A model generated the notes under the pieces. It did no database searches, was not told where the DNA came from, and saw only the letters and a program-made list of their open reading frames with translations. The position numbers and the translations under genes are program-made. Of a DNA stretch of 64,000 bases, positions 1 to 64,000 are shown one piece after another; position 1 is the first letter of the stretch; every line of letters starts with the position of its first letter. Origin of the DNA: Bacillus bingmayongensis (GTDB lineage Bacteria; Bacillota; Bacilli; Bacillales; Bacillaceae_G); contig NZ_JH921521.1 of the NCBI RefSeq assembly GCF_000299035.1, positions 150,647-214,646 of the forward strand, written 5' to 3'.

Positions 1-109
1 AACAAAAGTATATTACATGTATTCGTATTATAATACTATACTTATGAAATTGCTTTCAGAACAATATGTACTCCTTTAAATATATTAAAATCCTTCTATT
101 GTGCAATCA

Positions 110-154
110 AAAAACGTTTCAAGATATTTACTCTTCACATCTTGAAACGTTTTT
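110..154. terminator. Bidirectional intrinsic terminator
   Basis: Perfect 16-bp inverted repeat (arms 110-125 and 139-154, 13-nt loop) that begins with A5 and ends with T5, so it can stop transcription from either side. It lies just downstream of the minus-strand gene ending at 186. The rest of 1-185 shows no gene. Confidence 0.8.
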
Positions 155-185
155 CTTATAATTCTGTATCATGGAGTATGATAAC

Positions 186-425
186 TTAATCCTCGTCTTT
201 TACATCCATATCTTCTGGAATTGGCTCATTTAATATTTCTTCTACTAATTGCTTATATTTTTCCATTTGCTCTAAATGTGTATTGAACTGTTCTTTATTC
301 AGCAAATATTGCTCACCGTCATACACCGCCCGAATTCGTTTTTGTTGAACTAATTCTTCAATATAAGATTCTGGAAGATTTAAATATTCCGCTGCTTCTT
401 TTATCGTTATATACAATGGTTTCAT
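186..425 (-). CDS. Excisionase-type helix-turn-helix protein
   Basis: A 79-residue protein. Residues about 7-48 form a MerR/excisionase-like winged helix-turn-helix: the IKEAAEYLNLPESYIEEL segment resembles the HTH_17 recognition fold, followed by a short beta-wing region. The C-terminal 30 residues are acidic and probably helical. It stands alone with its own terminator and no integrase nearby, so it is more likely a small chromosomal DNA-binding regulator than a true phage excisionase. Its target is unknown. Confidence 0.7.
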   Translation of the reverse strand: MKPLYITIKEAAEYLNLPESYIEELVQQKRIRAVYDGEQYLLNKEQFNTHLEQMEKYKQLVEEILNEPIPEDMDVKDED

Positions 426-616
426 TCCCTTATTATTTTTTCATATACAGCATTCATCTTACTTTATTATAGGATACTTTTGTAAACAAAATAAAAAGAT
501 TTTGTAAATACAAATCAAAAAGCAGGTAGATACATACCATATATTGTATAATAGTATAGTAAGCGTTTTTAAAATATAGATGGTATTTACCCATTTACAC
601 AAAGGAGAGTTAACAT

Positions 617-985
617 ATGGCTACTCGTCACATCATTACAATGCTAGAGCAATCATTACAAGCTGAAACAGAGCACACTGCTTCTCATCTATCTAAAGTG
701 TTACCACAAAGGATTCTTGAACAAACAATGGCTGCAAACGAAGACACACACTACAACACAATTGGAGAATGGTATAAAAATCATTTCTTATTCCAGCAAA
801 ATGATTTTCTCTGGGCTAAATATGCCTACTATGATGCATATTGTGAGGCATTACAAAATCAAGGTCACCTAACAAAACGTGTGCGCCATATACTAGAGTC
901 TGTGGCTAGAAAACATGGAAAACAATACATTGCTTCCGTGCAAAATATACAATTTCCTGATCACCATGCAAAAGGCACTGCATAA
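617..985 (+). CDS. Hypothetical protein, 122 aa
   Basis: A good ribosome-binding site (AAAGGAGAG) precedes the ATG. The product is soluble, rich in His, Gln and aromatic residues, and has no signal peptide, membrane segment or motif I recognise. It is a single-gene unit followed by two hairpins. It looks like a lineage-specific Bacillus cereus-group protein; no function can be assigned. Confidence 0.6.
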   Translation: MATRHIITMLEQSLQAETEHTASHLSKVLPQRILEQTMAANEDTHYNTIGEWYKNHFLFQQNDFLWAKYAYYDAYCEALQNQGHLTKRVRHILESVARKHGKQYIASVQNIQFPDHHAKGTA

Positions 986-1051
986 TTTGCTAAGTTCCAG
1001 GATAAACGTAGCACAGTCAGCTCGGTCTCTAGAAGAATCCAAAAATAAAAT

Positions 1052-1205
1052 GTTCACGTCTTCCTATCCCTTTTTTTCAAAAATAGATCCACAAGACGTG
1101 AACTTATGAAACCGGTGTCAAAAAAAATGATAGAAAACATAGGAAACAGGAAAACACCCAGCTTACTTCCCTTCTTAATATGAATGGAAAAGTAACTGGG
1201 TGTTT
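1052..1205. terminator. Two hairpins between convergent genes
   Basis: Arms 1052-1062 and 1093-1103 (GTTCACGTCTT and its complement) have a T-rich loop. A second hairpin with arms starting at 1152 and ending at 1205 (AAACACCCAG / CTGGGTGTTT, extended by TTACTT pairing) is probably the terminator shared by the convergent genes at 985 and 1244. Confidence 0.6.
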
Positions 1206-1243
1206 ATATATAACTAGGAAAATACCTCTTTTTAAAGGATTTC

Positions 1244-2293
1244 TTATTTCATCATTTGCTTAATAAGCTCCCTATTACGCTGTTTAAACACATCATTATG
1301 TGAAGATACCATTCCATACTCACTCGCATCTGGCTGAATAAATTGTTTTGCTTTATTTACAGCATTTCCAGCATCTTGGAAAGCACCAGCTATTAAATGT
1401 AATTTGCCTTCATGCTTTAAAATATCTCCAGCAGCATATAGCCCTTCTATTGAAGATTCGCTGTTCACACTTCCCGCAATAAAATAATTATCAATGATTT
1501 CGACACTCAACTCACTATTTTCCAATAATGTCATATCACGTTCATAACCGTGATTAATGATTACTTCATCAATTAGTAAATATGAAATCTCTCCTGTTTC
1601 ATGATTCGTTAGTTCCACGCGTTCAATCGCTTCATGATTATTACCTGCAATTAATTTTGTAATTGATGTATTAAAGAAACAATCCACTGAGCTATTCATA
1701 AGCTGGGTAACTTGTGCTTCATGACCAGACAAAGCCTCTTTTCTATATGTTAAATACACCTTTTTCGCAATTGCCTCCAATTCATTCACCCAATCTATAG
1801 CTGAATTCCCTCCACCTGAGACAATAACAGTCTTATCTTTAAAGTGCTTTAAAGATTTTACAGTATAATTTAAATTCGATACTTCAAACCTCTCTGCACC
1901 TTCAATTGCTAACTTTTGTGGTTTCAGTATTCCGCTTCCAGTAGCTACAATGACTGTTTTTGAAAAATGTTTTTGACCAGAGAAAGTTGTTAACACAAAA
2001 ATCCCCTCTTGATTCCGGGTGATTGACTCTACCTTTTCATTCAACACTACTTCTGGACGAAATGTTAACCCTTGCTCCACAAGCTGATCAATTAATTTTG
2101 CCCCTGTAACTGGTGGCAATCCCCCGATATCCCAAATCATTTTTTCTGGATAAACATGTATTTTTCCACCTAAGTGTGGTTGAAATTCAATTATCTTTGT
2201 TTTCATTTCTCTCAGTCCACTATAAAACGCTGAGTAAAGCCCTGCGGGACCTCCTCCAATCACGGTCACATCAAATAATTCTTCTGGATTCAT
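1244..2293 (-). CDS. Ferredoxin--NADP(+) reductase, YumC/YcgT type
   Basis: A thioredoxin-reductase-like FAD enzyme of 349 aa that moves electrons between NADPH and ferredoxin or flavodoxin. The FAD-binding GGGPAG is at residues 13-18, an NADP-binding VSGGGNSA motif lies near residue 158, and the FAD-contacting AAGD is near residue 287. There is no CxxC redox pair, which separates it from thioredoxin reductase. The start has a GAGGAG site. It is divergent from a siderophore uptake operon with a Fur-like box upstream, so it is likely made under iron limitation, perhaps to reduce imported ferric siderophore (inference). Confidence 0.88.
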   Translation of the reverse strand: MNPEELFDVTVIGGGPAGLYSAFYSGLREMKTKIIEFQPHLGGKIHVYPEKMIWDIGGLPPVTGAKLIDQLVEQGLTFRPEVVLNEKVESITRNQEGIFVLTTFSGQKHFSKTVIVATGSGILKPQKLAIEGAERFEVSNLNYTVKSLKHFKDKTVIVSGGGNSAIDWVNELEAIAKKVYLTYRKEALSGHEAQVTQLMNSSVDCFFNTSITKLIAGNNHEAIERVELTNHETGEISYLLIDEVIINHGYERDMTLLENSELSVEIIDNYFIAGSVNSESSIEGLYAAGDILKHEGKLHLIAGAFQDAGNAVNKAKQFIQPDASEYGMVSSHNDVFKQRNRELIKQMMK

Positions 2294-2323
2294 TTGTGTT
2301 CACTCCTCGACCATCCTCTTAAA

Positions 2324-2338
2324 TGATTATCATTCTCA
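2324..2338 (-). promoter_or_regulatory. Fur box upstream of the reductase gene
   Basis: Read on the minus strand, TGAGAATGATAATCA matches the 7-1-7 Fur consensus TGATAATnATTATCA with two mismatches. It lies 31 bp from the reductase start codon. Confidence 0.7.
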
Positions 2339-2383
2339 TTAAAATATACCTTTTTTCTTTTCACTTTACAATCAAAATAACTA

Positions 2384-2412
2384 TTGACAATAGAAAAATA
2401 TAAAATTATATT
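2384..2412 (+). promoter_or_regulatory. Sigma-A promoter of the siderophore uptake operon
   Basis: TTGACA at 2384-2389, a 17-bp spacer and TATATT at 2407-2412. The start site is expected near 2419, immediately before the Fur box at 2429, an arrangement suited to repression by iron-loaded Fur. Confidence 0.75.
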
Positions 2413-2428
2413 ATTAAGGAATCGATAG

Positions 2429-2443
2429 TGATAATCATTATCA
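2429..2443. promoter_or_regulatory. Perfect Fur box
   Basis: TGATAATCATTATCA is a perfect 7-1-7 inverted repeat identical to the Bacillus Fur consensus. It sits just downstream of the predicted start of the plus-strand operon. Confidence 0.9.
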
Positions 2444-2619
2444 ATTTGTAAACTATTAACAAAATTGGAGAAAAAATTATGATTCATTTTTTTATAGATC
2501 ACTCAATTATTTTATGATAAAAAATCTCAGTATCAAGATTTATAAGAACAATTAATTACAAGACACCTATCTTGTTAGGAAGCTATACATTACATACACT
2601 TTATAGAAGGAGAAGAAAA

Positions 2620-3543
2620 ATGAAAAAATTATTCATTTCACTTACAGTTCTATTCGTACTCGTTATGAGTGCTTGTAGCAACGGCTCGACAGATAAGAAA
2701 AACGATTCAAATGCAAAGGGAAGCAAATCAGAAACAATTACATACCAATCTGAAAATGGTAAAGTTGAAGTTCCCGCAAATCCAAAACGCGTTGTTGTAC
2801 TATCATCATTCGCAGGTAACGTAATGTCTTTAGGTGTAAATCTTGTTGGTGTAGATTCTTGGTCTAAACAGAATCCACGTTTTGAGAAGAAATTAAAAGA
2901 TGTTGCTGAAGTATCAGATGAAAATGTAGAAAAAATTATCGAACTAAATCCAGATTTAATCATTGGTTTATCAAATATCAAAAACATCGATAAGTTAAAG
3001 AAAATCGCTCCTACTGTAACATTCACATATGGAAAAGTAGATTACTTAACACAACATTTAGAAATCGGTAAACTATTAAATAAAGAAAAAGAAGCAAAAG
3101 CTTGGGTTGATGATTTCAAAAAACGTGCACAAGCAACAGGAAAAGATATTAAAGCGAAAATCGGCGACGACGCAACAGTTTCTGTTATCGAAAACTTCAA
3201 TAAACAAATTTATGTATACGGCGAGAACTGGGGCCGTGGAACAGAAATTCTTTATCAAGAAATGAAATTAAAAATGCCTGAAAAAGTAAAAGAAAAAGCT
3301 TTAAAACCAGGTTACTATGCATTATCTACTGAGGTTCTACCTGAGTATGCTGGTGATTATTTAATTATAAGTAAAAACAAGGATACTGATAATTCATTCC
3401 AAGAAACAGAATCATATAAAAATATTCCAGCTGTGAAAAACAATAGAGCATTCGAAGTAAATATGATGGAATTCTACTTTAATGATCCACTTACATTAGA
3501 TTTCCAACTAGACTTCTTCAAAAAAAGCTTTCTTGGTCAATAG
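2620..3543 (+). CDS. yfiY: Siderophore-binding lipoprotein (YfiY-like)
   Basis: Extracellular substrate-binding lipoprotein of an iron-siderophore ABC importer, 307 aa. The start at 2620 is chosen because AGAAGGAGAAG lies just upstream and the protein then begins MKKLF with a hydrophobic stretch and the lipobox MSAC. The body is a periplasmic-binding fold of the FecB/FhuD type (helical backbone, PKRVVVLSS near the mature N-terminus). Gene order (binding protein then two permeases, no ATPase) matches B. subtilis yfiY-yfiZ-yfhA, which imports schizokinen/arthrobactin-type siderophores and borrows the shared ATPase YusV. The ligand is inferred from that parallel. Confidence 0.85.
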   Translation: MKKLFISLTVLFVLVMSACSNGSTDKKNDSNAKGSKSETITYQSENGKVEVPANPKRVVVLSSFAGNVMSLGVNLVGVDSWSKQNPRFEKKLKDVAEVSDENVEKIIELNPDLIIGLSNIKNIDKLKKIAPTVTFTYGKVDYLTQHLEIGKLLNKEKEAKAWVDDFKKRAQATGKDIKAKIGDDATVSVIENFNKQIYVYGENWGRGTEILYQEMKLKMPEKVKEKALKPGYYALSTEVLPEYAGDYLIISKNKDTDNSFQETESYKNIPAVKNNRAFEVNMMEFYFNDPLTLDFQLDFFKKSFLGQ

Positions 3544-3551
3544 TACAGCAA

Positions 3552-3580
3552 AGAGGAATTCTTAAAATAAGAATTCCTCT
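3552..3580 (+). terminator. Intercistronic hairpin in the siderophore operon
   Basis: Perfect 13-bp inverted repeat (arms 3552-3564 and 3568-3580) with a 3-nt loop, followed by only a broken T tract. It is likely a partial terminator or mRNA-stabilising structure that raises binding protein over permease. Confidence 0.7.
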
Positions 3581-3615
3581 TCCTTTATTCTATGAAAAGA
3601 AAAGATGTGAAACTG

Positions 3616-4626
3616 ATGACAAAAGATAATCTACGTTCCACCTCCTTTATATACAAATTCATTTTAGGAAACGTTGTGTTCTTTCTTATTTTTATAGCCG
3701 CGATGGTATTTGGTGCGGCAGACACTACTGTAAAGGATGTATGGTTAGCACTTACTTCTTCAGCTAAAGGTGAAAAACTTTCTCTCATCCGTGAGCTGCG
3801 TTTACCACGTGAAATTGCAGCCATTTTTGTTGGAGCTGGACTCGCGGTTTCTGGTGCCATTATGCAAGGACTAACTCGAAATCCACTCGCTGATCCAGGG
3901 CTGCTTGGCTTAACTGGCGGAGCTAACGCTGCACTTGCCATTACAATTGCCTTTATACCTTCTGTAAATTACTTTTATATGATGATTGCCTGCTTTATTG
4001 GAGCAGCAATCGGTGCAATTATGGTTTTTGGAATTGGTATGCTGAAAAAAGGCGGACTTTCCCCTCTTCGAATTGTACTCGCTGGTGCTGCTGTTTCTGC
4101 ATTCTTAATCGCAGTTTCAGAAGGGGTGGGGATTTATTTCAAAATCTCACAAGATGTATCCATGTGGACTGCTGGAGGCGTAATTGGAACATCATGGAGC
4201 CAATTACAAATCATTGTTCCAGTTATTTCAGTAAGTATCTTTATTGCAATTTTATTTTCAAAGAAATTGACGATTCTAAGCCTAAGCGAAGAAGTTGCAA
4301 TTGGCTTAGGACAAAAGATTATCGTCATTAAAACCATTCTTTTTATTACTATCATTTTACTTGCTGGTGCTTCTGTTGCACTTGTTGGGAATATGGCATT
4401 CATAGGTTTAATGGTACCTCATATGGTACGTCCAATCGTCGGACCAGACTATCGTTTTGTTATCCCAATGTCTGCTATCGTTGGTGCTTCTTTTATGTTA
4501 CTTGCGGATACAATTGGACGTACAATGAATGCTCCATATGAAACACCACTTGTTGCCATTGTCGCAATCGTAGGTTTACCATTCTTCCTATTCATTGTAC
4601 GCAAAGGAGGAAGAACACTCTCATGA
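3616..4626 (+). CDS. yfiZ: Iron-siderophore permease (YfiZ-like)
   Basis: Integral membrane permease of the FecCD/BtuC family, 336 aa from the ATG at 3616; an in-frame ATG at 3592 lacks a ribosome-binding site. About nine to ten hydrophobic segments are visible. The family-typical stretches are present: LRLPREIAAIFVGAGLAVSG near the N-terminus and GLMVPHMVRPIVG in the cytoplasmic loop that contacts the ATPase. It pairs with the next gene as a heterodimeric channel. Confidence 0.85.
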   Translation: MTKDNLRSTSFIYKFILGNVVFFLIFIAAMVFGAADTTVKDVWLALTSSAKGEKLSLIRELRLPREIAAIFVGAGLAVSGAIMQGLTRNPLADPGLLGLTGGANAALAITIAFIPSVNYFYMMIACFIGAAIGAIMVFGIGMLKKGGLSPLRIVLAGAAVSAFLIAVSEGVGIYFKISQDVSMWTAGGVIGTSWSQLQIIVPVISVSIFIAILFSKKLTILSLSEEVAIGLGQKIIVIKTILFITIILLAGASVALVGNMAFIGLMVPHMVRPIVGPDYRFVIPMSAIVGASFMLLADTIGRTMNAPYETPLVAIVAIVGLPFFLFIVRKGGRTLS

Positions 4627-5630
4627 TTCAACAATCTATTATAAAAAAACAGCGCATCATTATACTTGCCTTACTGATACTTATTATCGCAACTATCACA
4701 GTGGGAATGGGTCTTGGAGCTGCCTCACTCTCCTATGATAGATTGCTTCCAACTTTGTTTGGGCAAGGGACTTTTAAAGAAGAATTTGTTTTATTCTCCC
4801 TCAGGTTGCCTAGAATTACCATTACACTATTAGCTGGTATGGCACTGGCCTTATCAGGGGCGATATTACAAGGAATTACTCGAAATGACCTCGCTGAACC
4901 TGGAATTATCGGTATTAACTCAGGAGCTGGTGTAGCGATTGCGATTTTCTTTTTATATTTTCCAATCGACGCAGGTTCATTTGTTTACTTGTTACCAGTT
5001 GTTGGATTTATCGGTGCTTTTATTACGGCTTGTCTAATCTATGTCTTTTCATATAAAAAAGCTACTGGACTTCAGCCTACAAACTTAACATTAACGGGGA
5101 TTGGATTCTCATTCGCCCTTTCAGGAACAATGATCGTAATCATTTCCTCTGCTGAACGTGCCAAAGTAGACTTTATTGCAAAATGGATTTCTGGAAACAT
5201 TTGGGGAGATGATTGGGTCTTTGTTTTAGCCATCATTCCATGGTTAGCTGTACTCATTCCATTTACTTTCTATAAAGCAAATCGTCTAAATATCCTTGCA
5301 TTAAACGAACCAGTAGCGATCGGTGTCGGTATCGAAATCGAAAAAGAACGTCGCTCCCTACTATTAGCAGCCGTTGCATTAGCTGCTGCTGCCGTTTCAG
5401 TCACAGGAGGCATCGCCTTTATCGGACTTATGGCCCCTCACATCGCAAAATCTTTAGTAGGTCCTAGACATCAAATGTTCGTCCCTATAGCCGTTCTAAT
5501 CGGCGGATGGCTTCTACTACTCGCAGATACAATCGGCCGTCATATTGTCGAACCTAGTGGTATTCCCGCGGGGGTTGTGGTTGCTTTGATTGGTGCTCCT
5601 TATTTTATGTATTTGTTGTTAAAGAAATAG
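4623..5630 (+). CDS. yfhA: Iron-siderophore permease (YfhA-like)
   Basis: Second FecCD-type permease subunit, 335 aa, with the matching motifs LRLPRITITLLAGMALALSG and GLMAPHIAKSLVG. Its ATG overlaps the stop of the preceding gene by 4 nt, implying translational coupling and equal amounts of the two subunits. No ATP-binding gene follows; transport should rely on an ATPase encoded elsewhere. Confidence 0.85.
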   Translation: MIQQSIIKKQRIIILALLILIIATITVGMGLGAASLSYDRLLPTLFGQGTFKEEFVLFSLRLPRITITLLAGMALALSGAILQGITRNDLAEPGIIGINSGAGVAIAIFFLYFPIDAGSFVYLLPVVGFIGAFITACLIYVFSYKKATGLQPTNLTLTGIGFSFALSGTMIVIISSAERAKVDFIAKWISGNIWGDDWVFVLAIIPWLAVLIPFTFYKANRLNILALNEPVAIGVGIEIEKERRSLLLAAVALAAAAVSVTGGIAFIGLMAPHIAKSLVGPRHQMFVPIAVLIGGWLLLLADTIGRHIVEPSGIPAGVVVALIGAPYFMYLLLKK

Positions 5631-5670
5631 AAAAATCCCTTGAGAATGCGTTTGTTCTCGAGGGATTTTT
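5631..5670 (+). terminator. Terminator of the siderophore operon
   Basis: A 16-bp stem with one G-U pair (arms 5631-5646 and 5655-5670) ending in T5-6, directly after the last permease stop codon. Confidence 0.85.
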
Positions 5671-5772
5671 TGCTTTTACTTATGATGCGGTTCATCCTAA
5701 TAAATTCTACAGCTTCAATCATATTATTTATTAGAATTAACTACTCAATCTTTTTCTAACTTCTTATTTTTT

Positions 5773-6381
5773 CTATCCTCCAAACCCATAAACCAAAAAT
5801 CGCTCATTCCCATTCCTCTCATAAGCCTCAGGCAACCTGACTTCCTCCTTCAACTCAAATGCCGTTTGATTCTCTAAGAAAAAGATATAATCCTCCGAAG
5901 GATAATACAAAATAAGTTCAATGTCTCTCTCTACTTCTTCCACTGAAAGCAATATATTATTTACGACATTCATAAACACTTGTACCGAAAATGGATTAAA
6001 GAAATAAAACCGATTATCACGCGGGTCAATCTCATACTCTTGTGCTAAGCAACATTGAAATTGAATTTTATCTTTACTGTTTCTCGATTTTCTCGCATAA
6101 CGTTCACGATTTTCCATCGCTTCTTCGTAAAACGTCTCATTCATTTCTATTCCAACGGCTGAAGCACCACATGCATGATGAATATAGAAATTCAGCCGTC
6201 CTTTTCCGCATCCAAAGTCAACAACTCGGTCACTACCTTTTAATTCATATTGATTGAATAATGTTTCTAATGCGCTATATGGGGTTGGTTCATAACGATG
6301 ATAGTGTAACGACTTGTTGAATCCTTTTTGGTCTCCTACTGTTTTTATGTTCAGCACTGCATCATAATATTGTTCGTTCAT
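5773..6381 (-). CDS. Class I SAM-dependent methyltransferase
   Basis: A 202-aa soluble protein with a Rossmann methyltransferase core. Motif I reads VVDFGCGKGRLNF, followed by an acidic strand end (VGIEMNE) that would bind the ribose of S-adenosylmethionine. FNPFS occupies the motif IV position. The substrate is not evident. It is a single gene in its own unit. Confidence 0.75.
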   Translation of the reverse strand: MNEQYYDAVLNIKTVGDQKGFNKSLHYHRYEPTPYSALETLFNQYELKGSDRVVDFGCGKGRLNFYIHHACGASAVGIEMNETFYEEAMENRERYARKSRNSKDKIQFQCCLAQEYEIDPRDNRFYFFNPFSVQVFMNVVNNILLSVEEVERDIELILYYPSEDYIFFLENQTAFELKEEVRLPEAYERNGNERFLVYGFGG

Positions 6382-6441
6382 TGATTTTCTCCTACTAAGA
6401 AATGATACTTTTTATTATACACTACTAGAAAATCCCACAAA

Positions 6442-6466
6442 AAAAGCCTGATAAAATCAGGCTTTT
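6442..6466 (-). terminator. Terminator of the M20 aminoacylase gene
   Basis: Arms 6442-6452 and 6456-6466 (AAAAGCCTGAT and complement, 3-nt loop). On the minus strand the stem is followed by a run of seven T, 15 bp after the M20 stop codon. Confidence 0.85.
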
Positions 6467-6480
6467 ACTTTAAACCAATA

Positions 6481-7587
6481 TTATTTTAAAGCTTTCAACA
6501 CAGTTTGCTTCATTATTTCTACCCCATCCATTATACAAGCGTGATCAAACTTCATATAAGGATGGTGTAACCCAGGCTTTAAATTTGCTCCTAATCCTAA
6601 CATAACAGCTTTTAAGTGCGGTCTTTTGACCGTATAGTAATGAAAATCATCACTTCCTGTAGTAAAAAGCGGCGGGGTGCAGCCTTCCTCTCCATATATT
6701 TCAAGAATTCCTTTACGCATGAGCTGTTCTGCCTCTTCCGATACCTCTGCCCCGGGTGCAATATCAACCCATTCGTAAGAAATTTTCGTTCCCATTGATT
6801 CAGCTGATTGAATGACATGTTCTATCTTTTTCATTAACTCTTCTAGCAATGCATTACTCTCAGCTCTCACGTCTAAACCGAATTGTCCATTTCCTGGAAT
6901 GATATTTAAATTGTCTCCACCAGCTTGGCATTTCGTCATTTTGACAGAGTATGATTTTTGTGGTGAGAACCAAATGTTTTTTAATCCGATATTAATCATA
7001 GAGATGACATCAATGGCATTCACACCTTGATGTGGACGTGCCCCATGCGCGTCATCCCCATGTATATTAGCTTTTAAAAACCCTGCTGCCCCGTGTCTAA
7101 TTGATGGCGCAGCTTGTTTTAAAGGTAATTCTTCAATTGGGCGTAAATGAACACCAAATAAAAAATCAGCGTCATCTACAGCACCTTTCTCCACCATCTT
7201 TAGAGCACCATTTCCTTTTTCTTCTGCAGGCTGGAAAATAAATCGGACAGTTCCTCTTTCCCAATTCGCATTTTTCAGCTGTAAAATAAGTCCCATCGCA
7301 ATCGTCATATGAGCATCATGACCACAAGAATGATTCGCTTTGTACTCCCCATCTACTTCTTGCCATAATGCATCCATGTCCGCACGAATCGCGATAACCG
7401 GTTTTCCCTTTCCCATTTCAGCTATTATTCCAGGACAATCATCAAATACTTTATATGAAACTTCTTCTTTTTCTAGAAATTTAGTAATATAAGCCGTTGT
7501 ATTATATTCTTTCCAACTTACTTCAGGGTTCTCATGTAAATACTGAAAAATTCCGTTTAAACGATCTTGAAGCTCTATTGTTTTCAA
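6481..7587 (-). CDS. M20-family aminoacylase/amidohydrolase
   Basis: Zinc-dependent N-acyl-amino acid hydrolase, 368 aa, starting at a TTG with AAAGGGAAA upstream. M20 landmarks are RADMDAL, SCGHDAHM, FQPAEEKGNGA and a C-terminal HHPYMKFDH. The family (AmhX/YxeP-like) removes acyl groups from N-acylated L-amino acids. It is divergent from an N-succinylamino acid racemase and a GNAT transferase, so it is a good candidate for the L-desuccinylase completing that pathway (inference). The coding strand opposes the racemase operon, so co-regulation would be through the shared 200-bp intergenic region. Confidence 0.85.
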   Translation of the reverse strand: MKTIELQDRLNGIFQYLHENPEVSWKEYNTTAYITKFLEKEEVSYKVFDDCPGIIAEMGKGKPVIAIRADMDALWQEVDGEYKANHSCGHDAHMTIAMGLILQLKNANWERGTVRFIFQPAEEKGNGALKMVEKGAVDDADFLFGVHLRPIEELPLKQAAPSIRHGAAGFLKANIHGDDAHGARPHQGVNAIDVISMINIGLKNIWFSPQKSYSVKMTKCQAGGDNLNIIPGNGQFGLDVRAESNALLEELMKKIEHVIQSAESMGTKISYEWVDIAPGAEVSEEAEQLMRKGILEIYGEEGCTPPLFTTGSDDFHYYTVKRPHLKAVMLGLGANLKPGLHHPYMKFDHACIMDGVEIMKQTVLKALK

Positions 7588-7672
7588 TTTCCCTTTCTCC
7601 TTCCTAAATTCGAAGCAGTTTTCTCATTTATAAAAATCCTATTTCGAAAAACATATTGAATATTCACATAAA

Positions 7673-7711
7673 TGTCAAGACATTGTCCCTACATTTTTTT
7701 TGAAATATAAT
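7673..7711 (+). promoter_or_regulatory. Promoter with overlapping palindrome, racemase operon
   Basis: TTGTCC at 7683-7688, 17-bp spacer and TATAAT at 7706-7711. The palindrome TGTCAAGACA (7673-7682) abuts the -35 box and could be an operator. Confidence 0.6.
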
Positions 7712-7801
7712 AAGGTAATCAACATTATAATTCTGAAAATTCTTTTTAATATCACTCATCGCTAGCTTTAACTCTATAATACAAAGGACGTGGATTATAC
7801 A

Positions 7802-8911
7802 ATGAAAATTACAGCTATTCATCTTTATGCAATTCGTTTACCACTTCGCAATCCATTTATTATTAGCTATGGCTCTTATCATGATATGCCTTCCATTATT
7901 GTAAAAATCGAAACAGATGAGGGTATTATTGGTTACGGTGAAGGCGTCGCTGATGATCACGTGACAGGCGAATCATGGGAAAGTACTTTCCATGTTTTAA
8001 AACATACGTTAGCTCCGGCCCTAATCGGTGTAAATCCAATGAATATCGAAAAAGTACATGACATAATGAATCAAACTATCTATGGAGTTCCTACCGCAAA
8101 AGCTGCAATTGATATTGCTTGCTTTGATGTAATGGGTAAAAAGGTAAATCAACCTGTTTATCAATTAATTGGTGGTCGCTATCATGAAGAGTTTCCCATT
8201 ACTCATGTTTTAAGCATCGCTTCTCCAGAGAATATGGCAGAAGAAGCTGCTTCCATGATAAATAAAGGGTATCGATCCTTTAAAATGAAGGTTGGAACAG
8301 ATGTCACAAAAGATGTTGAGAGAATTGAAGCTGTGCGTGAACGAGTAGGGAATGATATCGCAATTCGCGTGGATGTAAATCAAGGCTGGAAAAATAGTGC
8401 TAATACGCTAACTGCATTACGCTCACTCGGACATTTGAACATTGACTGGATTGAACAACCTGTTATAGCTGACGATATTGATGCAATGGCCTTTATTCGC
8501 TCCAAAACAGACCTTTCTCTTATGATTGACGAAGGATTAAAAGGCTCACGTGAAATGCGCCAAATTATTCAAATGCAGGCAGCTGATAAAGTGAACATTA
8601 AGTTAATGAAATGCGGCGGAATATACCCTGCTGTCAAATTAGCTCATCAAGCCGAAATGGCCGGAATTGAATGCCAAATTGGTTCCATGGTCGAATCATC
8701 CATTGCTTCTTCTGCAGGCTTCCATGTTGCTTTTTCAAAAAAAATCATTACAAGCGTTGAACTAACAGGACCATTAAAATTCACAAAAGATGTCGGTAAC
8801 CTTTCCTATGATGTACCTTTTATTCGCCTAACAGAAAAGCCAGGATTAGGCGTTGATGTTAATGAAGATATACTAAATGAATTAACCGTTTTTCAAGACG
8901 TTGTTCGCTAA
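7802..8911 (+). CDS. N-succinyl-L-Arg/Lys racemase (enolase superfamily)
   Basis: MLE-subgroup enolase-superfamily enzyme, 369 aa from the ATG at 7802. Catalytic parts are in place: KMK at residues 161-163 (general base on one face), metal ligands D191, E218 and D243, and K267 on the other face. The sequence closely resembles, from memory, the N-succinyl-Arg/Lys racemase characterised from B. cereus ATCC 14579. It inverts the alpha-carbon of N-succinylated basic amino acids. It forms an operon with a GNAT gene 14 bp downstream and lies opposite an M20 hydrolase. A dipeptide epimerase (YkfB-like) activity is the alternative. Confidence 0.85.
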   Translation: MKITAIHLYAIRLPLRNPFIISYGSYHDMPSIIVKIETDEGIIGYGEGVADDHVTGESWESTFHVLKHTLAPALIGVNPMNIEKVHDIMNQTIYGVPTAKAAIDIACFDVMGKKVNQPVYQLIGGRYHEEFPITHVLSIASPENMAEEAASMINKGYRSFKMKVGTDVTKDVERIEAVRERVGNDIAIRVDVNQGWKNSANTLTALRSLGHLNIDWIEQPVIADDIDAMAFIRSKTDLSLMIDEGLKGSREMRQIIQMQAADKVNIKLMKCGGIYPAVKLAHQAEMAGIECQIGSMVESSIASSAGFHVAFSKKIITSVELTGPLKFTKDVGNLSYDVPFIRLTEKPGLGVDVNEDILNELTVFQDVVR

Positions 8912-8925
8912 AGGAGGACCACCGC

Positions 8926-9621
8926 ATGAACATTCTTTATGAAGGAACATTAAAACAAAACGCGCAAATATTCAAAGTCGCACCATTATCTTTCGATCAC
9001 ATCGAGCAAATCCTATCATTACAGAATATTGTAATTGAAGCATTAGAAAATAAGGATAGCTTGCAACCTCTTACGTTAGAAGAATATCAGTATATATTAA
9101 AAGGTAATGGCATGATGATTGGTGCGTTTATAGAGCAGGAACTGATTGCATTTCGTGCACTCTTAGTTCCGCCTGTCGATGACGAACATTTAGGGTTTGA
9201 TATTGGTTTAACTGAGAATGACTTAGACCGTGTTATTTATCAAGAAATCTCAAATGTTCATCCAAAGTGCCGCGGGAACGGAATGCAAAAAATATTGGCG
9301 AAAGTGATTATGGAGCAATTAATACAATCAGACAGCAAATACGATTACGTTTGCTGTACCGTTGCGCCTTTTAACATCCCTAGTTTAAAAGATAAGTTTA
9401 CGCAAGGGATGGAGATTGCGGCGCTGAAGGAGAAGTATAGCGGGAGTATGCGGTATGTTTTTGTGAAGGAGTTGCGTAAAGATATAGAAAGAGATTGGAC
9501 GGATGTTAAAAGTTTCCCGATGAGCGATCTTCGTGAACAACAGGCATTGCTTTCAGAAGGTTATCGTGGATATGAAATGGAGAAAACAGACGAAGATTTT
9601 GTCGTGAAGTTTGGACGATAA
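8926..9621 (+). CDS. GNAT acyltransferase, candidate D-amino acid N-succinyltransferase
   Basis: A 231-aa protein with a GNAT core. The acyl-CoA pyrophosphate loop appears as HPKCRGNGMQKIL, near residues 111-123. It starts 14 bp after the racemase with AAAGGAGG, so the two are co-translated. In related Geobacillus clusters a GNAT enzyme succinylates D-amino acids with succinyl-CoA before racemisation; that role is inferred here from neighbourhood only. Confidence 0.75.
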   Translation: MNILYEGTLKQNAQIFKVAPLSFDHIEQILSLQNIVIEALENKDSLQPLTLEEYQYILKGNGMMIGAFIEQELIAFRALLVPPVDDEHLGFDIGLTENDLDRVIYQEISNVHPKCRGNGMQKILAKVIMEQLIQSDSKYDYVCCTVAPFNIPSLKDKFTQGMEIAALKEKYSGSMRYVFVKELRKDIERDWTDVKSFPMSDLREQQALLSEGYRGYEMEKTDEDFVVKFGR

Positions 9622-9634
9622 TCCATATGCAAAA

Positions 9635-9658
9635 AGAACCCTAGTTCATTAGGGTTCT
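9635..9658 (+). terminator. Terminator of the racemase operon
   Basis: A 9-bp stem (arms 9635-9643 and 9650-9658), then ACTTTATTT. It separates the operon from the convergent gene ending at 9701. Confidence 0.7.
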
Positions 9659-9700
9659 ACTTTATTTCATTCCACATATCCAGAGTAATAGTACTCACTA

Positions 9701-10408
9701 CTAAACCGTCATCTTCCAACTCGATAACGCTAACCAGTTTTCCATTTCCTTATAATCAGGCATTATCTTCCCAACAAGACGCCAAAAGGAACGATCGTGA
9801 TTTAAATGAACCATATGGCACATTTCGTGAACGACTACATAATCAATCACCCTCTGAGGTGCCATTGCTAACTTCCAATTAAACGTTAACTGCAGATTTG
9901 AATCGCAAGTTCCCCATGTACGGTTACTATCTGAAATACGGATTGAACGCGGTTTTGTTTTAAAGTTACTTTGGTAAGATTTGATACTCTTCTCTACTAA
10001 CGCTTTACACTGCTTATAATAAAATCGTTTTAGGGCTTGTTTTATTTTCTCATTCTCAAGCTCTTTCACATATATATGCAGCTTGTCCCCTTCAAACACT
10101 GCATTGTCTTGCTGAACACTTGCATCTTGAGAAATCTGTATCGGATATGTATTCCCTAAATATAGAAAGCTCTCGCCTTGATTATAAGCTTTCTCCCGTG
10201 GCCCAAGCACTCGCTCCTTCATTGCCTTGCGTGTTTTCTGAATCCAATCCCACTTCTCCTCTAGCAATTGGATTACGTATTCAACAGGCGTTCCTTTAGG
10301 AGCCTGAACTTCAACATTTCCGTAAGAATCTATATAAATACGTACGGATTTTTTCTTCTTGTAATTTATATGAAAATTAATTGTCTCACCTGAATATGTA
10401 TGTATCAT
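9701..10408 (-). CDS. YgjP-like zinc metallopeptidase
   Basis: A 235-aa protein of the DUF45/YgjP (SprT-like) family. The active-site motif HEMCHMVHLNH carries the HExxH zinc-binding histidines and glutamate, and the downstream histidine gives the third ligand. The N-terminal half is a beta-rich domain with conserved WDWIQKTRK. Most members are uncharacterised; in other bacteria such genes often sit beside restriction systems, but here it is solitary. Confidence 0.8.
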   Translation of the reverse strand: MIHTYSGETINFHINYKKKKSVRIYIDSYGNVEVQAPKGTPVEYVIQLLEEKWDWIQKTRKAMKERVLGPREKAYNQGESFLYLGNTYPIQISQDASVQQDNAVFEGDKLHIYVKELENEKIKQALKRFYYKQCKALVEKSIKSYQSNFKTKPRSIRISDSNRTWGTCDSNLQLTFNWKLAMAPQRVIDYVVVHEMCHMVHLNHDRSFWRLVGKIMPDYKEMENWLALSSWKMTV

Positions 10409-10453
10409 TTCATCACCTAGAGTATTTATTCATGTTATTTTTACAAACAAAAA

Positions 10454-10479
10454 AGAGTAGGCTACAAACAACCTACTCT
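10454..10479 (-). terminator. Terminator of the YehS gene
   Basis: Stem AGAGTAGG / CCTACTCT (10454-10461 and 10472-10479). On the minus strand it is followed by T6GTTTG. Confidence 0.75.
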
Positions 10480-10531
10480 ATCTATTATATCATTTACTGT
10501 TTTAACATAAATGTTACAATGCTTATATTCC

Positions 10532-11062
10532 TTATCCTCTATATTTAACAGCTAGTCCCTTTAAGAAGTTTCTTGCATATCTATCGCCGCACGCTTTGTA
10601 ATTCTTATGACCTTTTTTTCTTAATAGAGCGCCTAGTTCTCCTTTTGTTACCTTAACTCCTACGCTGTCTAATATATCAAGCACATCCTCACTCGTTAAT
10701 GCTAGTGCTATTTTCATTTTCTTTAAAAGAAGGTTATTGGCACTTTCATTGCTCTGTAAAGGCATCGCTTGTCCTTCTGATTGTCCTGGTTTCGGATCTT
10801 GTTTCCCTCTTTTAAAAGTAATAAAACCATTTAAAAATGACTCTAACATCATAATGTCGCATGTTAGTACGTAATCACTTTCAACCACATCAGCATTTTC
10901 AGCTTCATGTTGGGGACTTTTCTTTAATTTGGTAAGCATATCAACTACTTCTTCTTTCGTTACTTCAATGCCACCAAGTTTAAATATTTCCACCATATCT
11001 GTATCTTTTATATCCATAGCATATCTTACTCTCTTTAATATATCGTTGTTGCTCATAGCCAT
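10532..11062 (-). CDS. yehS: DUF1456 (YehS) family protein
   Basis: A 176-aa protein made of two copies of the DUF1456 module, residues about 5-50 and 108-155. Each begins NNxLLKKxRxAL-like (NNDILKRVRYAM and NNLLLKKMKIAL) and contains a GVxVTKxEL segment. The start at 11062 has AGGAGG 8 nt upstream. The family is widespread but has no established function; the helical repeats suggest nucleic-acid or protein binding. Confidence 0.8.
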   Translation of the reverse strand: MAMSNNDILKRVRYAMDIKDTDMVEIFKLGGIEVTKEEVVDMLTKLKKSPQHEAENADVVESDYVLTCDIMMLESFLNGFITFKRGKQDPKPGQSEGQAMPLQSNESANNLLLKKMKIALALTSEDVLDILDSVGVKVTKGELGALLRKKGHKNYKACGDRYARNFLKGLAVKYRG

Positions 11063-11272
11063 TGTTATTCCTCCTAAAATATTGATTGTTTATCCAGCAG
11101 TTAAAGTGTATTCTCTAACATGCTATAAACTATCGTGTTAAATATAATCGTATCATCAAGAATCACCCTTAAGATTATATCCCTATCACTTTTAAACTAA
11201 TGTCTGCTAAATGAATACTTTAACATTTTAAAGCCGTGTTTTTAGACATTTTATCCGGAATAAAGTTTTACT

Positions 11273-12121
11273 TTATAATAACATTCTCAAATATTTTTCG
11301 AAGTTAACTCCTTCTACTTCAGAAATTTGCTCCAAAGAGGTATCATGAATGGCTGCTGTTAGAAATGCCTCTGCAAGCTGCACAGATTTTTCTAGACCCT
11401 CTTCTCGCATCATGCTTCCCATTATGATAGAAGCAAATAAATCACCCGTACCAGAATAACTGTTACCATTATACGGAATTGTACCATAAAGGGTTTTATT
11501 CCCGTCCAAATACATATTCCCGATAAACTGCTTATCTGGATCTGCTGACGGTGGATTCACGCCAGTTATGATCACCTTAGCATCAGTTTCTTGCTGCAAT
11601 GTTTTTCCAGCTTCTTCTAACGCTTCGATAAAATCACTTTCATTTAAATAGCTATATAGTTTTTCATAAGATAATCCAGTTAATAGACAGCACTCCGTTA
11701 CATTTGGTGTAATAACATCTGCACATTTCACAAGTTCTCTCATTCGCACTAGCAATTCTTCTGTAAAAAGTTTATAGGCCTCACCTATATCCCCCATCAC
11801 AGGATCCACAAGCAAGATGGTTTCTTTTGTATGAAATTTATCTAAAAAACGAAAAATATTATCAATTTGCTCTCGGCCAGTTACAAATCCGGTATAGATT
11901 CCATCAAAGGTTACATGAAGCTTACTCCATTCCTCTTCGAAATATTGCATTTTAGATGTAAAATCTTCACAAAAAAAACTTGGATAACCCGTTTGTGCAG
12001 ACAATATAGCCGTTGGTAAAGGACATGCCTGCACCCCCATTACCGAAAGAACCGGAATCGCAGCTGTTAATGAACATTTTCCAAAAGATGATAAATCCTG
12101 TATTACAGCGACTTTTTTCAT
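11273..12121 (-). CDS. Pyridoxal/pyridoxamine kinase family protein
   Basis: PfkB-type ribokinase-fold kinase, 282 aa. The start is 12121 rather than 12133 because the earlier ATG forms part of the ribosome-binding site (ATGGAGG). Signatures include the N-terminal VIQDLSSFGKCSL, the substrate-side DPVMGD, and the anion-hole region NSYSGTGDLFAS with the catalytic aspartate. It phosphorylates B6 vitamers to feed pyridoxal phosphate salvage. Vitamin specificity cannot be fixed from sequence alone. Confidence 0.85.
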   Translation of the reverse strand: MKKVAVIQDLSSFGKCSLTAAIPVLSVMGVQACPLPTAILSAQTGYPSFFCEDFTSKMQYFEEEWSKLHVTFDGIYTGFVTGREQIDNIFRFLDKFHTKETILLVDPVMGDIGEAYKLFTEELLVRMRELVKCADVITPNVTECCLLTGLSYEKLYSYLNESDFIEALEEAGKTLQQETDAKVIITGVNPPSADPDKQFIGNMYLDGNKTLYGTIPYNGNSYSGTGDLFASIIMGSMMREEGLEKSVQLAEAFLTAAIHDTSLEQISEVEGVNFEKYLRMLL

Positions 12122-12620
12122 AATAACCTCCATAAGATCTATCCCACTTAAGCTTTATTCATATTATCACAAATAAAAAATAGGAAAAATTCCCGTTAAC
12201 CCCGAGGAATAACTACACCATTTACCTTTCAACTAAGTTAAATGGCTTTCTAACACTAAAAAACTTACGCCTTCAATTCTACATTCACTAGTAGAAAGCA
12301 TCTCTTATGATATCTTTGGAAATATTCGGATTCAATATAGTTTCGTTAATCCTTTTCAAAAAACTTAAAAAAGCAGCGCCCCCTTATCAGAGAGCTGGCT
12401 GCTTTATTTTAAAATAAGTGTACCGCCACACACTCCACATGTGCAGAGTGTATGTGGCAACACAAGGGTGCTGGTGGGTTTATTACATTCTTAAAACCTG
12501 TTTCTTTCAGAAAACAGACCTTATCAAAACAAAAGTTATCGACTGCAAAGGAACTTGAAACTGAATAAAATAAATACACATGAATTGATGCGATTCATTT
12601 TCCCTCTAACTCCTTGAGAG
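12122..12620. other. Intergenic region with terminator and methyltransferase-gene remnant
   Basis: No intact gene. It holds a hairpin (arms 12370-12377 and 12398-12405, AAAGCAGC and complement). At 12425-12441 there are 17 bp identical to the middle of the prophage attachment core. Read on the minus strand, the segment around it encodes HVECVAV and then stops, resembling the C-terminus of an RlmD-type methyltransferase but frameshifted just upstream. Confidence 0.55.
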
Positions 12621-13598
12621 TTACATCATTTCACTGTCCCCGTCTTTTTCAAATTTATCAAGCAATGCACGCACTTCATCTGTTGATTTCGTGCCCATCA
12701 ATTGATTTCTTAATTCAGCAGCTCCATGGAATCCTTTTACATAAATTTTGAAAAAGCGATGAAGTCCTGTGATTGAACGTGGTAGTACTTCCGCATATTG
12801 ATCTTGAAGATCAAGCTGTAGTCTTAAAAGATCAAGGTGTTCTTTACTGCTATGCTCTTTTGGCTCTTTTTCAAAAGCAAAAGGATTTTTAAAAATACCT
12901 CGCCCAATCATAACGCCATCAATACCATATTTTTCAGCAAGCTGCAGCCCAGTTTGACGGTCAGGAATGTCTCCATTGATTGTTAGTAGCGTATTTGGTG
13001 CGATACGGTCACGTAATTTTTTGATTTCCGGAATTAGCTCCCAATGTGCATCTACTTGGCTCATTTCTTCTCTTGTACGTAAATGAATAGAAAGGTTCGC
13101 AATATCCTGTTTTAAAATATGCGTTAACCACTCCTCCCACTCATTTACCTCCTTAAAGCCAAGTCGTGTTTTCACGCTGACAGGCAGTCCGCCCGCTTTT
13201 GCTGCTTGAATAAGTTCTGCCGCAACGTCTGGACGCAGAATAAGGCCACTACCTTTTCCTCTTGATGCCACATTCGGTACTGGGCAGCCCATATTAATAT
13301 CGATGCCTTTAAATCCTAGCTCTGCCATGCCAATACTCATTTGACGGAAATATTCGGGATTATCCCCCCAAATATGTGCCACCATTGGCTGTTCATCTGC
13401 TGTAAAAATCAAACGGCCACGCACACTTTTCATACCCTCTGGATGGCAATAGCTATCCGAGTTTGTAAACTCTGTGAAAAATACATCCGGTCGACCGGCT
13501 TCACTTACTACGTGACGAAAAACAACATCTGTCACATCTTCCATTGGTGCAAGTACAAAAAATGGTCGTGGTAAATCACGCCAAAAATTATCTATCAT
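12621..13598 (-). CDS. dus: tRNA-dihydrouridine synthase
   Basis: FMN enzyme that reduces uridines in tRNA with NADPH; 325 aa from the ATG at 13598 (LAPMEDVTD near the N-terminus). The catalytic cysteine lies in INMGCPVPN, followed by the GSGL loop, with the TRLG and INGDI strands of the TIM barrel also present. In B. subtilis the equivalent yfjN lies beside yfjO, an RNA methyltransferase. The same pair is present here but the prophage now separates them. An upstream in-frame ATG at 13688 adds residues not typical for the family. Confidence 0.88.
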
Positions 13599-13791
13599 TC
13601 CAAACTCAAATCCTCTCACTATGAATACAACTTCAAACTCTCGATCAAAAAATATAAAGCCAAATGTTACACTTATATCATGCTTCATAACTTATTATCA
13701 AACACACGTACATTTGTGCATTTATAATTTGTAAAAATCGGCAATGTTTATTTTAACTAAAATCAGGCCTGAATGGTATTTTTATAAACCA

Positions 13792-13832
13792 AAAAGCAGA
13801 TGGTATAGATTTTTTCTATATCAACTGCTTTT
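13792..13832 (-). terminator. Original terminator of the RlmD/YfjO-type gene
   Basis: Imperfect hairpin AAAAGCAG-TATAGA-loop-TCTATA-CTGCTTTT (13792-13832). It directly follows the left attachment site and would lie just past the methyltransferase stop codon if the prophage were absent. Confidence 0.65.
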
Positions 13833-13850
13833 CTATTATACCAACTTAAG

Positions 13851-13879
13851 CCAAGCCACACACTCCACATGAGTAGTAT
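13851..13879. repeat. attL: attL core, 29-bp direct repeat
   Basis: Identical over 29 bp to 57185-57213; flanking bases differ on both sides. On the minus strand the core continues in frame to WLKLV-stop, which is the expected uninterrupted end of the host methyltransferase. Confidence 0.93.
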
Positions 13880-14019
13880 AAAGTATATTATATCATTTAA
13901 TTTACCCTATATTACCGTTGTGTATTTTATTGCAAAGAAAATACACCGTAATGTTCTTTTCATGCATTGAATGTATTTAATTTATTTTAAGTGTGTGGTC
14001 ATTTTTGTGGTCGGTGGTC

Positions 14020-14049
14020 AAAAGAGCTGAGTTTATATTCAGCTCTTTT
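14020..14049. terminator. Hairpin at prophage left end
   Basis: Perfect 11-bp arms 14020-14030 and 14039-14049 (AAAAGAGCTGA and complement); usable in both directions. Confidence 0.65.
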
Positions 14050-14211
14050 CATTGAAATTCTGGTACAACGTACACTTTTATATAGATATCGTTTTCCATT
14101 GTACTTGTTTTTATAAACTGTATTGGATATTGATGTTTACTCAAAAACACTCATCTGTTCAGGTGCTTTTGGATTAAATACGAAATTTAAGATCGATGAA
14201 TTTTTGGGTGT

Positions 14212-14238
14212 AGCTGACTGATTATAGTCAGCTTTTTT
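14212..14238 (+). terminator. Plus-strand terminator before the crystallin gene
   Basis: Stem AGCTGACT / AGTCAGCT (14212-14219 and 14226-14233) followed by T6. It could insulate the next gene from chromosomal read-through. Confidence 0.7.
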
Positions 14239-14338
14239 TACATAATTTTTGTAAGGTTTTTGTAAGGTAAAGGAAAGTTTAGAGACAGATTAGGGTTGTA
14301 AGATGAGCTTGTGTTTAAAAAATGGAGGTGCTTTAAAA

Positions 14339-14773
14339 GTGAAAAAAGTATTAAAAAGTTTAACAGTTACATCACTAGTTTTAAGCGGCGGATTCCTTTT
14401 TGGTTTTAGTGAACAAACAAGTGCCGCTAGTCCTCAATCAAATAAGGCTGAGGTTTCTACCGAAAATCGAGGTATAGCATCATATGAATTTTCCTTCTAT
14501 GACTTAAGCGACCTGAGGGGAACGGAATTTTTCACTCTAACTCCAGGGAGTGCAAAGAATTTCTTAGGGAATGATGATATATCGTCTATAAAAATGCCTC
14601 CATCCTCTTCTATCACCATCTATACTGATCTTAATTACGAAGGGAAAACGAAAACATTTAGGAATGAAAGTGAGTCAGATTACTTAACTGTTAATTTAGA
14701 TGAGCATTATATTAAAGGAACTAATAAGAAATGGAATAATAAGGTTGGATCATTAAAAACAAAACGTATATAA
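14339..14773 (+). CDS. Secreted beta/gamma-crystallin-like protein (prophage moron)
   Basis: A 144-aa protein from the GTG at 14339, which is placed by GGAGG 10 nt upstream. A signal peptide spans about residues 1-30 (KKVLKSL, hydrophobic core, then TSAAS). The C-terminal half carries a Greek-key motif, ITIYTDLNYEGKTKTF, then NNKVGSLK, as in crystallin-fold secreted proteins. It is transcribed opposite to the lysis and tail genes, at the extreme prophage end and with its own terminators, so it is probably expressed in the lysogen. The role is unknown; protease inhibition or calcium binding occurs in relatives. Confidence 0.7.
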   Translation: MKKVLKSLTVTSLVLSGGFLFGFSEQTSAASPQSNKAEVSTENRGIASYEFSFYDLSDLRGTEFFTLTPGSAKNFLGNDDISSIKMPPSSSITIYTDLNYEGKTKTFRNESESDYLTVNLDEHYIKGTNKKWNNKVGSLKTKRI

Positions 14774-14784
14774 CAATAAAAACA

Positions 14785-14821
14785 CAAAATAATCCGACTC
14801 TTATTCAGAGTCGGATTATTT
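14785..14821. terminator. Strong bidirectional terminator
   Basis: Perfect 16-bp arms 14785-14800 and 14806-14821 with a 5-nt loop, serving both the crystallin gene and the endolysin gene. Confidence 0.9.
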
Positions 14822-15886
14822 TCACTTCACATATACATAGGCTTCATTAGCTGTTACATAGTATGTTTTGCCCCTGCTGTTATGCACTTTGTACTGATAA
14901 GATCCGTTCACTTTTACTTTTGCATCGATAGTAAACCCTAACCCTGCATCTACAGAACCAGCAACATCTTTATCCTGCCAAGATGGAGAATCGTAGAAAC
15001 GTAGGTTGTCCACTTCAGAAACAACACGTTTGCCTACAATAGATGAATCTACTGTGCTTTTCTTGTCGAATTTTACATAAGAAGGATTGTATTTAATCCA
15101 TTGCTCACCGCCAAGATTTAGCCAACCATCTTTTTCAGCCCATACAATATAAGATTCTGGTTTGTTTAACTGACGGAGTTTAGAATAGCTTGTATCTGGT
15201 CCTTTACGTAAATTAACATTGTAACCATTAATATACGCAACACCATCTGTTACTTCTGTTGGTACTTCTTCTGGTTTTGATGGTTTCTCTGGTACAGAAA
15301 CATCAGCATTAGAATTATTGTATGCACGTTTCACATCAGCGCGAAATTGAGCTTCTGATACACCATGGCTACGTAAGTAATCAAGTGGATCTTCATGATC
15401 TGTACCACCTAAACCATAAGTAACATCTTTATGAGTCCACAATCCTTTAGAAGGATGAATGTTACGGTCACGTAAAATCGTAGCTAATAGTTTTACATAA
15501 CGCTCATATGATTTTTTAAATTTAACTGGATCACTAGTTTCAGAGAGTTCCACATGAACAAATCGTTTGTTTGCTACTGGACCAGCACCCCATGCCTGGA
15601 ATTTGGTAGAGGCAATTTGAATTGTTTCATCCCAATCTGTTGCATAATGTACAAATGCACTTCTCCATGTTCTCGCTTCATAGTTTCGGATATTAATAGC
15701 CGGTGCTTCTGGTGTCGCTGTACTGTGAGCAACAACACCTTCATAAGCACCAACACCATAACGATATGGTTGTTTTGGTAAATCAGGAATTATAAGTGTT
15801 CTATCAGCAAAAGCACTTGTTGCAATGGATAATACTAAAATAACGGCAAAGACTACAGAAGAAATATGTTTTAATGTCTTTTTCAT
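14822..15886 (-). CDS. Endolysin: N-acetylmuramoyl-L-alanine amidase with signal peptide
   Basis: A 354-aa enzyme that cuts the amide between muramic acid and the stem peptide. Residues 1-27 are a typical Sec signal (KK, hydrophobic core, ATSAFA). Residues about 40-185 are an Amidase_2 domain: zinc-ligand candidates are the His in VVAHSTA, the His in LWTHKDV and the Asp in GGTDHEDP. A bacterial SH3 wall-binding domain covers about 213-275 (NVNLRKGPDTSYSKL), followed by a second beta-rich C-terminal domain. It is the last gene of the lysis cassette and its ATG overlaps the holin stop. A cleavable signal is unusual for a phage endolysin. Confidence 0.85.
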   Translation of the reverse strand: MKKTLKHISSVVFAVILVLSIATSAFADRTLIIPDLPKQPYRYGVGAYEGVVAHSTATPEAPAINIRNYEARTWRSAFVHYATDWDETIQIASTKFQAWGAGPVANKRFVHVELSETSDPVKFKKSYERYVKLLATILRDRNIHPSKGLWTHKDVTYGLGGTDHEDPLDYLRSHGVSEAQFRADVKRAYNNSNADVSVPEKPSKPEEVPTEVTDGVAYINGYNVNLRKGPDTSYSKLRQLNKPESYIVWAEKDGWLNLGGEQWIKYNPSYVKFDKKSTVDSSIVGKRVVSEVDNLRFYDSPSWQDKDVAGSVDAGLGFTIDAKVKVNGSYQYKVHNSRGKTYYVTANEAYVYVK

Positions 15887-16122
15887 TTCACATCAGCATC
15901 CTTTTTAAAAATTTTTGTGTGGTCAAATAATCCACTTGCTGACAGTCCGATGATGATTCCTTGAAATACATTCATTTTTAAGTCTTGCGGCAAAAACAAA
16001 ACGCCTAGCACAATGCCAAGCGTTAAATTTAATAACGGAATGTATTTTGTTTGTAATCCAATTGTTTTTGCAATCTGCGAAAGACCTACTACAACGGCAA
16101 TCATTACGCTAATTTCAACCAT
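15883..16122 (-). CDS. Putative holin
   Basis: A 79-aa membrane protein with two to three hydrophobic segments (residues about 2-18, 28-45 and 55-70) and a charged C-terminus. The start at 16122 follows AAAGGAGGTGG and overlaps the XhlA stop. Its position between XhlA and the amidase is that of a phage holin, which depolarises or holes the membrane at lysis. Assignment is by context and topology. Confidence 0.7.
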   Translation of the reverse strand: MVEISVMIAVVVGLSQIAKTIGLQTKYIPLLNLTLGIVLGVLFLPQDLKMNVFQGIIIGLSASGLFDHTKIFKKDADVK

Positions 16123-16367
16123 TACATACCACCTCCTTTCAAGAAGAAAGTGAGGGCTGCACCGATAATTCCACCAACAATAAGTCGTAAAATCCATGTA
16201 GTGTTTGCGCTGATTTTATCTAGTTGTTTGTTGATATTATCAATATCTTTCTCGTTTCCTGTTGTACGCATTTCCAAACTTTTAATATCAAACCTCATGT
16301 CTTTGATTTCTTGTTTCATTTCCTGCATATCATTTCTTACTTCTTGTAAGCCTTCCACTTTGACCAC
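16122..16367 (-). CDS. xhlA: XhlA-type lysis protein
   Basis: An 81-aa protein: a long N-terminal amphipathic coiled coil (residues about 5-55, LQEVRNDMQEMKQEIKDMRFDIKSLE) followed by one membrane helix (TWILRLIVGGIIGAALTFFL). This matches hemolysin XhlA of PBSX-like phages, which assists the holin and endolysin in host lysis. Confidence 0.85.
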   Translation of the reverse strand: MVKVEGLQEVRNDMQEMKQEIKDMRFDIKSLEMRTTGNEKDIDNINKQLDKISANTTWILRLIVGGIIGAALTFFLKGGGM

Positions 16368-16405
16368 CCCTTTTCAAAATAAAAAAGAAGCATATATATG
16401 CTTCT

Positions 16406-17374
16406 TCACGCTGCAAAACAACTTGGATCCATTCCAAAAATCTCTGCAATATCTTCTTCACTTCTATCTTTTAGGTAAGATTCAGTTGTGGAAATATCAG
16501 AATGGTTAGCAAGCGACTTTAATTTTTCAAGTGGCACACCTTGTACTTTTAAATTATCTAATCTACTATGACGGAAACAGTGAGGATTGATTTTAAATTC
16601 CTTACCTTCTTTTTCGTACAGCATCTTAGCAAAAATCTTGCACCAATAATTGAATACACTCTTATTTAAAAGTCTTCTTTCACCATTCTTATACACACGT
16701 ACAAATAAATCTGGAATAGCATCTTTACCACGCTGATCTATATATAAACGAATGCATTTTTGCACTCGGAGATTGTAATAAAGCCTAAATTTTTTACCGC
16801 GCTTTCCACGAACTATATTAGTGTAATACCTTTCTGTTAGCCCCTCTTTCTTCACTTGGTAAACTTCATTCTTTCTCGCTGCACTGTAATAAGAAAGAGC
16901 TAAATAGGTTGCTAACATATATTTCTCTTGTTCAATCAACTCATCAATTAACCAATTAATCTGATTTTCTGTAATAAATGTTATTTCTCTGACTGGACTC
17001 TTTGGCAAGCCTCGTACTCTTGAACCTACATTAAATTCATAATCATAGTCATCATCGTCAGCGCAAAATTCAAGAGCTGAACGTAATGCGCTCATTAATC
17101 CATTCACACGTGCATTAGACATTCCCATCTCCTGAAAAATAATAGATAAATTCCGAATGTCTTTACGTGTTAAATCAATAAGATTTTTATTTCCGAAGTG
17201 TTCATGTATTAGAAACAAAATAATTCGTAAATCCCAATTGTATTGCTGTAAAGTGCTTGCCGCTTTCCCTTGTGCTTTCTTTTCAATAAGAAAATCTTTG
17301 ACTAGATTTTTGTTTTCTCGGCTCACATGCTTTTCATAAATTGCTTGGTTTACTATTCGTTTCACACTGATCAT
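16406..17374 (-). CDS. Tyrosine recombinase in the tail/lysis interval
   Basis: A 322-aa phage-integrase-family protein. A SAM-like N-terminal core-binding domain (residues about 20-110) is followed by the catalytic domain. The catalytic residues are visible as SAARKNEV (first Arg), HCFRHSR (His-x-x-Arg), HSDISTTESYL (His and nucleophile Tyr). AGGAG lies too near the ATG at 17374 and better positions a GTG at 17365. It is the second of three tyrosine recombinases in the prophage and lies between the tail fibre and XhlA, away from either att site; no target site was recognised. Confidence 0.8.
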   Translation of the reverse strand: MISVKRIVNQAIYEKHVSRENKNLVKDFLIEKKAQGKAASTLQQYNWDLRIILFLIHEHFGNKNLIDLTRKDIRNLSIIFQEMGMSNARVNGLMSALRSALEFCADDDDYDYEFNVGSRVRGLPKSPVREITFITENQINWLIDELIEQEKYMLATYLALSYYSAARKNEVYQVKKEGLTERYYTNIVRGKRGKKFRLYYNLRVQKCIRLYIDQRGKDAIPDLFVRVYKNGERRLLNKSVFNYWCKIFAKMLYEKEGKEFKINPHCFRHSRLDNLKVQGVPLEKLKSLANHSDISTTESYLKDRSEEDIAEIFGMDPSCFAA

Positions 17375-17397
17375 CTCCTCAAAATAAAAAAGACCAG

Positions 17398-20300
17398 CTA
17401 TTGCTGCTCTATAGGGTCCGTTTGTTCAGTTGTACCGCCTTCTTCTGTTCCTCCTGGTTCTTCGGTTGTTGGTGTATCCGTTTGACCATTCTGTTCTATT
17501 AAACTTTGCACTAAAGCTTCTAACCTTGCCACTCTTTCGTTAAGCTGTTTATTTTCTTCAGTTAAGCGATTATTTACTTCATTTTGTGCTAAGACATGTT
17601 CTTTTAACCCTGCCATTGTTACGGACGCCATACTGTAAATATCAATCGTTTCATGTTTCTCGCCTGCAAAAACTTCATCAGCATCATCTGCGATTAAACC
17701 AATACTCTTCTTGATTTCTTTTATGGTGTGTAAATTATCTGGATCGTTTTCTCTTATTTCATACAAATTAGCAATGTCAGATTTGAAGTAATATTCTTGG
17801 ACATTAGACTCTAGAATTTTCTCTAAAGGTGAGAATGTTAAGTCTTTGATATAAGCTTTTAAACTCCTTTGTGACGTATTAAGGAATCTAGCGGCTTTCA
17901 AATCTGCCCAACTACCTCCACGTGTTTTGAATTGCAATGCTTCAGAATAATCTGGATGAGCTGAACCACGAATTACAAAATTCGCCAATCGTAAATCGGA
18001 ATCATAATCACTTCGAACTAAGCACATGACATTCGTGTTATTAACACCTTTTTTATGAAAGTAAAATTCTCCAGTGCCACTTGAGAACCATTGAAGTCCA
18101 TCGCTGGTAGCTTCAAATTGCCCTGAATTTCTAAAGAACAGTAATTGTATATTTGAACTATAAGTATTAAAACTGGAATCTTTCACCATTTCGATACTAC
18201 CCACAGATTCTGTTAAATTACTCGGGTTAATGATGTTATTTAAAACAAGGGAGCCTGTCATATTAGAGCCAGCAAAGGAGTCACTTCCAAGAACAAGAGC
18301 TGGACGCACACTTCCATCAGTTCTGTTGAAAAATCCCCAGAATGCCCGTGGTATCGATTTTTCATACAATGTCATGTATTGTTGAGTCATTTCTACAAAA
18401 CGATCACTTTGGGCTGTTTTAATTGTTACCCCTTGTAAAAGTTGAGCTTCTAAAGATTTAGCTACTGCATTACCATCTAATTCAATTTTCCCTGCTTTAA
18501 TTTTTACTGCCTCAGCGGATTGGTTGATTTCTGAAATGGATTGCCCCTTCGTAACTTTAGAATTAATTTCACCAGCCTGAACTTTAAATTGAGCATTCAT
18601 GCTTTCTACAATAGCATCATTTTTACCATCGACTTCATTTTTTGTATAAACATTTTTCGTATCTGCTTTTAGTTCTAATGCTTGAGCAGTTTGGATAAAT
18701 TGGGTACTTACTTCTGACATTTTCTTATCGTAATCTTCGGTTAAAACTCGACTCGCTATATCATCAACTAATTTGTCGTAGTCGGTGTAGTCTTTAGGGT
18801 TTAATGTGAATGTTGTACCCGTTTTACCGTTTGTCACCATCGGTTTTGAGAATCTAACAACAAAACCAACACCTGCTGCATAGAATCTAATTCTCGTTCT
18901 AACCGTTCCAACTGGCGGTTTAAATGGCACATCAGTCTTGATATGAGCGCCTACAGCTAATGTTAATTGTTTATTCTCAGCACTAATCTGTTTGCCATCG
19001 CTTGCGTAATAGTTAAAATATACATTAGCATTTTGTCCAGAAGTAGGAGCTGTTTCAGCAAAAGCGTAAGCAGATACAACATAATCAACTTCACCTGTTA
19101 TTTCTCCAGCTGCAAAGAAATGAGAGAAGTTAGCATGTACTTGTGTGGTATCGGCTCTACCAGTAACACGACACGAATTAAAACCTTCGTGACCTCCGCC
19201 TTTTATGAACTCAACATTACCATCTCCGCCTTTGTTGACATTCCAATATTTAAGATTATTGTCCACAGCCAAAGCAAAGTCTGCATCTCTGAATTTATTG
19301 TGAATGCCTAATCCACCAGTATAATCTTGCACATACTCAGCACCAACTTTTGTTGAAATGGCATCAGCATTTGCTTTGATTTGAGCAGATTGTTGTTGCA
19401 ATTCAGTTTGAGCATTCTTAATGTCATTTCCTTGTTGCGTTTGTATTTTAGACACATTAGAAATATTCACTTGTAAGTCGCTAACCGTTTGAGAAACCTC
19501 ACTAACTTTCTTGTTGGTTGTTGTGATTTGAGTTTGCGCTTCTTGTGCTTTCTTATCAGCATTATCAGCAGCCGTTTGTGCTGCTCCAGCCTTTTTATCT
19601 GCATTGGTTGCTGCAGTATTAGCGTTATCGGCTGTTTCTTGCGCCTTCTTCACATCGTTCGAAACGGTTGTTACGTTTTGTTCTGTTTTAGATAATTTAC
19701 TGCTAACTTGATCAACGCTAGTAATAATTTCAGCAGTCTTTTTAGTGAAATCTGTATTATAAGTCATATCTTCTGGAGCAATTGTCCAGTTATCAACGAT
19801 ATTACCGTTCGCTAATTTAACACCAGTTATATCGATTTTTTGCCCTACAGTACTACTGCTTTTTCTAAGTCCGAAATAAACCCTAACTCTTCCGTGTTCA
19901 ATTTTAAATTTTCCGTAGAGATGATGCCATTTACCGTCAGTCATAGTGTCATCCGCTTTAAAGAAAAAATACTTAACTCCAGGATCCCCCGATGCTCCAT
20001 TCGCGTTATCTTTCACGCCAATAGTCGCAAAGCTACCATCAACACTTCTAATCCATGCCGAAATTATATATTCCCCTGGTACAACGTCAAGGTCTTTATC
20101 CAGCCACGTATCATCAACATCAATCTTTTCTATTCTTGCATACTTAGAGAATTCAGGATGTATTTCGCCATCCATATCTCTTATTTCAACTTTAGACCAC
20201 AATGTTTTCCAGGTATTCATACCGTCAATGAAATTAGAGTTAGTAAGTACATTTCTAGCTGTAGCTAATTGATTTTTTAACTCAGTTTGAATATCAGTAA

Positions 20301-22185
20301 TTGTTTGCTTTGTACCATTCGCATCTTGAACAATTTCATTTGTTTTCTTTTGAACTTCATCTATTGTATTACCTTGGGAATCAATTCTTTTATTCGTAAC
20401 ACTCAACTGTTCAATTTGCGTTTTGATATCTGTTTCTGTCTGAGTAATCTTAGATTCATTTTCGGTAAAACGTTTGATATAGCTCTGGTCATTTTCATTA
20501 ATTTTATTTGTATTGTTTGTTATATCGTCTTGTATGGCTTGTTTATCAATTTCATACGATTGAACCTTAACATGACCTTGAAGTGCTTGATCAATTTCAG
20601 TCTTCTTGTAAACATCTTTAATATCAGCCTTATTTTGAATGTCAGTTTGAATTTGATCTTTAACCCATTGTTGGTTAACTTTAGAACCAACTTCTGTTTG
20701 AAGCTTCTTGATTTCATCCTCAATACTTTTGATATCGTTATCTATGATAGAAGTATCTGGAGTCAACCTATCCCATTTCGTCCCATCCCACAAATAAAGG
20801 ATAGGTTTATCAGGATTACTTATGTCTAACCATAAAGTTACATCTTTCTCAGGATTGGGTGGTGGCGTTGTACTTTTAACAATTTTCGTCTGAAAATCTT
20901 TCTGTTTTTGTGCAACAGCATCTGCGATATCTTTTGCCGCTTGTGCCGCTGATGATGCATCGTCAGCAGTTTGTTTAGAATTGTTAGCTGTTTCTTGCGC
21001 TTGATTTGCTAACTTCTCTAGCTGATCAACTAATTCTTTATTCGCCTTACTGCTTAAAGAGCCAAGAATTTTATTATATAACTTTCGTAATTCATCATCT
21101 GTATTTACAATTTCGCGGAATTCACCAAAGTAATACTTATCCTTACTTGGATCCTTATCGCATTCATCAGCTGCAATAAGACGAGCTTCCAAGAAAAGAG
21201 CTGGCGTGAATCCTTTATCTTTAATACTGACAAAATCACCTTTGTGGACAGCTTCATGATATAATCCAAATACTTGTTCAAGAGCAACTACATCTACTTC
21301 ATATAAAACAGATGTATCAATTCTCTTTTTTAGTTCTGTTTTGGTTAACTGCAGTAATCTTTCTGCCGTCATATCTTGGTCTTCTGTTTCAGGAGAATAA
21401 ATATCAAACAAATGCGTACCATCTTCACTCCATCGTTGTAAAGCGTCATTGTCCCCTACATACAATTTCCCATTATTTATTTTTTCAAAGGTTAGATACT
21501 CTCCAGTTTCGCTATCTTGTGGTCCAACACCCACAAGAGCGGTAACGATCTTTTGTGAGTTTTCGATACGACGGATGCCTTGTAAATCTTTACCTAACAC
21601 AATTTCTTTCCCGTTGTCACGTCCGACTTTTTGTACCATATCTACATAACGCCCTACAATGAATGAGCCTTGAATTTCTGTACGATAACGTATCTCTAAT
21701 TCAAATGTAGATGCAATTTCCTTGAGTAAATCAAGTGAGTTCGTAAATTCCTTTATATGAATAGTTCGAACACCTGCATATTCTGTAGTACCACGTTTCC
21801 ATTTCGTTTCACCAAGAGCAAAATCAATCGCTTGATTTACAGTGTAAGCCTGGAGTGTTTGCGGTTTAATATACTTCGTTTTTTTTAGCTTTGTATGTTC
21901 ACTAAGAGTGTATACCTTCTTATAGCGACCTGTAGAGTCTTGTTCAACTTCAGTAATGATATAAGAAACAAAAGAACCATCTCGCACACGCTTTATCACT
22001 AAATTCTGTTGCATAAGCGAAGCAGCAATTTTTGTTCCATCCATTGTTGTGAATTCAAACTGATCTTCATTATTTTTAAGCTGCCATTTGCGTATGTCAT
22101 CCCAGTAATCTTGCTCTTTAATAGCACCTATAATTTTCTCTGTCTTAAAATCGACAATATGCAATAAATTACTGTACTTGCTCAT
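17398..22185 (-). CDS. Phage tail protein: Tal/endopeptidase head with fibre and S74-like chaperone tail
   Basis: A 1595-aa tail-tip/fibre protein. Residues about 1-370 match the prophage endopeptidase tail (Tal, TIGR01665-like) module that caps the tail tube. The middle contains long heptad coiled coils and two beta-sandwich segments (around FIDGMNTWKTLW and NKFRDADFALAV) of carbohydrate-binding type. The last 170 residues (SLKAYIKDL, SIGLIADDAD, then a coiled coil ending in a Thr/Glu/Gly-rich tract) resemble a Peptidase_S74 intramolecular chaperone, which trims itself after trimer assembly. Its ATG overlaps the Dit stop by 4 nt. It likely determines receptor binding. Confidence 0.83.
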   Translation of the reverse strand: MSKYSNLLHIVDFKTEKIIGAIKEQDYWDDIRKWQLKNNEDQFEFTTMDGTKIAASLMQQNLVIKRVRDGSFVSYIITEVEQDSTGRYKKVYTLSEHTKLKKTKYIKPQTLQAYTVNQAIDFALGETKWKRGTTEYAGVRTIHIKEFTNSLDLLKEIASTFELEIRYRTEIQGSFIVGRYVDMVQKVGRDNGKEIVLGKDLQGIRRIENSQKIVTALVGVGPQDSETGEYLTFEKINNGKLYVGDNDALQRWSEDGTHLFDIYSPETEDQDMTAERLLQLTKTELKKRIDTSVLYEVDVVALEQVFGLYHEAVHKGDFVSIKDKGFTPALFLEARLIAADECDKDPSKDKYYFGEFREIVNTDDELRKLYNKILGSLSSKANKELVDQLEKLANQAQETANNSKQTADDASSAAQAAKDIADAVAQKQKDFQTKIVKSTTPPPNPEKDVTLWLDISNPDKPILYLWDGTKWDRLTPDTSIIDNDIKSIEDEIKKLQTEVGSKVNQQWVKDQIQTDIQNKADIKDVYKKTEIDQALQGHVKVQSYEIDKQAIQDDITNNTNKINENDQSYIKRFTENESKITQTETDIKTQIEQLSVTNKRIDSQGNTIDEVQKKTNEIVQDANGTKQTITDIQTELKNQLATARNVLTNSNFIDGMNTWKTLWSKVEIRDMDGEIHPEFSKYARIEKIDVDDTWLDKDLDVVPGEYIISAWIRSVDGSFATIGVKDNANGASGDPGVKYFFFKADDTMTDGKWHHLYGKFKIEHGRVRVYFGLRKSSSTVGQKIDITGVKLANGNIVDNWTIAPEDMTYNTDFTKKTAEIITSVDQVSSKLSKTEQNVTTVSNDVKKAQETADNANTAATNADKKAGAAQTAADNADKKAQEAQTQITTTNKKVSEVSQTVSDLQVNISNVSKIQTQQGNDIKNAQTELQQQSAQIKANADAISTKVGAEYVQDYTGGLGIHNKFRDADFALAVDNNLKYWNVNKGGDGNVEFIKGGGHEGFNSCRVTGRADTTQVHANFSHFFAAGEITGEVDYVVSAYAFAETAPTSGQNANVYFNYYASDGKQISAENKQLTLAVGAHIKTDVPFKPPVGTVRTRIRFYAAGVGFVVRFSKPMVTNGKTGTTFTLNPKDYTDYDKLVDDIASRVLTEDYDKKMSEVSTQFIQTAQALELKADTKNVYTKNEVDGKNDAIVESMNAQFKVQAGEINSKVTKGQSISEINQSAEAVKIKAGKIELDGNAVAKSLEAQLLQGVTIKTAQSDRFVEMTQQYMTLYEKSIPRAFWGFFNRTDGSVRPALVLGSDSFAGSNMTGSLVLNNIINPSNLTESVGSIEMVKDSSFNTYSSNIQLLFFRNSGQFEATSDGLQWFSSGTGEFYFHKKGVNNTNVMCLVRSDYDSDLRLANFVIRGSAHPDYSEALQFKTRGGSWADLKAARFLNTSQRSLKAYIKDLTFSPLEKILESNVQEYYFKSDIANLYEIRENDPDNLHTIKEIKKSIGLIADDADEVFAGEKHETIDIYSMASVTMAGLKEHVLAQNEVNNRLTEENKQLNERVARLEALVQSLIEQNGQTDTPTTEEPGGTEEGGTTEQTDPIEQQ

Positions 22186-23639
22186 AAATACCGCTCCCTA
22201 TAAGAAACCTCAACTTGTCCAATATCCGCTGGTAAAAAAGAAATATCGTTTTGTCCTTTTTCAATTGTTATATAATCACTCATAAAATCTTTTGTATAAA
22301 TGGCATCTTTACCATTGATTCTAATGCTTGCATCTTTTGTATCAACTTCTACAATATCGCCTACTTCTACAATGTAAGGAATTTGTCTCTGGGTATTTTG
22401 ATTCACTTTCCAAATTTTTAAATCATCTATGGTCATCAAATTACAGGGTGTTGTGCTTCCCCATTGCCCAATATGAATTTGAACTTGCGCTACTGTATTC
22501 ATATGATCTTTTCCTACATCTCTCCATGTGGCAAAACGTTCAGACTCATCTTTTCCATCGTGTTTTGTAAATTTTGAAATATAAGCTTCCCAATAATCTC
22601 CTACCCGCGCAATCCACAAACGTCCATAAAATTTGTTCCATACTGTCGGTTTATCTCCTGATTCATAAATAAGTGTTTGTCTTTTGGGATGTCCTTCTGC
22701 TCCAATAACCATAGAACCTAAGTTTTGCTCAGCTTGCCAGTATAAATCGTTCATAGATATTTTTGTTACAACATTAGAGCTTTCATCCAGTAAAGCGATT
22801 TCCACACGCCCCATTTCTACAGGATTATCCCCCATGCATCGAATGTGTGCTTGCATAATGAAATCTTGTAATGGACCTTTCGGGATACTTTTTTTAACTG
22901 TCGGGCCATGAAATGTTGTTCCTGTTCCATAAGATTCGGCTAAAAATTGATACCCGTTCGTTTTCATCTTTCCAGACACAATTCCGCCTTCAACTTTTGT
23001 CGCTTCTGTCCATCCTACCATTGAACTCATTTGATCCCACATAGCAAGCTCATTTCTTTCTAATGGTGTTTCGTCGATTTTTACAGGATACCCCATGCGA
23101 AAATACTGATCGCCATTTTTGTTAATGATGTCAAAGAATGTAGAAGGATTTGCGACTGTAATTGTGAATTTTGGATCTGAATATTTAGTGCCTGTATTCT
23201 GTATGTTTAATTTCAATTGATTGTTTTCAAGTTTCGCTGTCGCAGTTTGTTCTTTGCCGAGTTTATATGGCATGGGACAAATAAATGTAATGACTCCCTG
23301 TCCGATATTAACAAGTTCCTCAGGATCAAAAGTTTCATCTACTACTGCAAGATATATCCGGTCTGGTTCTGCATCAAAAACTAATTCTTGAGCTTCTTCG
23401 GTTATGAGCCATCCTGCTAAATCTTCCTTTAGTTTTTGTAGATCAGCACCGCTTTTAGCTTCAATTCCAATTGGAACATCCAAAACTCTAATGTCAGTTT
23501 GCGTATTCAATAATCTAGCCCCTGGGTAATTTGACACTTGTAATAAATTTCTCTTTAAAGGCGCCCATGCTGGCCTTTTCCAACCTTGCCCGATTACAAC
23601 ATAATTTCTTCTTTGATTGTTAAAGGTAAAGGAACCCAT
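22182..23639 (-). CDS. Distal tail protein (Dit), enlarged
   Basis: A 485-aa siphovirus distal tail protein that forms the hexameric hub between tube and tip. The N-terminal tail-hub domain (residues about 1-150) and the C-terminal galectin-like end (RINGKDAIYTKDFMSDYI, near 430-470) are recognisable. A roughly 220-residue insertion between them is beta-rich and lectin-like (evolved Dit), which would add carbohydrate binding. It is in an operon with the tape measure and Tal. Confidence 0.82.
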   Translation of the reverse strand: MGSFTFNNQRRNYVVIGQGWKRPAWAPLKRNLLQVSNYPGARLLNTQTDIRVLDVPIGIEAKSGADLQKLKEDLAGWLITEEAQELVFDAEPDRIYLAVVDETFDPEELVNIGQGVITFICPMPYKLGKEQTATAKLENNQLKLNIQNTGTKYSDPKFTITVANPSTFFDIINKNGDQYFRMGYPVKIDETPLERNELAMWDQMSSMVGWTEATKVEGGIVSGKMKTNGYQFLAESYGTGTTFHGPTVKKSIPKGPLQDFIMQAHIRCMGDNPVEMGRVEIALLDESSNVVTKISMNDLYWQAEQNLGSMVIGAEGHPKRQTLIYESGDKPTVWNKFYGRLWIARVGDYWEAYISKFTKHDGKDESERFATWRDVGKDHMNTVAQVQIHIGQWGSTTPCNLMTIDDLKIWKVNQNTQRQIPYIVEVGDIVEVDTKDASIRINGKDAIYTKDFMSDYITIEKGQNDISFLPADIGQVEVSYRERYL

Positions 23640-23680
23640 TTTGACACCTCTTTTCTTTATAAAGCAAAAGAAACCCTAAC

Positions 23681-26600
23681 CTAAAAGGCTGAGTTTCTTT
23701 CTTGATCTCTATTTTGATATTCAGTTACATATCGATGGCTCACACGCGCAATTTCCCTTCCTTCCAACACAACAGGGATTTCAATATAAATCGGTTCTAT
23801 GTTTTCCTGTGATTGTTTTTGAGACGAACCTAATGATCTATATTGAACTGCATTTGTATTATCAGAAATAACCCTTCTCCATTGCCCTAAACTGCCGATA
23901 TCCATTTGTGAAAGACCTTCGAATCGTTCTAATTGTTTACCTATATTCATAATCATCTCACGCATGCTATTGGGTAAATGAGTAATCCAATCATTCTGCC
24001 AATCTCCATCTTCAAAGATCGCATTAAAATATTTTGTTAAGGGATCGTCACCTTTAAAGGTAAATAATTGGTCTGGTCGTATAGAACGGATGCCATCAAC
24101 CGCACTTGTAACGGTATCTTGTAAAGCATCCCTAACAACAGAATATTGACTCTTAATACCTGCTGCCAGCCCTTTAGCCATACGTACCCCTGCAAAAGAT
24201 GAATCATTATTATTCAATGAATCTACAAGTGCATTGTTTGCTCCAAAAGCAAGTTTGCGGCTCTCTTTTTCGGACATAAATGCTGATTTTTGAATACCTA
24301 CTGCAAACCCTTCACCAAAAGGCATACCACCTTGATCTCGAACTAATTTCGATGGTGAGTTAACATCTAAAGTCGCTTTTAAGGCTTCAAAAGCACCTCT
24401 AGCTAATCCCGAAGCAACTTTATTTATGATCGACCCACTCGATTGCATACCATCCGCAAAACCTTGAGCAAAACTTTTCCCTACACTGTTTGTGCCTACA
24501 CTATCTAAACCAGATTTCCCTTCTTGAGCAACACTTGATCCGCTTGACCTTGCGCTGCCACTTTGGGAAGAAAGCCCCCTAGCAAATTCACCACCAGCTT
24601 TTGAACCACCACCGCCATCATTAGCACTTCCAAGCGTTCCTTCCACACTGGATTTGATACCTGAAGCTGCGCTTACAACATTTCCTCTATTGCCATTAAT
24701 TCTTTGTTGCATGATTGATGTAGAAGCCGAACCGCCACCACCATCTGTAGTAGCACCAAGCATCCCTTCAATACCCAACTTCACATTAGATGCTGCTCCA
24801 ACAACACTACCTCGATTATTTGCAATATTACTACGCATTATTGAGGTGGAATTATTGCCGCCACCATTGTCTGTTGTGCTACCTAATTGTTGTTCTACAC
24901 CTTGTTTTATGCTTGATGCTTCACCAACAATACCAGGTTTATTTAGGGCCATATTTTGTTGCATAAGAATTGTGGAAGCCGATCCACCGCCACCGTCTGT
25001 AGTAAGACCGAGTAATCCTTCAATTCCTAGCTTTATTTCATTTGCCGCTTGTATTGGTTGTTGACTGTTTTGGCGAATACCTGCAGCTGTAGTTTGTGGA
25101 ATATTTGCGCCTTGTTGGGTAGTATCAACATTTGTTTTTTGCACAACAATTTGCCGAATTACCTCAAGCGCTTGATCTACGCTAAACTGACCGCTTTGTA
25201 AACCTTGTACAAGAGAATTGATTGTTACCTGACCATTTGGTCCGAGATCATATTTTGTTTTATCTTCAAGACTAACTCCAAGTCTTGATAGTACGTCTTC
25301 CACACCAATGAAGCCCATTTCCATGCCCGTTTTTAAAGTAGACATGATTTTAGTTCCGTCTTTTGCTAAATCAGTAGCCGTTAATTTCGATAAATGTTGA
25401 TGAAAGAAAATAAACACAGCGTCAATACCAACTGTGCCTTCTTTTAAGCCATTTACAAATTGTGTTGTAGTCATCTTGCCAAGTGGCCCTAAATCTATTT
25501 CTAAATTTTTCTTTAGATCAAGATTTAGTTTAGCCGCTATATCAGTAACGTTCATTTGCTTTAAACCATCAGCAAACGTAGTCATTACCTTAATACCTTC
25601 TTGGGTTAATGGTTCTTTCCCCATTTCTAAACGCATGGTATTTATTAGAGCAATTGCTACATCGTTGACTTTATATTTTCCAGATTTAATTCCTTCAACA
25701 AACTCTTCCACTTTAATATAGCCTTGCTCACCCATGTTGATTGCTTTGCTTCCATCTTCGAAAGTAACTGCAATATCATTTGCAACCTGTACAGCTTTTT
25801 CATGTGTGGATTGAAATAAGCTTTCATATAAACTATTCGAATTAGCAATTAAAGACTCACCAAATTCTTTTACTCGATCCGCACTCTTTTTATGAATATC
25901 AGCTTCTTTTTCGGCGCGGTCTTGAAGACGTTTGAACAGATTTTCATTTTTTCCTTCTATGATTTCCGAATTCTTAACGTATTCGCTAAAGCCCCTACCT
26001 TGGATTTTTATTTTTTCAGCTTCAGCTTTCGTCATTCCGGTTGTTAAATCCATTTCAATGCCTTTGGATTTCAATACTTCCTGCGCTTGTTGTAACTGCT
26101 GTTTATAGCCTTCTGTAAGAAGTATAGACTGCTCAGAGTATTTCTTATTGATTTGATCAATTGTTATTTTTTGATTTTCAGAATCTGTTATGTGACTCTT
26201 TGCAAATTCTATTTCTTTTTGTCTCGCTTTGTCTAACTCATTTGTAAGCTTTGTATATTCTGATCCTAAATCTTTTACTTTCCCTTGGATTGTTTCAACA
26301 GAAGTATTTTTGTTGAAATTATCCATTGCCTTACCTATTTTTTGAATTTCATCTACACTCTTCGCTGCTGATTTTCCTACTTCAGCATCAATAGATTGTA
26401 AAGCAGTTAGGAATACCTTTTTATCTACTTCAGTCATTTTATAAATTTGCCCGTTATATTGGGTTAAGAGGCTCTGAATTTTCTCAGTTGCTTTAATGAC
26501 AGCTTCCTCTTGTGCTTTATATACTTCCATTTGGTCATTTAAGATTTTATCTTTTGCACGTAAGACTGCTGAATCAGATTCACCAGCGAACCAGCTTTCT

Positions 26601-28663
26601 AAATGTGCCTGGAACTTACCTTTGTCTTTATTGATTGCTTTTATTGCTTCATCAGACAATTTCGCGAACTCATCATGTGCGCGTTGGACAGCTTCTTTTG
26701 CCTTGTCGCCAGTCAATGTCGGTATTTCATCAAGTGTTTTGAAGGCTTTTTCTTTTAAATTCACATACCCCTCAAGTGCTTTTTTTGTACCTTCACTTAC
26801 ACCATCGCCAAATCTTCTGCTATCTTCTTCTGCTTTTTGAGCCTTCTTACCAGCATCGACAAAAGCAAGACCAAGTGCGCCAAGACCAATGACAACTCCA
26901 CTAATTGTTGCAACAATTGGATTTGCTATAATAGCCCCAACAGCAAAAGAAAGCATACCAAGCGCACTGACAACCCCTAAAACAACTGGTGTTAATAATA
27001 ATGCTGATCCATATGTTTTTTTCGTTCCTTCATCTAAACTATTAAACCAATCAGCTGCACCTTTTACAGATTCCTTTAATGTTGGGATAGCATTATTAGC
27101 GATTTCAAGAACTACTTTTCCAAGTGGTTCTAATGCAAGTTGTAATTCACGAGTGACAGATTTCCACTTTTTTGCGCTTGTATCATATCCATCAACCATC
27201 TTTTGCATTGCACCATCATAATTACCAAGACCTGTTTCCATGTTGTTTAGAGACAGCATCGTTGTTGCTTCGAGATCTTCCCATTTGGTTCCGAAAAGTG
27301 CAACTCCAAGTTGATTGACTTTAATTTGATCATCCGTTGTTTTCAGTTCGTTTAATACAGCATTAAAAACGTCTTTTACTGTACCTTTTCCATTCAAGAA
27401 TTCCTGCCATACTTTTTGAGTGTCTTTTGACATTTCAGCCATAGCTTCATTCGTTGATTTGGAGCCGTCTTTCACACGAATCTGGAATTCTTTCATTACA
27501 TCGTTCACATAGTCGAGATTATAAGCGCCGTTTTTGCTACCATTAATTAAAATTGTAAACATTTCTTCAGCACTGAAGCCCATTTCATCAAACAACGGAC
27601 CATACTCACTTAAATTATCGAACAATTCATTTGAGTAGTTAAGTCCTTTGACTGAGCCTTGTGCTAATAAATCGAACGCTTTTTGACCAGATAAGCCGAA
27701 ACGATCCATTAACTGACTCGCACCACGAGTAACTTCATTCACATCGGATTCCATTGTTTCCGCTAAAATTCCGCTATCTCGTGTTACTTGTTTTAAAGTA
27801 TCATCATCATTGATACTTTGAATATTGCGCTTTACTTTTACAAGAGAATCACTCACACTTTCTAAATCTTCACCGTAGCCTTCACGCCATACTTCTTTAG
27901 CTACAGCACTAAATTTCAGACTCTCTTCTTTTGTTAAACCAAGACCTGTTTGAACTTTTTTGTTTGCTTCTTCAAATTTACCGGCATTAACAACAAGTGC
28001 TCCAATTCCAGCCGCTGCACCTACAGCTGCGGCTCCAAATCCTTGGCTAATCCTAGAGCCTGTTTCTTGCATACCATTACCGATTTCATTCATACGTTCA
28101 CGTAATCGCCCAGAAACATCGTTCAATTCTTCAATTCTTGATTCTGTGTCACCAAGCTCATTGCGAAAACGTTGCAAGGCTGCTTCAGCATTATGAAATC
28201 CTATTGTATTACGATCTACTTGTACATTTAAGCGTTGTAAGGCCTGTGTACCTTGTCGATATTCTTGCTGTAACTGTTGATATCGCTCTTGCAATTGTCT
28301 AGTTTCTTGAGAATTAGCGCCAAACCTTTGCGTACTTTGCTGGATTTCTTGTTCTAATTGCTGCATAGATGTGGCTAGTTGCTCGCATTTTTCACGCACT
28401 TCTTGTTGCTTTTGTTTAGAAGTTTGCAAAGCTTGCTCATAGTAGCGAACCTTTTGTGTTTGCCCCTCAATCTTATTGTTTAAATGATTCACCTTATTTT
28501 GCAATTGATCCATCTCAGAACCAACGGCACGTAATTGCTCTGAACTATTTCTAAATTCAGCATCCATTATGCGAAGACTTCGGTTGATGCCAGCTACCCC
28601 ACGTTCAAATTGGTCTGTATCTAACCGAACACGAGCGCCTATTGTATCGTTACTTAATGACAT
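23681..28663 (-). CDS. Tape measure protein (TP901 family)
   Basis: A 1660-aa protein that sets tail length and leads DNA ejection. An N-terminal coiled coil (about 30-180) is followed by the PhageMin_Tail/TP901 core (about 230-500), a hydrophobic stretch near 545-605 (LLLTPVVLGVVSALGMLSF), and charged helical regions. Near the C-terminal third is a tandem repeat of 42 aa (glycine-rich TTDGGGG followed by GIEGLLG-type helices), present three full times plus a partial copy. At about 0.15 nm per residue a tail near 250 nm is expected (rule of thumb). Confidence 0.9.
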   Translation of the reverse strand: MSLSNDTIGARVRLDTDQFERGVAGINRSLRIMDAEFRNSSEQLRAVGSEMDQLQNKVNHLNNKIEGQTQKVRYYEQALQTSKQKQQEVREKCEQLATSMQQLEQEIQQSTQRFGANSQETRQLQERYQQLQQEYRQGTQALQRLNVQVDRNTIGFHNAEAALQRFRNELGDTESRIEELNDVSGRLRERMNEIGNGMQETGSRISQGFGAAAVGAAAGIGALVVNAGKFEEANKKVQTGLGLTKEESLKFSAVAKEVWREGYGEDLESVSDSLVKVKRNIQSINDDDTLKQVTRDSGILAETMESDVNEVTRGASQLMDRFGLSGQKAFDLLAQGSVKGLNYSNELFDNLSEYGPLFDEMGFSAEEMFTILINGSKNGAYNLDYVNDVMKEFQIRVKDGSKSTNEAMAEMSKDTQKVWQEFLNGKGTVKDVFNAVLNELKTTDDQIKVNQLGVALFGTKWEDLEATTMLSLNNMETGLGNYDGAMQKMVDGYDTSAKKWKSVTRELQLALEPLGKVVLEIANNAIPTLKESVKGAADWFNSLDEGTKKTYGSALLLTPVVLGVVSALGMLSFAVGAIIANPIVATISGVVIGLGALGLAFVDAGKKAQKAEEDSRRFGDGVSEGTKKALEGYVNLKEKAFKTLDEIPTLTGDKAKEAVQRAHDEFAKLSDEAIKAINKDKGKFQAHLESWFAGESDSAVLRAKDKILNDQMEVYKAQEEAVIKATEKIQSLLTQYNGQIYKMTEVDKKVFLTALQSIDAEVGKSAAKSVDEIQKIGKAMDNFNKNTSVETIQGKVKDLGSEYTKLTNELDKARQKEIEFAKSHITDSENQKITIDQINKKYSEQSILLTEGYKQQLQQAQEVLKSKGIEMDLTTGMTKAEAEKIKIQGRGFSEYVKNSEIIEGKNENLFKRLQDRAEKEADIHKKSADRVKEFGESLIANSNSLYESLFQSTHEKAVQVANDIAVTFEDGSKAINMGEQGYIKVEEFVEGIKSGKYKVNDVAIALINTMRLEMGKEPLTQEGIKVMTTFADGLKQMNVTDIAAKLNLDLKKNLEIDLGPLGKMTTTQFVNGLKEGTVGIDAVFIFFHQHLSKLTATDLAKDGTKIMSTLKTGMEMGFIGVEDVLSRLGVSLEDKTKYDLGPNGQVTINSLVQGLQSGQFSVDQALEVIRQIVVQKTNVDTTQQGANIPQTTAAGIRQNSQQPIQAANEIKLGIEGLLGLTTDGGGGSASTILMQQNMALNKPGIVGEASSIKQGVEQQLGSTTDNGGGNNSTSIMRSNIANNRGSVVGAASNVKLGIEGMLGATTDGGGGSASTSIMQQRINGNRGNVVSAASGIKSSVEGTLGSANDGGGGSKAGGEFARGLSSQSGSARSSGSSVAQEGKSGLDSVGTNSVGKSFAQGFADGMQSSGSIINKVASGLARGAFEALKATLDVNSPSKLVRDQGGMPFGEGFAVGIQKSAFMSEKESRKLAFGANNALVDSLNNNDSSFAGVRMAKGLAAGIKSQYSVVRDALQDTVTSAVDGIRSIRPDQLFTFKGDDPLTKYFNAIFEDGDWQNDWITHLPNSMREMIMNIGKQLERFEGLSQMDIGSLGQWRRVISDNTNAVQYRSLGSSQKQSQENIEPIYIEIPVVLEGREIARVSHRYVTEYQNRDQERNSAF
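24605..25020 (-). repeat. 126-bp tandem repeats inside the tape measure gene
   Basis: Units of 42 codons start at the TTDGGGG or equivalent motif, at about 24987, 24861, 24735 and a partial copy at 24609. The units have diverged, so the array is not recent. Confidence 0.8.
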
Positions 28664-28678
28664 TTATCTCACCTACCT

Positions 28679-29199
28679 TTACAACCAATCCGGCGCTTTA
28701 TCTGCTGTTGTTACTCGGTTTGCCTTTTCTTTTCTTGCCAAACAGGTAAAGTAAAACGCAATATCCATTTCATTGATTTGATTTTGTGTCATACCTGCAT
28801 CCATCAAAAGATTATATATATCTATCACGACTTCACTGTATTTGATTTTTTTCGCTTCGGTTTCATCTCTAGTTCCTTCATCAACTTTTTTTTCGTATCA
28901 TCCATCGCTTCCATTACTTTTATTGCATCATTTAAACGCCCCATGATTGCTAAACAAACTGAGTAAATTGTAAGAGATAAAAACCATACATGAGTACCGT
29001 CCACAAATTCTTGAGCAGTAAATTGATTGTCATATACTCGCGCTATAAAATTCGCTGCTTTTTCAATCGTTTCTTTTGGGACAAGATCAGCTTGCATTTC
29101 ATCAGCTAATGTAGAAGCTTCAAAAGTAGCTGAACCTTGAATAAATTGTGGAAGATAATAATCTTTGGTTCCTTCTGCTGTTTGCAATGTAATTTTCAT
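28679..29199 (-). CDS. Tail assembly chaperone gpGT, made by -1 frameshift
   Basis: The gpG reading frame contains A-AAA-AAA at 28852-28846, a canonical slippery heptamer, 19-25 bp before its stop. Slipping back one base there opens a frame of about 55 codons (IKYSEVVIDIYNLLMDAG, ending DKAPDWL) that stops at 28679, 16 bp before the tape measure start. The position, slippery site and overlapping frame are those of the gpG/gpGT chaperone pair that loads the tape measure protein in long-tailed phages. Confidence 0.85.
28825..29199 (-). CDS. Tail assembly chaperone gpG
   Basis: A 124-aa acidic/helical protein directly upstream of the tape measure gene. It ends in a Lys/Arg-rich tail (KPKRKKSNTVKS) whose codons carry the frameshift site. 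It coats the tape measure protein during tail tube polymerisation and is absent from mature virions in related phages. Confidence 0.8.
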   Translation of the reverse strand: MKITLQTAEGTKDYYLPQFIQGSATFEASTLADEMQADLVPKETIEKAANFIARVYDNQFTAQEFVDGTHVWFLSLTIYSVCLAIMGRLNDAIKVMEAMDDTKKKLMKELEMKPKRKKSNTVKS

Positions 29200-29223
29200 A
29201 TCTTTTTCCTCCTAAATTAAAAT

Positions 29224-29246
29224 AGGGACGGCATTTCGCCATCCCT
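29224..29246 (-). terminator. Attenuator-like hairpin after the major tail gene
   Basis: Arms 29224-29232 and 29238-29246 with one G-U pair, followed on the minus strand by TATTTTAATTT. It probably allows much more tail tube mRNA than chaperone mRNA. Confidence 0.6.
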
Positions 29247-29258
29247 TGTTTCTCATTA

Positions 29259-29840
29259 TTAAGCACTTGGTGGTGCCGTTTCTGTTGGTGGACTTGGTAC
29301 TGTTTTAAACCAATTTGCTGCAACGTTTGCATCAAAACCAGGTTCTTCTTCATCAAGACGATGTCTCCAGTTTCCGTCTGCACGTTGAATTGCTTTACAT
29401 TTAATTTTTGCTGATTGGAAGTTTGGTTTATCTTCCGCTGTTTTATGCTCATCACTTGGAATTTCAAATTTCGTTTTATAGTAGCAATAGTAACGGTTCT
29501 TACCATTATCTTTTGGTAAACGATATAGTAAAGCTACATATGGAGCTACATCATTAACGTTATCAACAACTTGCCCTTTAATAACTTTTTTACCTAAAAG
29601 TTTCGCATAAACAGACAATGAAATATCATCCGTTTCTAGTTCGATTTCCACACCACCAAATGCATTTGCTGTAGCAAGTGGACCACCTTCTGCATAAAAC
29701 GTTGTTGAATCATTCTTAGGAGATGCCTTACCACTAACTGTATAACCGATTCGTTCTGGAATCTCATAATCACACTTTCCATCTGGTGTTTCCGTTAAAA
29801 TTGCGAAGTGTAAATCTCTAAAATCAATTGCAATTGCCAT
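29259..29840 (-). CDS. Major tail tube protein (phi13 family)
   Basis: A 193-aa protein of the phi13-type major tail family: beta-rich, with IERIGYTVSGK-like N-terminal and YCYYKTKFEIP central strands and a Pro/Thr-rich C-terminus. It polymerises into the tail tube. It is followed by a hairpin before gpG, as expected for a highly expressed structural gene. Confidence 0.85.
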   Translation of the reverse strand: MAIAIDFRDLHFAILTETPDGKCDYEIPERIGYTVSGKASPKNDSTTFYAEGGPLATANAFGGVEIELETDDISLSVYAKLLGKKVIKGQVVDNVNDVAPYVALLYRLPKDNGKNRYYCYYKTKFEIPSDEHKTAEDKPNFQSAKIKCKAIQRADGNWRHRLDEEEPGFDANVAANWFKTVPSPPTETAPPSA

Positions 29841-29854
29841 GCTTGTTTTCCTCC

Positions 29855-30217
29855 TTAATTACTGACTTCTGTTATAAAACGAAAGCCATATCTATAAATT
29901 TTTGTATCCATTTCATAATCCGGAAACGTACTTAAACGCTGAAAAGACAGCTTTTTCATAGCTGCCTGCACTGCATTTTTTAATTGTGCCTTAATAGGTG
30001 ACATTGACCATATATCTACTTGATACATAACAATGGATGATTTCTCTGTATTCTCAGCATAAAAACCTGACGATGTATCCAATTCAGAAAAAGTAATCCA
30101 AGTATTCGTTTGGTCATTGCCTTTCACAAATTGATAGATAAACTCTCCACCAAGTTCTGTTTTAATTACTGAATCTATTCGTAAAACATCGAATACTTCT
30201 TTATTTAAATTTCTCAT
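29855..30217 (-). CDS. Tail completion/terminator protein
   Basis: A 120-aa protein in the position of the tail-terminator (gp17/Tcp) protein that caps the tail tube for head joining. The ATG overlaps the preceding stop by 4 nt. Assignment rests mainly on size and synteny between the HK97 gp10-like and tail tube genes. Confidence 0.65.
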   Translation of the reverse strand: MRNLNKEVFDVLRIDSVIKTELGGEFIYQFVKGNDQTNTWITFSELDTSSGFYAENTEKSSIVMYQVDIWSMSPIKAQLKNAVQAAMKKLSFQRLSTFPDYEMDTKIYRYGFRFITEVSN

Positions 30218-30651
30218 CTTGGCATCGCATCCATAAATACTTTTTGCATTGCTTCTAGTACTTCTTTTTGAGACTGAACCATCGTCTTTTCTACAAACCC
30301 CTTATGTGGTGGATTAGGTTTTTTACTTGTTCCCCAGTTTTGAAACTTCATATAGAAGTGAGGGGATCTGTCTGCCTTATCCCAACCAATTTGTACATAA
30401 GATGCTCCACCTCTTTTTACAATTTTTCCAATTTGAACAGCATCTTTTGCATGTTTTCCATCCCACCAAGGTTGTTTTGCTGTTGGCTTTTTTGGTGAAG
30501 GTCCTACAGGTGTAGGTGGGGCTTCTAACTTATCTTTAAATACATTTGCCCCAGCTTTTAATGCTTTTGTTGTAATTTTAGGAACATCTTGCCCCCAACT
30601 CTCTAGTTCTTGAATCCATTGTTCAATACCAAAGACCTCTAATTGTGCCAA
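30214..30651 (-). CDS. HK97 gp10-like head-tail component
   Basis: About 145 aa. A TTG start at 30651 is preferred because GAGGAG lies 8 nt before it; an earlier TTG at 30678 overlaps the previous gene by 40 nt. The FVEKTMVQSQKEVLEAMQKVF C-terminal helix and central basic segment fit the HK97-gp10 family found between head closure and tail completion proteins. Confidence 0.72.
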   Translation of the reverse strand: MAQLEVFGIEQWIQELESWGQDVPKITTKALKAGANVFKDKLEAPPTPVGPSPKKPTAKQPWWDGKHAKDAVQIGKIVKRGGASYVQIGWDKADRSPHFYMKFQNWGTSKKPNPPHKGFVEKTMVQSQKEVLEAMQKVFMDAMPR

Positions 30652-31013
30652 TTGGATCGCTCCTCGCAAATAAGACAAATTTCTTTATGCTGTTCGTCAA
30701 TATCAATGGCTGACTTAATCTCATATAATCTGCCATCATAACGTACACGCATTGCTGGATTAATGCCTTCTCGGTATCGAATTGTAAAGTTTATCAGTTT
30801 AATAACAAACTCTGCATTACCTTGGAATATCTCTGATCTAAACCCTGAACCAAAAGGTGTTTTAGGTTCTGCCCATACTGTAGCAAATTCCTTCCATTCA
30901 GCAGGAATTGTATTACCTTCTTCATCCTTCGTTTCAGATGTTTTATATTCCAATATGATACGTTTATTTAATTTTGCTGCATTTAATGGTCGTTTGTATC
31001 TAAATGGTTGCAT
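30639..31013 (-). CDS. Head closure protein
   Basis: About 124 aa from the ATG at 31013, with an alternative start at 31025. It is a beta-barrel protein of the SPP1 gp16-like head-tail adaptor family: LNKRIILEYKT near the N-terminus and MRVRYDGRLYEIKS in the last third are typical. It seals the portal-connector channel after packaging. It overlaps both neighbours. Confidence 0.78.
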   Translation of the reverse strand: MQPFRYKRPLNAAKLNKRIILEYKTSETKDEEGNTIPAEWKEFATVWAEPKTPFGSGFRSEIFQGNAEFVIKLINFTIRYREGINPAMRVRYDGRLYEIKSAIDIDEQHKEICLICEERSNWHN

Positions 31014-31311
31014 CTTGACCACCATCCAATACGATTTCTTCTAATGCTTTATCAATGCTCAGACTATTAATCTGACTTAAAAAATTCTTATCAAAATATT
31101 CAAGTGCATCATTATAAACATAACGAGAGCGTTCAAAGACTAATTCCTGGAACACCTCGTCATTATTAAGATCATAATTCCCACACACTCTCATTAAAGC
31201 TTTATTAGATGCAGAAAGGATACGTCTTAGGTTATCGTCTTCATCATCACCTAATCGCATCCTATCTTTAAACTGCTTTAATATTTCATTTGAAATTGTT
31301 GTGATGCTCAT
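31000..31311 (-). CDS. Head-tail connector protein (gp6-like)
   Basis: A 103-aa, mostly helical, acidic protein. It fits the Phage_connect_1/HK97 gp6 family by size, by a helix pattern with a VYNDALEYFD segment, and by its place just after the capsid gene. It forms the ring beneath the portal. Confidence 0.75.
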   Translation of the reverse strand: MSITTISNEILKQFKDRMRLGDDEDDNLRRILSASNKALMRVCGNYDLNNDEVFQELVFERSRYVYNDALEYFDKNFLSQINSLSIDKALEEIVLDGGQDATI

Positions 31312-31316
31312 TCACA

Positions 31317-31499
31317 TCACTCCTCATTCTCTTTCATCTCTTTAAGAAAAACACATTTGTGCTTTGGATGTTCTTTCGATAATTCATTTAACCGTTTTTT
31401 AGTAGGTTTATAATCACTTTTTGGATATTTTTCGCCTACTTGATATAGTAGATCATTATCCTCTTTATCTCTAAATGCATTAATTACTACATAAGACAT
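31317..31499 (-). CDS. Small head-region protein, 60 aa
   Basis: Basic protein with a good start context, between capsid and connector genes. The KRLNELSKEHPKH segment resembles the HeH/LEM-like or Rho-N-like helix pairs found in small proteins at this spot. Unknown role; possibly capsid decoration or DNA contact. Confidence 0.55.
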   Translation of the reverse strand: MSYVVINAFRDKEDNDLLYQVGEKYPKSDYKPTKKRLNELSKEHPKHKCVFLKEMKENEE

Positions 31500-31517
31500 A
31501 GTTTATTCACCTTCCTA

Positions 31518-32675
31518 TTAAGCTGATGGTGCTTGAGGTGTAAATGAAATCTTTAATTCATACACAAGCGCCGCTTTATTATCTTTTGGTTTACCATTAG
31601 CGAATTGTTTGATTGTATAAAGCGTAGCATCTTCAATTGCCAATGTTTGGTCAAACTTTTTAAGTTTATATCCACCTGCAATTGCTGCAAGGTATTGACC
31701 TTTCACAAAGAATAATGCTTTCCCAACTGGAACTTCTTCAGATTCCACAAGTTGAATGTTATAAGGTAATGCCATAACCCATTGACCATTTGCCGTTTGA
31801 ATTGTGTTACGTGCTTGTACACCAATAGCATCCACAGGATTGACAACCATTACAATTTTATTTAATACTTTTCGTGATTTTCCTTTTGCATCTACAGATA
31901 AAGCCTTTACTACCTCATAAAGTTCACCAGCTACCACTTCGCCAAATTCAGAAGGAGCGAATGTTAATGTACCAGATGATGCTTTATTAGTAATAGCACC
32001 TGTACTTGGATTCACATCTTTCATTAAACCAACTGGCTGATTTACTGTAGTACCTCCACCATTAATGAAACCAAATTCAAGGCCTACAGAATAACTTTCA
32101 ACAAGTAAAGTACGTACATAACGTTCAACCCATACTGGACCTAATTCAAGCATATCGTTTGGAATAGCTGCAAATGCCGTTAATTTAAGTTGACCAATTT
32201 GTTCTTCACGGAATGCTGCATTCACTTGACCTTTAATTTCTCCAAATAAAGGACCCCAAGCATACGCTTTTGTTGCATCAGAGTAGATAAATTTAGTTAC
32301 AGCTCCTAAATCTTGAAGTCCAATTGCATCAAGTAATGGATGTTCCGTTACTAAATCCTCAAATACACGTTCTTGTGTAGTGACTGGAAGAATAGTGTCA
32401 TCCTTAAAGCCACCCTCTTGCACAACAGCATTAAAGAATTTTGTTTCTTCAGAAGTTAAAACATTTTGACCACGTTGTTGTAGAATAGAGCGATCAAGCA
32501 TTTCATCATTAACCTGTGTACGAACTGTATTAATTACGTCCGTTTGCATTACATCAAAGAAATTTTCAAAGGCTGCCGTTTGCTCTTGTTCTGTACTTTC
32601 AGCATTTGTTAAAGCATCCGTTAATTTCGCTTTTGCCTTATTAAACGCTTCAGATTTATTAAATTTAATTACCAT
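31518..32675 (-). CDS. Major capsid protein, HK97 fold
   Basis: A 385-aa HK97-family capsid protein. The first 90 or so residues are a charged helical delta domain that is normally removed by the maturation protease, followed by the E-loop and P-domain regions (ETKFFNAVVQEGG near 80; GAVTKFIYSD; WVERYVRTLL). The upstream ClpP-like protease is the expected processing enzyme. Confidence 0.88.
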   Translation of the reverse strand: MVIKFNKSEAFNKAKAKLTDALTNAESTEQEQTAAFENFFDVMQTDVINTVRTQVNDEMLDRSILQQRGQNVLTSEETKFFNAVVQEGGFKDDTILPVTTQERVFEDLVTEHPLLDAIGLQDLGAVTKFIYSDATKAYAWGPLFGEIKGQVNAAFREEQIGQLKLTAFAAIPNDMLELGPVWVERYVRTLLVESYSVGLEFGFINGGGTTVNQPVGLMKDVNPSTGAITNKASSGTLTFAPSEFGEVVAGELYEVVKALSVDAKGKSRKVLNKIVMVVNPVDAIGVQARNTIQTANGQWVMALPYNIQLVESEEVPVGKALFFVKGQYLAAIAGGYKLKKFDQTLAIEDATLYTIKQFANGKPKDNKAALVYELKISFTPQAPSA

Positions 32676-32694
32676 TATGTGTTTCCTCCAATTT

Positions 32695-33450
32695 TTATAA
32701 TTTTAAAAAGAGTCCTTTAATCCCACTGTTTTTTACAGGTGTAGGACTAGGCTCTTTTGGTTGATTCTTATACTGATTTAATTCATTTTGCATTGATTGC
32801 ATTTGAGCTTTTAATTGTGCAAGCTCTTCATTCGTGTTGTCTTCCACAGTTATTGCAGTAGAAGTGGCAAAGCCGATTTCTACTGATTCATTTGCGCTAA
32901 ACCATGTTTCTTCATTTACCATATTGCGAATTTCTTCTCGCTCAACATTTGCACGAGTCATGTAAATATCAACGATGCCATCTTCTAATTTTTCAAGCAT
33001 ATCAGCTTCTTTTCGCATAAGCGTTTTACTGCCCCACACAATTGTTGAAGCCTCATGGATCATCATCATTGAACCTGCTCCCATGATTAACTCATCTGCT
33101 GCCATAGCAATAATAGAAGCCGCTGAACAAGCCCATCCATCTACATGAATTGTGACCTTTCCCTTGTGTGACTTTAGACGATTGTAAATAGCAATTCCGT
33201 CAAAGGCACTACCTCCTGGAGAGTTAAGGTGAATAATTAAATTATTATTACCAGCTTCTTTTAAAGCACTGTCAACATCTGTTGCCGAAGTAGAATCCCA
33301 CCACCATGATTCACCAATGTCGCCATAAATAGTTAATTCACTTACTCCACTTTCATCATCGTGAACAACAGCAAAATTATGTGGGATGTTCGCTAACTGC
33401 TCATTATACTTTTGATTTTTAAATCCGAATTTACGTTTCATCTGCTTCAT
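32695..33450 (-). CDS. ClpP-type head maturation protease
   Basis: A 251-aa protein from the ATG at 33450, which has GGAGGTGAG upstream; an in-frame GTG lies at 33462. S14-like serine protease: SPGGS at residues 77-81, catalytic Ser109 in GWACSAAS and His132 in MMIHEAS. It cleaves the scaffold/delta domain of the capsid protein. The C-terminal 60 residues are Gln/Pro-rich and may act as scaffold. Confidence 0.87.
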   Translation of the reverse strand: MKQMKRKFGFKNQKYNEQLANIPHNFAVVHDDESGVSELTIYGDIGESWWWDSTSATDVDSALKEAGNNNLIIHLNSPGGSAFDGIAIYNRLKSHKGKVTIHVDGWACSAASIIAMAADELIMGAGSMMMIHEASTIVWGSKTLMRKEADMLEKLEDGIVDIYMTRANVEREEIRNMVNEETWFSANESVEIGFATSTAITVEDNTNEELAQLKAQMQSMQNELNQYKNQPKEPSPTPVKNSGIKGLFLKL

Positions 33451-33451
33451 T

Positions 33452-34594
33452 TTATTTCTCACCTCCTTCTCCTGTGTTCATTTCAGTATAGTTTTTCGTG
33501 ATATAGTGTTTGTCCAAGTTCGGATCATCGGAAGCTTCATATCCTACTTCTAATCTAATTTCATTACCAGTAAACGCACTGGAAGAAATAAGCTTATCAA
33601 TACTTGTTGCAAGATCGAATATGTTTTGATAAGAAATAGATTTAATTTCAATTTTTTGTTCTGAAAGATATTCCTCCATCTCAAAGAACTTCACATTTGC
33701 TTCATCTGATAGCTTTTTCAACAAAGGATTTACAGTGAAAAGCATATAGTTTTTCGTTTGCTTTTCAACATCAGCCATTTCTCCATATAACAAAGCTGTT
33801 GGAATACCAATAGCCATTGCAACTTGATTTAAAAAGCCGTTTGTCACTTTGTTTATTTCATCCACACTAGGACCATTAGCGACACCATTATATACCTCTT
33901 TGTACTCAAGTCCTTTTTGTTGCGGGACAATAGCAATATCTTTGTCACTAACAGCCTTATACATATTGTCTATAAATTCTTGTAGCTTTTTAACCTGTTC
34001 TTGTGTTTTAGCACCAATCATATCCATATCAACTGTGCCACGAATTTGATTTTTACGCTTTTGAGAGTTTAATATTCTCCCAAATAAGTCACCATAATCA
34101 GCAAAAAGCCCATCAATGAGTGGCGATAATTTATCATTTCGATATTTCAAATGAATGACTTCATTTTGCTTAAAACTACGTTTAAAAAGATAATCTTTTA
34201 CTGTTACATTCGTAAAAATATCTTCAAACACAGCATATTCATTGTGTTGAAAATCATCCGCGATAAGTAGATCACCATCATCAGCTTGTATTATCAAACA
34301 TTCATTATCATAAATAAGCTTGCGAATGAATTTTTCCCAAAAGGTACTTGCTGTCATGTTCTTATTTGGACGAATGTTTAACCGATAATACAATTCATCT
34401 TTCACAAATTCTTTACCATTCTTGACTCTAAATTCTGATTGACTAATTGTTCTTCCTAAAAATGATATACATGTATCAATGGCCAATCGTTTCATGTGGA
34501 CTCTGTTCGCTGTATCGATAAACATGTCTACATCAAACATAAAAGCTATTTCTTTATTTTTGTTTAATACATCACTGAGCCACCCAATTGCCAT
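33452..34594 (-). CDS. Portal protein (HK97 type)
   Basis: A 380-aa portal subunit forming the dodecameric DNA channel. Typical elements: TCISFLGRTISQSEFRV near the N-terminus, a stem and crown of alternating helices, and YGEMADVEKQTKNYMLF in the clip/wing region. The stop lies close to the protease start, as in other HK97-like packaging operons. Confidence 0.87.
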   Translation of the reverse strand: MAIGWLSDVLNKNKEIAFMFDVDMFIDTANRVHMKRLAIDTCISFLGRTISQSEFRVKNGKEFVKDELYYRLNIRPNKNMTASTFWEKFIRKLIYDNECLIIQADDGDLLIADDFQHNEYAVFEDIFTNVTVKDYLFKRSFKQNEVIHLKYRNDKLSPLIDGLFADYGDLFGRILNSQKRKNQIRGTVDMDMIGAKTQEQVKKLQEFIDNMYKAVSDKDIAIVPQQKGLEYKEVYNGVANGPSVDEINKVTNGFLNQVAMAIGIPTALLYGEMADVEKQTKNYMLFTVNPLLKKLSDEANVKFFEMEEYLSEQKIEIKSISYQNIFDLATSIDKLISSSAFTGNEIRLEVGYEASDDPNLDKHYITKNYTEMNTGEGGEK

Positions 34595-34605
34595 CACCCC
34601 CTTTA

Positions 34606-36264
34606 CTAAAATTTAATATCAGCTAACACAAATTCAACATCATCTTCAAGGATGTTATCAGCTTGCCATAATGCATGAATAAAGGCTTGGAATCCATCTG
34701 TTTTCCTTTTGAATTCATCCTTTTTTAAATACTCTTTGTTGCCGTCTTTCTTGATGTGGACGTAGACGTTGTTGGTGTACCAACGCATCAATGGATTATC
34801 CCCAAAAATAATTTGTCCATTTGCAAATAATGTTTCAACGCGTGGAGCTAATAAAGAATGAATAGCTTTCGGATTACGAATATACAACAATGTAAATCCT
34901 TCCGCTTCAAGTGCTGTTTTAACAAGATCCAAACGGAATGTATCGGCAACAATCGTATTTACTCCATAAACTTCACGCATTTTTACGAACCAATCAACTA
35001 TGTGAGAAATATTAATAACAGGTTCATTCACAATAGTTAGTAATCCCTTTTCAGCCCACTCGTAAATAGGAGCCTTTAATTTCACTTTATCCAGGAAACC
35101 TTTTCGTACAAAGGAGTGAGTTTTCCATATATAGTTTTCCCTATGTTTAAATAGAAGTCCCACCGATGCAAAGTCTTTAATGCTGGCGTAATCGAGACCG
35201 CCCACAGCAACTTTATGTGTTAAATCTGGTATTTCTCTCAATGTCTCTCCATCTTCTTCATATCCTGTCCTCCAAATTTCTTCCCATGGAGCCACAGCTT
35301 TTGTTAAATCCGTTTCAGGATAATTCATACGTTTTGTCATGAATTCTTCACGATTAGATGGATTATTTGCTAATTGTTTATATTGAGTTAGTACCTTTTT
35401 AAATAACCCTTTTGCATATGAGCTTCTCGGTTCACTAAACATTGGATTTGCTTTTTCCCACATATCAGGATTATCAATTTCCTCTGGTTCATCAATTTTA
35501 CAGATAAAAGGAAACAAAGGATCATCTAATTCTTCACCTTTAAGAATGTTCATTGCTCGTTCTTTCATCTTGTCCAAGAATCCATCACGAACAAAACCAT
35601 CTGTTCCAATAAAAAATTCCCTAGCATTTGGCACTTTTCCAAGTCCACTAGAGAATACGTTAACTACATCAAAATTTTCATATTGGTGTATTTCATCATA
35701 AATAACACAGCCGTCGCGAAGCCCGTCTTTAGAACTTGCGTTAGATGTATGATATTGCATAATACTTTTCGTATCGTTACCCATGATTTCAACTTTGGTT
35801 CGATAAAACATATCTTCTAATATTTCTTTACCTTCAATAGCATCATATACTTCACGGAATGAAACTTTTGCTTGTTTCTCATTGTTTGCCACAATTGAAA
35901 CATTATATCGATCTATTCCATGCAATGGACTAATAAAGAAATGGCATAACGATGAAATCAAACCGTTTTTACCACCGCCACGAGCCATCATATAGAGAAA
36001 TTGTTCATAAAAAATTGAATTATCTTCTTTATAAAAGAGAAAGACAAATGCAGTTACAAACCTCTGAAATGGCTGTAATTTAAAGTACCATTTCTCGGTG
36101 AATTTTATATAATCCTCATGCATTTCATTATGAAAATACAAATCATTACGTACTAAGATGTATTTCTCCAGGTACTCAATTAGCATTATGCGCTCTTTAT
36201 TCAGCTTAATTTTTCCCGTTCGATACATTTCAATATATTCATTAACATATTGATTCTGAATCAT
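34606..36264 (-). CDS. terL: Terminase large subunit
   Basis: A 552-aa packaging motor ATPase and nuclease. Walker A is ARGGGKNG at residues 94-101, Walker B is VIYDEIH near residue 190, and nuclease-domain acidic residues include GGLDYASIKDFA and IVADTFRLD. It overlaps the small subunit gene by 4 nt. It belongs to the HK97-like Terminase_1 group that cuts at cos sites with an HNH partner. Confidence 0.9.
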   Translation of the reverse strand: MIQNQYVNEYIEMYRTGKIKLNKERIMLIEYLEKYILVRNDLYFHNEMHEDYIKFTEKWYFKLQPFQRFVTAFVFLFYKEDNSIFYEQFLYMMARGGGKNGLISSLCHFFISPLHGIDRYNVSIVANNEKQAKVSFREVYDAIEGKEILEDMFYRTKVEIMGNDTKSIMQYHTSNASSKDGLRDGCVIYDEIHQYENFDVVNVFSSGLGKVPNAREFFIGTDGFVRDGFLDKMKERAMNILKGEELDDPLFPFICKIDEPEEIDNPDMWEKANPMFSEPRSSYAKGLFKKVLTQYKQLANNPSNREEFMTKRMNYPETDLTKAVAPWEEIWRTGYEEDGETLREIPDLTHKVAVGGLDYASIKDFASVGLLFKHRENYIWKTHSFVRKGFLDKVKLKAPIYEWAEKGLLTIVNEPVINISHIVDWFVKMREVYGVNTIVADTFRLDLVKTALEAEGFTLLYIRNPKAIHSLLAPRVETLFANGQIIFGDNPLMRWYTNNVYVHIKKDGNKEYLKKDEFKRKTDGFQAFIHALWQADNILEDDVEFVLADIKF

Positions 36265-36596
36265 GTCAGATCTTTCACAGAGCGCTTAGGTTTTGAAAGT
36301 GTTTTCTGTTCTTCAGCCGATGCTTCCAATCCAAGTGCATCTAAAATTTTAATCATTCGATCATTGGTTTTATGTAAATCATTGATGGAAGGATTGGATT
36401 TCGGCCCATGCATACCGGATACTTTTATTCCCGTTTCTTCAATATCATCAAAAAGAATACATTTTAAATCCCACAAGGATAAATAATCTTGGATCAAGTC
36501 TTCATAATGATTACCCACAATTTTTTTCTCTTTTAATTGCTTGATTAAATCTTTTTCAATCCGTTTTCTTAACGTTTCACGTTTGATTTTAGCCAC
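36261..36596 (-). CDS. terS: Terminase small subunit, P27 family
   Basis: A 111-aa DNA-recognition subunit starting at a GTG with GGAGG upstream. The pattern YEDLIQDYLSLWDLK and a C-terminal MIKILDALGLEA helix are characteristic of the P27 family. It is directly upstream of terL and downstream of a candidate cos region. Confidence 0.85.
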   Translation of the reverse strand: MAKIKRETLRKRIEKDLIKQLKEKKIVGNHYEDLIQDYLSLWDLKCILFDDIEETGIKVSGMHGPKSNPSINDLHKTNDRMIKILDALGLEASAEEQKTLSKPKRSVKDLT

Positions 36597-36639
36597 CGTA
36601 TCCCCTCCCTCCTAATTTACATTAATCCCCAATTTAATA

Positions 36640-36735
36640 TAACGCGCGAAAATGCTCATGAATTTGGAAAATCGAGCCCCCTCCCCGGTGCCTGGTTCCC
36701 CAAATTTTTTTAAAATTTTTTAAGGGGGGGTATTT
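36640..36735. other. Candidate cos region
   Basis: Between the HNH endonuclease and terS lies a strikingly G/C-rich segment in otherwise AT-rich DNA: GCCCCCTCCCCGGTGCC at about 36675-36691, then GGTTCCCC, and a later AAGGGGGGG. This is the usual place of the cohesive end site in HNH/P27/HK97-type phages. Confidence 0.5.
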
Positions 36736-36749
36736 ATTCCGAATCTTTT

Positions 36750-37085
36750 TTACCACTTTTCATCGCTTTCCCATTTATTCGGTTTCTTTTCGAATGTTCT
36801 TCCATGTTCTTTGTTGTGGCAATCCACACAGACTGTTTCGAGATTATCTATTTCTAATGCAAGCTTTGGATGATGTTCAAGTTCTTTGATATGATGGACA
36901 ACTAATTGAATCTTTTTACGTTTTGCTCTTTCACTGTATTCATTCGTATCCGTCTGAACACGACCATTACGTTTACACTCTTGACATTCATAGTTGTCAC
37001 GCTTCTTTACTTGTTCACGTAATTGTTTCCATGCTCCATTGTCATAGAACTTACGCTTCTGTTGTTTTGTTTTGTATTCATTCAT
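36750..37085 (-). CDS. HNH endonuclease
   Basis: A 111-aa protein from the ATG at 37085 (GGAGAGG upstream). The HNH fold shows CQECKRNG, the VVHHIKEL catalytic His pair and the CVDCHNKEHG zinc site. Located before terS, it is the expected terminase-associated nuclease needed for cos cleavage and DNA packaging. Confidence 0.87.
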   Translation of the reverse strand: MNEYKTKQQKRKFYDNGAWKQLREQVKKRDNYECQECKRNGRVQTDTNEYSERAKRKKIQLVVHHIKELEHHPKLALEIDNLETVCVDCHNKEHGRTFEKKPNKWESDEKW

Positions 37086-37308
37086 GAAGCTTACCTCTCC
37101 ATTTATAAAACAACTTAGCAATATCAAATGTTAGAATGATAATCCAGAAAGGTATTAAACAAATAATAAATGCTATCGATATGATGAATGTAGCTATTAA
37201 ATATACATCATCATTCTTATATTGTTGTGCTACTTTCCTTACGATTGGATATGTTGTAATAGAAACATAGAGCATACCTACAATAAGATAAGCTAATAAC
37301 CATAACAT
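37078..37308 (-). CDS. Small membrane protein, 76 aa
   Basis: Two clear hydrophobic helices (residues about 2-22 and 40-65) separated by a charged loop, with a basic C-terminus. It overlaps the HNH gene and follows an excisionase-type HTH gene by zero bases. The function is unknown. Confidence 0.6.
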   Translation of the reverse strand: MLWLLAYLIVGMLYVSITTYPIVRKVAQQYKNDDVYLIATFIISIAFIICLIPFWIIILTFDIAKLFYKWRGKLHE

Positions 37309-37473
37309 TCATCTCACCCCTTTTAGTCTTGACCTATCAATCACCCATGTCTTACCGATCTTCTTTGCCACAATCTTCCCTTGAGCGCAAAGGTTCTTGA
37401 CATAACCAGGTGATACATTAAGAATAGATGCAGCTTCATGAACACCGATTGCATTGTGTAAGAATGTATTCAT
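37309..37473 (-). CDS. Small excisionase-type HTH protein, 54 aa
   Basis: Short gene with an ATG at 37473 and a TGA ending one base before the next start. Its EAASILNVSPGYVKNLCAQG segment followed by KKIGKTWVIDRSRL is a complete HTH_17 winged helix. Possibly a DNA-binding cofactor for recombination or packaging. Confidence 0.65.
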   Translation of the reverse strand: MNTFLHNAIGVHEAASILNVSPGYVKNLCAQGKIVAKKIGKTWVIDRSRLKGVR

Positions 37474-37490
37474 TTACATCACCTCACAAT

Positions 37491-37910
37491 CTAGCAATAA
37501 CTATTATGAGTTACAGTACCTACACTTTTAATTGTTCCACTACCCTGTTTACTGTCATCTCGTACATTAAGATGTCCTTTATTCACTACTTGATTTCGAT
37601 GTTTAATATCAAGACATTTCTCACAGAAGAAAGTAGCTGATAATTCTTGAATGAATTGCTTATCATCAGAATAAAAAGAAGTAGTCTCACTATCTAACAC
37701 TTGATACTTATGCTGGCATTCTTTATGTTGAACGATATGTTGTTGGTATTCCCCTAACTTCCACACATCTACAAAAGCACCGTTACATTTCGGACAAATA
37801 GTCACTTCTTTATATTCTTCTTTAGATGAACGATATACCTTATCTTGATGACCGCATACTAAACATTTAGAAGTGTTATAATATTTTATTTCTGTACGTA
37901 CCTCACACAT
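37491..37910 (-). CDS. Zinc-ribbon protein, 139 aa
   Basis: CLVCGH and CPKCNG form one CxxC pair set near residues 16-42, and CEKC near 96-99 with nearby His suggests a second site. It starts with AAGGAG upstream. It is a phage early/middle protein of unknown role, probably binding nucleic acid or protein through zinc. Confidence 0.55.
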   Translation of the reverse strand: MCEVRTEIKYYNTSKCLVCGHQDKVYRSSKEEYKEVTICPKCNGAFVDVWKLGEYQQHIVQHKECQHKYQVLDSETTSFYSDDKQFIQELSATFFCEKCLDIKHRNQVVNKGHLNVRDDSKQGSGTIKSVGTVTHNSYC

Positions 37911-37940
37911 CTATCCTCACTCCTTAATCAAATTAATATT

Positions 37941-38261
37941 TTAAATATTACTGATTTGACGGCACTGTCTTGATAACGGTATAAAATATTTAAGAAGTTG
38001 CATAGCATTTTTATTTTGCCACCATTTATCTAGCAAAATTATTCGCGCGTTCATTGGATTCAACCCATCTAATGAAAATGAACTATTAGATATCAAACGA
38101 GGTATTACATGATCAGTTTCAAAGTGATATTGTATTTCTTTCCAAGTTTCTTTCGCTTGTGTTAGATTACTACCCACAATCCATAACTGTTGTTTTTTAT
38201 CTTCTTTTAGTTCATTTAATAATCCCTTCAGATAAATCGAATCGAAATTCTCTTGATTCAT
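37941..38261 (-). CDS. Hypothetical phage protein, 106 aa
   Basis: Start with GGGGTGA upstream. LWIVGSNLTQAKETW and ARIILLDKWW suggest a mixed alpha/beta fold, with no motif I recognise. Co-directional with its neighbours. Confidence 0.5.
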   Translation of the reverse strand: MNQENFDSIYLKGLLNELKEDKKQQLWIVGSNLTQAKETWKEIQYHFETDHVIPRLISNSSFSLDGLNPMNARIILLDKWWQNKNAMQLLKYFIPLSRQCRQISNI

Positions 38262-38268
38262 ATCTATT

Positions 38269-38352
38269 TCACCCCTTACCTTTCCTTAACAACAAATAAG
38301 ACGCTAGACAGATAACAGCAGCGCCTACGATAATTGATATTAACTTAATCAT
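38269..38352 (-). CDS. 27-aa membrane micropeptide
   Basis: One hydrophobic helix (about residues 4-22) ending in RKGKG. Its start overlaps the stop of the upstream gene, and its stop lies just before the ribosome-binding site of the next. The tight packing supports a real gene. Confidence 0.5.
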   Translation of the reverse strand: MIKLISIIVGAAVICLASYLLLRKGKG

Positions 38353-38560
38353 GATAAAATGGTGACATTCTGACTTTGATTCTTTCCATTTCATCAATTC
38401 GTTGTCCAATCGATTCACCTATCACTTTATCATCTAACACAAGACCAATCTTAGGATTCACTTCAATTGACTTACTTTCACCAGCAAACTTACCCATAAC
38501 CATTTCCAACTTCTCCAAAGCCGCCACACATTCATTAGCGGCTTCCGTTACTTCCTTCAT
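38345..38560 (-). CDS. Helical phage protein, 71 aa
   Basis: Begins with a predicted coiled-coil helix (EAANECVAALEKLEMVMGKF). Its ATG immediately follows, in the same frame, the stop codon of a 19-codon ORF (38561-38620), so the two may once have been one protein. No function is recognised. Confidence 0.5.
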   Translation of the reverse strand: MKEVTEAANECVAALEKLEMVMGKFAGESKSIEVNPKIGLVLDDKVIGESIGQRIDEMERIKVRMSPFYHD

Positions 38561-38620
38561 TTATTTTAATGCTTCTGTCGTATCAGCATCTAATTTAATA
38601 GTTAGTTTATTTTTAGCCAT
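38561..38620 (-). pseudogene. 19-codon ORF, likely severed N-terminus of the following gene
   Basis: Encodes a short lysine-rich strand-like peptide (AKNKLTIKLDADTTEALK) and ends in TAA directly adjoining the in-frame ATG of the 71-aa gene. A change of AAA or similar to TAA would explain it. Confidence 0.45.
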
Positions 38621-38643
38621 TTGTATCATCCTCTTTTAATTAT

Positions 38644-38943
38644 TTAAATTCGATACTTTTCTTTAGTATCATTAATCTTTTTTATTACTTCAGCTTGTTC
38701 AATTGTTTGCAATACATCAATTTTATCTACTTTCGTATTTATCTTCTGTTCTAAAATACTAACCGTTTGTGTTAGTCCTTCCACACTACATGCTAACTGG
38801 TTAATCGATTCTTGTTGCATTCGATTCTCACTATACAAACTACTAATGTACCATTCTAATCTAGCAACTCTATTTTGTTGTTCTTGATAAGCGCTATACA
38901 AATCACTGTTCATTTTTTCTAATTGATCAATTCTTTCCTCCAT
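38644..38943 (-). CDS. Coiled-coil protein, 99 aa
   Basis: Almost entirely heptad-repeat helix from MEERIDQLEKMNSDLYSAY to LEQKINTKVDK. It starts with GGAGGATGATGAAGG upstream. Oligomeric phage accessory protein of unknown role. Confidence 0.5.
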   Translation of the reverse strand: MEERIDQLEKMNSDLYSAYQEQQNRVARLEWYISSLYSENRMQQESINQLACSVEGLTQTVSILEQKINTKVDKIDVLQTIEQAEVIKKINDTKEKYRI

Positions 38944-38975
38944 CCTTCATCATCCTCCAAAATAAAAAGCACCCA

Positions 38976-39725
38976 TTACGGATGCTTAATTGTTTGTAAA
39001 TGTTTTGCCACTCGTTCATTCCCTAACTTCCAATACTCTTCATCCATTTCAAATCCAATGTAGTTACGGTTCGTATTAATACATGCTATAGCAGTTGTAA
39101 AACTACCCATGCAATTATCTAACACCGTTTCGCTTTCTTTTGTGTAGGTTTTAATTAAATACTCAAATAATGCAACTGGCTTTTGTGTTGGATGAAATGT
39201 TTTGCTCTCACGCGGAAAATCTAATATTGATTTAGGATAATTTGTATACTTGGTCACATGAACCTTATTTAATGATTCATTATTTCTTTTACCAAAGATT
39301 TTTAATTTCTTATCTGTACTTTTTTTATAAATCGGCTTATCTAATAAAACCAAATCTTGAGGATAATACTTTGGTAACTTCTTATAAAAGACTAATACAT
39401 TTTCATGATTCTTTAATGGCATTCTGTTTGCATTCGGAAAACCTGTTGTATGATTCCCTTTCTTCCAGATCCATTCATAACGGAATAACTTCATATTAGA
39501 AGCAATTACCTTTGTAGTGAATGGTTGGCTTGCTGTTAAAAGGATAGCTCCATTATCTTTTATAATTCGTTCATATTGTTCCCATAACTTATCAAACGGA
39601 ATAATCTCATCCCAATGACAGGAAGTCGTTCCGTAAGGCAAATCACACAGGATTAAATCAATTGATTTATCCTCAATCATTTTCATACCTTCAAGGCAGT
39701 CCATATTAAATACTTGATTCAACAT
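38976..39725 (-). CDS. Orphan DNA methyltransferase (beta class)
   Basis: A 249-aa N6-adenine/N4-cytosine methyltransferase. Catalytic motif IV is DLPYG (residues about 28-32) near the N-terminus, and the SAM-binding motif I (VLDNCMGSFTTAIA) near the C-terminus, the beta-class order. Motif I departs from the usual FxGxG. HPTQKP is present. No restriction gene adjoins it, so it probably protects phage DNA or marks sites for packaging or regulation. Confidence 0.8.
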   Translation of the reverse strand: MLNQVFNMDCLEGMKMIEDKSIDLILCDLPYGTTSCHWDEIIPFDKLWEQYERIIKDNGAILLTASQPFTTKVIASNMKLFRYEWIWKKGNHTTGFPNANRMPLKNHENVLVFYKKLPKYYPQDLVLLDKPIYKKSTDKKLKIFGKRNNESLNKVHVTKYTNYPKSILDFPRESKTFHPTQKPVALFEYLIKTYTKESETVLDNCMGSFTTAIACINTNRNYIGFEMDEEYWKLGNERVAKHLQTIKHP

Positions 39726-40144
39726 TTGTTATCCCATCCATTTCTATTGTCTAAAATTTCATGAAAGCGTTAGAAGTTATTCGGACAATAAAATGTGGTA
39801 TGTGAAGTTTTATCCTTCTTCCAGTCACCTAATGATGCTGCGCTGATCTGCTGAAACATTATTAAGTAACTGGAAGAAGAGCAAAAGCTCTCCTATATTA
39901 ACGGTATCATTCAATCAGTACCATTCTGCTGGTTACGGATTTCTTAATCATGCCGTCAATATGAAGCCGTTTAGAATTATAATGGTATCCTTATGAGTTG
40001 TGTTTTCCGCCACTTCTCACAATACAAATATATCACGGTGAATCCAAAATAACCGGCACATTTACTGCCAAAAAGCGGTCACAACTCTGCCACTTATTTT
40101 TCCTTCTCTAACTATCTCTTGCTCTTATGTATTTCTCTCTAATG

Positions 40145-40174
40145 AGTTACCCATATCTTATATTGTGTGTAACT
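40145..40174. repeat. Inverted site 1: AGTTAC-N18-GTAACT
   Basis: A 30-bp element with 6-bp perfect arms; extended half-sites read AGTTACCCA and, from the other strand, AGTTACACA. It is 84 bp from an equal element with the same spacing. Confidence 0.65.
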
Positions 40175-40228
40175 GAGCCAATCGCTGAACTCCTTGATAT
40201 CAGTGAATTTATAAGCCTTTCTTTTTTG

Positions 40229-40258
40229 AGTTACACAGTACAAAATTTATGAGTAACT
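40229..40258. repeat. Inverted site 2: AGTTAC-N18-GTAACT
   Basis: Same arm sequence and identical 18-bp spacing as site 1. Extended half-sites read AGTTACACA and AGTTACTCA. It lies 28 bp from the stop codon of the small recombinase gene. Confidence 0.65.
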
Positions 40259-40286
40259 GTATAAATTAAAAAGAAAAAAGCAATGA

Positions 40287-40829
40287 TTAGATTTTGAATC
40301 TAGTCATTGCTTTGTCCATTGCATCTTGGTTTACACCTATATAACGTAGTGTGACCTTCTCTGACGAGTGATTGAATATCTCCATAAGTAATGCTATATT
40401 TTTCGTTTGCATGTACATGTGATACCCGTACGTTTTTCTTAATGTATGTGTACCTATTTCATCTAATCCAAACTCTGCTGCAGCTCTACTCAATATCTTA
40501 TATGCCATGCTACGACCAATCGGACGATTCTTGCCTTGTCTACTTTGTAATAGATACTCATTATCTTCTCGATCTTCAATAAACCACTTAAGTTCTCTTT
40601 TCAGCGCTGCTGTAATTTGTATTCGTTTTTGTTTCCCTGTTTTCTTTTCCCTCATAGAGATATGACTGCCTTTGACATCTCCTACCTTCAATTTCAAAAT
40701 ATCAGATATTCTCAGGCCTGTATTAATTCCCATAATAAATAAAATATAATTACGTACACTCTTTTCTTTAAAATACTCTTTTAACCGCTTTATTTGCTCT
40801 GGATCACGTATTGGCTGAACAAAATTCAT
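40287..40829 (-). CDS. Small tyrosine recombinase
   Basis: A 180-aa protein comprising only a catalytic domain of the phage integrase fold: GINTGLRISDILKLK (first Arg), THTLRKTYGYH (His-x-x-Arg region), FNHSSEKVTLRYIG (His and Tyr nucleophile). No arm-binding or core-binding domain. It overlaps ArpU by one base. Such minimal recombinases are common beside ArpU in Bacillus and Listeria phages, but their target is not known. The twin inverted sites directly downstream are candidates. Confidence 0.8.
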   Translation of the reverse strand: MNFVQPIRDPEQIKRLKEYFKEKSVRNYILFIMGINTGLRISDILKLKVGDVKGSHISMREKKTGKQKRIQITAALKRELKWFIEDREDNEYLLQSRQGKNRPIGRSMAYKILSRAAAEFGLDEIGTHTLRKTYGYHMYMQTKNIALLMEIFNHSSEKVTLRYIGVNQDAMDKAMTRFKI

Positions 40830-41311
40830 TATTCATTACCTCCAGCTTCTTCTGTCTCATAAACTTCTAATCTAAGAGCAAAGGCCAGTTTATAAAATGC
40901 TCTAGCTTTAACGCGTCGATAAGTACGTTCACTCATTCCCATCTCGTTATAAACCATATAATCACATATATCTTCATCTTCTAAATAACGTTTAATAATG
41001 ATGTCTCTTTGATTCTTACCTGCAATCCCATTACCAAATCGACTTAACGCTTGATCTATACGAAACGCCATCTTTTCAAGCCATTCTTCACGTTCACTTT
41101 GTTGAACATTAGAGATTGCCACATCTTCTAAAGGTTTTCCCACTGCATATGTAGGACCATGCTCTCTCATTTCATAAGAAGGAGTGACTTTCATTTCCTT
41201 ACGCATCATTCCAAATTGCTTATATATACGTACACTTTCGAGAATACCCTCTAATTTCTCTTGTGTTGCTGCTCTATCGATTTTTGGTAAGAAAGATAAT
41301 TGTTTAGTCAT
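40829..41311 (-). CDS. arpU: ArpU-family late regulator
   Basis: A 160-aa sigma-like protein of the ArpU family, linked to control of packaging and lysis genes (named from the Enterococcus muramidase-2 export regulator). A C-terminal region-4-like helix-turn-helix is visible in YNEMGMSERTYRRVKARAFYKLAFAL. It ends the early gene block and precedes the late operon, as in related phages, so it likely activates late transcription. Confidence 0.83.
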   Translation of the reverse strand: MTKQLSFLPKIDRAATQEKLEGILESVRIYKQFGMMRKEMKVTPSYEMREHGPTYAVGKPLEDVAISNVQQSEREEWLEKMAFRIDQALSRFGNGIAGKNQRDIIIKRYLEDEDICDYMVYNEMGMSERTYRRVKARAFYKLAFALRLEVYETEEAGGNE

Positions 41312-41337
41312 GTAAGACCACTCCTTTTATTTATTAA

Positions 41338-41508
41338 TTACTTTTGTCTTAATGCCCCACGTCTACGTTCATAACGTGGTCCATGGATTCCCATTAAGCC
41401 CTCAATATCACGTGTAGTTAATTTCTCTTTTCGTTTTTTCTTCTTTTTCTTTTTCTCTTGATTAGATTGTTTTTTCCATTCACGTAATTGATCTTTTAAT
41501 GCTTTCAT
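41338..41508 (-). CDS. Lysine-rich small protein, 56 aa
   Basis: The start at 41508 is chosen for AGGGAG 9 nt upstream; earlier in-frame ATGs lack a site. A run of seven Lys followed by a short DIEGLMGIHGPRYERR region suggests nucleic-acid binding. Unknown function. Confidence 0.5.
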   Translation of the reverse strand: MKALKDQLREWKKQSNQEKKKKKKKRKEKLTTRDIEGLMGIHGPRYERRRGALRQK

Positions 41509-41536
41509 TCTCCACATCTCCCTTTTCAAAATAAAA

Positions 41537-41590
41537 AGGACACCATTTCCCCAAACAGCTTTAATTGCTGATTTAAAGAATTGGTGTCCT
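41537..41590 (-). terminator. Terminator between early genes and ArpU block
   Basis: Arms AGGACACCA at 41537-41545 and complement at 41582-41590, with an inner CAGC/GCTG stem. On the minus strand it ends in T5ATTTTG. Read-through here would feed ArpU, so it may be an antitermination point. Confidence 0.65.
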
Positions 41591-41679
41591 CTAGTTTTCT
41601 AGCCGGACTGTATTCAGTTCTTGAATCGAATTTCGTCTAATAATTTCGTATTTTTTTCGTTTAGCTAGTACATTTACTT

Positions 41680-41744
41680 TGTTATAATAAATGTATCATT
41701 GCCATTCGAAAAAGCGACTCGTCCCCATCGGGTTGCTTTTTTCT
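41680..41744 (+). ncRNA. Candidate short plus-strand RNA a
   Basis: Extended -10 TGTTATAAT at 41680-41688, then about 50 nt ending in a 12-bp hairpin (arms 41710-41721 and 41729-41740, two G-U pairs) with T6. It lies opposite to the surrounding minus-strand genes. Confidence 0.45.
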
Positions 41745-41747
41745 TTG

Positions 41748-41870
41748 TTATTTTAAAATGCCAGCTTGTATAAAGATGTTTCTCCATGCATTCTCGATTC
41801 TGTATTTATCTACTGCCTTCGCACGACGAGCAATAGATTTCTTTATTTTTCTCTTCTTTAAACTTGTCAT
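41748..41870 (-). CDS. Basic 40-aa protein
   Basis: ATG at 41870 preceded by AGGAG, TAA at 41748-41750. Arg/Lys-rich first half (KKRKIKKSIARRAKAV), then a helix with Trp. It may bind nucleic acid. Same direction as its neighbours. Confidence 0.5.
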   Translation of the reverse strand: MTSLKKRKIKKSIARRAKAVDKYRIENAWRNIFIQAGILK

Positions 41871-41895
41871 TCTCCTAACCTCTCTTTCTATTACT

Positions 41896-42354
41896 TTAAA
41901 ATTCTTCCTTTACTTCCTTCCAATCAATATCGTTTTCGAAGTATTCCTTACTCTGCTCGCTTAATTTCTCCACAATGCGACCACCATAGAAACCGTTATG
42001 TGAATTACGAACCTCAATGGTGCAAACTCCTTTGTTCGTTTTGATTTTCCAAAATGCTTGTTCCAGTGCTTCCTCGGCATCTTTTGTAGTTATATCTATC
42101 CATTCACCCCAGCGATCACCTTCTACTTCAATGACGGTACCGCCTAAAAGTGCATCAATATCGTCTAGGTGCTCAAACCATACATTATTAGAACAACCAC
42201 CTTCCGTATTCCACTCTATAACGCCATCGTTTATTACAAAACGAAGTGACCAATCACCATTACCTATATAAATCTTTTCGATTGTTTTTCCTACTAACAT
42301 ATGAATGTCACCAGGTTTACCTAGTAGTCTCTCAATATCATTCATGAAACGCAT
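41896..42354 (-). CDS. Hypothetical phage protein, 152 aa
   Basis: An acidic alpha/beta protein with repeated strands (IYIGNGDWSLRFVINDG; ALLGGTVIEVEGD; GVCTIEVRNSHNGFYGG). The last resembles small phage proteins of unknown function in which an Asn-Gly-Tyr-Tyr-Gly-Gly turn is conserved. GGTGG lies upstream of the start. Confidence 0.5.
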   Translation of the reverse strand: MRFMNDIERLLGKPGDIHMLVGKTIEKIYIGNGDWSLRFVINDGVIEWNTEGGCSNNVWFEHLDDIDALLGGTVIEVEGDRWGEWIDITTKDAEEALEQAFWKIKTNKGVCTIEVRNSHNGFYGGRIVEKLSEQSKEYFENDIDWKEVKEEF

Positions 42355-42484
42355 TATTTACCACCATCACTTTCTATTCAAAGGATTATTTTGTTAAAAC
42401 CTTCCTTAACCTTCAATTTACAATTGTAATTATCTTGTAAAAAAACTTAACCAGATTAAAATCTCATTAAGTTAGTTATTACGA

Positions 42485-42553
42485 TATAATATAAGTAAAT
42501 TCGTCTATGCACGAATACCCTATGACTCGCTAGGAGAAATCCTAGCTTTTTTT
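42485..42553 (+). ncRNA. Candidate short plus-strand RNA b
   Basis: TATAAT at 42485-42490. The predicted RNA has a 6-bp hairpin (ATTCGT 42499-42504 with ACGAAT 42511-42516) and a perfect terminator GCTAGGA-GAAA-TCCTAGC (42529-42546) followed by T7. No ORF of note. Confidence 0.5.
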
Positions 42554-42609
42554 ATTGCCCTCCCTGAATAAAACTCAATATTCCGTCAATACTGTATATA
42601 GGCTGTTAG

Positions 42610-42693
42610 CCAAAACTCATTTGAATTTCTTTCTCCGTCCCCATTCGGAGATGCCTTGGAGTCGAGCAGTTAGCTTTTGCTAGCTGCTCTTTT
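42610..42693 (+). ncRNA. Candidate short plus-strand RNA c
   Basis: Hairpin CTCCG/CGGAG at 42633-42650, then an 11-bp terminator stem (42664-42674 and 42679-42689, one G-U pair) with T4. The promoter is uncertain (TATATA near 42594). The terminator has no T run for the minus strand, so it serves the plus strand. Confidence 0.4.
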
Positions 42694-42826
42694 ATTGTGA
42701 TTCAAACATCTTTTTAATCTCTTCAAACGTTGCTTTATTTCTATTAGGAATGCCAATGACAGTGATTCCTTGCGCTCCACACTTCTTGCATATCCAATTC
42801 TGTTTAGGCGGATATGACATCATCAT
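42692..42826 (-). CDS. Zinc-ribbon-like 44-aa protein
   Basis: One CKKC pair in NWICKKCGAQG, followed by a short helix. The start (42826 or 42820) lies within the end of the previous gene, suggesting translational coupling; no separate ribosome-binding site is seen. Confidence 0.45.
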   Translation of the reverse strand: MMMSYPPKQNWICKKCGAQGITVIGIPNRNKATFEEIKKMFESQ

Positions 42827-42971
42827 AAAAATAATAAGGTTGATTTCCGCACCAGATTTTATACTCATCGTTATCTGGATCAAAGTTTACTGATAAACAT
42901 GATGGAGGGTCTAATGATTGTACCGTTTTCATCATTTCATCCCATGTTTTTGCTGTCGTATACATTGACAT
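42804..42971 (-). CDS. Hypothetical phage protein, 55 aa
   Basis: ATG at 42971, GGAGG 11 nt upstream inside the end of the preceding gene. Acidic and aromatic-rich with KIWCGNQPYYFYDD at the C-terminus. Unknown function. Confidence 0.5.
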   Translation of the reverse strand: MSMYTTAKTWDEMMKTVQSLDPPSCLSVNFDPDNDEYKIWCGNQPYYFYDDVISA

Positions 42972-42974
42972 CTA

Positions 42975-43184
42975 TCATTCATCCTCCTCAAGTTCCGTAA
43001 CATTTAAACAATTCCTAGGATTCTTTCTTTTTGCCAATCTCCTCTGATACGCTTGTGTAGTGTAAAAGTAGACTGTTTCAGGAAGTACGCCCATATGTTG
43101 AGCGCACTCCTTTATGGTCCCGATACATATGAGCGATTCACCTTTGTAAACGGCATATTCTTTTGAACTTGTTATGACACTCAT
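42975..43184 (-). CDS. HTH-like phage protein, 69 aa
   Basis: The start at 43184 has GGGGAG upstream. A segment TIKECAQHMGVLPETVYFYTT resembles the helix-turn-helix of small phage proteins that begin with a KEYAVYKGES beta strand. Putative DNA-binding accessory factor; unassigned. Confidence 0.5.
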   Translation of the reverse strand: MSVITSSKEYAVYKGESLICIGTIKECAQHMGVLPETVYFYTTQAYQRRLAKRKNPRNCLNVTELEEDE

Positions 43185-43280
43185 TACTCGACTCCCCTTT
43201 AATCTAAAATGAAGTTTGTTTAGAATCATTTCACTTTATTTCTCAATATATAGAACCTAGAATTCTCATTAATAATCGTG

Positions 43281-43363
43281 TATTATATGAACCAAGAGTA
43301 ACTGAAAGATTTACTCTTTGCCATCTTGGAGAGGACCTGCTATTCTTAGCTGGTCCTCTTTTC
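43281..43363 (+). ncRNA. Candidate short plus-strand RNA d
   Basis: TATTAT at 43281-43286. The RNA folds into a closed stem CCAAG...CTTGG enclosing AAGAGTAA/TTACTCTT (43294-43301 and 43311-43318), then a 12-bp terminator with one mismatch (43330-43341 and 43348-43359) and T4. Confidence 0.5.
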
Positions 43364-43435
43364 GTAGACTTGAAACCGTACTAAATAGCGTTTTTATTGA
43401 AACTCACTTTGATTCTCTTTATTTATGGTATAATC

Positions 43436-43469
43436 TGTATAATTCACTTTTCCAAGAAAGGATAAAGCA
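43436..43469 (+). promoter_or_regulatory. Extended -10 promoter of the plus-strand membrane gene
   Basis: TGGTATAAT (TG at 43426-43427, TATAAT just after) lies about 36 bp before the start codon; AAGAAAGGAT is the ribosome-binding site. Confidence 0.55.
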
Positions 43470-43742
43470 ATGAGAGAATACTTTGGTTTCATTTCAATGT
43501 TTTTAGTTTCAATCGTGTTTTTTGCTTCATTATCTGGGCATACAAACAATTACTTAATTTATTTAATACCTATCTCAATTGTTTTAGCTATTCTTGCTCC
43601 GAAAGGGGATACAGCGAAAAAAATTACTTTTGCTATGTTAATTATTTTAGGTATTTTAATTGCTTGCGCATTAATTATTGGTGCTATTATTGGTGCTGGA
43701 ATGGCTGAAACACATTTGAATAATCACAATTCTCCCAAATAA
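43470..43742 (+). CDS. Plus-strand membrane protein, 90 aa (moron)
   Basis: Three hydrophobic segments (about 3-20, 28-43, 52-76) with short charged loops and a His/Asn-rich tail. It is transcribed against the early operon from its own extended -10 promoter, so it is probably expressed in the lysogen. This suggests a host-benefit or superinfection role (inference). Confidence 0.6.
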   Translation: MREYFGFISMFLVSIVFFASLSGHTNNYLIYLIPISIVLAILAPKGDTAKKITFAMLIILGILIACALIIGAIIGAGMAETHLNNHNSPK

Positions 43743-43751
43743 CGATTTTGT

Positions 43752-44045
43752 TTATTTAATCCATCCCTGTTTTATTAACTTTTGTGTAGACTCTTTAGCT
43801 AACATGACTGTTAACTCTCCACTTTTTCGTCGAAAGAAAATTAGATTTGAAACCGTATTTTTAGCATTCAGACCCCTTTCCCATCTAAACGTTGGATCGA
43901 CCTCATTACAGTATGGTGGTAACGTTACATTTTCTTCTATCGTCATATTCCCGATAGCTCCACGCATTTTCTTGAATCGTTTGTAATCTTCATTAGCTCC
44001 TTTACACACATACAACGCTAATTGCTTCCCTCTTGTATACCGCAT
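43752..44045 (-). CDS. Hypothetical phage protein, 97 aa
   Basis: Basic protein with AGAAAGGGAG upstream. Fragments such as NLIFFRRKSGELTVMLAKESTQKL suggest a beta-hairpin and helix. No known motif. Confidence 0.5.
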   Translation of the reverse strand: MRYTRGKQLALYVCKGANEDYKRFKKMRGAIGNMTIEENVTLPPYCNEVDPTFRWERGLNAKNTVSNLIFFRRKSGELTVMLAKESTQKLIKQGWIK

Positions 44046-44102
44046 CTCTCATTCTCCCTTTCTACAAAAATAATTTTTTATTAATTCTGTGATTTGAATC
44101 AC

Positions 44103-44198
44103 TTGTCCACCGAAGGACCCATGTTATGATTAATTTGTCGAGTCTGACATTCTCGGCTATACCCTTACTTAACCCTGTTTATCTACGGGGTTTCTTTT
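44103..44198 (+). ncRNA. Candidate short plus-strand RNA e
   Basis: The best promoter of this set: TTGTCC at 44103-44108, a 16-bp spacer and extended -10 TGTTATGAT (44122-44130). The RNA (about 44137-44197) has a CGAG/CTCG hairpin and terminator AACCCTG / CGGGGTT (44171-44177 and 44186-44192) with a T tract. Confidence 0.55.
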
Positions 44199-44213
44199 AT
44201 TCAAATAAGGATT

Positions 44214-44384
44214 TTATGATAAAAACCAATGCTGGTATTTTTCTTTCTTCCCACATCTTTTACAAATCCACTCTTTTTCCCATTCAAAAACTGTATCCTT
44301 AGTTACTTTTGAGCTCCATTTATGCCCAATAAAGAAACATTTGATTTTAGGATTCAAAGTTATATTACCTATGGAGGTTTTCAT
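44214..44384 (-). CDS. DUF1660-like zinc-binding protein, 56 aa
   Basis: ATG at 44384. KIKCFFIGHKW near the N-terminus and WICKRCGKKEK near the C-terminus give the Cys/His pattern of the DUF1660 prophage family. Probably a small zinc-binding protein; role unknown. Confidence 0.6.
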   Translation of the reverse strand: MKTSIGNITLNPKIKCFFIGHKWSSKVTKDTVFEWEKEWICKRCGKKEKYQHWFLS

Positions 44385-44416
44385 ATCTCATTCTCCATTT
44401 CTCTCAAATAAATATT

Positions 44417-44872
44417 TTATAAAACATCTATAGCTAACTTTTTCCTTTTTTCTGTTAAGTATTTTGACTTCGCCGTCTTACGATCTACAGGGAACACTTT
44501 ACTTGCCGTAAATGAAACTTCAATATCAGTTCCCTTCAATACAATATCCGTATACTCTAAAATCTTGTATCTTTCTCCTTCGCATGTGAACGTCCTTCCT
44601 AATTGGACATGTTCAAAGCTGGCATCATATTTATATTGAACATAAGCTTCTTCCAAACCATATTCAGGGTGCGCCGCCTGTTTTGAAATAAAGTTATGAT
44701 TCTCCAAATCCTGTACTGTGTACCATATAGAAATTTGATTTCCTATGACCTGAAAATTCTCGATGCCAATTATTAAATAAGGTTTCCCTTTGTACTCCGT
44801 GATTTCCCCAATTCGTTGAGGTGATCGGAATAATTTAGTAGTTTGTTTTATAGAAGTAATTAAGCGGCCCAT
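44417..44872 (-). CDS. Hypothetical phage protein, 151 aa
   Basis: Beta-rich protein with two similar halves (GKPYLIIGIENF...ISIWYTV and GERYKILEYTD...IEVSFTA), suggesting an internal duplication of a barrel-like unit, and a basic C-terminal helix. No function recognised. Confidence 0.5.
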   Translation of the reverse strand: MGRLITSIKQTTKLFRSPQRIGEITEYKGKPYLIIGIENFQVIGNQISIWYTVQDLENHNFISKQAAHPEYGLEEAYVQYKYDASFEHVQLGRTFTCEGERYKILEYTDIVLKGTDIEVSFTASKVFPVDRKTAKSKYLTEKRKKLAIDVL

Positions 44873-44912
44873 ACTGCCATCTTCACCTCCCGCTTACCAA
44901 ATAACTATTTTA

Positions 44913-45296
44913 TTAAGATTTTAAGTATCCGATTTCCCTTGCGTATTCACGCATTTTCTTCATTTCTTCCTTTGGCCAACCCCAGTGAGAACAGTACAAA
45001 CCACCATAACCATTCGCTCCATCTGAATCATCATTACCAAATATAAAGTCAGTAAAATCCCTAACCAATCCCCACATCGTTCCACCTTTTGAGAAGTTAC
45101 GTTCTTGTTTTTTATTCTTATATGGACTACGTGTCATACGCATTGCAACATGTGTAAATCCATCAACGAACCATAAATTTTTACCATCATGTTTAAACTC
45201 GCCTATCTTATGTTTGGATTTAAAGAAAGATTTCTCATGATCTGCTAAGTAGTTAATAAGTGAATTCACAATTTCAATCCGTTTTTGCTTGTCCAT
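44913..45296 (-). CDS. Hypothetical phage protein, 127 aa
   Basis: The ATG at 45296 has GGGG 8 nt upstream. Aromatic and Gly-rich C-terminal half (DGANGYGGLYCSHWGWPKEEMKK). It overlaps the YopX-like gene upstream. Unknown function. Confidence 0.5.
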   Translation of the reverse strand: MDKQKRIEIVNSLINYLADHEKSFFKSKHKIGEFKHDGKNLWFVDGFTHVAMRMTRSPYKNKKQERNFSKGGTMWGLVRDFTDFIFGNDDSDGANGYGGLYCSHWGWPKEEMKKMREYAREIGYLKS

Positions 45297-45660
45297 CACT
45301 CATTCCCCTTTGCACTAAATCTATATTGTCATAGATATTTCCGATGACCCTTTGCTCTACTCCACTCTCCTTACAACAAAGCCAACTTGATTCACCATTT
45401 ACTGCTTGATAAATTCCTAATTTGTCATTAAATTTCACTATTCCAATTGCATTAACGTAGCCACTAAATTTCACGATATCCCCTTCATATATTTCCGTTC
45501 CGTCAGAATCTTTAAGACCCGTACATTGCATGATTTCATAGTTATCAGTAACATTCATTCCATCGTGATACAGTTGACCATTTGGCGATAGTTGCAAGTG
45601 AAGATATTGCTCCATCACCTTTGCTGTTTTATCCCATGTACGAAATTGAAATCTGCTCAT
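45274..45660 (-). CDS. YopX-family protein
   Basis: A 128-aa protein with the YopX signature order: FRTWDKTAKVM at the N-terminus, IMQCTGLKDSDGTEIYEGDIVK in the middle and a C-terminal VIGNIYDN. YopX proteins are small beta-barrel phage early proteins of unknown function, named from SPbeta. Confidence 0.8.
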   Translation of the reverse strand: MSRFQFRTWDKTAKVMEQYLHLQLSPNGQLYHDGMNVTDNYEIMQCTGLKDSDGTEIYEGDIVKFSGYVNAIGIVKFNDKLGIYQAVNGESSWLCCKESGVEQRVIGNIYDNIDLVQRGMSDGQAKTD

Positions 45661-45696
45661 CTCTCATTCCCCTTTTCTATTCAAATAACGCTTTGG

Positions 45697-45951
45697 TTAA
45701 AATTTTTGATTCTGCCATTCAGTAATACAAGCTGGTTCAATTTCTTCAAATTCTTGTGTTTCTACATCAAGATCAATGACAGAATAGCTAGGTACTACTA
45801 AAAATTCTTTTCCGCAAACGTTACAAGTAGGATCATCAAGTGCATAAACTCCTTTAATTGTTTCAGGATTTTGCAAATCAAAATCAGCATTTTCAAAAAC
45901 TACAAGACCATTACATCCTTTAACGTTACATTTATGTGCTTCAATAGCCAT
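45697..45951 (-). CDS. Zinc-ribbon-like protein, 84 aa
   Basis: Cysteine pairs CNVKGC and CNVCG (about residues 8-13 and 43-47) suggest a zinc site. Acidic C-terminus. GGGG lies upstream of the start. Unknown function. Confidence 0.5.
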   Translation of the reverse strand: MAIEAHKCNVKGCNGLVVFENADFDLQNPETIKGVYALDDPTCNVCGKEFLVVPSYSVIDLDVETQEFEEIEPACITEWQNQKF

Positions 45952-45990
45952 TTCTCATTCCCCATTTCTTAATAAAATTCAAATTTGGCC

Positions 45991-46473
45991 TTACTTCACA
46001 TCGACACGATTCTGACTTGCTTCTCGACTAAATCCGTCCGGATATCTTTTAGCTAATTTTGCTATATTCATTTCAGCAATATCTTGTAAGGTATATCCAA
46101 TCTCATGAGCCATAATTGCTACATAGTACATAATGTCCCCTAGCTCTAATGCCAATTTATAAGTGTTTCCGTCTTCTTCTCCTGGACAATGAGCTGGTTG
46201 AAACCCATGTCCATGATAAATCGCTTTTTTAATAATATCGGCAACTTCACCAGCTTCTCCCGTAAGTCCTAAAGCCGCATTTGAAACACGTCCTCCAAAA
46301 TCGGTTTTGTTATTCCAAGTACGTAACGTTGCTTCTTGATAATCGTTTAATTCATCAATTGATAAGGCGTTAGCAATTTCTAATACAGTAGAATCTTTTA
46401 TAATGTGATCTCCTTTTTTCATTTCACTAATTAATTGAGTTATTCCAAATACACCGTTTTCGATTTCCTTCAT
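45991..46473 (-). CDS. MazG-like nucleotide pyrophosphohydrolase
   Basis: A 160-aa all-helical enzyme: the metal-binding EXXE is in GLTGEAGEVADIIKK and the second acidic pair in ELGDIMYYVAIMA. It hydrolyses (d)NTPs to monophosphates, which phages use to shape nucleotide pools or to lower alarmone signals. Confidence 0.8.
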   Translation of the reverse strand: MKEIENGVFGITQLISEMKKGDHIIKDSTVLEIANALSIDELNDYQEATLRTWNNKTDFGGRVSNAALGLTGEAGEVADIIKKAIYHGHGFQPAHCPGEEDGNTYKLALELGDIMYYVAIMAHEIGYTLQDIAEMNIAKLAKRYPDGFSREASQNRVDVK

Positions 46474-46488
46474 TTTCGTTCGCTCCTT

Positions 46489-46914
46489 TTAATAGCTTTT
46501 TTGTACTGTCTTTCTCTTCTTTACAGGCTTTGTCGCCGCTTCTAATGGATCCATATTTCTTTCGACTCTTTTATAAAATGTTTTTGGCTCGATCCCGTTC
46601 TCTATAGCGATCGCGACATAATTTTTATATTTTCCGTACGTTTCTTCTTTTGATGTAGTTGCTGCTTGATATGGTGTCATTCCTTCTCTTAGACGACGAT
46701 AATAAGTAGATTCACTAATTCCTGTCTTCTTAGCCAATCTCAGCATTTTCACATGCTTTTCTTTTCCTTCGTAACTTGTCCCTGGTGGGGAAGTAATTGT
46801 CCGTTCCACTGTCCATCCTTGACGTAATCTCTGATCTAATAACTTATTACTAACTCCAATCGATGCAGCTTGTTCCATTTCTTCAGCTGTCGGAACTGGA
46901 AGATAGTCCTTCAT
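46489..46914 (-). CDS. Triple HTH-repeat protein, about 141 aa
   Basis: Three related units are visible, each a helix followed by YxRxxxGMTPxQAAT-like text (LDQRLRQGWTVERTI; YYRRLREGMTPYQAAT; FYKRVERNMDPLEAAT). This is the pattern of repeated small HTH modules found in phage DNA-binding proteins. The ATG at 46914 is chosen over a GTG at 46926. Confidence 0.55.
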   Translation of the reverse strand: MKDYLPVPTAEEMEQAASIGVSNKLLDQRLRQGWTVERTITSPPGTSYEGKEKHVKMLRLAKKTGISESTYYRRLREGMTPYQAATTSKEETYGKYKNYVAIAIENGIEPKTFYKRVERNMDPLEAATKPVKKRKTVQKSY

Positions 46915-46928
46915 ATCCCTTACCACTC

Positions 46929-47204
46929 CTAATCCAATGCCATGATTTCCGCTCTCGTTCTTTTTGACTTAAATATTCCAATCTTCTGAATACTACGACC
47001 ATGTTCTAACTTCGCTTCTTCCCATGCTTCCTTCTCACTTTCAACATCAAACCAATCTATCTTCTGTCTTTCATCCTTGTCATAAAAATGAACTTCATAT
47101 GTTTTTACAGCTGGATCACACTTCAAGAATTGCTCAGCCGTACTCTTTGCCTTGTAATCAAAAGTTCCTAACAGATCATCGAATGTTAATTGTCCACTTC
47201 TCAT
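46929..47204 (-). CDS. Hypothetical phage protein, about 91 aa
   Basis: Acidic alpha/beta protein with YEVHFYDKDERQKIDWFDVESE then a helix. The start at 47204 has GGTGATGG upstream; a GTG at 47219 is possible. Unknown function. Confidence 0.5.
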   Translation of the reverse strand: MRSGQLTFDDLLGTFDYKAKSTAEQFLKCDPAVKTYEVHFYDKDERQKIDWFDVESEKEAWEEAKLEHGRSIQKIGIFKSKRTRAEIMALD

Positions 47205-47219
47205 ATTTCCATCACCCAC

Positions 47220-47450
47220 TTATCGAGGTTCTATTTTGCATAAATCGGCTTGATCCATCAAAAGAAGCATGACTTCTGTTTTATGACGTCTTAGCTTCTT
47301 GCAAATCTCAACAAAAGGAACTCCAGAACTCCACATCTCACGAAAACGAATCACGTCTCGTTCATCCCAAATATAATTTGCATCTTCTAATGCAACATAT
47401 ATTTTAAGACGTGATTCCTTCATTGCTTCGTGCTGCTGTGCCACTCCCAT
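47220..47450 (-). CDS. HTH-type phage protein, 76 aa
   Basis: WSSGVPFVEICKKLRRHKTEVMLLLMD fits a helix-turn-helix preceded by a DERDVIRFREM helix, like small regulators of phage early operons. GGAGATAGG lies upstream of the ATG. Confidence 0.55.
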   Translation of the reverse strand: MGVAQQHEAMKESRLKIYVALEDANYIWDERDVIRFREMWSSGVPFVEICKKLRRHKTEVMLLLMDQADLCKIEPR

Positions 47451-47480
47451 ATCCCTATCTCCTTTTCTTTTACGATTGAG

Positions 47481-47645
47481 TTATTTTATCTTTTCAGTGA
47501 ACTTTGTATCTACACGATCCACTTTCCCATTTACCCAAATAGCAACCTGTTCCCCAAATCCACTTGACGGTGGATTAACTGGAATAACTTGTCCATCCTT
47601 TACAACGTAAATTTTATTATTTGAAACATCGATTTCCACTTTCAT
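47481..47645 (-). CDS. DUF3954-like small protein, 54 aa
   Basis: ATG at 47645, TAA at 47481. Beta-rich: VSNNKIYVVKDGQVIPV followed by GFGEQVAIWVNGKV, the pattern of the DUF3954 family found in Bacillus phages. Function unknown. Confidence 0.6.
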   Translation of the reverse strand: MKVEIDVSNNKIYVVKDGQVIPVNPPSSGFGEQVAIWVNGKVDRVDTKFTEKIK

Positions 47646-47676
47646 GGACTTCTCTCCCTTTTTTCAAAACTGTTTA

Positions 47677-47868
47677 TTAACTAGCTTGTTGGTGTATTTT
47701 AGCTTCTACTTCTTGCATTTTCGCTTTACTATATTGCAACCACGCTTTCCATCGATCTTGATAAGTTGCTTCTTGTAATTGAGCAATCTCACATGTACAA
47801 GATTCAATTTTCACCGCACCTTTAAATGGTTCTGTATAAATAACACCTTTGCCATTGCATGCACACAT
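47677..47868 (-). CDS. Cysteine-containing phage protein, 63 aa
   Basis: CACNGKG near the N-terminus and CTC near residue 24 could bind zinc; the rest is a long helix. AAGGAGGAG lies upstream. It directly follows the DnaC-like gene. Confidence 0.5.
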   Translation of the reverse strand: MCACNGKGVIYTEPFKGAVKIESCTCEIAQLQEATYQDRWKAWLQYSKAKMQEVEAKIHQQAS

Positions 47869-47900
47869 TATTACTCCTCCTTAATTCGATTCGGTTTTAA

Positions 47901-48776
47901 TTAGAAAGGTAATGCTTTTTGACGTCTATCTGGTGTATTTTTGAATGTCATAGCCGACTTGCATCCTAGAATCCGAGATGTGATACGTTGGTCATAACAA
48001 TATGTGATTGCTGCGCCTACTAAATTTGTAGCAATTCCATTTGCCTTACCTTGTCTTCCGTCAAAGATTGTCATATAAGTGTCGTTCATATATTTTGTTG
48101 CTCTTTGAAGGTCACCTATATTCCCTTCTCCTTTTTTGTTATGGAACTCTAATGCTTTCAAATTAATATCTCGATAATCTCCCAACGTTGAACCGAAATC
48201 ATCAAAGATTACTACATCTGCATCAATTATCTTTTGCAAATAATCATCCTCAGATAGATTGGAATCTTTTTTAAACGTAGCTTTTAGTTTTTTGAATAAA
48301 ACACTTTCGCTTATGAATAAAACTGTTTGCGATCCACCCTCATTAATATCTTCAGCTATCGCATGCATTAAATGACTTTTCCCACGTCCAGCATCACCTG
48401 AAGCTACTAATGTATATTTCATATCATCGATAAAATTACGAGCATGTTCCTTAGCTTGTCCTTTGTTGTTTCTTTCTTCTTCACATTCCGGTACAAAGTT
48501 ATCAAACGTTGCATTCATGATAGTTGGATCACTAATTAAGCTGTAGTTATGAAAATAAGCCTTTCTTCTCCGTTCCTCTTCGCCCTGGTAATATTTATTG
48601 CATTCCTCAAACAATCTATCGTGATCTTGTTGTAAATAACACTTAGGACAAACCTCTTCTTCTCGAAAAATCATTGTTCGTTGTTTAATTCCTTTCGCTT
48701 TACAAACTTCACATAGGTTAGAAGTCAAATTCAGTTTCGCTGTAATAAACTGCGCCGTTTCTTGCAATCGCATCAT
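47901..48776 (-). CDS. dnaC: DnaC-like helicase loader ATPase
   Basis: A 291-aa AAA+ protein. An N-terminal zinc-binding set (Cys22, Cys25, Cys43, Cys46) is followed by Walker A GDAGRGKS (127-134) and Walker B VVIFDDFG, with a C-terminal Arg-rich sensor region (QRITSRILG). It loads the host replicative helicase at the phage origin, with the replisome organiser encoded immediately upstream (58-bp overlap). Confidence 0.85.
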   Translation of the reverse strand: MMRLQETAQFITAKLNLTSNLCEVCKAKGIKQRTMIFREEEVCPKCYLQQDHDRLFEECNKYYQGEEERRRKAYFHNYSLISDPTIMNATFDNFVPECEEERNNKGQAKEHARNFIDDMKYTLVASGDAGRGKSHLMHAIAEDINEGGSQTVLFISESVLFKKLKATFKKDSNLSEDDYLQKIIDADVVIFDDFGSTLGDYRDINLKALEFHNKKGEGNIGDLQRATKYMNDTYMTIFDGRQGKANGIATNLVGAAITYCYDQRITSRILGCKSAMTFKNTPDRRQKALPF

Positions 48777-49596
48777 TATTTTTCGCTCCTTTTACTGTTT
48801 CGTTTAAATAATTATCAAAATGTTTTTGCGCGAATAATGTACTTGGTCTTAAATACTGTTCTAACGGCTTTCCATCTCTATCAAATTTCCCTAGCCACTG
48901 TGATACTTTGTTATCGATTACTTTTTTAAAGTCATCAATTGTATACCCTTCATTCCATCTAGCTCTAATTAATTTCCTGTGGCCCTCTGCTTGATGGTTA
49001 TAATTCTTTTTTGCTTTCTCATTTAAATAATCAAGAATATCCTTATAGGGAATTGGTGCCGGCTTGTCCTCTTTGTTAGAAGAGGATTTATTATTTTCTT
49101 TATCTCTTTCTTTATCTTCTTCTAATTCTTCTTCTATATCTGTATCGTCACGTGACGTCACGGAAGCGTCACTATCATTACTCTTATTTTCTAGCGCCAG
49201 CTGTTGTTGTTTTTTACGTTCACGATACTTTTTATTTCTTTCTGCATTTAATTGTCGTACACGCTCTAGCCCATCCATATTCTGATGTTTCTCCCAATTT
49301 GAAATACATATATACTGATCTTCTGTAATTTCAATCATTCCAAATTGTTTAAATGTTTGAAGTGCTAACCTAACTGTTGCAATTGGTCTATTAAAAAGTG
49401 TTGCAAGCATTTCTTCTGAATAAGGAATGTTTTTGCTAAGAAAGATATAACCACTTGCATTCGTTTTTCCAGCTTGGGCTAATAATCTAATCCATATAAT
49501 AAGCAAAGTATCAGCTTCAGGCATACTCTCGATTAAACGTATTTTTTCATCTTCAAACATGCTAGTTGATAACTTTATCCATTTAACTTCTGACAA
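48718..49596 (-). CDS. Phage replisome organiser (DnaD-like)
   Basis: About 292 aa from a TTG at 49596, which has AGGAGG 7-8 nt upstream; the ATG at 49617 would place that site inside the gene. The N-terminal winged helix (WIKLSTSMFEDEKIRLIE, residues about 5-105) matches phage replisome organisers. A charged linker and a C-terminal conserved phage domain (YNHQAEGHRKLIRARWNEGYT) follow. It binds the origin and recruits the loader. Confidence 0.85.
   Translation of the reverse strand: MSEVKWIKLSTSMFEDEKIRLIESMPEADTLLIIWIRLLAQAGKTNASGYIFLSKNIPYSEEMLATLFNRPIATVRLALQTFKQFGMIEITEDQYICISNWEKHQNMDGLERVRQLNAERNKKYRERKKQQQLALENKSNDSDASVTSRDDTDIEEELEEDKERDKENNKSSSNKEDKPAPIPYKDILDYLNEKAKKNYNHQAEGHRKLIRARWNEGYTIDDFKKVIDNKVSQWLGKFDRDGKPLEQYLRPSTLFAQKHFDNYLNETVKGAKNNDAIARNGAVYYSETEFDF
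49146..49172. repeat. Iteron-like CGTCAC repeats, candidate origin
   Basis: Three copies of CGTCAC(G) at 49146-49152, 49156-49162 and 49167-49172, spaced about one helical turn, including the palindrome CGTCACGTGACG. They lie within the linker-coding part of the replisome organiser gene, a usual origin location in related phages. Confidence 0.45.
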
Positions 49597-49601
49597 TGTA
49601 T

Positions 49602-49784
49602 TTACCTCCTCACACAAATCGCCACATGTGATTCTCCGCTTTTGATGATTTGTTGAATCTCATAATCTGGATAACTAACACTGAAATAGTGTTCAATCAT
49701 TTGTTTTAATTCTTTTTCATCATTTGCTTTCTCCCAAAATTTCCGAGGTAACAGTACTTGATAAGGAACTAGATTTATCTGCAT
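49602..49784 (-). CDS. Hypothetical phage protein, 60 aa
   Basis: Small alpha/beta protein (LLPRKFWEKANDEKELKQMIEHYF then VAICVRR). Its end overlaps the region upstream of the replisome organiser start. Unknown function. Confidence 0.45.
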   Translation of the reverse strand: MQINLVPYQVLLPRKFWEKANDEKELKQMIEHYFSVSYPDYEIQQIIKSGESHVAICVRR

Positions 49785-49805
49785 GTACTACTTACTCACT
49801 TTCCG

Positions 49806-49862
49806 TGATATACTATTTACAAGTTGATTTTCTTAAGGGACCCATTGCCGTGGGTCTTTTTA
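49806..49862 (+). ncRNA. Candidate short plus-strand RNA f
   Basis: Extended -10 TGATATACT at 49806-49814, RNA about 49821-49862 ending in GACCCA-TTGCCG-TGGGTC (49839-49856) and T5. It overlaps the 3' end of the minus-strand membrane gene. Confidence 0.45.
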
Positions 49863-49981
49863 TTTTGTGATTCATCACTCCCTGCCCATCTTTGAATCGG
49901 TTTAGATGTGATATGAACTATTAAAATCAAAGTAACAAATACTGTTGCGAAAATTGCTAATGAACCTGTATCTTCCATCAT
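49817..49981 (-). CDS. Single-span membrane protein, 54 aa
   Basis: The start at 49981 overlaps the upstream stop (ATGA) and has GGAG before it. One hydrophobic helix (SLAIFATVFVTLILIVHI), then a polar tail. Unknown function. Confidence 0.5.
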   Translation of the reverse strand: MMEDTGSLAIFATVFVTLILIVHITSKPIQRWAGSDESQNKKTHGNGSLKKINL

Positions 49982-50328
49982 GCTGTTGCACTCCTTTCTA
50001 ACCAATTAAAGAATGCATCTCTTGGTACTACTTTCTTACGACCAATCCTTACTAATGGAAACCCTTTTTGATCCATAATGTCATAAGCTGTTCTTTGGGC
50101 AACTCCTAATATTTCTTTCACATGATCAACATTCAACATAATTGGATAATCATTTGCACTATCATAAGTAACTGGAACATTGTCTAGTTTTTCTACTGTT
50201 GTTTGTCTATCATCTTCTTTATTAGAACGAAGTAATTCGATAGCTTCCCAAAATTCTTCATCCTTCCAACCTTTTTGTGCTGACAATTTTGTAATACTTA
50301 ATGCTATTTGAACTGTTGAATTATTCAT
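49978..50328 (-). CDS. HTH DNA-binding protein, 116 aa
   Basis: The ATG at 50328 has GGAAG upstream. The C-terminal HTH_17 module (VDHVKEILGVAQRTAYDIMDQKG followed by VRIGRKKVVPRDAFFNWL) is complete. Phage early DNA-binding protein between Rha and the replication genes. Confidence 0.65.
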   Translation of the reverse strand: MNNSTVQIALSITKLSAQKGWKDEEFWEAIELLRSNKEDDRQTTVEKLDNVPVTYDSANDYPIMLNVDHVKEILGVAQRTAYDIMDQKGFPLVRIGRKKVVPRDAFFNWLERSATA

Positions 50329-50373
50329 ATTTACACTTCCTTTTTCCTTATTTATAAAATTAAAATCTTGCAA

Positions 50374-51096
50374 TTATGAAACATGGTCATCAAATAAATT
50401 AGGTCTCTCCAGCGGATACCATCCAGATATGAATTTCATTGCATTTTGATAATATTTTCGTGGTATCTTATCGTATTTAGCTACACCGAAATGTCTTTTT
50501 AATGCTCCATATATCCCTTGATAAGATGCATTATCATAACCTTCTTTTCTTAGTTCAAAAACACGTTGTTTTACTTTTCGTTGAACAGCTCCTTTATTCT
50601 GTTCAGTGAGCCAAATCTCGTTATCTACTAAAAGTTTCATTTTATTTAATTCTTCTTCTGTATGATTCTGGCGTTCTTTAATTTGTTTCAACTCCGTCAT
50701 ACTATGGATGATTGCATCCTCAACAGAAGGTTGTTGCTGCTGTTCAATGTATTCTTTCATTCGTTTGAACTCTTCGATGAATTTCACTTTCATTTTCATT
50801 GCTTCAATTGTTGTATAAGACATCATCACCATTACAAATCCATCTTCTGTTAAATCGTATTTTGATCTCCATTCTTTCTTAGCGTCGTAGTAGCCAACCG
50901 GCGCAATGTTGCGTTGGTTAAATTCAACTTCACCAGCTTCGTTAAGTTTTTCTACATGCTTTCTGATATCTCTTAATACATCAGAGTGACGTTTACCTAA
51001 AACTTCAGCTAGTGTCAAACTGTCAGTTATAACTTCGTTTTCTTTCATAAACACCAATTTACTTACTGGCTCTTGTGCAACTTGTATTTGACTCAT
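50374..51096 (-). CDS. Rha-family antirepressor-like protein with ORF6C domain
   Basis: A 240-aa protein from the ATG at 51096 (AAAAGGAGG upstream). An N-terminal Rha domain (SLTLAEVLGKRHSDVLRDIRKH; KYDLTEDGFVMVMMSYT) and a C-terminal ORF6C-like domain (QRVFELRKEGYDNASYQGIYGALKRHFGV). Rha proteins interfere with infection when IHF is lacking and act as regulators. The promoter region carries a copy of the operator bound by the neighbouring repressors. Confidence 0.83.
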   Translation of the reverse strand: MSQIQVAQEPVSKLVFMKENEVITDSLTLAEVLGKRHSDVLRDIRKHVEKLNEAGEVEFNQRNIAPVGYYDAKKEWRSKYDLTEDGFVMVMMSYTTIEAMKMKVKFIEEFKRMKEYIEQQQQPSVEDAIIHSMTELKQIKERQNHTEEELNKMKLLVDNEIWLTEQNKGAVQRKVKQRVFELRKEGYDNASYQGIYGALKRHFGVAKYDKIPRKYYQNAMKFISGWYPLERPNLFDDHVS

Positions 51097-51143
51097 TTTC
51101 TTTCCTCCTTTTGTATTTAAGGTCAAGTCCTAATCACTTAATA

Positions 51144-51156
51144 TGACCTAAGGTCA
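51144..51156. promoter_or_regulatory. Operator O1, upstream of rha
   Basis: Perfect 13-bp palindrome TGACCTAAGGTCA between the rha start and the cro stop, flanked by half-sites at 51119-51125 and 51177-51183. Confidence 0.75.
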
Positions 51157-51181
51157 AGTTTGTATCCTTTTAAAAATGACC

Positions 51182-51376
51182 TTATCCTACTAAGTCATCC
51201 ATTGTTGTTGATAGTGAATTTGCTATCTTTTTTAAGTTTTCTATACTTGTTGATTTTCCACCTGATTCGATCTTAGAAATCATACTCTCACTGATATCTG
51301 AGAGTTTTCCAAGTTGCTTTTGTGTAAGATTATTTCTTTTGCGAAGTTCTCTTATGTAACTCCCTTTTATTTTCAT
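51182..51376 (-). CDS. Cro-like XRE regulator, 64 aa
   Basis: ATG at 51376 with GAGAGGTGA upstream. Nearly the whole protein is an XRE helix-turn-helix (IRELRKRNNLTQKQLGKLSDISESMISKIESGG). It is divergent from the CI-like gene with operators between them, the classic Cro position at the head of the early operon. Confidence 0.82.
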   Translation of the reverse strand: MKIKGSYIRELRKRNNLTQKQLGKLSDISESMISKIESGGKSTSIENLKKIANSLSTTMDDLVG

Positions 51377-51402
51377 CAGCTTCACCTCTCGATTACATTT
51401 TC

Positions 51403-51431
51403 ATTGTACAATTAACATGACCATAGGTCAA
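51403..51431 (-). promoter_or_regulatory. Early lytic promoter (cro)
   Basis: Read on the minus strand: TTGACC, 17-bp spacer, TACAAT. The -35 overlaps operator O2. Confidence 0.8.
51418..51430. promoter_or_regulatory. Operator O2, in the cro promoter
   Basis: TGACCATAGGTCA, a 13-bp inverted repeat differing from O1 only at the centre. Binding would block the -35 box of the early promoter. Confidence 0.78.
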
Positions 51432-51469
51432 GTATTTGTTTAAAATTTATTTTTTATTAAACAAGAAAT

Positions 51470-51482
51470 GGACTGTGGGTCA
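51470..51482. promoter_or_regulatory. Operator O3, near the CI promoter
   Basis: GGACTGTGGGTCA matches O2 at 9 of 13 positions. It overlaps the expected -35 of the plus-strand repressor gene (TATACT near 51499-51504), fitting autoregulation. Confidence 0.55.
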
Positions 51483-51568
51483 AGTTTTATGTAGAATATA
51501 TACTATAGCATTGTAAAACAAAAGTATTGCAAATAAATCTAAAATAGTTTTTAAAGGGGAATTTGAAT

Positions 51569-51925
51569 ATGTTACCTATACTATCCATTAGGATAAAAGA
51601 ATTAAGGAAAGAGAAAAAGTGGTCTCAAAAAGAATTAGGGGAACGAGTAGACGTTAGCGAATCATTCATCTCAAAAGTAGAATCTGGAAAGAAACAACCT
51701 TCTAGGGAAGTAACTACTAAAATTGCTGAAGTATTAAACGTAACTACTGATTATTTATTAGGTAGAAGTGATGAAGAAGATCTAAACGAACTGTTAGATG
51801 TGAAATTTAAAGAAATGAAAGAGCGATTAGCTAATCTTCCAAAATCGCAACGTGAAGTAATTATGAAACAGGCAGAAAACTTAATGGAAGAATTCGAAAA
51901 ACTAAATAACAACTCGATAAAATAG
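51569..51925 (+). CDS. CI-like phage repressor (XRE)
   Basis: 118 aa from the ATG at 51569 (AAAGGGG upstream). XRE domain in residues about 8-65 (IKELRKEKKWSQKELGERVDVSESFISKVESGK), with a short acidic helical C-terminal dimerisation tail and no peptidase domain, so RecA-driven self-cleavage is not expected. Divergent from cro and likely the maintenance repressor of the lysogen. Confidence 0.83.
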   Translation: MLPILSIRIKELRKEKKWSQKELGERVDVSESFISKVESGKKQPSREVTTKIAEVLNVTTDYLLGRSDEEDLNELLDVKFKEMKERLANLPKSQREVIMKQAENLMEEFEKLNNNSIK

Positions 51926-51952
51926 CCAACCCCATTATGAGGCGTGGCTATT
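51921..51952 (+). terminator. Terminator of the CI-like gene
   Basis: AATAGCCA / TGGCTATT (51921-51928 and 51945-51952), then T5. It overlaps the 3' end of the convergent 43-aa gene. Confidence 0.8.
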
Positions 51953-52066
51953 TTTTTGTTCTGTATTAAATAGCATTTCGATATATGAATCAATCGCCTG
52001 TTCATCGTTGTTAGATAATTCAGCAACTTGCAATAAAAATCCCTTTAAAATTTCGTCTCTAGTCAT
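51935..52066 (-). CDS. Acidic 43-aa protein in the aimX position
   Basis: ATG at 52066 placed by GGAGG 9 nt upstream. Acidic helical protein (MTRDEILKGFLLQVAELSNNDEQ, then a second helix DSYIEML). It is the first gene downstream of aimR-aimP on the same strand, separated by a palindrome, and is convergent with the CI-like gene. No sequence similarity to known AimX is claimed; the assignment is positional. Confidence 0.55.
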   Translation of the reverse strand: MTRDEILKGFLLQVAELSNNDEQAIDSYIEMLFNTEQKNSHAS

Positions 52067-52095
52067 CCCCGACATCCTCCAATATCTCCATATTA

Positions 52096-52116
52096 GTTTG
52101 TGAATTGTTCACAAAC
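52096..52116. promoter_or_regulatory. 21-bp palindrome, candidate AimR operator
   Basis: Perfect inverted repeat with 9-bp arms (GTTTGTGAA, 3-nt centre, complement). On the minus strand it falls between a weak -35 (TTTACG) and -10 (TAATAT) set about 20 bp apart, the layout of an activator-dependent promoter, upstream of the acidic 43-aa gene. Confidence 0.6.
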
Positions 52117-52166
52117 GTAAAATTTTAACTTGTTTCACTAAAAAGTTTTATAGCCTATAATGCACG

Positions 52167-52195
52167 AAAGACGCTACCTAGGTAGCGTCTTTTTT
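52167..52195 (+). terminator. Palindromic hairpin downstream of aimP
   Basis: 12-bp perfect arms (AAAGACGCTACC at 52167-52178 and complement at 52181-52192), with T6 on the plus strand and only T3 on the minus strand. For aimR-aimP transcripts it would be a leaky terminator. Confidence 0.65.
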
Positions 52196-52213
52196 AAATC
52201 CCTTGTTTTAGGC

Positions 52214-52351
52214 TCAAAGCCCACCGGGATCAGTCACCATATATTGAATTGTAGGTGTAACATTTGAATTGGCACTAATTTTTGTATCCGCCTTATGTAC
52301 TAATGTGCATAAGGTAAAGGTACAGATTATTGTTGCTATAATTTTTTTCAC
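52214..52351 (-). CDS. aimP: AimP-type communication prepeptide
   Basis: 45 codons starting at a GTG that directly follows the aimR stop codon, with AGGTGA upstream inside aimR. Residues 1-18 are a secretion signal (KKIIATIICTFTLCTLV). The exported part ends IQYMVTDPGGL. Size, signal, immediate placement after aimR and a short C-terminal pheromone segment are the features of AimP. The mature peptide should come from the C-terminus; its exact ends cannot be told from sequence. Confidence 0.8.
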   Translation of the reverse strand: MKKIIATIICTFTLCTLVHKADTKISANSNVTPTIQYMVTDPGGL

Positions 52352-53491
52352 TTAGCTCACCTGCTCTTTCGTTAAGGCTTCACGAACAGCCTGCATATAA
52401 TATATATTACCATTTTTGGCAAGTTCTAGCAACGCTTTATTAAGATATTCTGTCCTTTTTTCTGGTCTAGCATAGGCGTAATAATACCATTGAAAACCAG
52501 TCAAATTTCCGTTCTCTTCTAGTAATTCATTTAACAACTTAATAGCAAGGTTTCGATCACCAAACTTCGCTTCAAAAAAAGCAATTTCGGCTTTATCTAT
52601 TGCTGTAAAATCAATTTTATCAAGATTAAAGTTATGTTCTATGTAAAGAAAAGCTAATGTTGTATGAAATGATTTGTATTTTCTAGTTTTCTGTGCAGAA
52701 GATACTTCTTTTAATAAACTAATAGATTCTAGGATGTACTTTTCAGCTTTTAAAATTTCTCCCGAAAATATATAAGATTCCCCAATGCAACATAATGCTG
52801 TGGCTTTAGTGATTAAAGCATTAAAACTTGATTCTACGACTTTATTAGCTATCCTACGGCTTTCACTAACATTATTATTTAGAAGCTGTATATAGGCTTG
52901 GCGCTCATAAAAATGTAATTCTACACATTGTTTTACAAACTTATTTTTTACTTTTGGCAGTGCATTTCTAGCGTTATCAGCATGCGGAAGCATCGCGCTA
53001 TAATTCCCATGGTCATACATACATACCGTTAATAACAGTTCAATAAGTATTTGACGGTCTACGTCTTCTATTTTTGTTAGTTTATTGACCAAATTACTTA
53101 ATTCTTGTCCACGCGCCTCATTACGATTTCTCTTATTGAAAAGTTCATATACATCAATATATCTTTGTAAACTTTCATTTTCTTTATATTTTCTAATTAA
53201 ATATTGAATCGTGTCATATTCCCCAGCTGCTTGACAATAAAAAAGAGCTTTTTTTACATTCAAATCACTTATGCATTTCATTGCGAATTTTTTTATCTTC
53301 AATCTAATTTCTTTTTGATTACCATACACTTCATTTAACAACTTCAAAAAATTATCAAATTTCATTTCGAATTTCCCATTGAGTCCATTGCTAAGTGTCG
53401 TACTACTAACACCTATTTTTATAGCTAGATCATTTCTAACCATATTGTTGGAATCAATAAAATCTCGCACTTCTTTCATTAACTTCTTCAT
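52352..53491 (-). CDS. aimR: AimR-family lysis-lysogeny pheromone receptor
   Basis: 379 aa from the ATG at 53491 (TTAGGAGGAG upstream; an ATG at 53527 would engulf that site). An N-terminal helix-turn-helix (VRNDLAIKIGVSSTTLSNGLNG) is followed by TPR-like helical repeats to the C-terminus (ATALCCIGESYIFSGEILKAEKY; LAIKLLNELLEENG). This is the AimR/Rap-type RRNPP layout. The HTH, the phage immunity-region location and the adjoining secreted peptide favour AimR over Rap. Peptide binding would stop it activating its target promoter and so favour lysogeny. Confidence 0.87.
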   Translation of the reverse strand: MKKLMKEVRDFIDSNNMVRNDLAIKIGVSSTTLSNGLNGKFEMKFDNFLKLLNEVYGNQKEIRLKIKKFAMKCISDLNVKKALFYCQAAGEYDTIQYLIRKYKENESLQRYIDVYELFNKRNRNEARGQELSNLVNKLTKIEDVDRQILIELLLTVCMYDHGNYSAMLPHADNARNALPKVKNKFVKQCVELHFYERQAYIQLLNNNVSESRRIANKVVESSFNALITKATALCCIGESYIFSGEILKAEKYILESISLLKEVSSAQKTRKYKSFHTTLAFLYIEHNFNLDKIDFTAIDKAEIAFFEAKFGDRNLAIKLLNELLEENGNLTGFQWYYYAYARPEKRTEYLNKALLELAKNGNIYYMQAVREALTKEQVS

Positions 53492-53585
53492 TTTTGCTCC
53501 TCCTAATGGAACAAAGACTTCGCTCATTTTCTCAACTGTTTTAACGGGAATTTAATACCATAGTAATGTTTTAGTATTATCGGCA

Positions 53586-53716
53586 TGTTATAATGTAAAT
53601 GTTACTCGTGAAGTGACCGAAAATAGACTTATGGCAGATGTTCCCTCTTGTGAGTCGAGGCGAACGGTGTAAGAGTGGGCGAACACTACTTACACACGCT
53701 GTGAGTCTTTTTTTCG
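53586..53716 (+). ncRNA. Structured RNA divergent from aimR
   Basis: Extended -10 TGTTATAAT at 53586-53594. The RNA, about 115 nt, contains a stem GTGTAAGAGTG (53667-53677) with its complement (53684-53695, one bulge) and ends at a T7-8 tract near 53707-53714. No ORF. It points away from aimR and towards the SOS-box regulator. Confidence 0.55.
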
Positions 53717-53872
53717 TTCCTTTTATTTAGTTTTCATAATACCACAAATTTCCCAATATTCGGTCATAGAGTTATCTGATATTTATTGAGAAAGTTTAAA
53801 AATCGCTACAAATTGACATTTCTTGTATGAGAAAACCCATAAGAATATTTTACCACATAAAAACAAAAATGA

Positions 53873-53884
53873 GAACGAACGTTC
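53873..53884. promoter_or_regulatory. LexA (DinR)-type SOS box
   Basis: GAACGAACGTTC matches the core GAAC-N4-GTTC of the Bacillus LexA box. It lies 104 bp before the XRE gene start. Confidence 0.6.
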
Positions 53885-53932
53885 TTTTTATTTTCCATTC
53901 AACTATACTCAGCAATCATATTATCATATACT

Positions 53933-53947
53933 GATTGTTTTACAATC
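53933..53947. promoter_or_regulatory. Short palindrome upstream of the second XRE gene
   Basis: GATTGT-TTT-ACAATC, embedded in A/T-rich promoter-like DNA. Possibly the autoregulatory operator. Confidence 0.45.
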
Positions 53948-53987
53948 ATATATAGTATATTGGATTTCTAAAGACTATACTCGAATT

Positions 53988-54341
53988 ATGAAAGCGTTAG
54001 AAGTGTTTGGACAAAATTTAAAGAAGCTTAGAAAATCTAGAGATTTAACTCAAGAACAACTCGGTGAAAAACTAAACCTCAGTCGTAATCAGATAAATAA
54101 TTATGAGAATGCAATGTTTGAGCCGAGTATGGAAACTATCCTTCAGATCAGATCATTTTTCGGTGTATCGCTAGACTTTCTTTTTAATGGATATAGCGAT
54201 ACGAATGACAAAATGTTACGTAACACTCTCAAAGAAGTTCAACAAACGTATGCGGCGCTAGATGAATTTCAGAGAGAGCGTTACTGTAAACAACTCTTAT
54301 TTTACTCAAAAGCTTTAGCTGAAAATGACGAGTTGTTATGA
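53988..54341 (+). CDS. XRE regulator, 117 aa
   Basis: Start at the ATG at 53988, without a strong ribosome-binding site. XRE HTH at residues about 8-65 (LKKLRKSRDLTQEQLGEKLNLSRNQINNYENA), then a C-terminal helical domain. It is a second plus-strand repressor-like protein between the arbitrium genes and the integrase, with an SOS-type box upstream. It may control the integrase or induction. Confidence 0.78.
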   Translation: MKALEVFGQNLKKLRKSRDLTQEQLGEKLNLSRNQINNYENAMFEPSMETILQIRSFFGVSLDFLFNGYSDTNDKMLRNTLKEVQQTYAALDEFQRERYCKQLLFYSKALAENDELL

Positions 54342-54371
54342 TTTGATTTTAGAAGAAATGTTTTCCAATTT

Positions 54372-54428
54372 CAAATTGTAAAATATTCATTTTTTTACAA
54401 TTTGAGCAAGAGAGCTATTAGCTCTCTT
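54372..54428 (+). terminator. Double hairpin terminator
   Basis: A 12-bp inverted repeat (54372-54383 and 54393-54404) followed by AAGAGAGCT / AGCTCTCTT (54408-54416 and 54420-54428) and T7. Confidence 0.82.
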
Positions 54429-54530
54429 TTTTTATTTGTCTATTCGACATAATATAACAATTTATCAATACCATATTTGTTATGCTAACTTCAGAAATCT
54501 TACATTTTATATAATTGGAGGAATTGTATT

Positions 54531-55325
54531 ATGAAGAAACCATTCTATAAAAAATGGTGGTTCTGGGTTATTGCTGTCATTGTAGTATTAGGAATTGCCG
54601 GAAATATTGGTAGTAAAAAAGAAGATACTACAAAAGTTTCTACCGAAGTAAAGAAGGAACCACTTAAAGAGGAAGCTAATTCAGAAGCTAAAGAAGAACA
54701 ATCTAGAAAATCAGTAAAAGAGTTTACAGAAGAATTAAAAAGACCTATTCAAAATAATGCATCAAAACAAGAAGAGAATGCCCCAAAAATAAAACCAGAA
54801 ACTAAAAAAGAAGAACCAGCAAAACAAGAACAGCCTAAACAAGAAGAAACAAAAACTAATGTGAATTCAGATAAAACCACTTATGAAAATGAAATAAAAC
54901 CCAAAATTGATTCCATGATAAAAGAGTATGATGAGATATGGAATCAAGAATGGCGACCAGTTTGGACTGAAGTAAGCAAAGATGTTTCATCTATGGATCC
55001 AAATGTTTTAAAAGAAAAAATGGAACTCATTTCAAATAAATACGATACACTCTCTAAAAAAAATACAGAATTTAAAGATACTGAAAAGCTACACGATCCA
55101 GTTCTAAAAGAAAAAATCGAGAAATTTAGAGTGGAATTTGGTTTAGCAACTAACTATAGAAGTAATGCTGCAAACGCTGTGCAACAAGGTTTAAAAGGAG
55201 TTGCTCCAATGAAAGGAAGAATGGAAGAGGCTCAAAAATCGATTAAACTTTCCGATCAAAAAATTATTAATGCTACGGCTAGTTTAGTTGAAACCGAAAC
55301 AGAGTTAGGCATTAAACGTAACTAA
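54531..55325 (+). CDS. Membrane-anchored extracellular protein, candidate superinfection exclusion
   Basis: 264 aa. A single N-terminal helix (WWFWVIAVIVVLGIAGNI, residues about 9-26) is followed by a Lys/Glu/Gln-rich tether (about 30-115) and a helical outer domain (about 120-264) with an aromatic WNQEWRPVWTEV segment. It is expressed on the lysogenic strand between regulator and integrase, where Gram-positive phages often carry superinfection-exclusion or host-surface genes. That role is inferred from topology and place only. Confidence 0.65.
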   Translation: MKKPFYKKWWFWVIAVIVVLGIAGNIGSKKEDTTKVSTEVKKEPLKEEANSEAKEEQSRKSVKEFTEELKRPIQNNASKQEENAPKIKPETKKEEPAKQEQPKQEETKTNVNSDKTTYENEIKPKIDSMIKEYDEIWNQEWRPVWTEVSKDVSSMDPNVLKEKMELISNKYDTLSKKNTEFKDTEKLHDPVLKEKIEKFRVEFGLATNYRSNAANAVQQGLKGVAPMKGRMEEAQKSIKLSDQKIINATASLVETETELGIKRN

Positions 55326-55585
55326 GTTCATAGGTCAATATCTCAAATAAAATACTGATTTTGTATCAATAAAAAAAGCCCACAAATTTTGTGGACTTAG
55401 AAGTATGGATACGTATATTTTACCATAGATTTTTATTTTGTGGACCTTCATAAACTTACTATTCATTCTCCGCTATCTGCGTTGACCAAAAAATAAGATT
55501 ATGGTATATTTGCACTAGAATCACCACTGTATAGTGAATATATATTTACTATATAGTGAGTATGACACTTATCTGAATTGCATAG
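55326..55585. other. Intergenic region before the toxin locus
   Basis: A hairpin at 55378-55398 (AGCCCACAAA with a near-complement) probably ends the upstream gene. Repeated TATAGTGA motifs near 55539-55562 look promoter- or operator-like. No gene was found. Confidence 0.5.
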
Positions 55586-55702
55586 AATAAAAGAAGAGAT
55601 GCTGTAACATCTCTTCCAGTAACTGCCGCCATCAGATGGCAAGGTTGCTATTTATTTTCTTTTAGAGCTACCCTGCTTCCTACGGCGAGGGGTGGCTCTT
55701 TT
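55562..55702 (+). ncRNA. Candidate antitoxin RNA
   Basis: ATGACA (55562-55567), 15-bp spacer and TAGAAT (55583-55588) give a start near 55595. The RNA would end at the hairpin AGAGCTACCC / GGGTGGCTCT (55664-55673 and 55690-55699) with a T tract. It would overlap the 3' part of the minus-strand toxin mRNA by over 100 nt. Confidence 0.45.
55593..55616 (-). terminator. Terminator of the candidate toxin mRNA
   Basis: GAAGAGATG / CATCTCTTC (55593-55601 and 55608-55616), then TTTTATTC on the minus strand. Confidence 0.75.
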
Positions 55703-55810
55703 ACTTTTCTTAAACAAGCTGTTAGCAAACTTATTTGCATAAGCTGTAACAACTATAGTTAGGAATACCTTGAGTAAATCCTGAGACAAAGAAAGTAAAT
55801 ATTCCATCAT
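55652..55810 (-). CDS. Candidate type I toxin, 52 aa
   Basis: Small hydrophobic protein: one membrane helix (LLSLSQDLLKVFLTIVVTAYA) then a very basic tail (KKSKRATPRRRKQGSSKRK). The start at 55810 or 55807 has an unusually complete anti-Shine-Dalgarno match, AAAGGAGGTGA, 9 nt upstream. That site lies in a 10-bp stem. MRNA 3' end and an overlapping plus-strand RNA fit BsrE/BsrG-like type I systems. No sequence family is claimed. Confidence 0.6.
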   Translation of the reverse strand: MMEYLLSLSQDLLKVFLTIVVTAYANKFANSLFKKSKRATPRRRKQGSSKRK

Positions 55811-55820
55811 AAGGGTCACC

Positions 55821-55849
55821 TCCTTTCTCTCTAAAATACAGAGAAAGGA
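55821..55849 (-). promoter_or_regulatory. Stem masking the toxin ribosome-binding site
   Basis: TCCTTTCTCT (55821-55830) is perfectly complementary to 55840-55849 with a 9-nt loop. In the minus-strand mRNA the AGAGAAAGGA arm contains the first half of the AAAGGAGG site, so translation would need this stem to open. Confidence 0.65.
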
Positions 55850-55895
55850 TAGCAACCAGCCACCCGACGTATACAGTTGAATATAGTTTACCATA

Positions 55896-55918
55896 AAGTA
55901 ACTCAAATGAGTTACTTT
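55896..55918 (+). terminator. Hairpin just before the integrase promoter
   Basis: AAGTAACTC / GAGTTACTT with a 4-nt loop, then TTTCCTTTTT. TATAAT for the integrase follows at 55927-55932. Confidence 0.6.
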
Positions 55919-55983
55919 TTCCTTTTTATAATACTGGAATTATCTGTGCTATTAGAATACTATTGATTCAAGGAGGTATGGAT

Positions 55984-57108
55984 ATGAAAGGATATTTTAG
56001 AAAGCGTGGTACAAAGTGGTCATTTACAATTGATATTGGTCGCGATCCGCTCACAGGTAAAAGGAAACAAAAAACAGTATCAGGCTTTAAAACAAAGAAA
56101 GAAGCCGAAAGAGCATGTAATGAACTTACTCATCAATTTAATACCGGAAGTCTAGTTGATGATAAGAATCTTACTCTCAGTGAATATTTACAAGAGTGGC
56201 TTGAAAACACAGCTAAGCAACGAGTGAGAGAAACTACATTTATCAATTATAGACGAGCTGTGAACAGTAGGATTATCCCTGTACTTGGTTCACAAAAACT
56301 AAAAGACTTAAAACCCCTGCATGGGCAACGATTTGTTAAATCACTAATCGATGAAGAATTATCTCCTAAATATATTGAATATATTTTTGTTGTTTTAAAA
56401 GGGGCATTAGAAGATGCGGTTAAATGGGAACTTCTATATAAAAACCCATTTGAGCATGTAGAAATTCCTCGACCACGAAGAGTGGTCAATAATACGTGGT
56501 CAATTGAGGAGACAAAAACATTTTTAACATATGCTAAATTTGATAATCCTATCTACTACCATTTATTTTTACTTGCACTCAATACAGGTATGCGTAGAGG
56601 TGAGTTACTAGGTTTAAAGTGGAAAAATGTAGATTTAGTTGAAGGTAAGATCAGTGTGACGGAAACTCTAATTTACGATGAATTAGGATTTCGATTTACA
56701 GAACCAAAAACATCAGGTTCTAAACGTTTAATTTCCATCGACCAAAACTTATGTAAAGAGTTAAAAAGTTATAAAGTAAAACAAAGTGAATTTAAATTAT
56801 CCATTGGTACAGCTTATAAAGATAATGATTTAGTCTTCTGTAGAGAAGATGGTCAGCCAATATATCCAAGAACATTAACTACTGTTTTTGAAAGGTTTGT
56901 AAAAACATCACAAGTTCCTAAAATTAGATTCCATGACTTACGACACACTCATGCTACACTTCTTCTTAAATTAGGCATTAATCCAAAAGTCGTAAGTGAA
57001 CGATTAGGGCATAATTCTATTAAGACCACATTGGACACTTATAGTCATGTTACATTAGATATGCAAGAAAGTGCCACTATAGCACTAAGTGAGGCTTTAA
57101 AATCATAA
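55984..57108 (+). CDS. int: Prophage integrase (tyrosine recombinase)
   Basis: 374 aa from the ATG at 55984 (AAGGAGG 7 nt upstream; the ATG at 55978 is too close). An N-terminal arm-type DNA-binding domain (residues about 1-55, GYFRKRGTKWSFTIDIGRD) is followed by the core-binding domain (about 65-165) and the catalytic domain with TGMRRGELLGLKW, HDLRHTHAT and LGHNSIKTTLDTYSH (Arg, His-x-x-Arg, Tyr). It lies 77 bp from the attR core, which it is expected to recombine. Confidence 0.92.
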   Translation: MKGYFRKRGTKWSFTIDIGRDPLTGKRKQKTVSGFKTKKEAERACNELTHQFNTGSLVDDKNLTLSEYLQEWLENTAKQRVRETTFINYRRAVNSRIIPVLGSQKLKDLKPLHGQRFVKSLIDEELSPKYIEYIFVVLKGALEDAVKWELLYKNPFEHVEIPRPRRVVNNTWSIEETKTFLTYAKFDNPIYYHLFLLALNTGMRRGELLGLKWKNVDLVEGKISVTETLIYDELGFRFTEPKTSGSKRLISIDQNLCKELKSYKVKQSEFKLSIGTAYKDNDLVFCREDGQPIYPRTLTTVFERFVKTSQVPKIRFHDLRHTHATLLLKLGINPKVVSERLGHNSIKTTLDTYSHVTLDMQESATIALSEALKS

Positions 57109-57157
57109 AATAATTGTTGATGTGGTCCGAATGTGGTCAAACCCATCAACAATTATT
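57109..57157. repeat. Inverted repeat with arm-type sites next to attR
   Basis: 14-bp perfect arms (57109-57122 and 57144-57157) enclose or touch two GTGGTC copies (57122-57127 and 57133-57138). It can act as the integrase terminator and as an arm site. Confidence 0.55.
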
Positions 57158-57166
57158 ATGAAATCC

Positions 57167-58546
57167 CTATATATCAAGGCTTAACCAAGCCACACACTCC
57201 ACATGAGTAGTATGCGGGAACATATCAACAGGTTGTACTTCCTGTGTTTTATATCCGCCTTCTTCTAATACTTTTAAGTCACGTGCAAGTGTCGCCGGGT
57301 TACATGATACGTATACGACACGCTTTGGCTTCATATCAATGATTGTGTTTAGTAATGCTTCATCACAACCTTTACGCGGTGGATCAACGACGATTGTATC
57401 CGCGATTATGCCTTCTTTGTACCAGTTTGGAATGACTACTTCTGCTTCTCCAACTGCAAATTCAGCGTTTGTCATGTTGTTTAGTGCCGCATTTCGGTTT
57501 GCGTCTTCGATTGCTTCTGGGACGATTTCAACGCCATATACTTTCTTTGCTTTTTGCGCTAAGAATAGCGAGATTGATCCGATTCCACAATATGCGTCGA
57601 TGACTGTTTCGTTTCCATCTAGCTTTGCATATTCTAATGCTTTATCATATAGCACCTTCGTTTGTTCTGGATTTACTTGATAGAAAGAACGTGCTGAGAT
57701 AGCAAATTTAATGTCACCGATAAAGTCATAAATGTATTCTGATCCGTATAGGACTGTTGTTGTGTCTCCGAAGATTACGTTTGTGCGTTTCGTATTTACG
57801 TTTTGAACAATTGATTTTACATTTGGGAACTTCGCTGTAATTTCTTCGATGATTGCCTTTTTATTCGGAAGTTCTACCGTACGTGTAATGAAGACAAGCA
57901 TAATTTCCCTTGTTACTTGTCCATAACGAGCCATCACGTGACGAAGTGTTCCTTTATGACGTTCTTCGTTATACGCCGCGATACCGTGTTTTTCGCAAAT
58001 ACGTTTTACTTCTTGAATTAACGTATCGTTTTCTTCTGCTTGAATTAAGCATGTTTCCATATTAATGATGTCATGCGTCCCTTGGCGGTAGAAGCCAGCT
58101 ACAAGTCCGCCTTCACGTTCTCCAATTGGCACTTGTGCTTTGTTTCGATATACCCACGGGTTTTCCATACCAAGAACAGGATGAACTGGTACATCATGAA
58201 GTCCACCGATACGCTCAATCACGTCACGTACTTGTTTTTCCTTCGCCTTTAGTTGTCCTTCATACGTTAAGTGCTGAAGCTGACAACCGCCGCATTGATT
58301 GTAAACTGGGCACTCTGCATCTTTACGATACGGGCTTTCTGTATGAAGCTTCATTAAACGACCAAATGCGAAGTTTTTCTTTACTTTAATAACCTTAATT
58401 TGTGCTTCTTCACCTGGTAATCCGTTTTTCACGAAAATAGGATATCCTTTTACTTTCGCAACACCGGCACCATCATGTGTTAAATCTTCAAATACTACAT
58501 CTATAAACTCGTTTTTTTCAACTGGTGGCGTCATTTTATTAACCAT
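57167..58546 (-). CDS. RlmD/YfjO-type (uracil-5-)-methyltransferase
   Basis: 459 aa from the ATG at 58546 (GAGAGG upstream). An N-terminal TRAM domain (residues about 12-68) is followed by an iron-sulfur-type cysteine set (Cys79, Cys85, Cys88), the SAM domain ([16 protein letters not shown]) and the catalytic loop [15 protein letters not shown]. It methylates uridine C5 in rRNA or tRNA. The prophage is integrated at its 3' end: the core encodes THVECVAW and the lysogen reads LSLDI instead of LKLV, so the enzyme should stay active. B. subtilis yfjO next to yfjN (dus) has the same order. Confidence 0.88.
57185..57213. repeat. attR: attR core, 29-bp direct repeat
   Basis: Identical to 13851-13879. 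It lies in the last codons of the minus-strand methyltransferase gene; phage-derived DNA beyond it supplies LSLDI and a stop. Confidence 0.93.
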
Positions 58547-58682
58547 TTTCCGACCTCTCTTTTTCATAACACTGCGTTACATTTTATCATACTTATATGG
58601 TCTTTTTCTATTGGAAGAAAAAAAGCTATTGACGGTGCTTCTCTATTAATGTTACGCTACTACTAATTTAATACGGACGATG

Positions 58683-58757
58683 TTACCTCATATATACTTG
58701 ATAATATGGATCGAGAGTTTCTACCCGGCAACCGAAAATTGCTGGACTATGGGGAAA
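58683..58757 (+). promoter_or_regulatory. Purine riboswitch aptamer, guanine type
   Basis: Contains the conserved three-way junction text: ATATGG after P1, TTTCTACC and GGCAACCG in the loops, and GACTATGG closing the junction. The C in GACTATG, at the position equivalent to C74, indicates guanine or hypoxanthine rather than adenine. P1 pairs CCTCATA with TATGGGG. Confidence 0.9.
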
Positions 58758-58787
58758 ACTAATGAATATTAGCTTGTTTGTGTATAC

Positions 58788-58848
58788 AAAGACTCATATT
58801 GATTAGCTTTCTCTCATAGATGAAAGTGAATCCATATGAGTCTTTTTT
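58788..58848 (+). terminator. Riboswitch expression platform terminator
   Basis: AAAGACTCATAT (58788-58799) pairs perfectly with 58834-58845, followed by T6. Purine binding should favour termination, making this an off-switch. Confidence 0.85.
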
Positions 58849-58975
58849 ATTTTTTACTTTTCTAAAAGGTCAGACATCTTACGTATGACATAAAACTTCT
58901 CCTATTTTATTTATTAGTTATATAACGAGCGTTTTATGCAAAAACTTTATACGAACTTCTGAAAGGGGCAACTAC

Positions 58976-60172
58976 ATGCAATATGTAATGAGCGTTATCG
59001 GTATTCTTGCCGTGCTAGGTTTATGTTTTGCTTTGTCAAACAACAAAAGTAAAATCAACTTCCGTGCAATTGCTATTATGATGGGTTTCCAAATTTTAAT
59101 TGGTTGGTTTATGTTTGGCACAAAAATTGGTCAAGAGATCATCATTTTTATTAGTAAAGTCTTCAACAAGCTGATTAAACTTGGTACAACAGGTGTTGAC
59201 TTCCTATTTAATGGAATTCAAAGAGACTTTGTCTTTTTCTTCAACGTACTATTAATTATCGTCTTTTTTTCAACACTACTTTCTATTTTTAGTTATTTAG
59301 GCGTTTTACCATTCATCGTTCGCATTGTCGGCGGTGCGATTTCAAAAATTACCGGTTTACCACGCGTTGAATCATTCCATGCGGTAAACTCTGTATTCTT
59401 CGGTTCAAGTGAAGCATTAATCGTAATTAAAAATGACCTAAAGCATTTTAATAAAAACCGTATGTTTATCATTTGCTGTTCAGCAATGAGCTCAGTTTCA
59501 GCTTCTGTTACAGCATCTTATGTTATGATGTTAGATGCGAAATACGTACTAGCAGCACTTCCACTGAACTTATTCTCTAGCTTAATTGTGTGTTCATTAT
59601 TAACACCAGTTGATACGAAAAAAGAAGAAGAAACGGTTCAAAAATTTGAAAGAAGTCTATTCGGTGACAGCCTCATCGGTGCAATGATTAACGGTGCATT
59701 AGATGGTTTAAAAGTAGCTGGTATCGTTGCCGCTTTAATGATTGCATTTATTGGCGTTATGGAAGTTGTAAACTATGTGATTAGTGCAGCTTCAGGCGCA
59801 ATGGGACATGCGCTTACACTGCAACAAATCTTCGGTTATATTCTTGCTCCATTTGCATTCCTAATGGGTATTCCAGCACACGATATTATCCCAGCTGGTG
59901 GAATCATGGGAACAAAAATTGTCTTAAATGAATTCGTGGCCATTCTTGATTTAAAAGAAGTTGCCAAAACGTTATCTCCACGTACAGTTGGAATCGTTAC
60001 TGTATTCTTAATTAGTTTCGCAAGTATTAGCCAAATCGGTGCAATCGTCGGTACAATCCGCGCTCTTTCTGAAAAACAAGGAAGCGTCGTATCTAAGTTT
60101 GGCTGGAAAATGCTATTTGCATCAACACTTGCTTCTATTTTATCCGCTACGATTGCTGGATTATTTATTTAA
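58976..60172 (+). CDS. nupG: NupC/NupG-family purine nucleoside transporter
   Basis: 398-aa concentrative nucleoside transporter. About eight hydrophobic segments plus re-entrant loops. The family text is clear: GSSEALIVIKNDL and SSVSASVTASYVMML in the substrate region, and PAGGIMGTKIVLNEFVA in the C-terminal half. It imports nucleosides by proton or sodium symport. The guanine-type riboswitch in the leader marks it as a purine transporter, like B. subtilis NupG (YxjA). Confidence 0.9.
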   Translation: MQYVMSVIGILAVLGLCFALSNNKSKINFRAIAIMMGFQILIGWFMFGTKIGQEIIIFISKVFNKLIKLGTTGVDFLFNGIQRDFVFFFNVLLIIVFFSTLLSIFSYLGVLPFIVRIVGGAISKITGLPRVESFHAVNSVFFGSSEALIVIKNDLKHFNKNRMFIICCSAMSSVSASVTASYVMMLDAKYVLAALPLNLFSSLIVCSLLTPVDTKKEEETVQKFERSLFGDSLIGAMINGALDGLKVAGIVAALMIAFIGVMEVVNYVISAASGAMGHALTLQQIFGYILAPFAFLMGIPAHDIIPAGGIMGTKIVLNEFVAILDLKEVAKTLSPRTVGIVTVFLISFASISQIGAIVGTIRALSEKQGSVVSKFGWKMLFASTLASILSATIAGLFI

Positions 60173-60176
60173 TAAT

Positions 60177-60221
60177 AAATCACCCTCTCTTCCCTTTTAG
60201 TTTTGGATGTTAGGGTGATTT
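60177..60221 (+). terminator. Terminator of the nucleoside transporter gene
   Basis: AAATCACCCT / AGGGTGATTT (60177-60186 and 60212-60221), then T5. Confidence 0.85.
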
Positions 60222-60260
60222 TTTTATGATTAAGAATAACTAATTTAACAATGTAATCAT

Positions 60261-60276
60261 ATGCAATATTGCATAC
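60261..60276. repeat. Palindrome copy 1, ATGCAATATTGCATAC
   Basis: 16 bp identical to 62846-62861, including the 14-bp palindrome ATGCAATATTGCAT. It lies in the gap before the deacetylase pseudogene. The rest of 60222-60412 holds nothing recognisable. Confidence 0.6.
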
Positions 60277-60412
60277 ACTCTTCAACACGATTTCTCTTTT
60301 GTATATGAAGAAATAAATATATACTAGTATTGGCAAGAAGATGTATTTTTTCTGTTTACAGTGAAAGAAATATCCAACATTAAGCCCCCAAAAGTAGAAA
60401 AGCGTTTTTAAA

Positions 60413-60452
60413 GACACCTCCGAAAATAACTATTTTTGGAGGTGTTTTTTTT
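60413..60452 (+). terminator. Hairpin before the deacetylase pseudogene
   Basis: ACACCTCC ... GGAGGTGT with T8 following. No intact plus-strand gene precedes it directly, so it may be left from a deleted unit. Confidence 0.65.
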
Positions 60453-60484
60453 ATAAAGGACTATATAACTACCATTATTTTCAT

Positions 60485-61316
60485 TTGCAAAATTTTACAC
60501 AAGACAAAGCCCGTGATTTTGCTCTCCCATTTCATTTACAATCATTTCATTTAAAACGTGGAGAATTTCAAATTGAAACAGTGGGATTAAAAGAAGACAA
60601 CACAGAAGTTCCTCTAGTGAAATCTACGATTACATTCCAGCAGTATGTACCTTTCCTTATGTACCATGCTATTGAAAAATACCCTGGACCAAGTGATGGT
60701 GACTTAGGCTTATATGTACCACCAGAGCAATTTGAAAAACATATGCAATATTTGAAAACTAACGGTTATACAATGTTAACGTTTGAACGTTGGGGTGATG
60801 TAAATCGTGTCAATAAACCAGTCTTTGTAACAATGGATGATGGTCGGAAAAATAATATGAATGCTCTTCATATTTTACAAAAATTAAAAGATGATAAATT
60901 CTAGCCAGCGGCAACAGAATTCCTAATCTCAAATGATATCGATAAACCAAATCGTCTCACAATCGATGAGGTAAAACAAATGCTTGATTCAGGTATTTTT
61001 TCTATTCAATCGCATACCGCTAATCATGCAATGGTGGCTTATACAAGCAATTCTGATGAAGAATTACGTGCATCTAAAGAAAAAATTGAAAATCTTACAG
61101 GCAAAAAGGTCATCGCACTTGCCTATCCAGTAGGTTCTTATAATAATCCAGCTGTGGAAGAAACAAAGAAACATTATGAATTTGCAGTAACTACAGATCA
61201 TGAAACCCACATTACAAAAGGCACACCGAACGAACAATACTTAATTAAACTGCGCAATTGTTGGTCCTAATACAACAATTGCGCAGTTTACATCACTTGT
61301 AGAAGAAAAATATTAA
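60485..61316 (+). pseudogene. Polysaccharide deacetylase, three lesions
   Basis: Remnant of a secreted NodB-family deacetylase. FLMYHAIEKYPG, TFERWGDV and FVTMDDGRKNN (where TFDDG is usual) are the N-terminal part of the domain. The frame is cut by an in-frame TAG at 60902-60904, immediately after LKDDKF. It resumes with PAATEFLISND, SIQSHTANH and ALAYPVGSYN, which are the remaining catalytic motifs. No start codon or signal peptide is left at the 5' end. One extra base near 61256 shifts the last codons; correcting it gives RIVGPNTTIAQFTSLVEEKY and a stop at 61316. Confidence 0.88.
61250..61286. repeat. Perfect 14-bp inverted repeat at the pseudogene frameshift
   Basis: CTGCGCAATTGTTG (61250-61263) and its exact complement (61273-61286) with a 9-nt loop. 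The inferred extra A sits inside the left arm. Confidence 0.8.
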
Positions 61317-61446
61317 TAGATTTTTAGGCTGTTTTTATGAAAAAGTGGCCTTTTCATCCATCTATACTACTTTAAAATTAGCTTAAATTATAATTTGGAG
61401 CATGTAGACTCCCTTATAGAAATGTTATGATTTGTAAAAAAGTACC

Positions 61447-61490
61447 AAATATAAATAGAACTCAATCTCAGCTGAGCTCTATTTATATTT
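61447..61490 (+). terminator. Strong hairpin upstream of the aminopeptidase gene
   Basis: 18-bp arms with one mismatch or G-U pair (61447-61464 and 61473-61490) followed by T6. It would end transcription from the pseudogene side. Confidence 0.78.
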
Positions 61491-61547
61491 TTTAAATTTT
61501 CTTGTATTATGTATATAAGAAATCTTTCGAATAAAGGAGATTGTCAT

Positions 61548-62777
61548 ATGTCATTTGAACAAACATTAGAAAAGTATGCTGCTCTTGCAGTAAATGTCGG
61601 TGTTAATATTCAGCCCGGACAGACATTATCGATTAATGCACCACTTGAGGCAGCTCCATTTGTCCGTCTTGTTACAGAAAAGGCATATAAATCAGGCGCA
61701 AAACATGTATATGTAGATTGGAACGATGAAGTTTTAACACGTTTAAAATTTGACTTAGCTCCCGAAGAAGCATTCTCAGAATTCCCTGCTTGGAAGGCGC
61801 ATGCACGTGAGGAATTAGCAAAAGAAGGCGCTGCATTTATGTCTATCTATGCAGAAAATCCAGATCTATTAAAAGGTGTAGATGCAAAACGAATTGCAAG
61901 TGCTCATAAGGTTGCTGGAGAAGCAATGAAAGTATACCGCGATTATGTACAAGCTGATAAAGTAAGCTGGTGCGTTATCTCTGTTCCTACGAAAGAATGG
62001 GCAGCAAAAGTGTTCCCTGATGTTGCATCAGAAAAGCAAGAAGAAAAGCTATGGGATGCAATTTTCCAAGCAACTCGTGCAAATCTAGAAAATCCTGTGG
62101 AAGCATGGAAAGAACATGATGAAACATTACATAAAAAAGTAAATTACTTAAATGAAAAACATTATAAAGCTCTTCATTATACAGGTCCTGGAACAGATTT
62201 AACAATTGAACTTCCAGAAAAACACGTATGGGCTGGAGCTGGTAGCCTAAATGAAAAAAATGTACCATTTATGGCTAACATTCCAACAGAAGAAGTGTTT
62301 ACGATGCCATTAAAAACAGGTGTAAACGGACAAGTATCGAGTACAAAACCATTAGTATTTGCAGGTAACATTATCGATAACTTTACACTTACATTCGAAA
62401 ATGGGCGTATTGTAGACTATAAAGCTGATGTTGGCGAAGAAGCTTTAAAACATTTAGTTGAGACAGATGAAGGCTCTCATTTCTTAGGAGAGGTTGCATT
62501 AGTACCTCATGATTCACCAATTTCTAATACAAATATTTTATTCTATAATACGCTATTTGATGAAAATGCATCCTGCCATTTAGCAATTGGAAATGCTTAT
62601 GCATTTAATTTAGTTGGTGGTAAAACAATGACAAAAGAAGAGCTTGCTGAAAATGGAGCAAACTCTAGTATTACACATGAAGACTTTATGATTGGATCAG
62701 CTGAACTTGATATCGACGGTATTACAGCTGATGGAAAACGTGAACCTATCTTCCGTAAAGGTAACTGGGCGTTTTAA
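61548..62777 (+). CDS. ampS: M29-family aminopeptidase
   Basis: 409 aa from the ATG at 61548 (AAAGGAGA upstream). Thermophilic metalloaminopeptidase family (AmpS/aminopeptidase T): LEKYAALAVNVGVNIQPGQ at the N-terminus, LHYTGPGTDLTIELP in the middle and, near the C-terminus, the metal-site region FLGEVALVPHDSPIS and CHLAIGNAY. It removes N-terminal residues from peptides in the cytoplasm. Single gene with its own terminator. Confidence 0.9.
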   Translation: MSFEQTLEKYAALAVNVGVNIQPGQTLSINAPLEAAPFVRLVTEKAYKSGAKHVYVDWNDEVLTRLKFDLAPEEAFSEFPAWKAHAREELAKEGAAFMSIYAENPDLLKGVDAKRIASAHKVAGEAMKVYRDYVQADKVSWCVISVPTKEWAAKVFPDVASEKQEEKLWDAIFQATRANLENPVEAWKEHDETLHKKVNYLNEKHYKALHYTGPGTDLTIELPEKHVWAGAGSLNEKNVPFMANIPTEEVFTMPLKTGVNGQVSSTKPLVFAGNIIDNFTLTFENGRIVDYKADVGEEALKHLVETDEGSHFLGEVALVPHDSPISNTNILFYNTLFDENASCHLAIGNAYAFNLVGGKTMTKEELAENGANSSITHEDFMIGSAELDIDGITADGKREPIFRKGNWAF

Positions 62778-62796
62778 GAATACAAATTACTTAATG

Positions 62797-62832
62797 AAAA
62801 GAGCTGTTTTTCTAGAAAAAAACAGCTCTTTT
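62797..62832 (+). terminator. Terminator of the aminopeptidase gene
   Basis: 15-bp perfect arms (62797-62811 and 62818-62832) ending in T4CATTTTT. Confidence 0.88.
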
Positions 62833-62845
62833 CATTTTTAAACAC

Positions 62846-62861
62846 ATGCAATATTGCATAC
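62846..62861. promoter_or_regulatory. Palindrome copy 2, upstream of a peptide gene promoter
   Basis: Same 16 bp as 60261-60276. It lies 9 bp before a -35 box, a place suited to an activator or repressor. Confidence 0.55.
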
Positions 62862-62870
62862 TAAAAAGCA

Positions 62871-62899
62871 TTGCGAATCGTACGTCGTCTTAATATAAT
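62871..62899 (+). promoter_or_regulatory. Promoter of the 26-aa peptide gene
   Basis: TTGCGA (62871-62876), 17-bp spacer and TATAAT (62894-62899). A further TATAAT lies near 62921. Confidence 0.6.
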
Positions 62900-62951
62900 C
62901 AATGTATAAAGTTTTATTATTATAATATTCAAAACAAAAGGAGGAGTTTTC

Positions 62952-63032
62952 ATGACGACAGCAATTGCAATTTTAACATTCGTTGGTAAAGTAATTCCAT
63001 TAGTAACAGATCTATTGAAAGCACTCATGTAA
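62952..63032 (+). CDS. 26-aa amphipathic peptide
   Basis: ATG at 62952 with an ideal AAAGGAGGAG 6-9 nt upstream, its own promoter and a terminator. The whole peptide (starts MTTAIAILTF, ends LVTDLLKALM) can form one hydrophobic to amphipathic helix with net charge about +1. It resembles phenol-soluble-modulin-like or small membrane toxin peptides in size and pattern; homology is not claimed. Confidence 0.55.
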   Translation: MTTAIAILTFVGKVIPLVTDLLKALM

Positions 63033-63067
63033 ACTTATTCTCTTATATTAATTCATTCTCACATAAT

Positions 63068-63105
63068 AAAAAGGCTGTTTTCATTTTCAGAAAACAACCT
63101 TTTTT
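63068..63105. terminator. Bidirectional terminator
   Basis: AAAAAGG-CTGTTTTC ... GAAAACA-ACCTTTTTT, a near-perfect stem between the peptide gene and the convergent gabD gene. Confidence 0.8.
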
Positions 63106-63111
63106 ACTTTA

Positions 63112-64000
63112 TTATAATCCTAACGAGATATATTTAATTTCTAAATATTCCTCAATTCCAAAATGACCACCTTCACGACCAATACCACTTTCCTTAAATC
63201 CACCAAACGGTGCTTGTGCAACTGATGGAAGTCCATCATTCAAACCAATAATTCCATATTCTAATGATTCACTAATCTGGAATGCTTGACTAATGTCTTT
63301 TGTAAATACATATGCCGCTAAACCGTACGGTGTATTATTTGCGCGTTCAATTACTTCTTCAACCGTTTCAAATTTCGCAACAGGTGCAACCGGACCAAAT
63401 GTTTCTTCATTCATACATAACATTGTATCGTTTGCTCCTCCAATTACAGTTGGTTCAATAAAGTGACCATTTAACTCTGCAATTGTTTGGCCACCATAAA
63501 GAATTTCACCGCCTTTTTTGATTGCATCTGCGATATGCTCTTGTACTTTTTCTACAGCACTTGCATCAATAAGCGGTCCTACAGTCGTACCTTCTCCAAA
63601 TCCATCCCCTACCTTAAGCTGGCCTACCGCTTTTTGGAACTTTTCTGCAAATTCTCCATATACCGCTTCTTGTACAAATACACGGTTTGTACATATACAT
63701 GTTTGACCAGCGTTACGGAACTTCGAACCAATTACCGCTTCTACAGCTTTATCTAAATCTGCATCATTCATTACAATAAATGGGGCATGCCCACCTAGTT
63801 CAAGTGACACTTTTTTCATTGTTTTCGCTGCACCGCACATTAATTCTTTTCCGATTTCAGTTGATCCTGTAAATGAAACCTTTCTTACGCGCCCATCCTC
63901 CATCCAAGTATCAGCAATTGCCTTTGCACTACCTGTTACAATATTTAAAACACCTTTTGGAATATCTGCTTCATGTGCTAATTCAGCTAATTTTAATGCC
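63112..64000 (-). CDS. gabD: Succinate-semialdehyde dehydrogenase, partial (3' part)
   Basis: C-terminal 296 residues of an aldehyde dehydrogenase; the frame stays open to the window's right edge, so the N-terminus lies outside. Visible are VSFTGSTEIGKEL (cofactor loop), the catalytic Glu in LELGGHAPF, the nucleophilic Cys in NAGQTCICTNR, and EETFGPVAPVAKF. The ELGGHAPFIV and CICTNR text is typical of the GabD class, which oxidises succinate semialdehyde to succinate with NAD(P) in GABA breakdown. Confidence 0.87.
   Translation of the reverse strand, partial: ALKLAELAHEADIPKGVLNIVTGSAKAIADTWMEDGRVRKVSFTGSTEIGKELMCGAAKTMKKVSLELGGHAPFIVMNDADLDKAVEAVIGSKFRNAGQTCICTNRVFVQEAVYGEFAEKFQKAVGQLKVGDGFGEGTTVGPLIDASAVEKVQEHIADAIKKGGEILYGGQTIAELNGHFIEPTVIGGANDTMLCMNEETFGPVAPVAKFETVEEVIERANNTPYGLAAYVFTKDISQAFQISESLEYGIIGLNDGLPSVAQAPFGGFKESGIGREGGHFGIEEYLEIKYISLGL

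What the first reader, a model, noticed from the sequence alone, without database searches (positions are those of the whole stretch)
51935..53491. Arbitrium communication module in a B. cereus-group prophage
An AimR-like receptor (HTH plus TPR helices), a 45-codon secreted prepeptide starting one base after its stop (C-terminus YMVTDPGGL), and a small acidic gene downstream form an aimR-aimP-aimX-like order on one strand, beside the CI/Cro switch. The peptide end differs from the RGA-ending SPbeta/phi3T pheromones as I recall them, so this may be a distinct signalling specificity.
Basis: partly seen in the sequence, partly recalled or inferred. Interest (0 to 1): 0.88.

Follow-up and report, generated by a model that had tools for sequence, protein, structure and literature searches.

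The report
Phage signalling module with swappable output
A prophage of a Bacillus cereus-group bacterium carries a peptide messaging module that probably helps it choose between killing its host cell and hiding in it; the module is of a known kind, but comparing relatives suggests that its sensor half is reshuffled against an output half, a tiny protein that travels with one particular repressor tail.

Summary
52352-53491(-) is an AimR receptor (NCBIfam AimR equivalog, 355 bits, cutoff 70), followed at once by a prepeptide ending YMVTDPGGL, then a 43-46 aa acidic ORF (X) convergent with a CI-like repressor, in a 43 kb prophage with 29-bp att repeats. PGG-type pheromones are in print (phage B83 ...MADPGGSVG; Wbeta EIKPGG), so the peptide is no new kind.

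Relatives are the interesting part. Sensor (aimR-aimP-hairpin-palindrome) and output (X + CI) recombine: 16 AimR types and 9 X types make 25 combinations, yet X and the CI C-terminal tail pair one-to-one in 36 of 36 collapsed loci. X is under protein-level selection (dN/dS 0.09-0.25). Hairpin and palindrome lie 51-53 nt apart in 26 of 26 loci that have both, the order of the phi3T antitermination switch. My reading: AimR antiterminates X; X, a cognate antagonist of CI, favours lysis; peptide reverses this. AimR binding, antitermination and X-CI contact are inferred; plain linkage of X to CI is a serious rival. A covarying RNA lies divergently beside aimR in 32 of 36 loci, and also beside a second gene family elsewhere.

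The parts
52352..53491 (-). aimR, peptide receptor (HTH + TPR-like helices), 379 aa
   Evidence: NF038310 355 bits; PF22871 106 bits; phrog_1728; best Foldseek hits are AimR, from a low-confidence model
52214..52351 (-). aimP, prepeptide with signal-like N-terminus, 45 aa, C-terminus YMVTDPGGL
   Evidence: GTG start on the base after the aimR stop; PG-containing C-termini in relatives
52167..52192 (-). hairpin downstream of aimP, candidate terminator controlled by AimR
   Evidence: -16.5 kcal/mol for 52150-52205, z -3.1; in relatives a hairpin ends 51-53 nt before the palindrome in 26 of 26 collapsed loci that have both; not reported by the consensus terminator scan
52096..52116 (.). palindrome GTTTGTGAA-N3-TTCACAAAC, candidate AimR operator
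   Evidence: only match in the window with up to 3 mismatches, 0.11 expected; one exact 17-nt core copy in each of 77 of 282 fetched loci (many are the same contig fetched again), none in the 80 host-gene loci L026-L105
51935..52075 (-). X, small acidic protein in the aimX position (likelier start 52066)
   Evidence: PHROG 28567, unknown function; dN/dS 0.14 over 12 distinct family members; type tracks the CI tail in 36 of 36 collapsed loci
51919..51954 (.). inverted repeat between the convergent ends of X and the CI-like gene, possible two-way terminator
   Evidence: 10-nt arms, 100% complementary, 16 nt apart
51563..51925 (+). CI-like repressor: N-terminal HTH and about 50-residue C-terminal tail (ATG at 51569)
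   Evidence: HTH_3 E 2e-17; phrog_8 E 8e-26
51418..51430 (.). candidate CI/Cro operator TGACCATAGGTCA
   Evidence: two copies in 25 of 25 entries of the window's CI type (17 distinct records, window included)
51144..51156 (.). second candidate CI/Cro operator TGACCTAAGGTCA
   Evidence: in the window alone the motif with up to 2 mismatches is within chance (2 found, 1.61 expected)
51182..51376 (-). Cro-like HTH protein
   Evidence: HTH_3 E 1.1e-16
53605..53720 (+). divergent structured RNA candidate (three-way junction, about 90 nt from helix P1 to its U-tract)
   Evidence: z -3.8; 96.7% of pair cells kept and 19 two-sided changes against 6.6 in shuffles; model hits in 32 of 36 AimR loci, 12 of them held out
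53988..54341 (+). divergent HTH protein beyond the RNA; differs between loci with near-identical AimR
   Evidence: HTH_3 E 2e-16; different in L109 and L110
55978..57108 (+). tyrosine integrase of the prophage
   Evidence: Phage_integrase E 4e-30
57185..57213 (.). right att repeat, inside the 3' end of a host ORF (57167-58567, rRNA methyltransferase-like by recall, not family-searched)
   Evidence: 29-bp exact repeat of 13851-13879; 585 stretches in bacterial genomes encode a relative of this ORF
13851..13879 (.). left att repeat

Best explanation
An arbitrium sensor whose output is a small protein matched to the phage's own CI-like repressor. Steps: (1) aimR and aimP are made and AimP is secreted and trimmed (inferred from family). 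(2) Peptide-free AimR binds the palindrome about 52 nt beyond the hairpin and lets polymerase read through into X (inferred from conserved geometry and from phi3T/SPbeta). (3) X binds the C-terminal tail of the convergently encoded CI and weakens it, favouring lysis (inferred from one-to-one co-inheritance and protein-level selection). (4) As peptide builds up, AimR is switched off, X stops and CI holds lysogeny (inferred from family). The sensor block and the X-CI block are exchanged between phages, with the change-over near the palindrome (shown by comparison; the mechanism of exchange is not shown).
For: AimR equivalog and prepeptide. Hairpin-to-palindrome gap 51-53 nt in 26 of 26 collapsed loci that have both, while palindrome-to-X varies 38-50 and aimP-to-hairpin 14-36. 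In phi3T and SPbeta the order is aimP-terminator-AimR site-aimX, AimR is an antiterminator, and changing the distance abolished function in phi3T reporters (PMC10769878 section 7). The palindrome stays with closely related AimRs across five X/CI types and its exact core is absent from 80 host-gene loci. X type and CI-tail type pair 1:1 in 36 of 36; 16 AimR and 9 X types give 25 combinations (22 with 11 AimR types at a looser cut). X-tail distance r 0.90, partial 0.63 given HTH and AimR (p 0.0005, the floor of 1999 permutations); X-HTH partial 0.12; X-AimR partial -0.09. HTH differs (0.42) with tail (0.75) and X (0.78) alike: L136/L148; HTH alike (0.94) with tail (0.50) and X (0.40) changed: L002/L170. 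X dN/dS 0.14, 0.25, 0.24 and 0.09 in four families.
Against: X and the CI tail are neighbours, their stop codons 4-51 nt apart, so plain linkage could give the pairing. X was picked in each locus by similarity to nine X seeds taken from these same loci, so a tenth kind could have been missed or forced. No contact, binding or transcription was shown. SPbeta and phi3T AimR operators are two 6-mers 25 bp apart, unlike this compact palindrome; 10 of 36 collapsed loci have an AimR but no such palindrome, and four X-CI loci with no AimR found (L107, L116-L118) keep a copy with 1-2 mismatches, no worse than some AimR loci. The palindrome resembles the Rex box TTGTGAAW4TTCACAA. AimR recognition helices vary although the palindrome does not. 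In phi3T AimX does not bind the master repressor but MazF and phi3T_93. The window's hairpin has a poor U-tract on the aim strand and the terminator scan did not report it.
Confidence: 0.5

Rival explanations
1. Ordinary arbitrium system with linkage only: X is carried along because it lies beside CI, and its target is something else (for example a host toxin, as AimX of phi3T).
For: X and CI stops are 4-51 nt apart; recombination between conserved ends would move X and tail as one block; phi3T AimX binds MazF and phi3T_93, not the master repressor.
Against: No X-tail break in 36 of 36 although breaks occur on both sides, including inside CI; X stays with CI in four loci where no AimR was found.
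Confidence: 0.35
2. The output is RNA: read-through from aimP runs antisense into cI and X coding is incidental (cis-antisense, an older proposal for arbitrium).
For: A convergent CI-like gene was found in 82 of 84 AimR-bearing entries (the script looked for that orientation); PMC10769878 says a cis-antisense action on the repressor had been widely assumed (passage).
Against: X changes are mostly synonymous (dN/dS 0.09-0.25 in four families); a possible terminator lies between X and CI in the window.
Confidence: 0.15
3. The palindrome is bound by a host regulator such as Rex, tying the switch to the NADH/NAD+ state rather than to AimR.
For: Arms match the Rex box TTGTGAAW4TTCACAA (PMC2883068, abstract in a search listing); 5 of 26 sites have the 4-nt centre of a Rex box; loci with no AimR found keep a near copy.
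Against: 21 of 26 have a 3-nt centre; one exact core copy per matching locus and none in 80 host-gene loci; fixed 51-53 nt from the hairpin.
Confidence: 0.12

Closest known systems
Arbitrium of phage vB_BtS_B83 / AimR clade 7 (PMC6669507, passages; the clade paper Stokar-Avihail 2019 not held)
   Same: aimR-like, aimP-like (pro-peptide ending YYMADPGGSVG), then a small ORF, among CI/Cro-like genes
   Different: peptide end TDPGGL here; the passages give ORF40 only as a possible aimX-like ORF of unknown function and name no operator; no direct comparison, as B83 did not appear or 43
phi3T / SPbeta arbitrium (PMC10769878 section 7 and passages; PMC6458997 and PMC8612738 passages)
   Same: aimP, terminator, AimR site, aimX order; AimR fold family
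   Different: peptide GMPRGA for SPbeta; operator two 6-mers with a 25-bp spacer; no cI-like repressor found there; phi3T AimX targets MazF and phi3T_93
Wbeta-type arbitrium (PMC8878798, passages)
   Same: AimR/AimP beside a CI-like repressor, peptide ending PGG (EIKPGG/TIKPGG)
   Different: the KPGG-type AimR loci seen here (L125, L128-L131; peptide ends read by eye) lack this palindrome, and where testable match the RNA model weakly or not at all

Membership tests
Arbitrium (AimR family) | AimR receptor by curated model | tested here: met
   NF038310 355 bits over cutoff 70; PF22871 106 over 26.7
Arbitrium (AimR family) | small prepeptide with signal-like N-terminus immediately downstream, same strand | tested here: met
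   45 aa, GTG on the base after the aimR stop, hydrophobic N-terminus by reading; no signal-peptide program was run
Arbitrium (AimR family) | carried by a temperate phage or other mobile element | tested here: met
   integrase, att repeats, phage-like ORFs read by eye
Arbitrium (AimR family) | terminator and AimR site between aimP and aimX | tested here: inconclusive
   hairpin and palindrome at conserved 51-53 nt; terminator activity and binding untested
Arbitrium (AimR family) | mature short peptide switches AimR and lysogeny | not testable with these tools
   needs peptide assays
SPbeta/phi3T subtype | AimR operator of two 6-mers with 25-bp spacer | tested here: inconclusive
   a compact palindrome lies in the expected place; no dedicated scan for 25-bp-spaced boxes was made and binding is untested
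AimR clade 7 (B83-like) | placement in the published AimR tree | tested here: inconclusive
   peptide ends alike; B83 not met and the clade paper not held
Rap / PlcR / NprR | best match to those receptors | tested here: not met
   no such Pfam or NCBIfam hit at E up to 1; none in the 50 Foldseek rows shown of 1161

The most novel reading that the evidence does not exclude
In B. cereus-group arbitrium phages the output of peptide signalling is a family of small proteins, each a private antagonist of the C-terminal tail of its own CI repressor, so that phages trade signal receptors and repressor-antagonist pairs as two interchangeable cartridges joined at an AimR site held about 52 nt from a terminator, with a divergent structured small RNA as a further common part.
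Probability: 0.4. Interest if true: 0.78.

Novelty: new variant of a known kind. Interest (0 to 1): 0.56.

Why it matters
What arbitrium does outside the SPbeta group is open: no cI-like repressor was found in SPbeta-like phages (PMC8612738, passage), whereas this module sits against one. If X is a matched CI antagonist, the signal would have a direct route to the repressor, and the nine X/tail types with natural domain swaps give a ready specificity panel. Exchange of sensors against outputs would also show how phages could change language without changing immunity.

Tried and rejected
Receptor against solved-structure sequences: no AimR found by sequence. Rfam on 45000-60000: only a purine riboswitch. 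Upstream divergent HTH as the palindrome's binder: rejected, it differs between L109 and L110, which share the site. X families: PHROGs of unknown function for 6 of 7 queries (one of them weak, E 0.0055), no Pfam hit over its cutoff. The RNA as exclusive to arbitrium: rejected, 10 of 93 sites lie beside a second gene family. AlphaFold model: pLDDT 65, weak support only. No paper found that assigns a function to X or describes the RNA, in searches (listings; I read passages or a section of eight papers); Stokar-Avihail 2019 could not be read, so it may hold either.

Full report
Observation. The receptor is AimR by curated models: NF038310 355 bits (cutoff 70), Pfam AimR 106 bits (cutoff 26.7), PHROG 1728 339 bits. 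No Rap, PlcR or NprR model was hit at E up to 1. A low-confidence AlphaFold model (pLDDT 65) ranks AimR structures 6s7i (E 1.3e-4) and 5zw5 (2.9e-4) first. The prepeptide begins on the base after the aimR stop. The prophage is bounded by a 29-bp exact repeat, 13851-13879 and 57185-57213, the latter inside the 3' end of a host ORF.

Known kind. Phage B83 has an AimP-like pro-peptide ending YYMADPGGSVG, assigned to AimR clade 7 (PMC6669507, passages), and Wbeta phages EIKPGG or TIKPGG (PMC8878798, passages). So PGG-type ends in this host group are in print. The clade paper itself is not held.

Relatives. I annotated 95 entries, the window included; 91 gave an X and a CI-like gene (L119 and L135 gave no X, L149 and L165 no CI). 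Of the 91, 82 carry AimR. After removing duplicates and collapsing near-identical combinations, 36 AimR loci remain. The loci were found by AimR or CI queries, so types are not a random sample, and several entries are one contig fetched twice, which collapsing removes. X was chosen by similarity to nine seeds taken from these loci.

Two blocks. Four loci whose AimR is 93-94% (L002, L008, L009) or 81% (L010) identical to the window's carry four other X types and four other CI types. Conversely, CI relatives at 83-90% identity carry recognisable X but other AimR-AimP types, or no AimR in the stretch fetched (L107, L116-L118; about 2 kb was available for L117 and 1 kb for L118). Five further rows without AimR end too close to judge (L123, L124, L133, L168, L176). 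At 80% AimR identity there are 16 AimR, 9 X, 9 CI-tail and 9 HTH types; AimR-X combinations number 25, X-tail combinations 9, i.e. one-to-one in 36 of 36; HTH-tail combinations number 11; a looser AimR cut gives 11 AimR types and 22 AimR-X combinations with the X-tail result unchanged. Distance correlations: X-tail 0.90, X-HTH 0.83, X-AimR 0.19 (each p 0.0005, the floor); partial X-tail given HTH and AimR 0.63 (p 0.0005), X-HTH 0.12 (p 0.008), X-AimR -0.09 (p 0.997), 1999 permutations. Natural swaps: L136 and L148 have HTH 0.42 but tail 0.75 and X 0.78 identical; L002 and L170 have HTH 0.94 but tail 0.50 and X 0.40. X is selected as protein: pooled dN/dS 0.14 (12 distinct sequences), 0.25 (16), 0.24 (9), 0.09 (6); the CI families give 0.12-0.16. 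Linkage remains a real rival, because X and CI stops are 4-51 nt apart.

Hairpin and palindrome. Between aimP and X lie a hairpin (52167-52192; z -3.1) and a palindrome (52096-52116). In 26 of the 36 collapsed loci a site with at most two mismatches to TGTGAA...TTCACA is found, and in all 26 the best hairpin (8 or more pairs) between aimP and the site ends 51-53 nt before it, mean 52.0, sd 0.83; palindrome to X start has sd 4.2 and aimP to hairpin sd 7.0 (25 loci). Spacer identity between nine representative types is 0.49-0.79 (shuffled 0.51-0.59), so some homology remains and the fixed distance may be partly shared descent. Ten collapsed loci lack the palindrome (L111, L125, L126, L128, L130, L131, L132, L166, L167, L186); a hairpin is present in several of them. 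The exact 17-nt core occurs once in each of 77 of 282 fetched loci (repeat fetches included) and in none of the host-gene loci L026-L105. In phi3T and SPbeta the order aimP, terminator, AimR site, aimX works by antitermination, and altering the terminator-site distance abolished it in phi3T reporters (PMC10769878 section 7). Known AimR operators are two 6-mers 25 bp apart (PMC6458997, passages), so the site here, if AimR binds it, is of another geometry. It also resembles a Rex box, though 21 of 26 have a 3-nt centre, and loci with no AimR found keep a copy with 1-2 mismatches.

CI side. All 25 entries of the window's CI type (17 distinct records) have two 13-bp TGACC-N3-RGTCA sites near cI and cro, whatever the AimR type, which fits an output block with its own operators.

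Divergent RNA. A stretch at 53605-53720(+) folds at -42.7 kcal/mol, z -3.8. Twenty aligned sequences support three helices (96.7% of cells paired; 19 two-sided changes against 6.6 in shuffles). A covariance model built from those 20 finds it in 32 of 36 collapsed AimR loci, that is in 12 of 16 not used for building (some near-identical to the builders); L125, L130 and L182 had no sequence upstream of aimR and L131 is a true miss; 0 of 4 loci without AimR match at E 0.01. On the model-fitted alignment 98.5% of cells pair, with 54 two-sided changes against 11.5 (such an alignment leans towards its structure). In a search of 52 sources, 15 had hits below 1e-4, all of them AimR loci; the best of 24 host-gene loci was E 0.017 and the SPbeta-like L015 0.78. 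TATAAT stands upstream of helix P1 in 23 of 26 listed sequences (about 7-11 nt in 14, about 30 nt in 9 including the window), and a U-run follows P1, which suggests a free-standing RNA. An independent DNA-pattern scan of viral contigs gave 93 stretches. Reading all 93 on the right strand: AimR lies beside the RNA in 81, a second gene family (relatives of the L190 protein; HTH_36-like, below Pfam's cutoff) in 10, and 2 end within 450 nt and show neither. Among the 75 with 1.5 kb or more on that side it is 67 and 8. So the RNA is associated with arbitrium but not exclusive to it. No Rfam family matched.

Judgement. Arbitrium membership is near certain (about 0.95, my estimate). AimR antitermination through the palindrome is likely; X as a matched CI antagonist is a reasoned proposal that linkage could mimic. 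Interest is moderate: known system, with a testable output design that I did not find described. The check changed counts, not odds.

Noticed in passing
window 53605-53720 (+); relatives in alignments A4, A5: Covarying structured RNA, divergent from aimR, no Rfam match; of 93 sites found by DNA pattern 81 lie beside AimR, 10 beside a second HTH-like gene family (L190, L201, L211, L221, L222, L223, L242, L265, L272, L280), 2 too short to tell.
   Followed up: partly
L125, L128-L131: KPGG-type AimR loci (L125 and L131 read EIKPGG by eye, the Wbeta peptide) share the X/CI type of L009 but have no TTGTGAA palindrome: probably another operator.
   Followed up: partly
L111, L166, L167, L186: AimR loci without the palindrome but with a hairpin after aimP; L166, L167 and L186 show a loosely similar AT-rich site about 52 nt downstream (read by eye).
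   Followed up: no
L107, L116-L118: X and CI kept without a detectable AimR; the palindrome differs by one or two bases.
   Followed up: partly
window 58668-58769 (+): Purine riboswitch ahead of an ORF at 58976 that looks like a nucleoside transporter (name recalled).
   Followed up: no
window 50374-51096 (-): Rha/ORF6C antirepressor-like gene next to the Cro-like gene.
   Followed up: no
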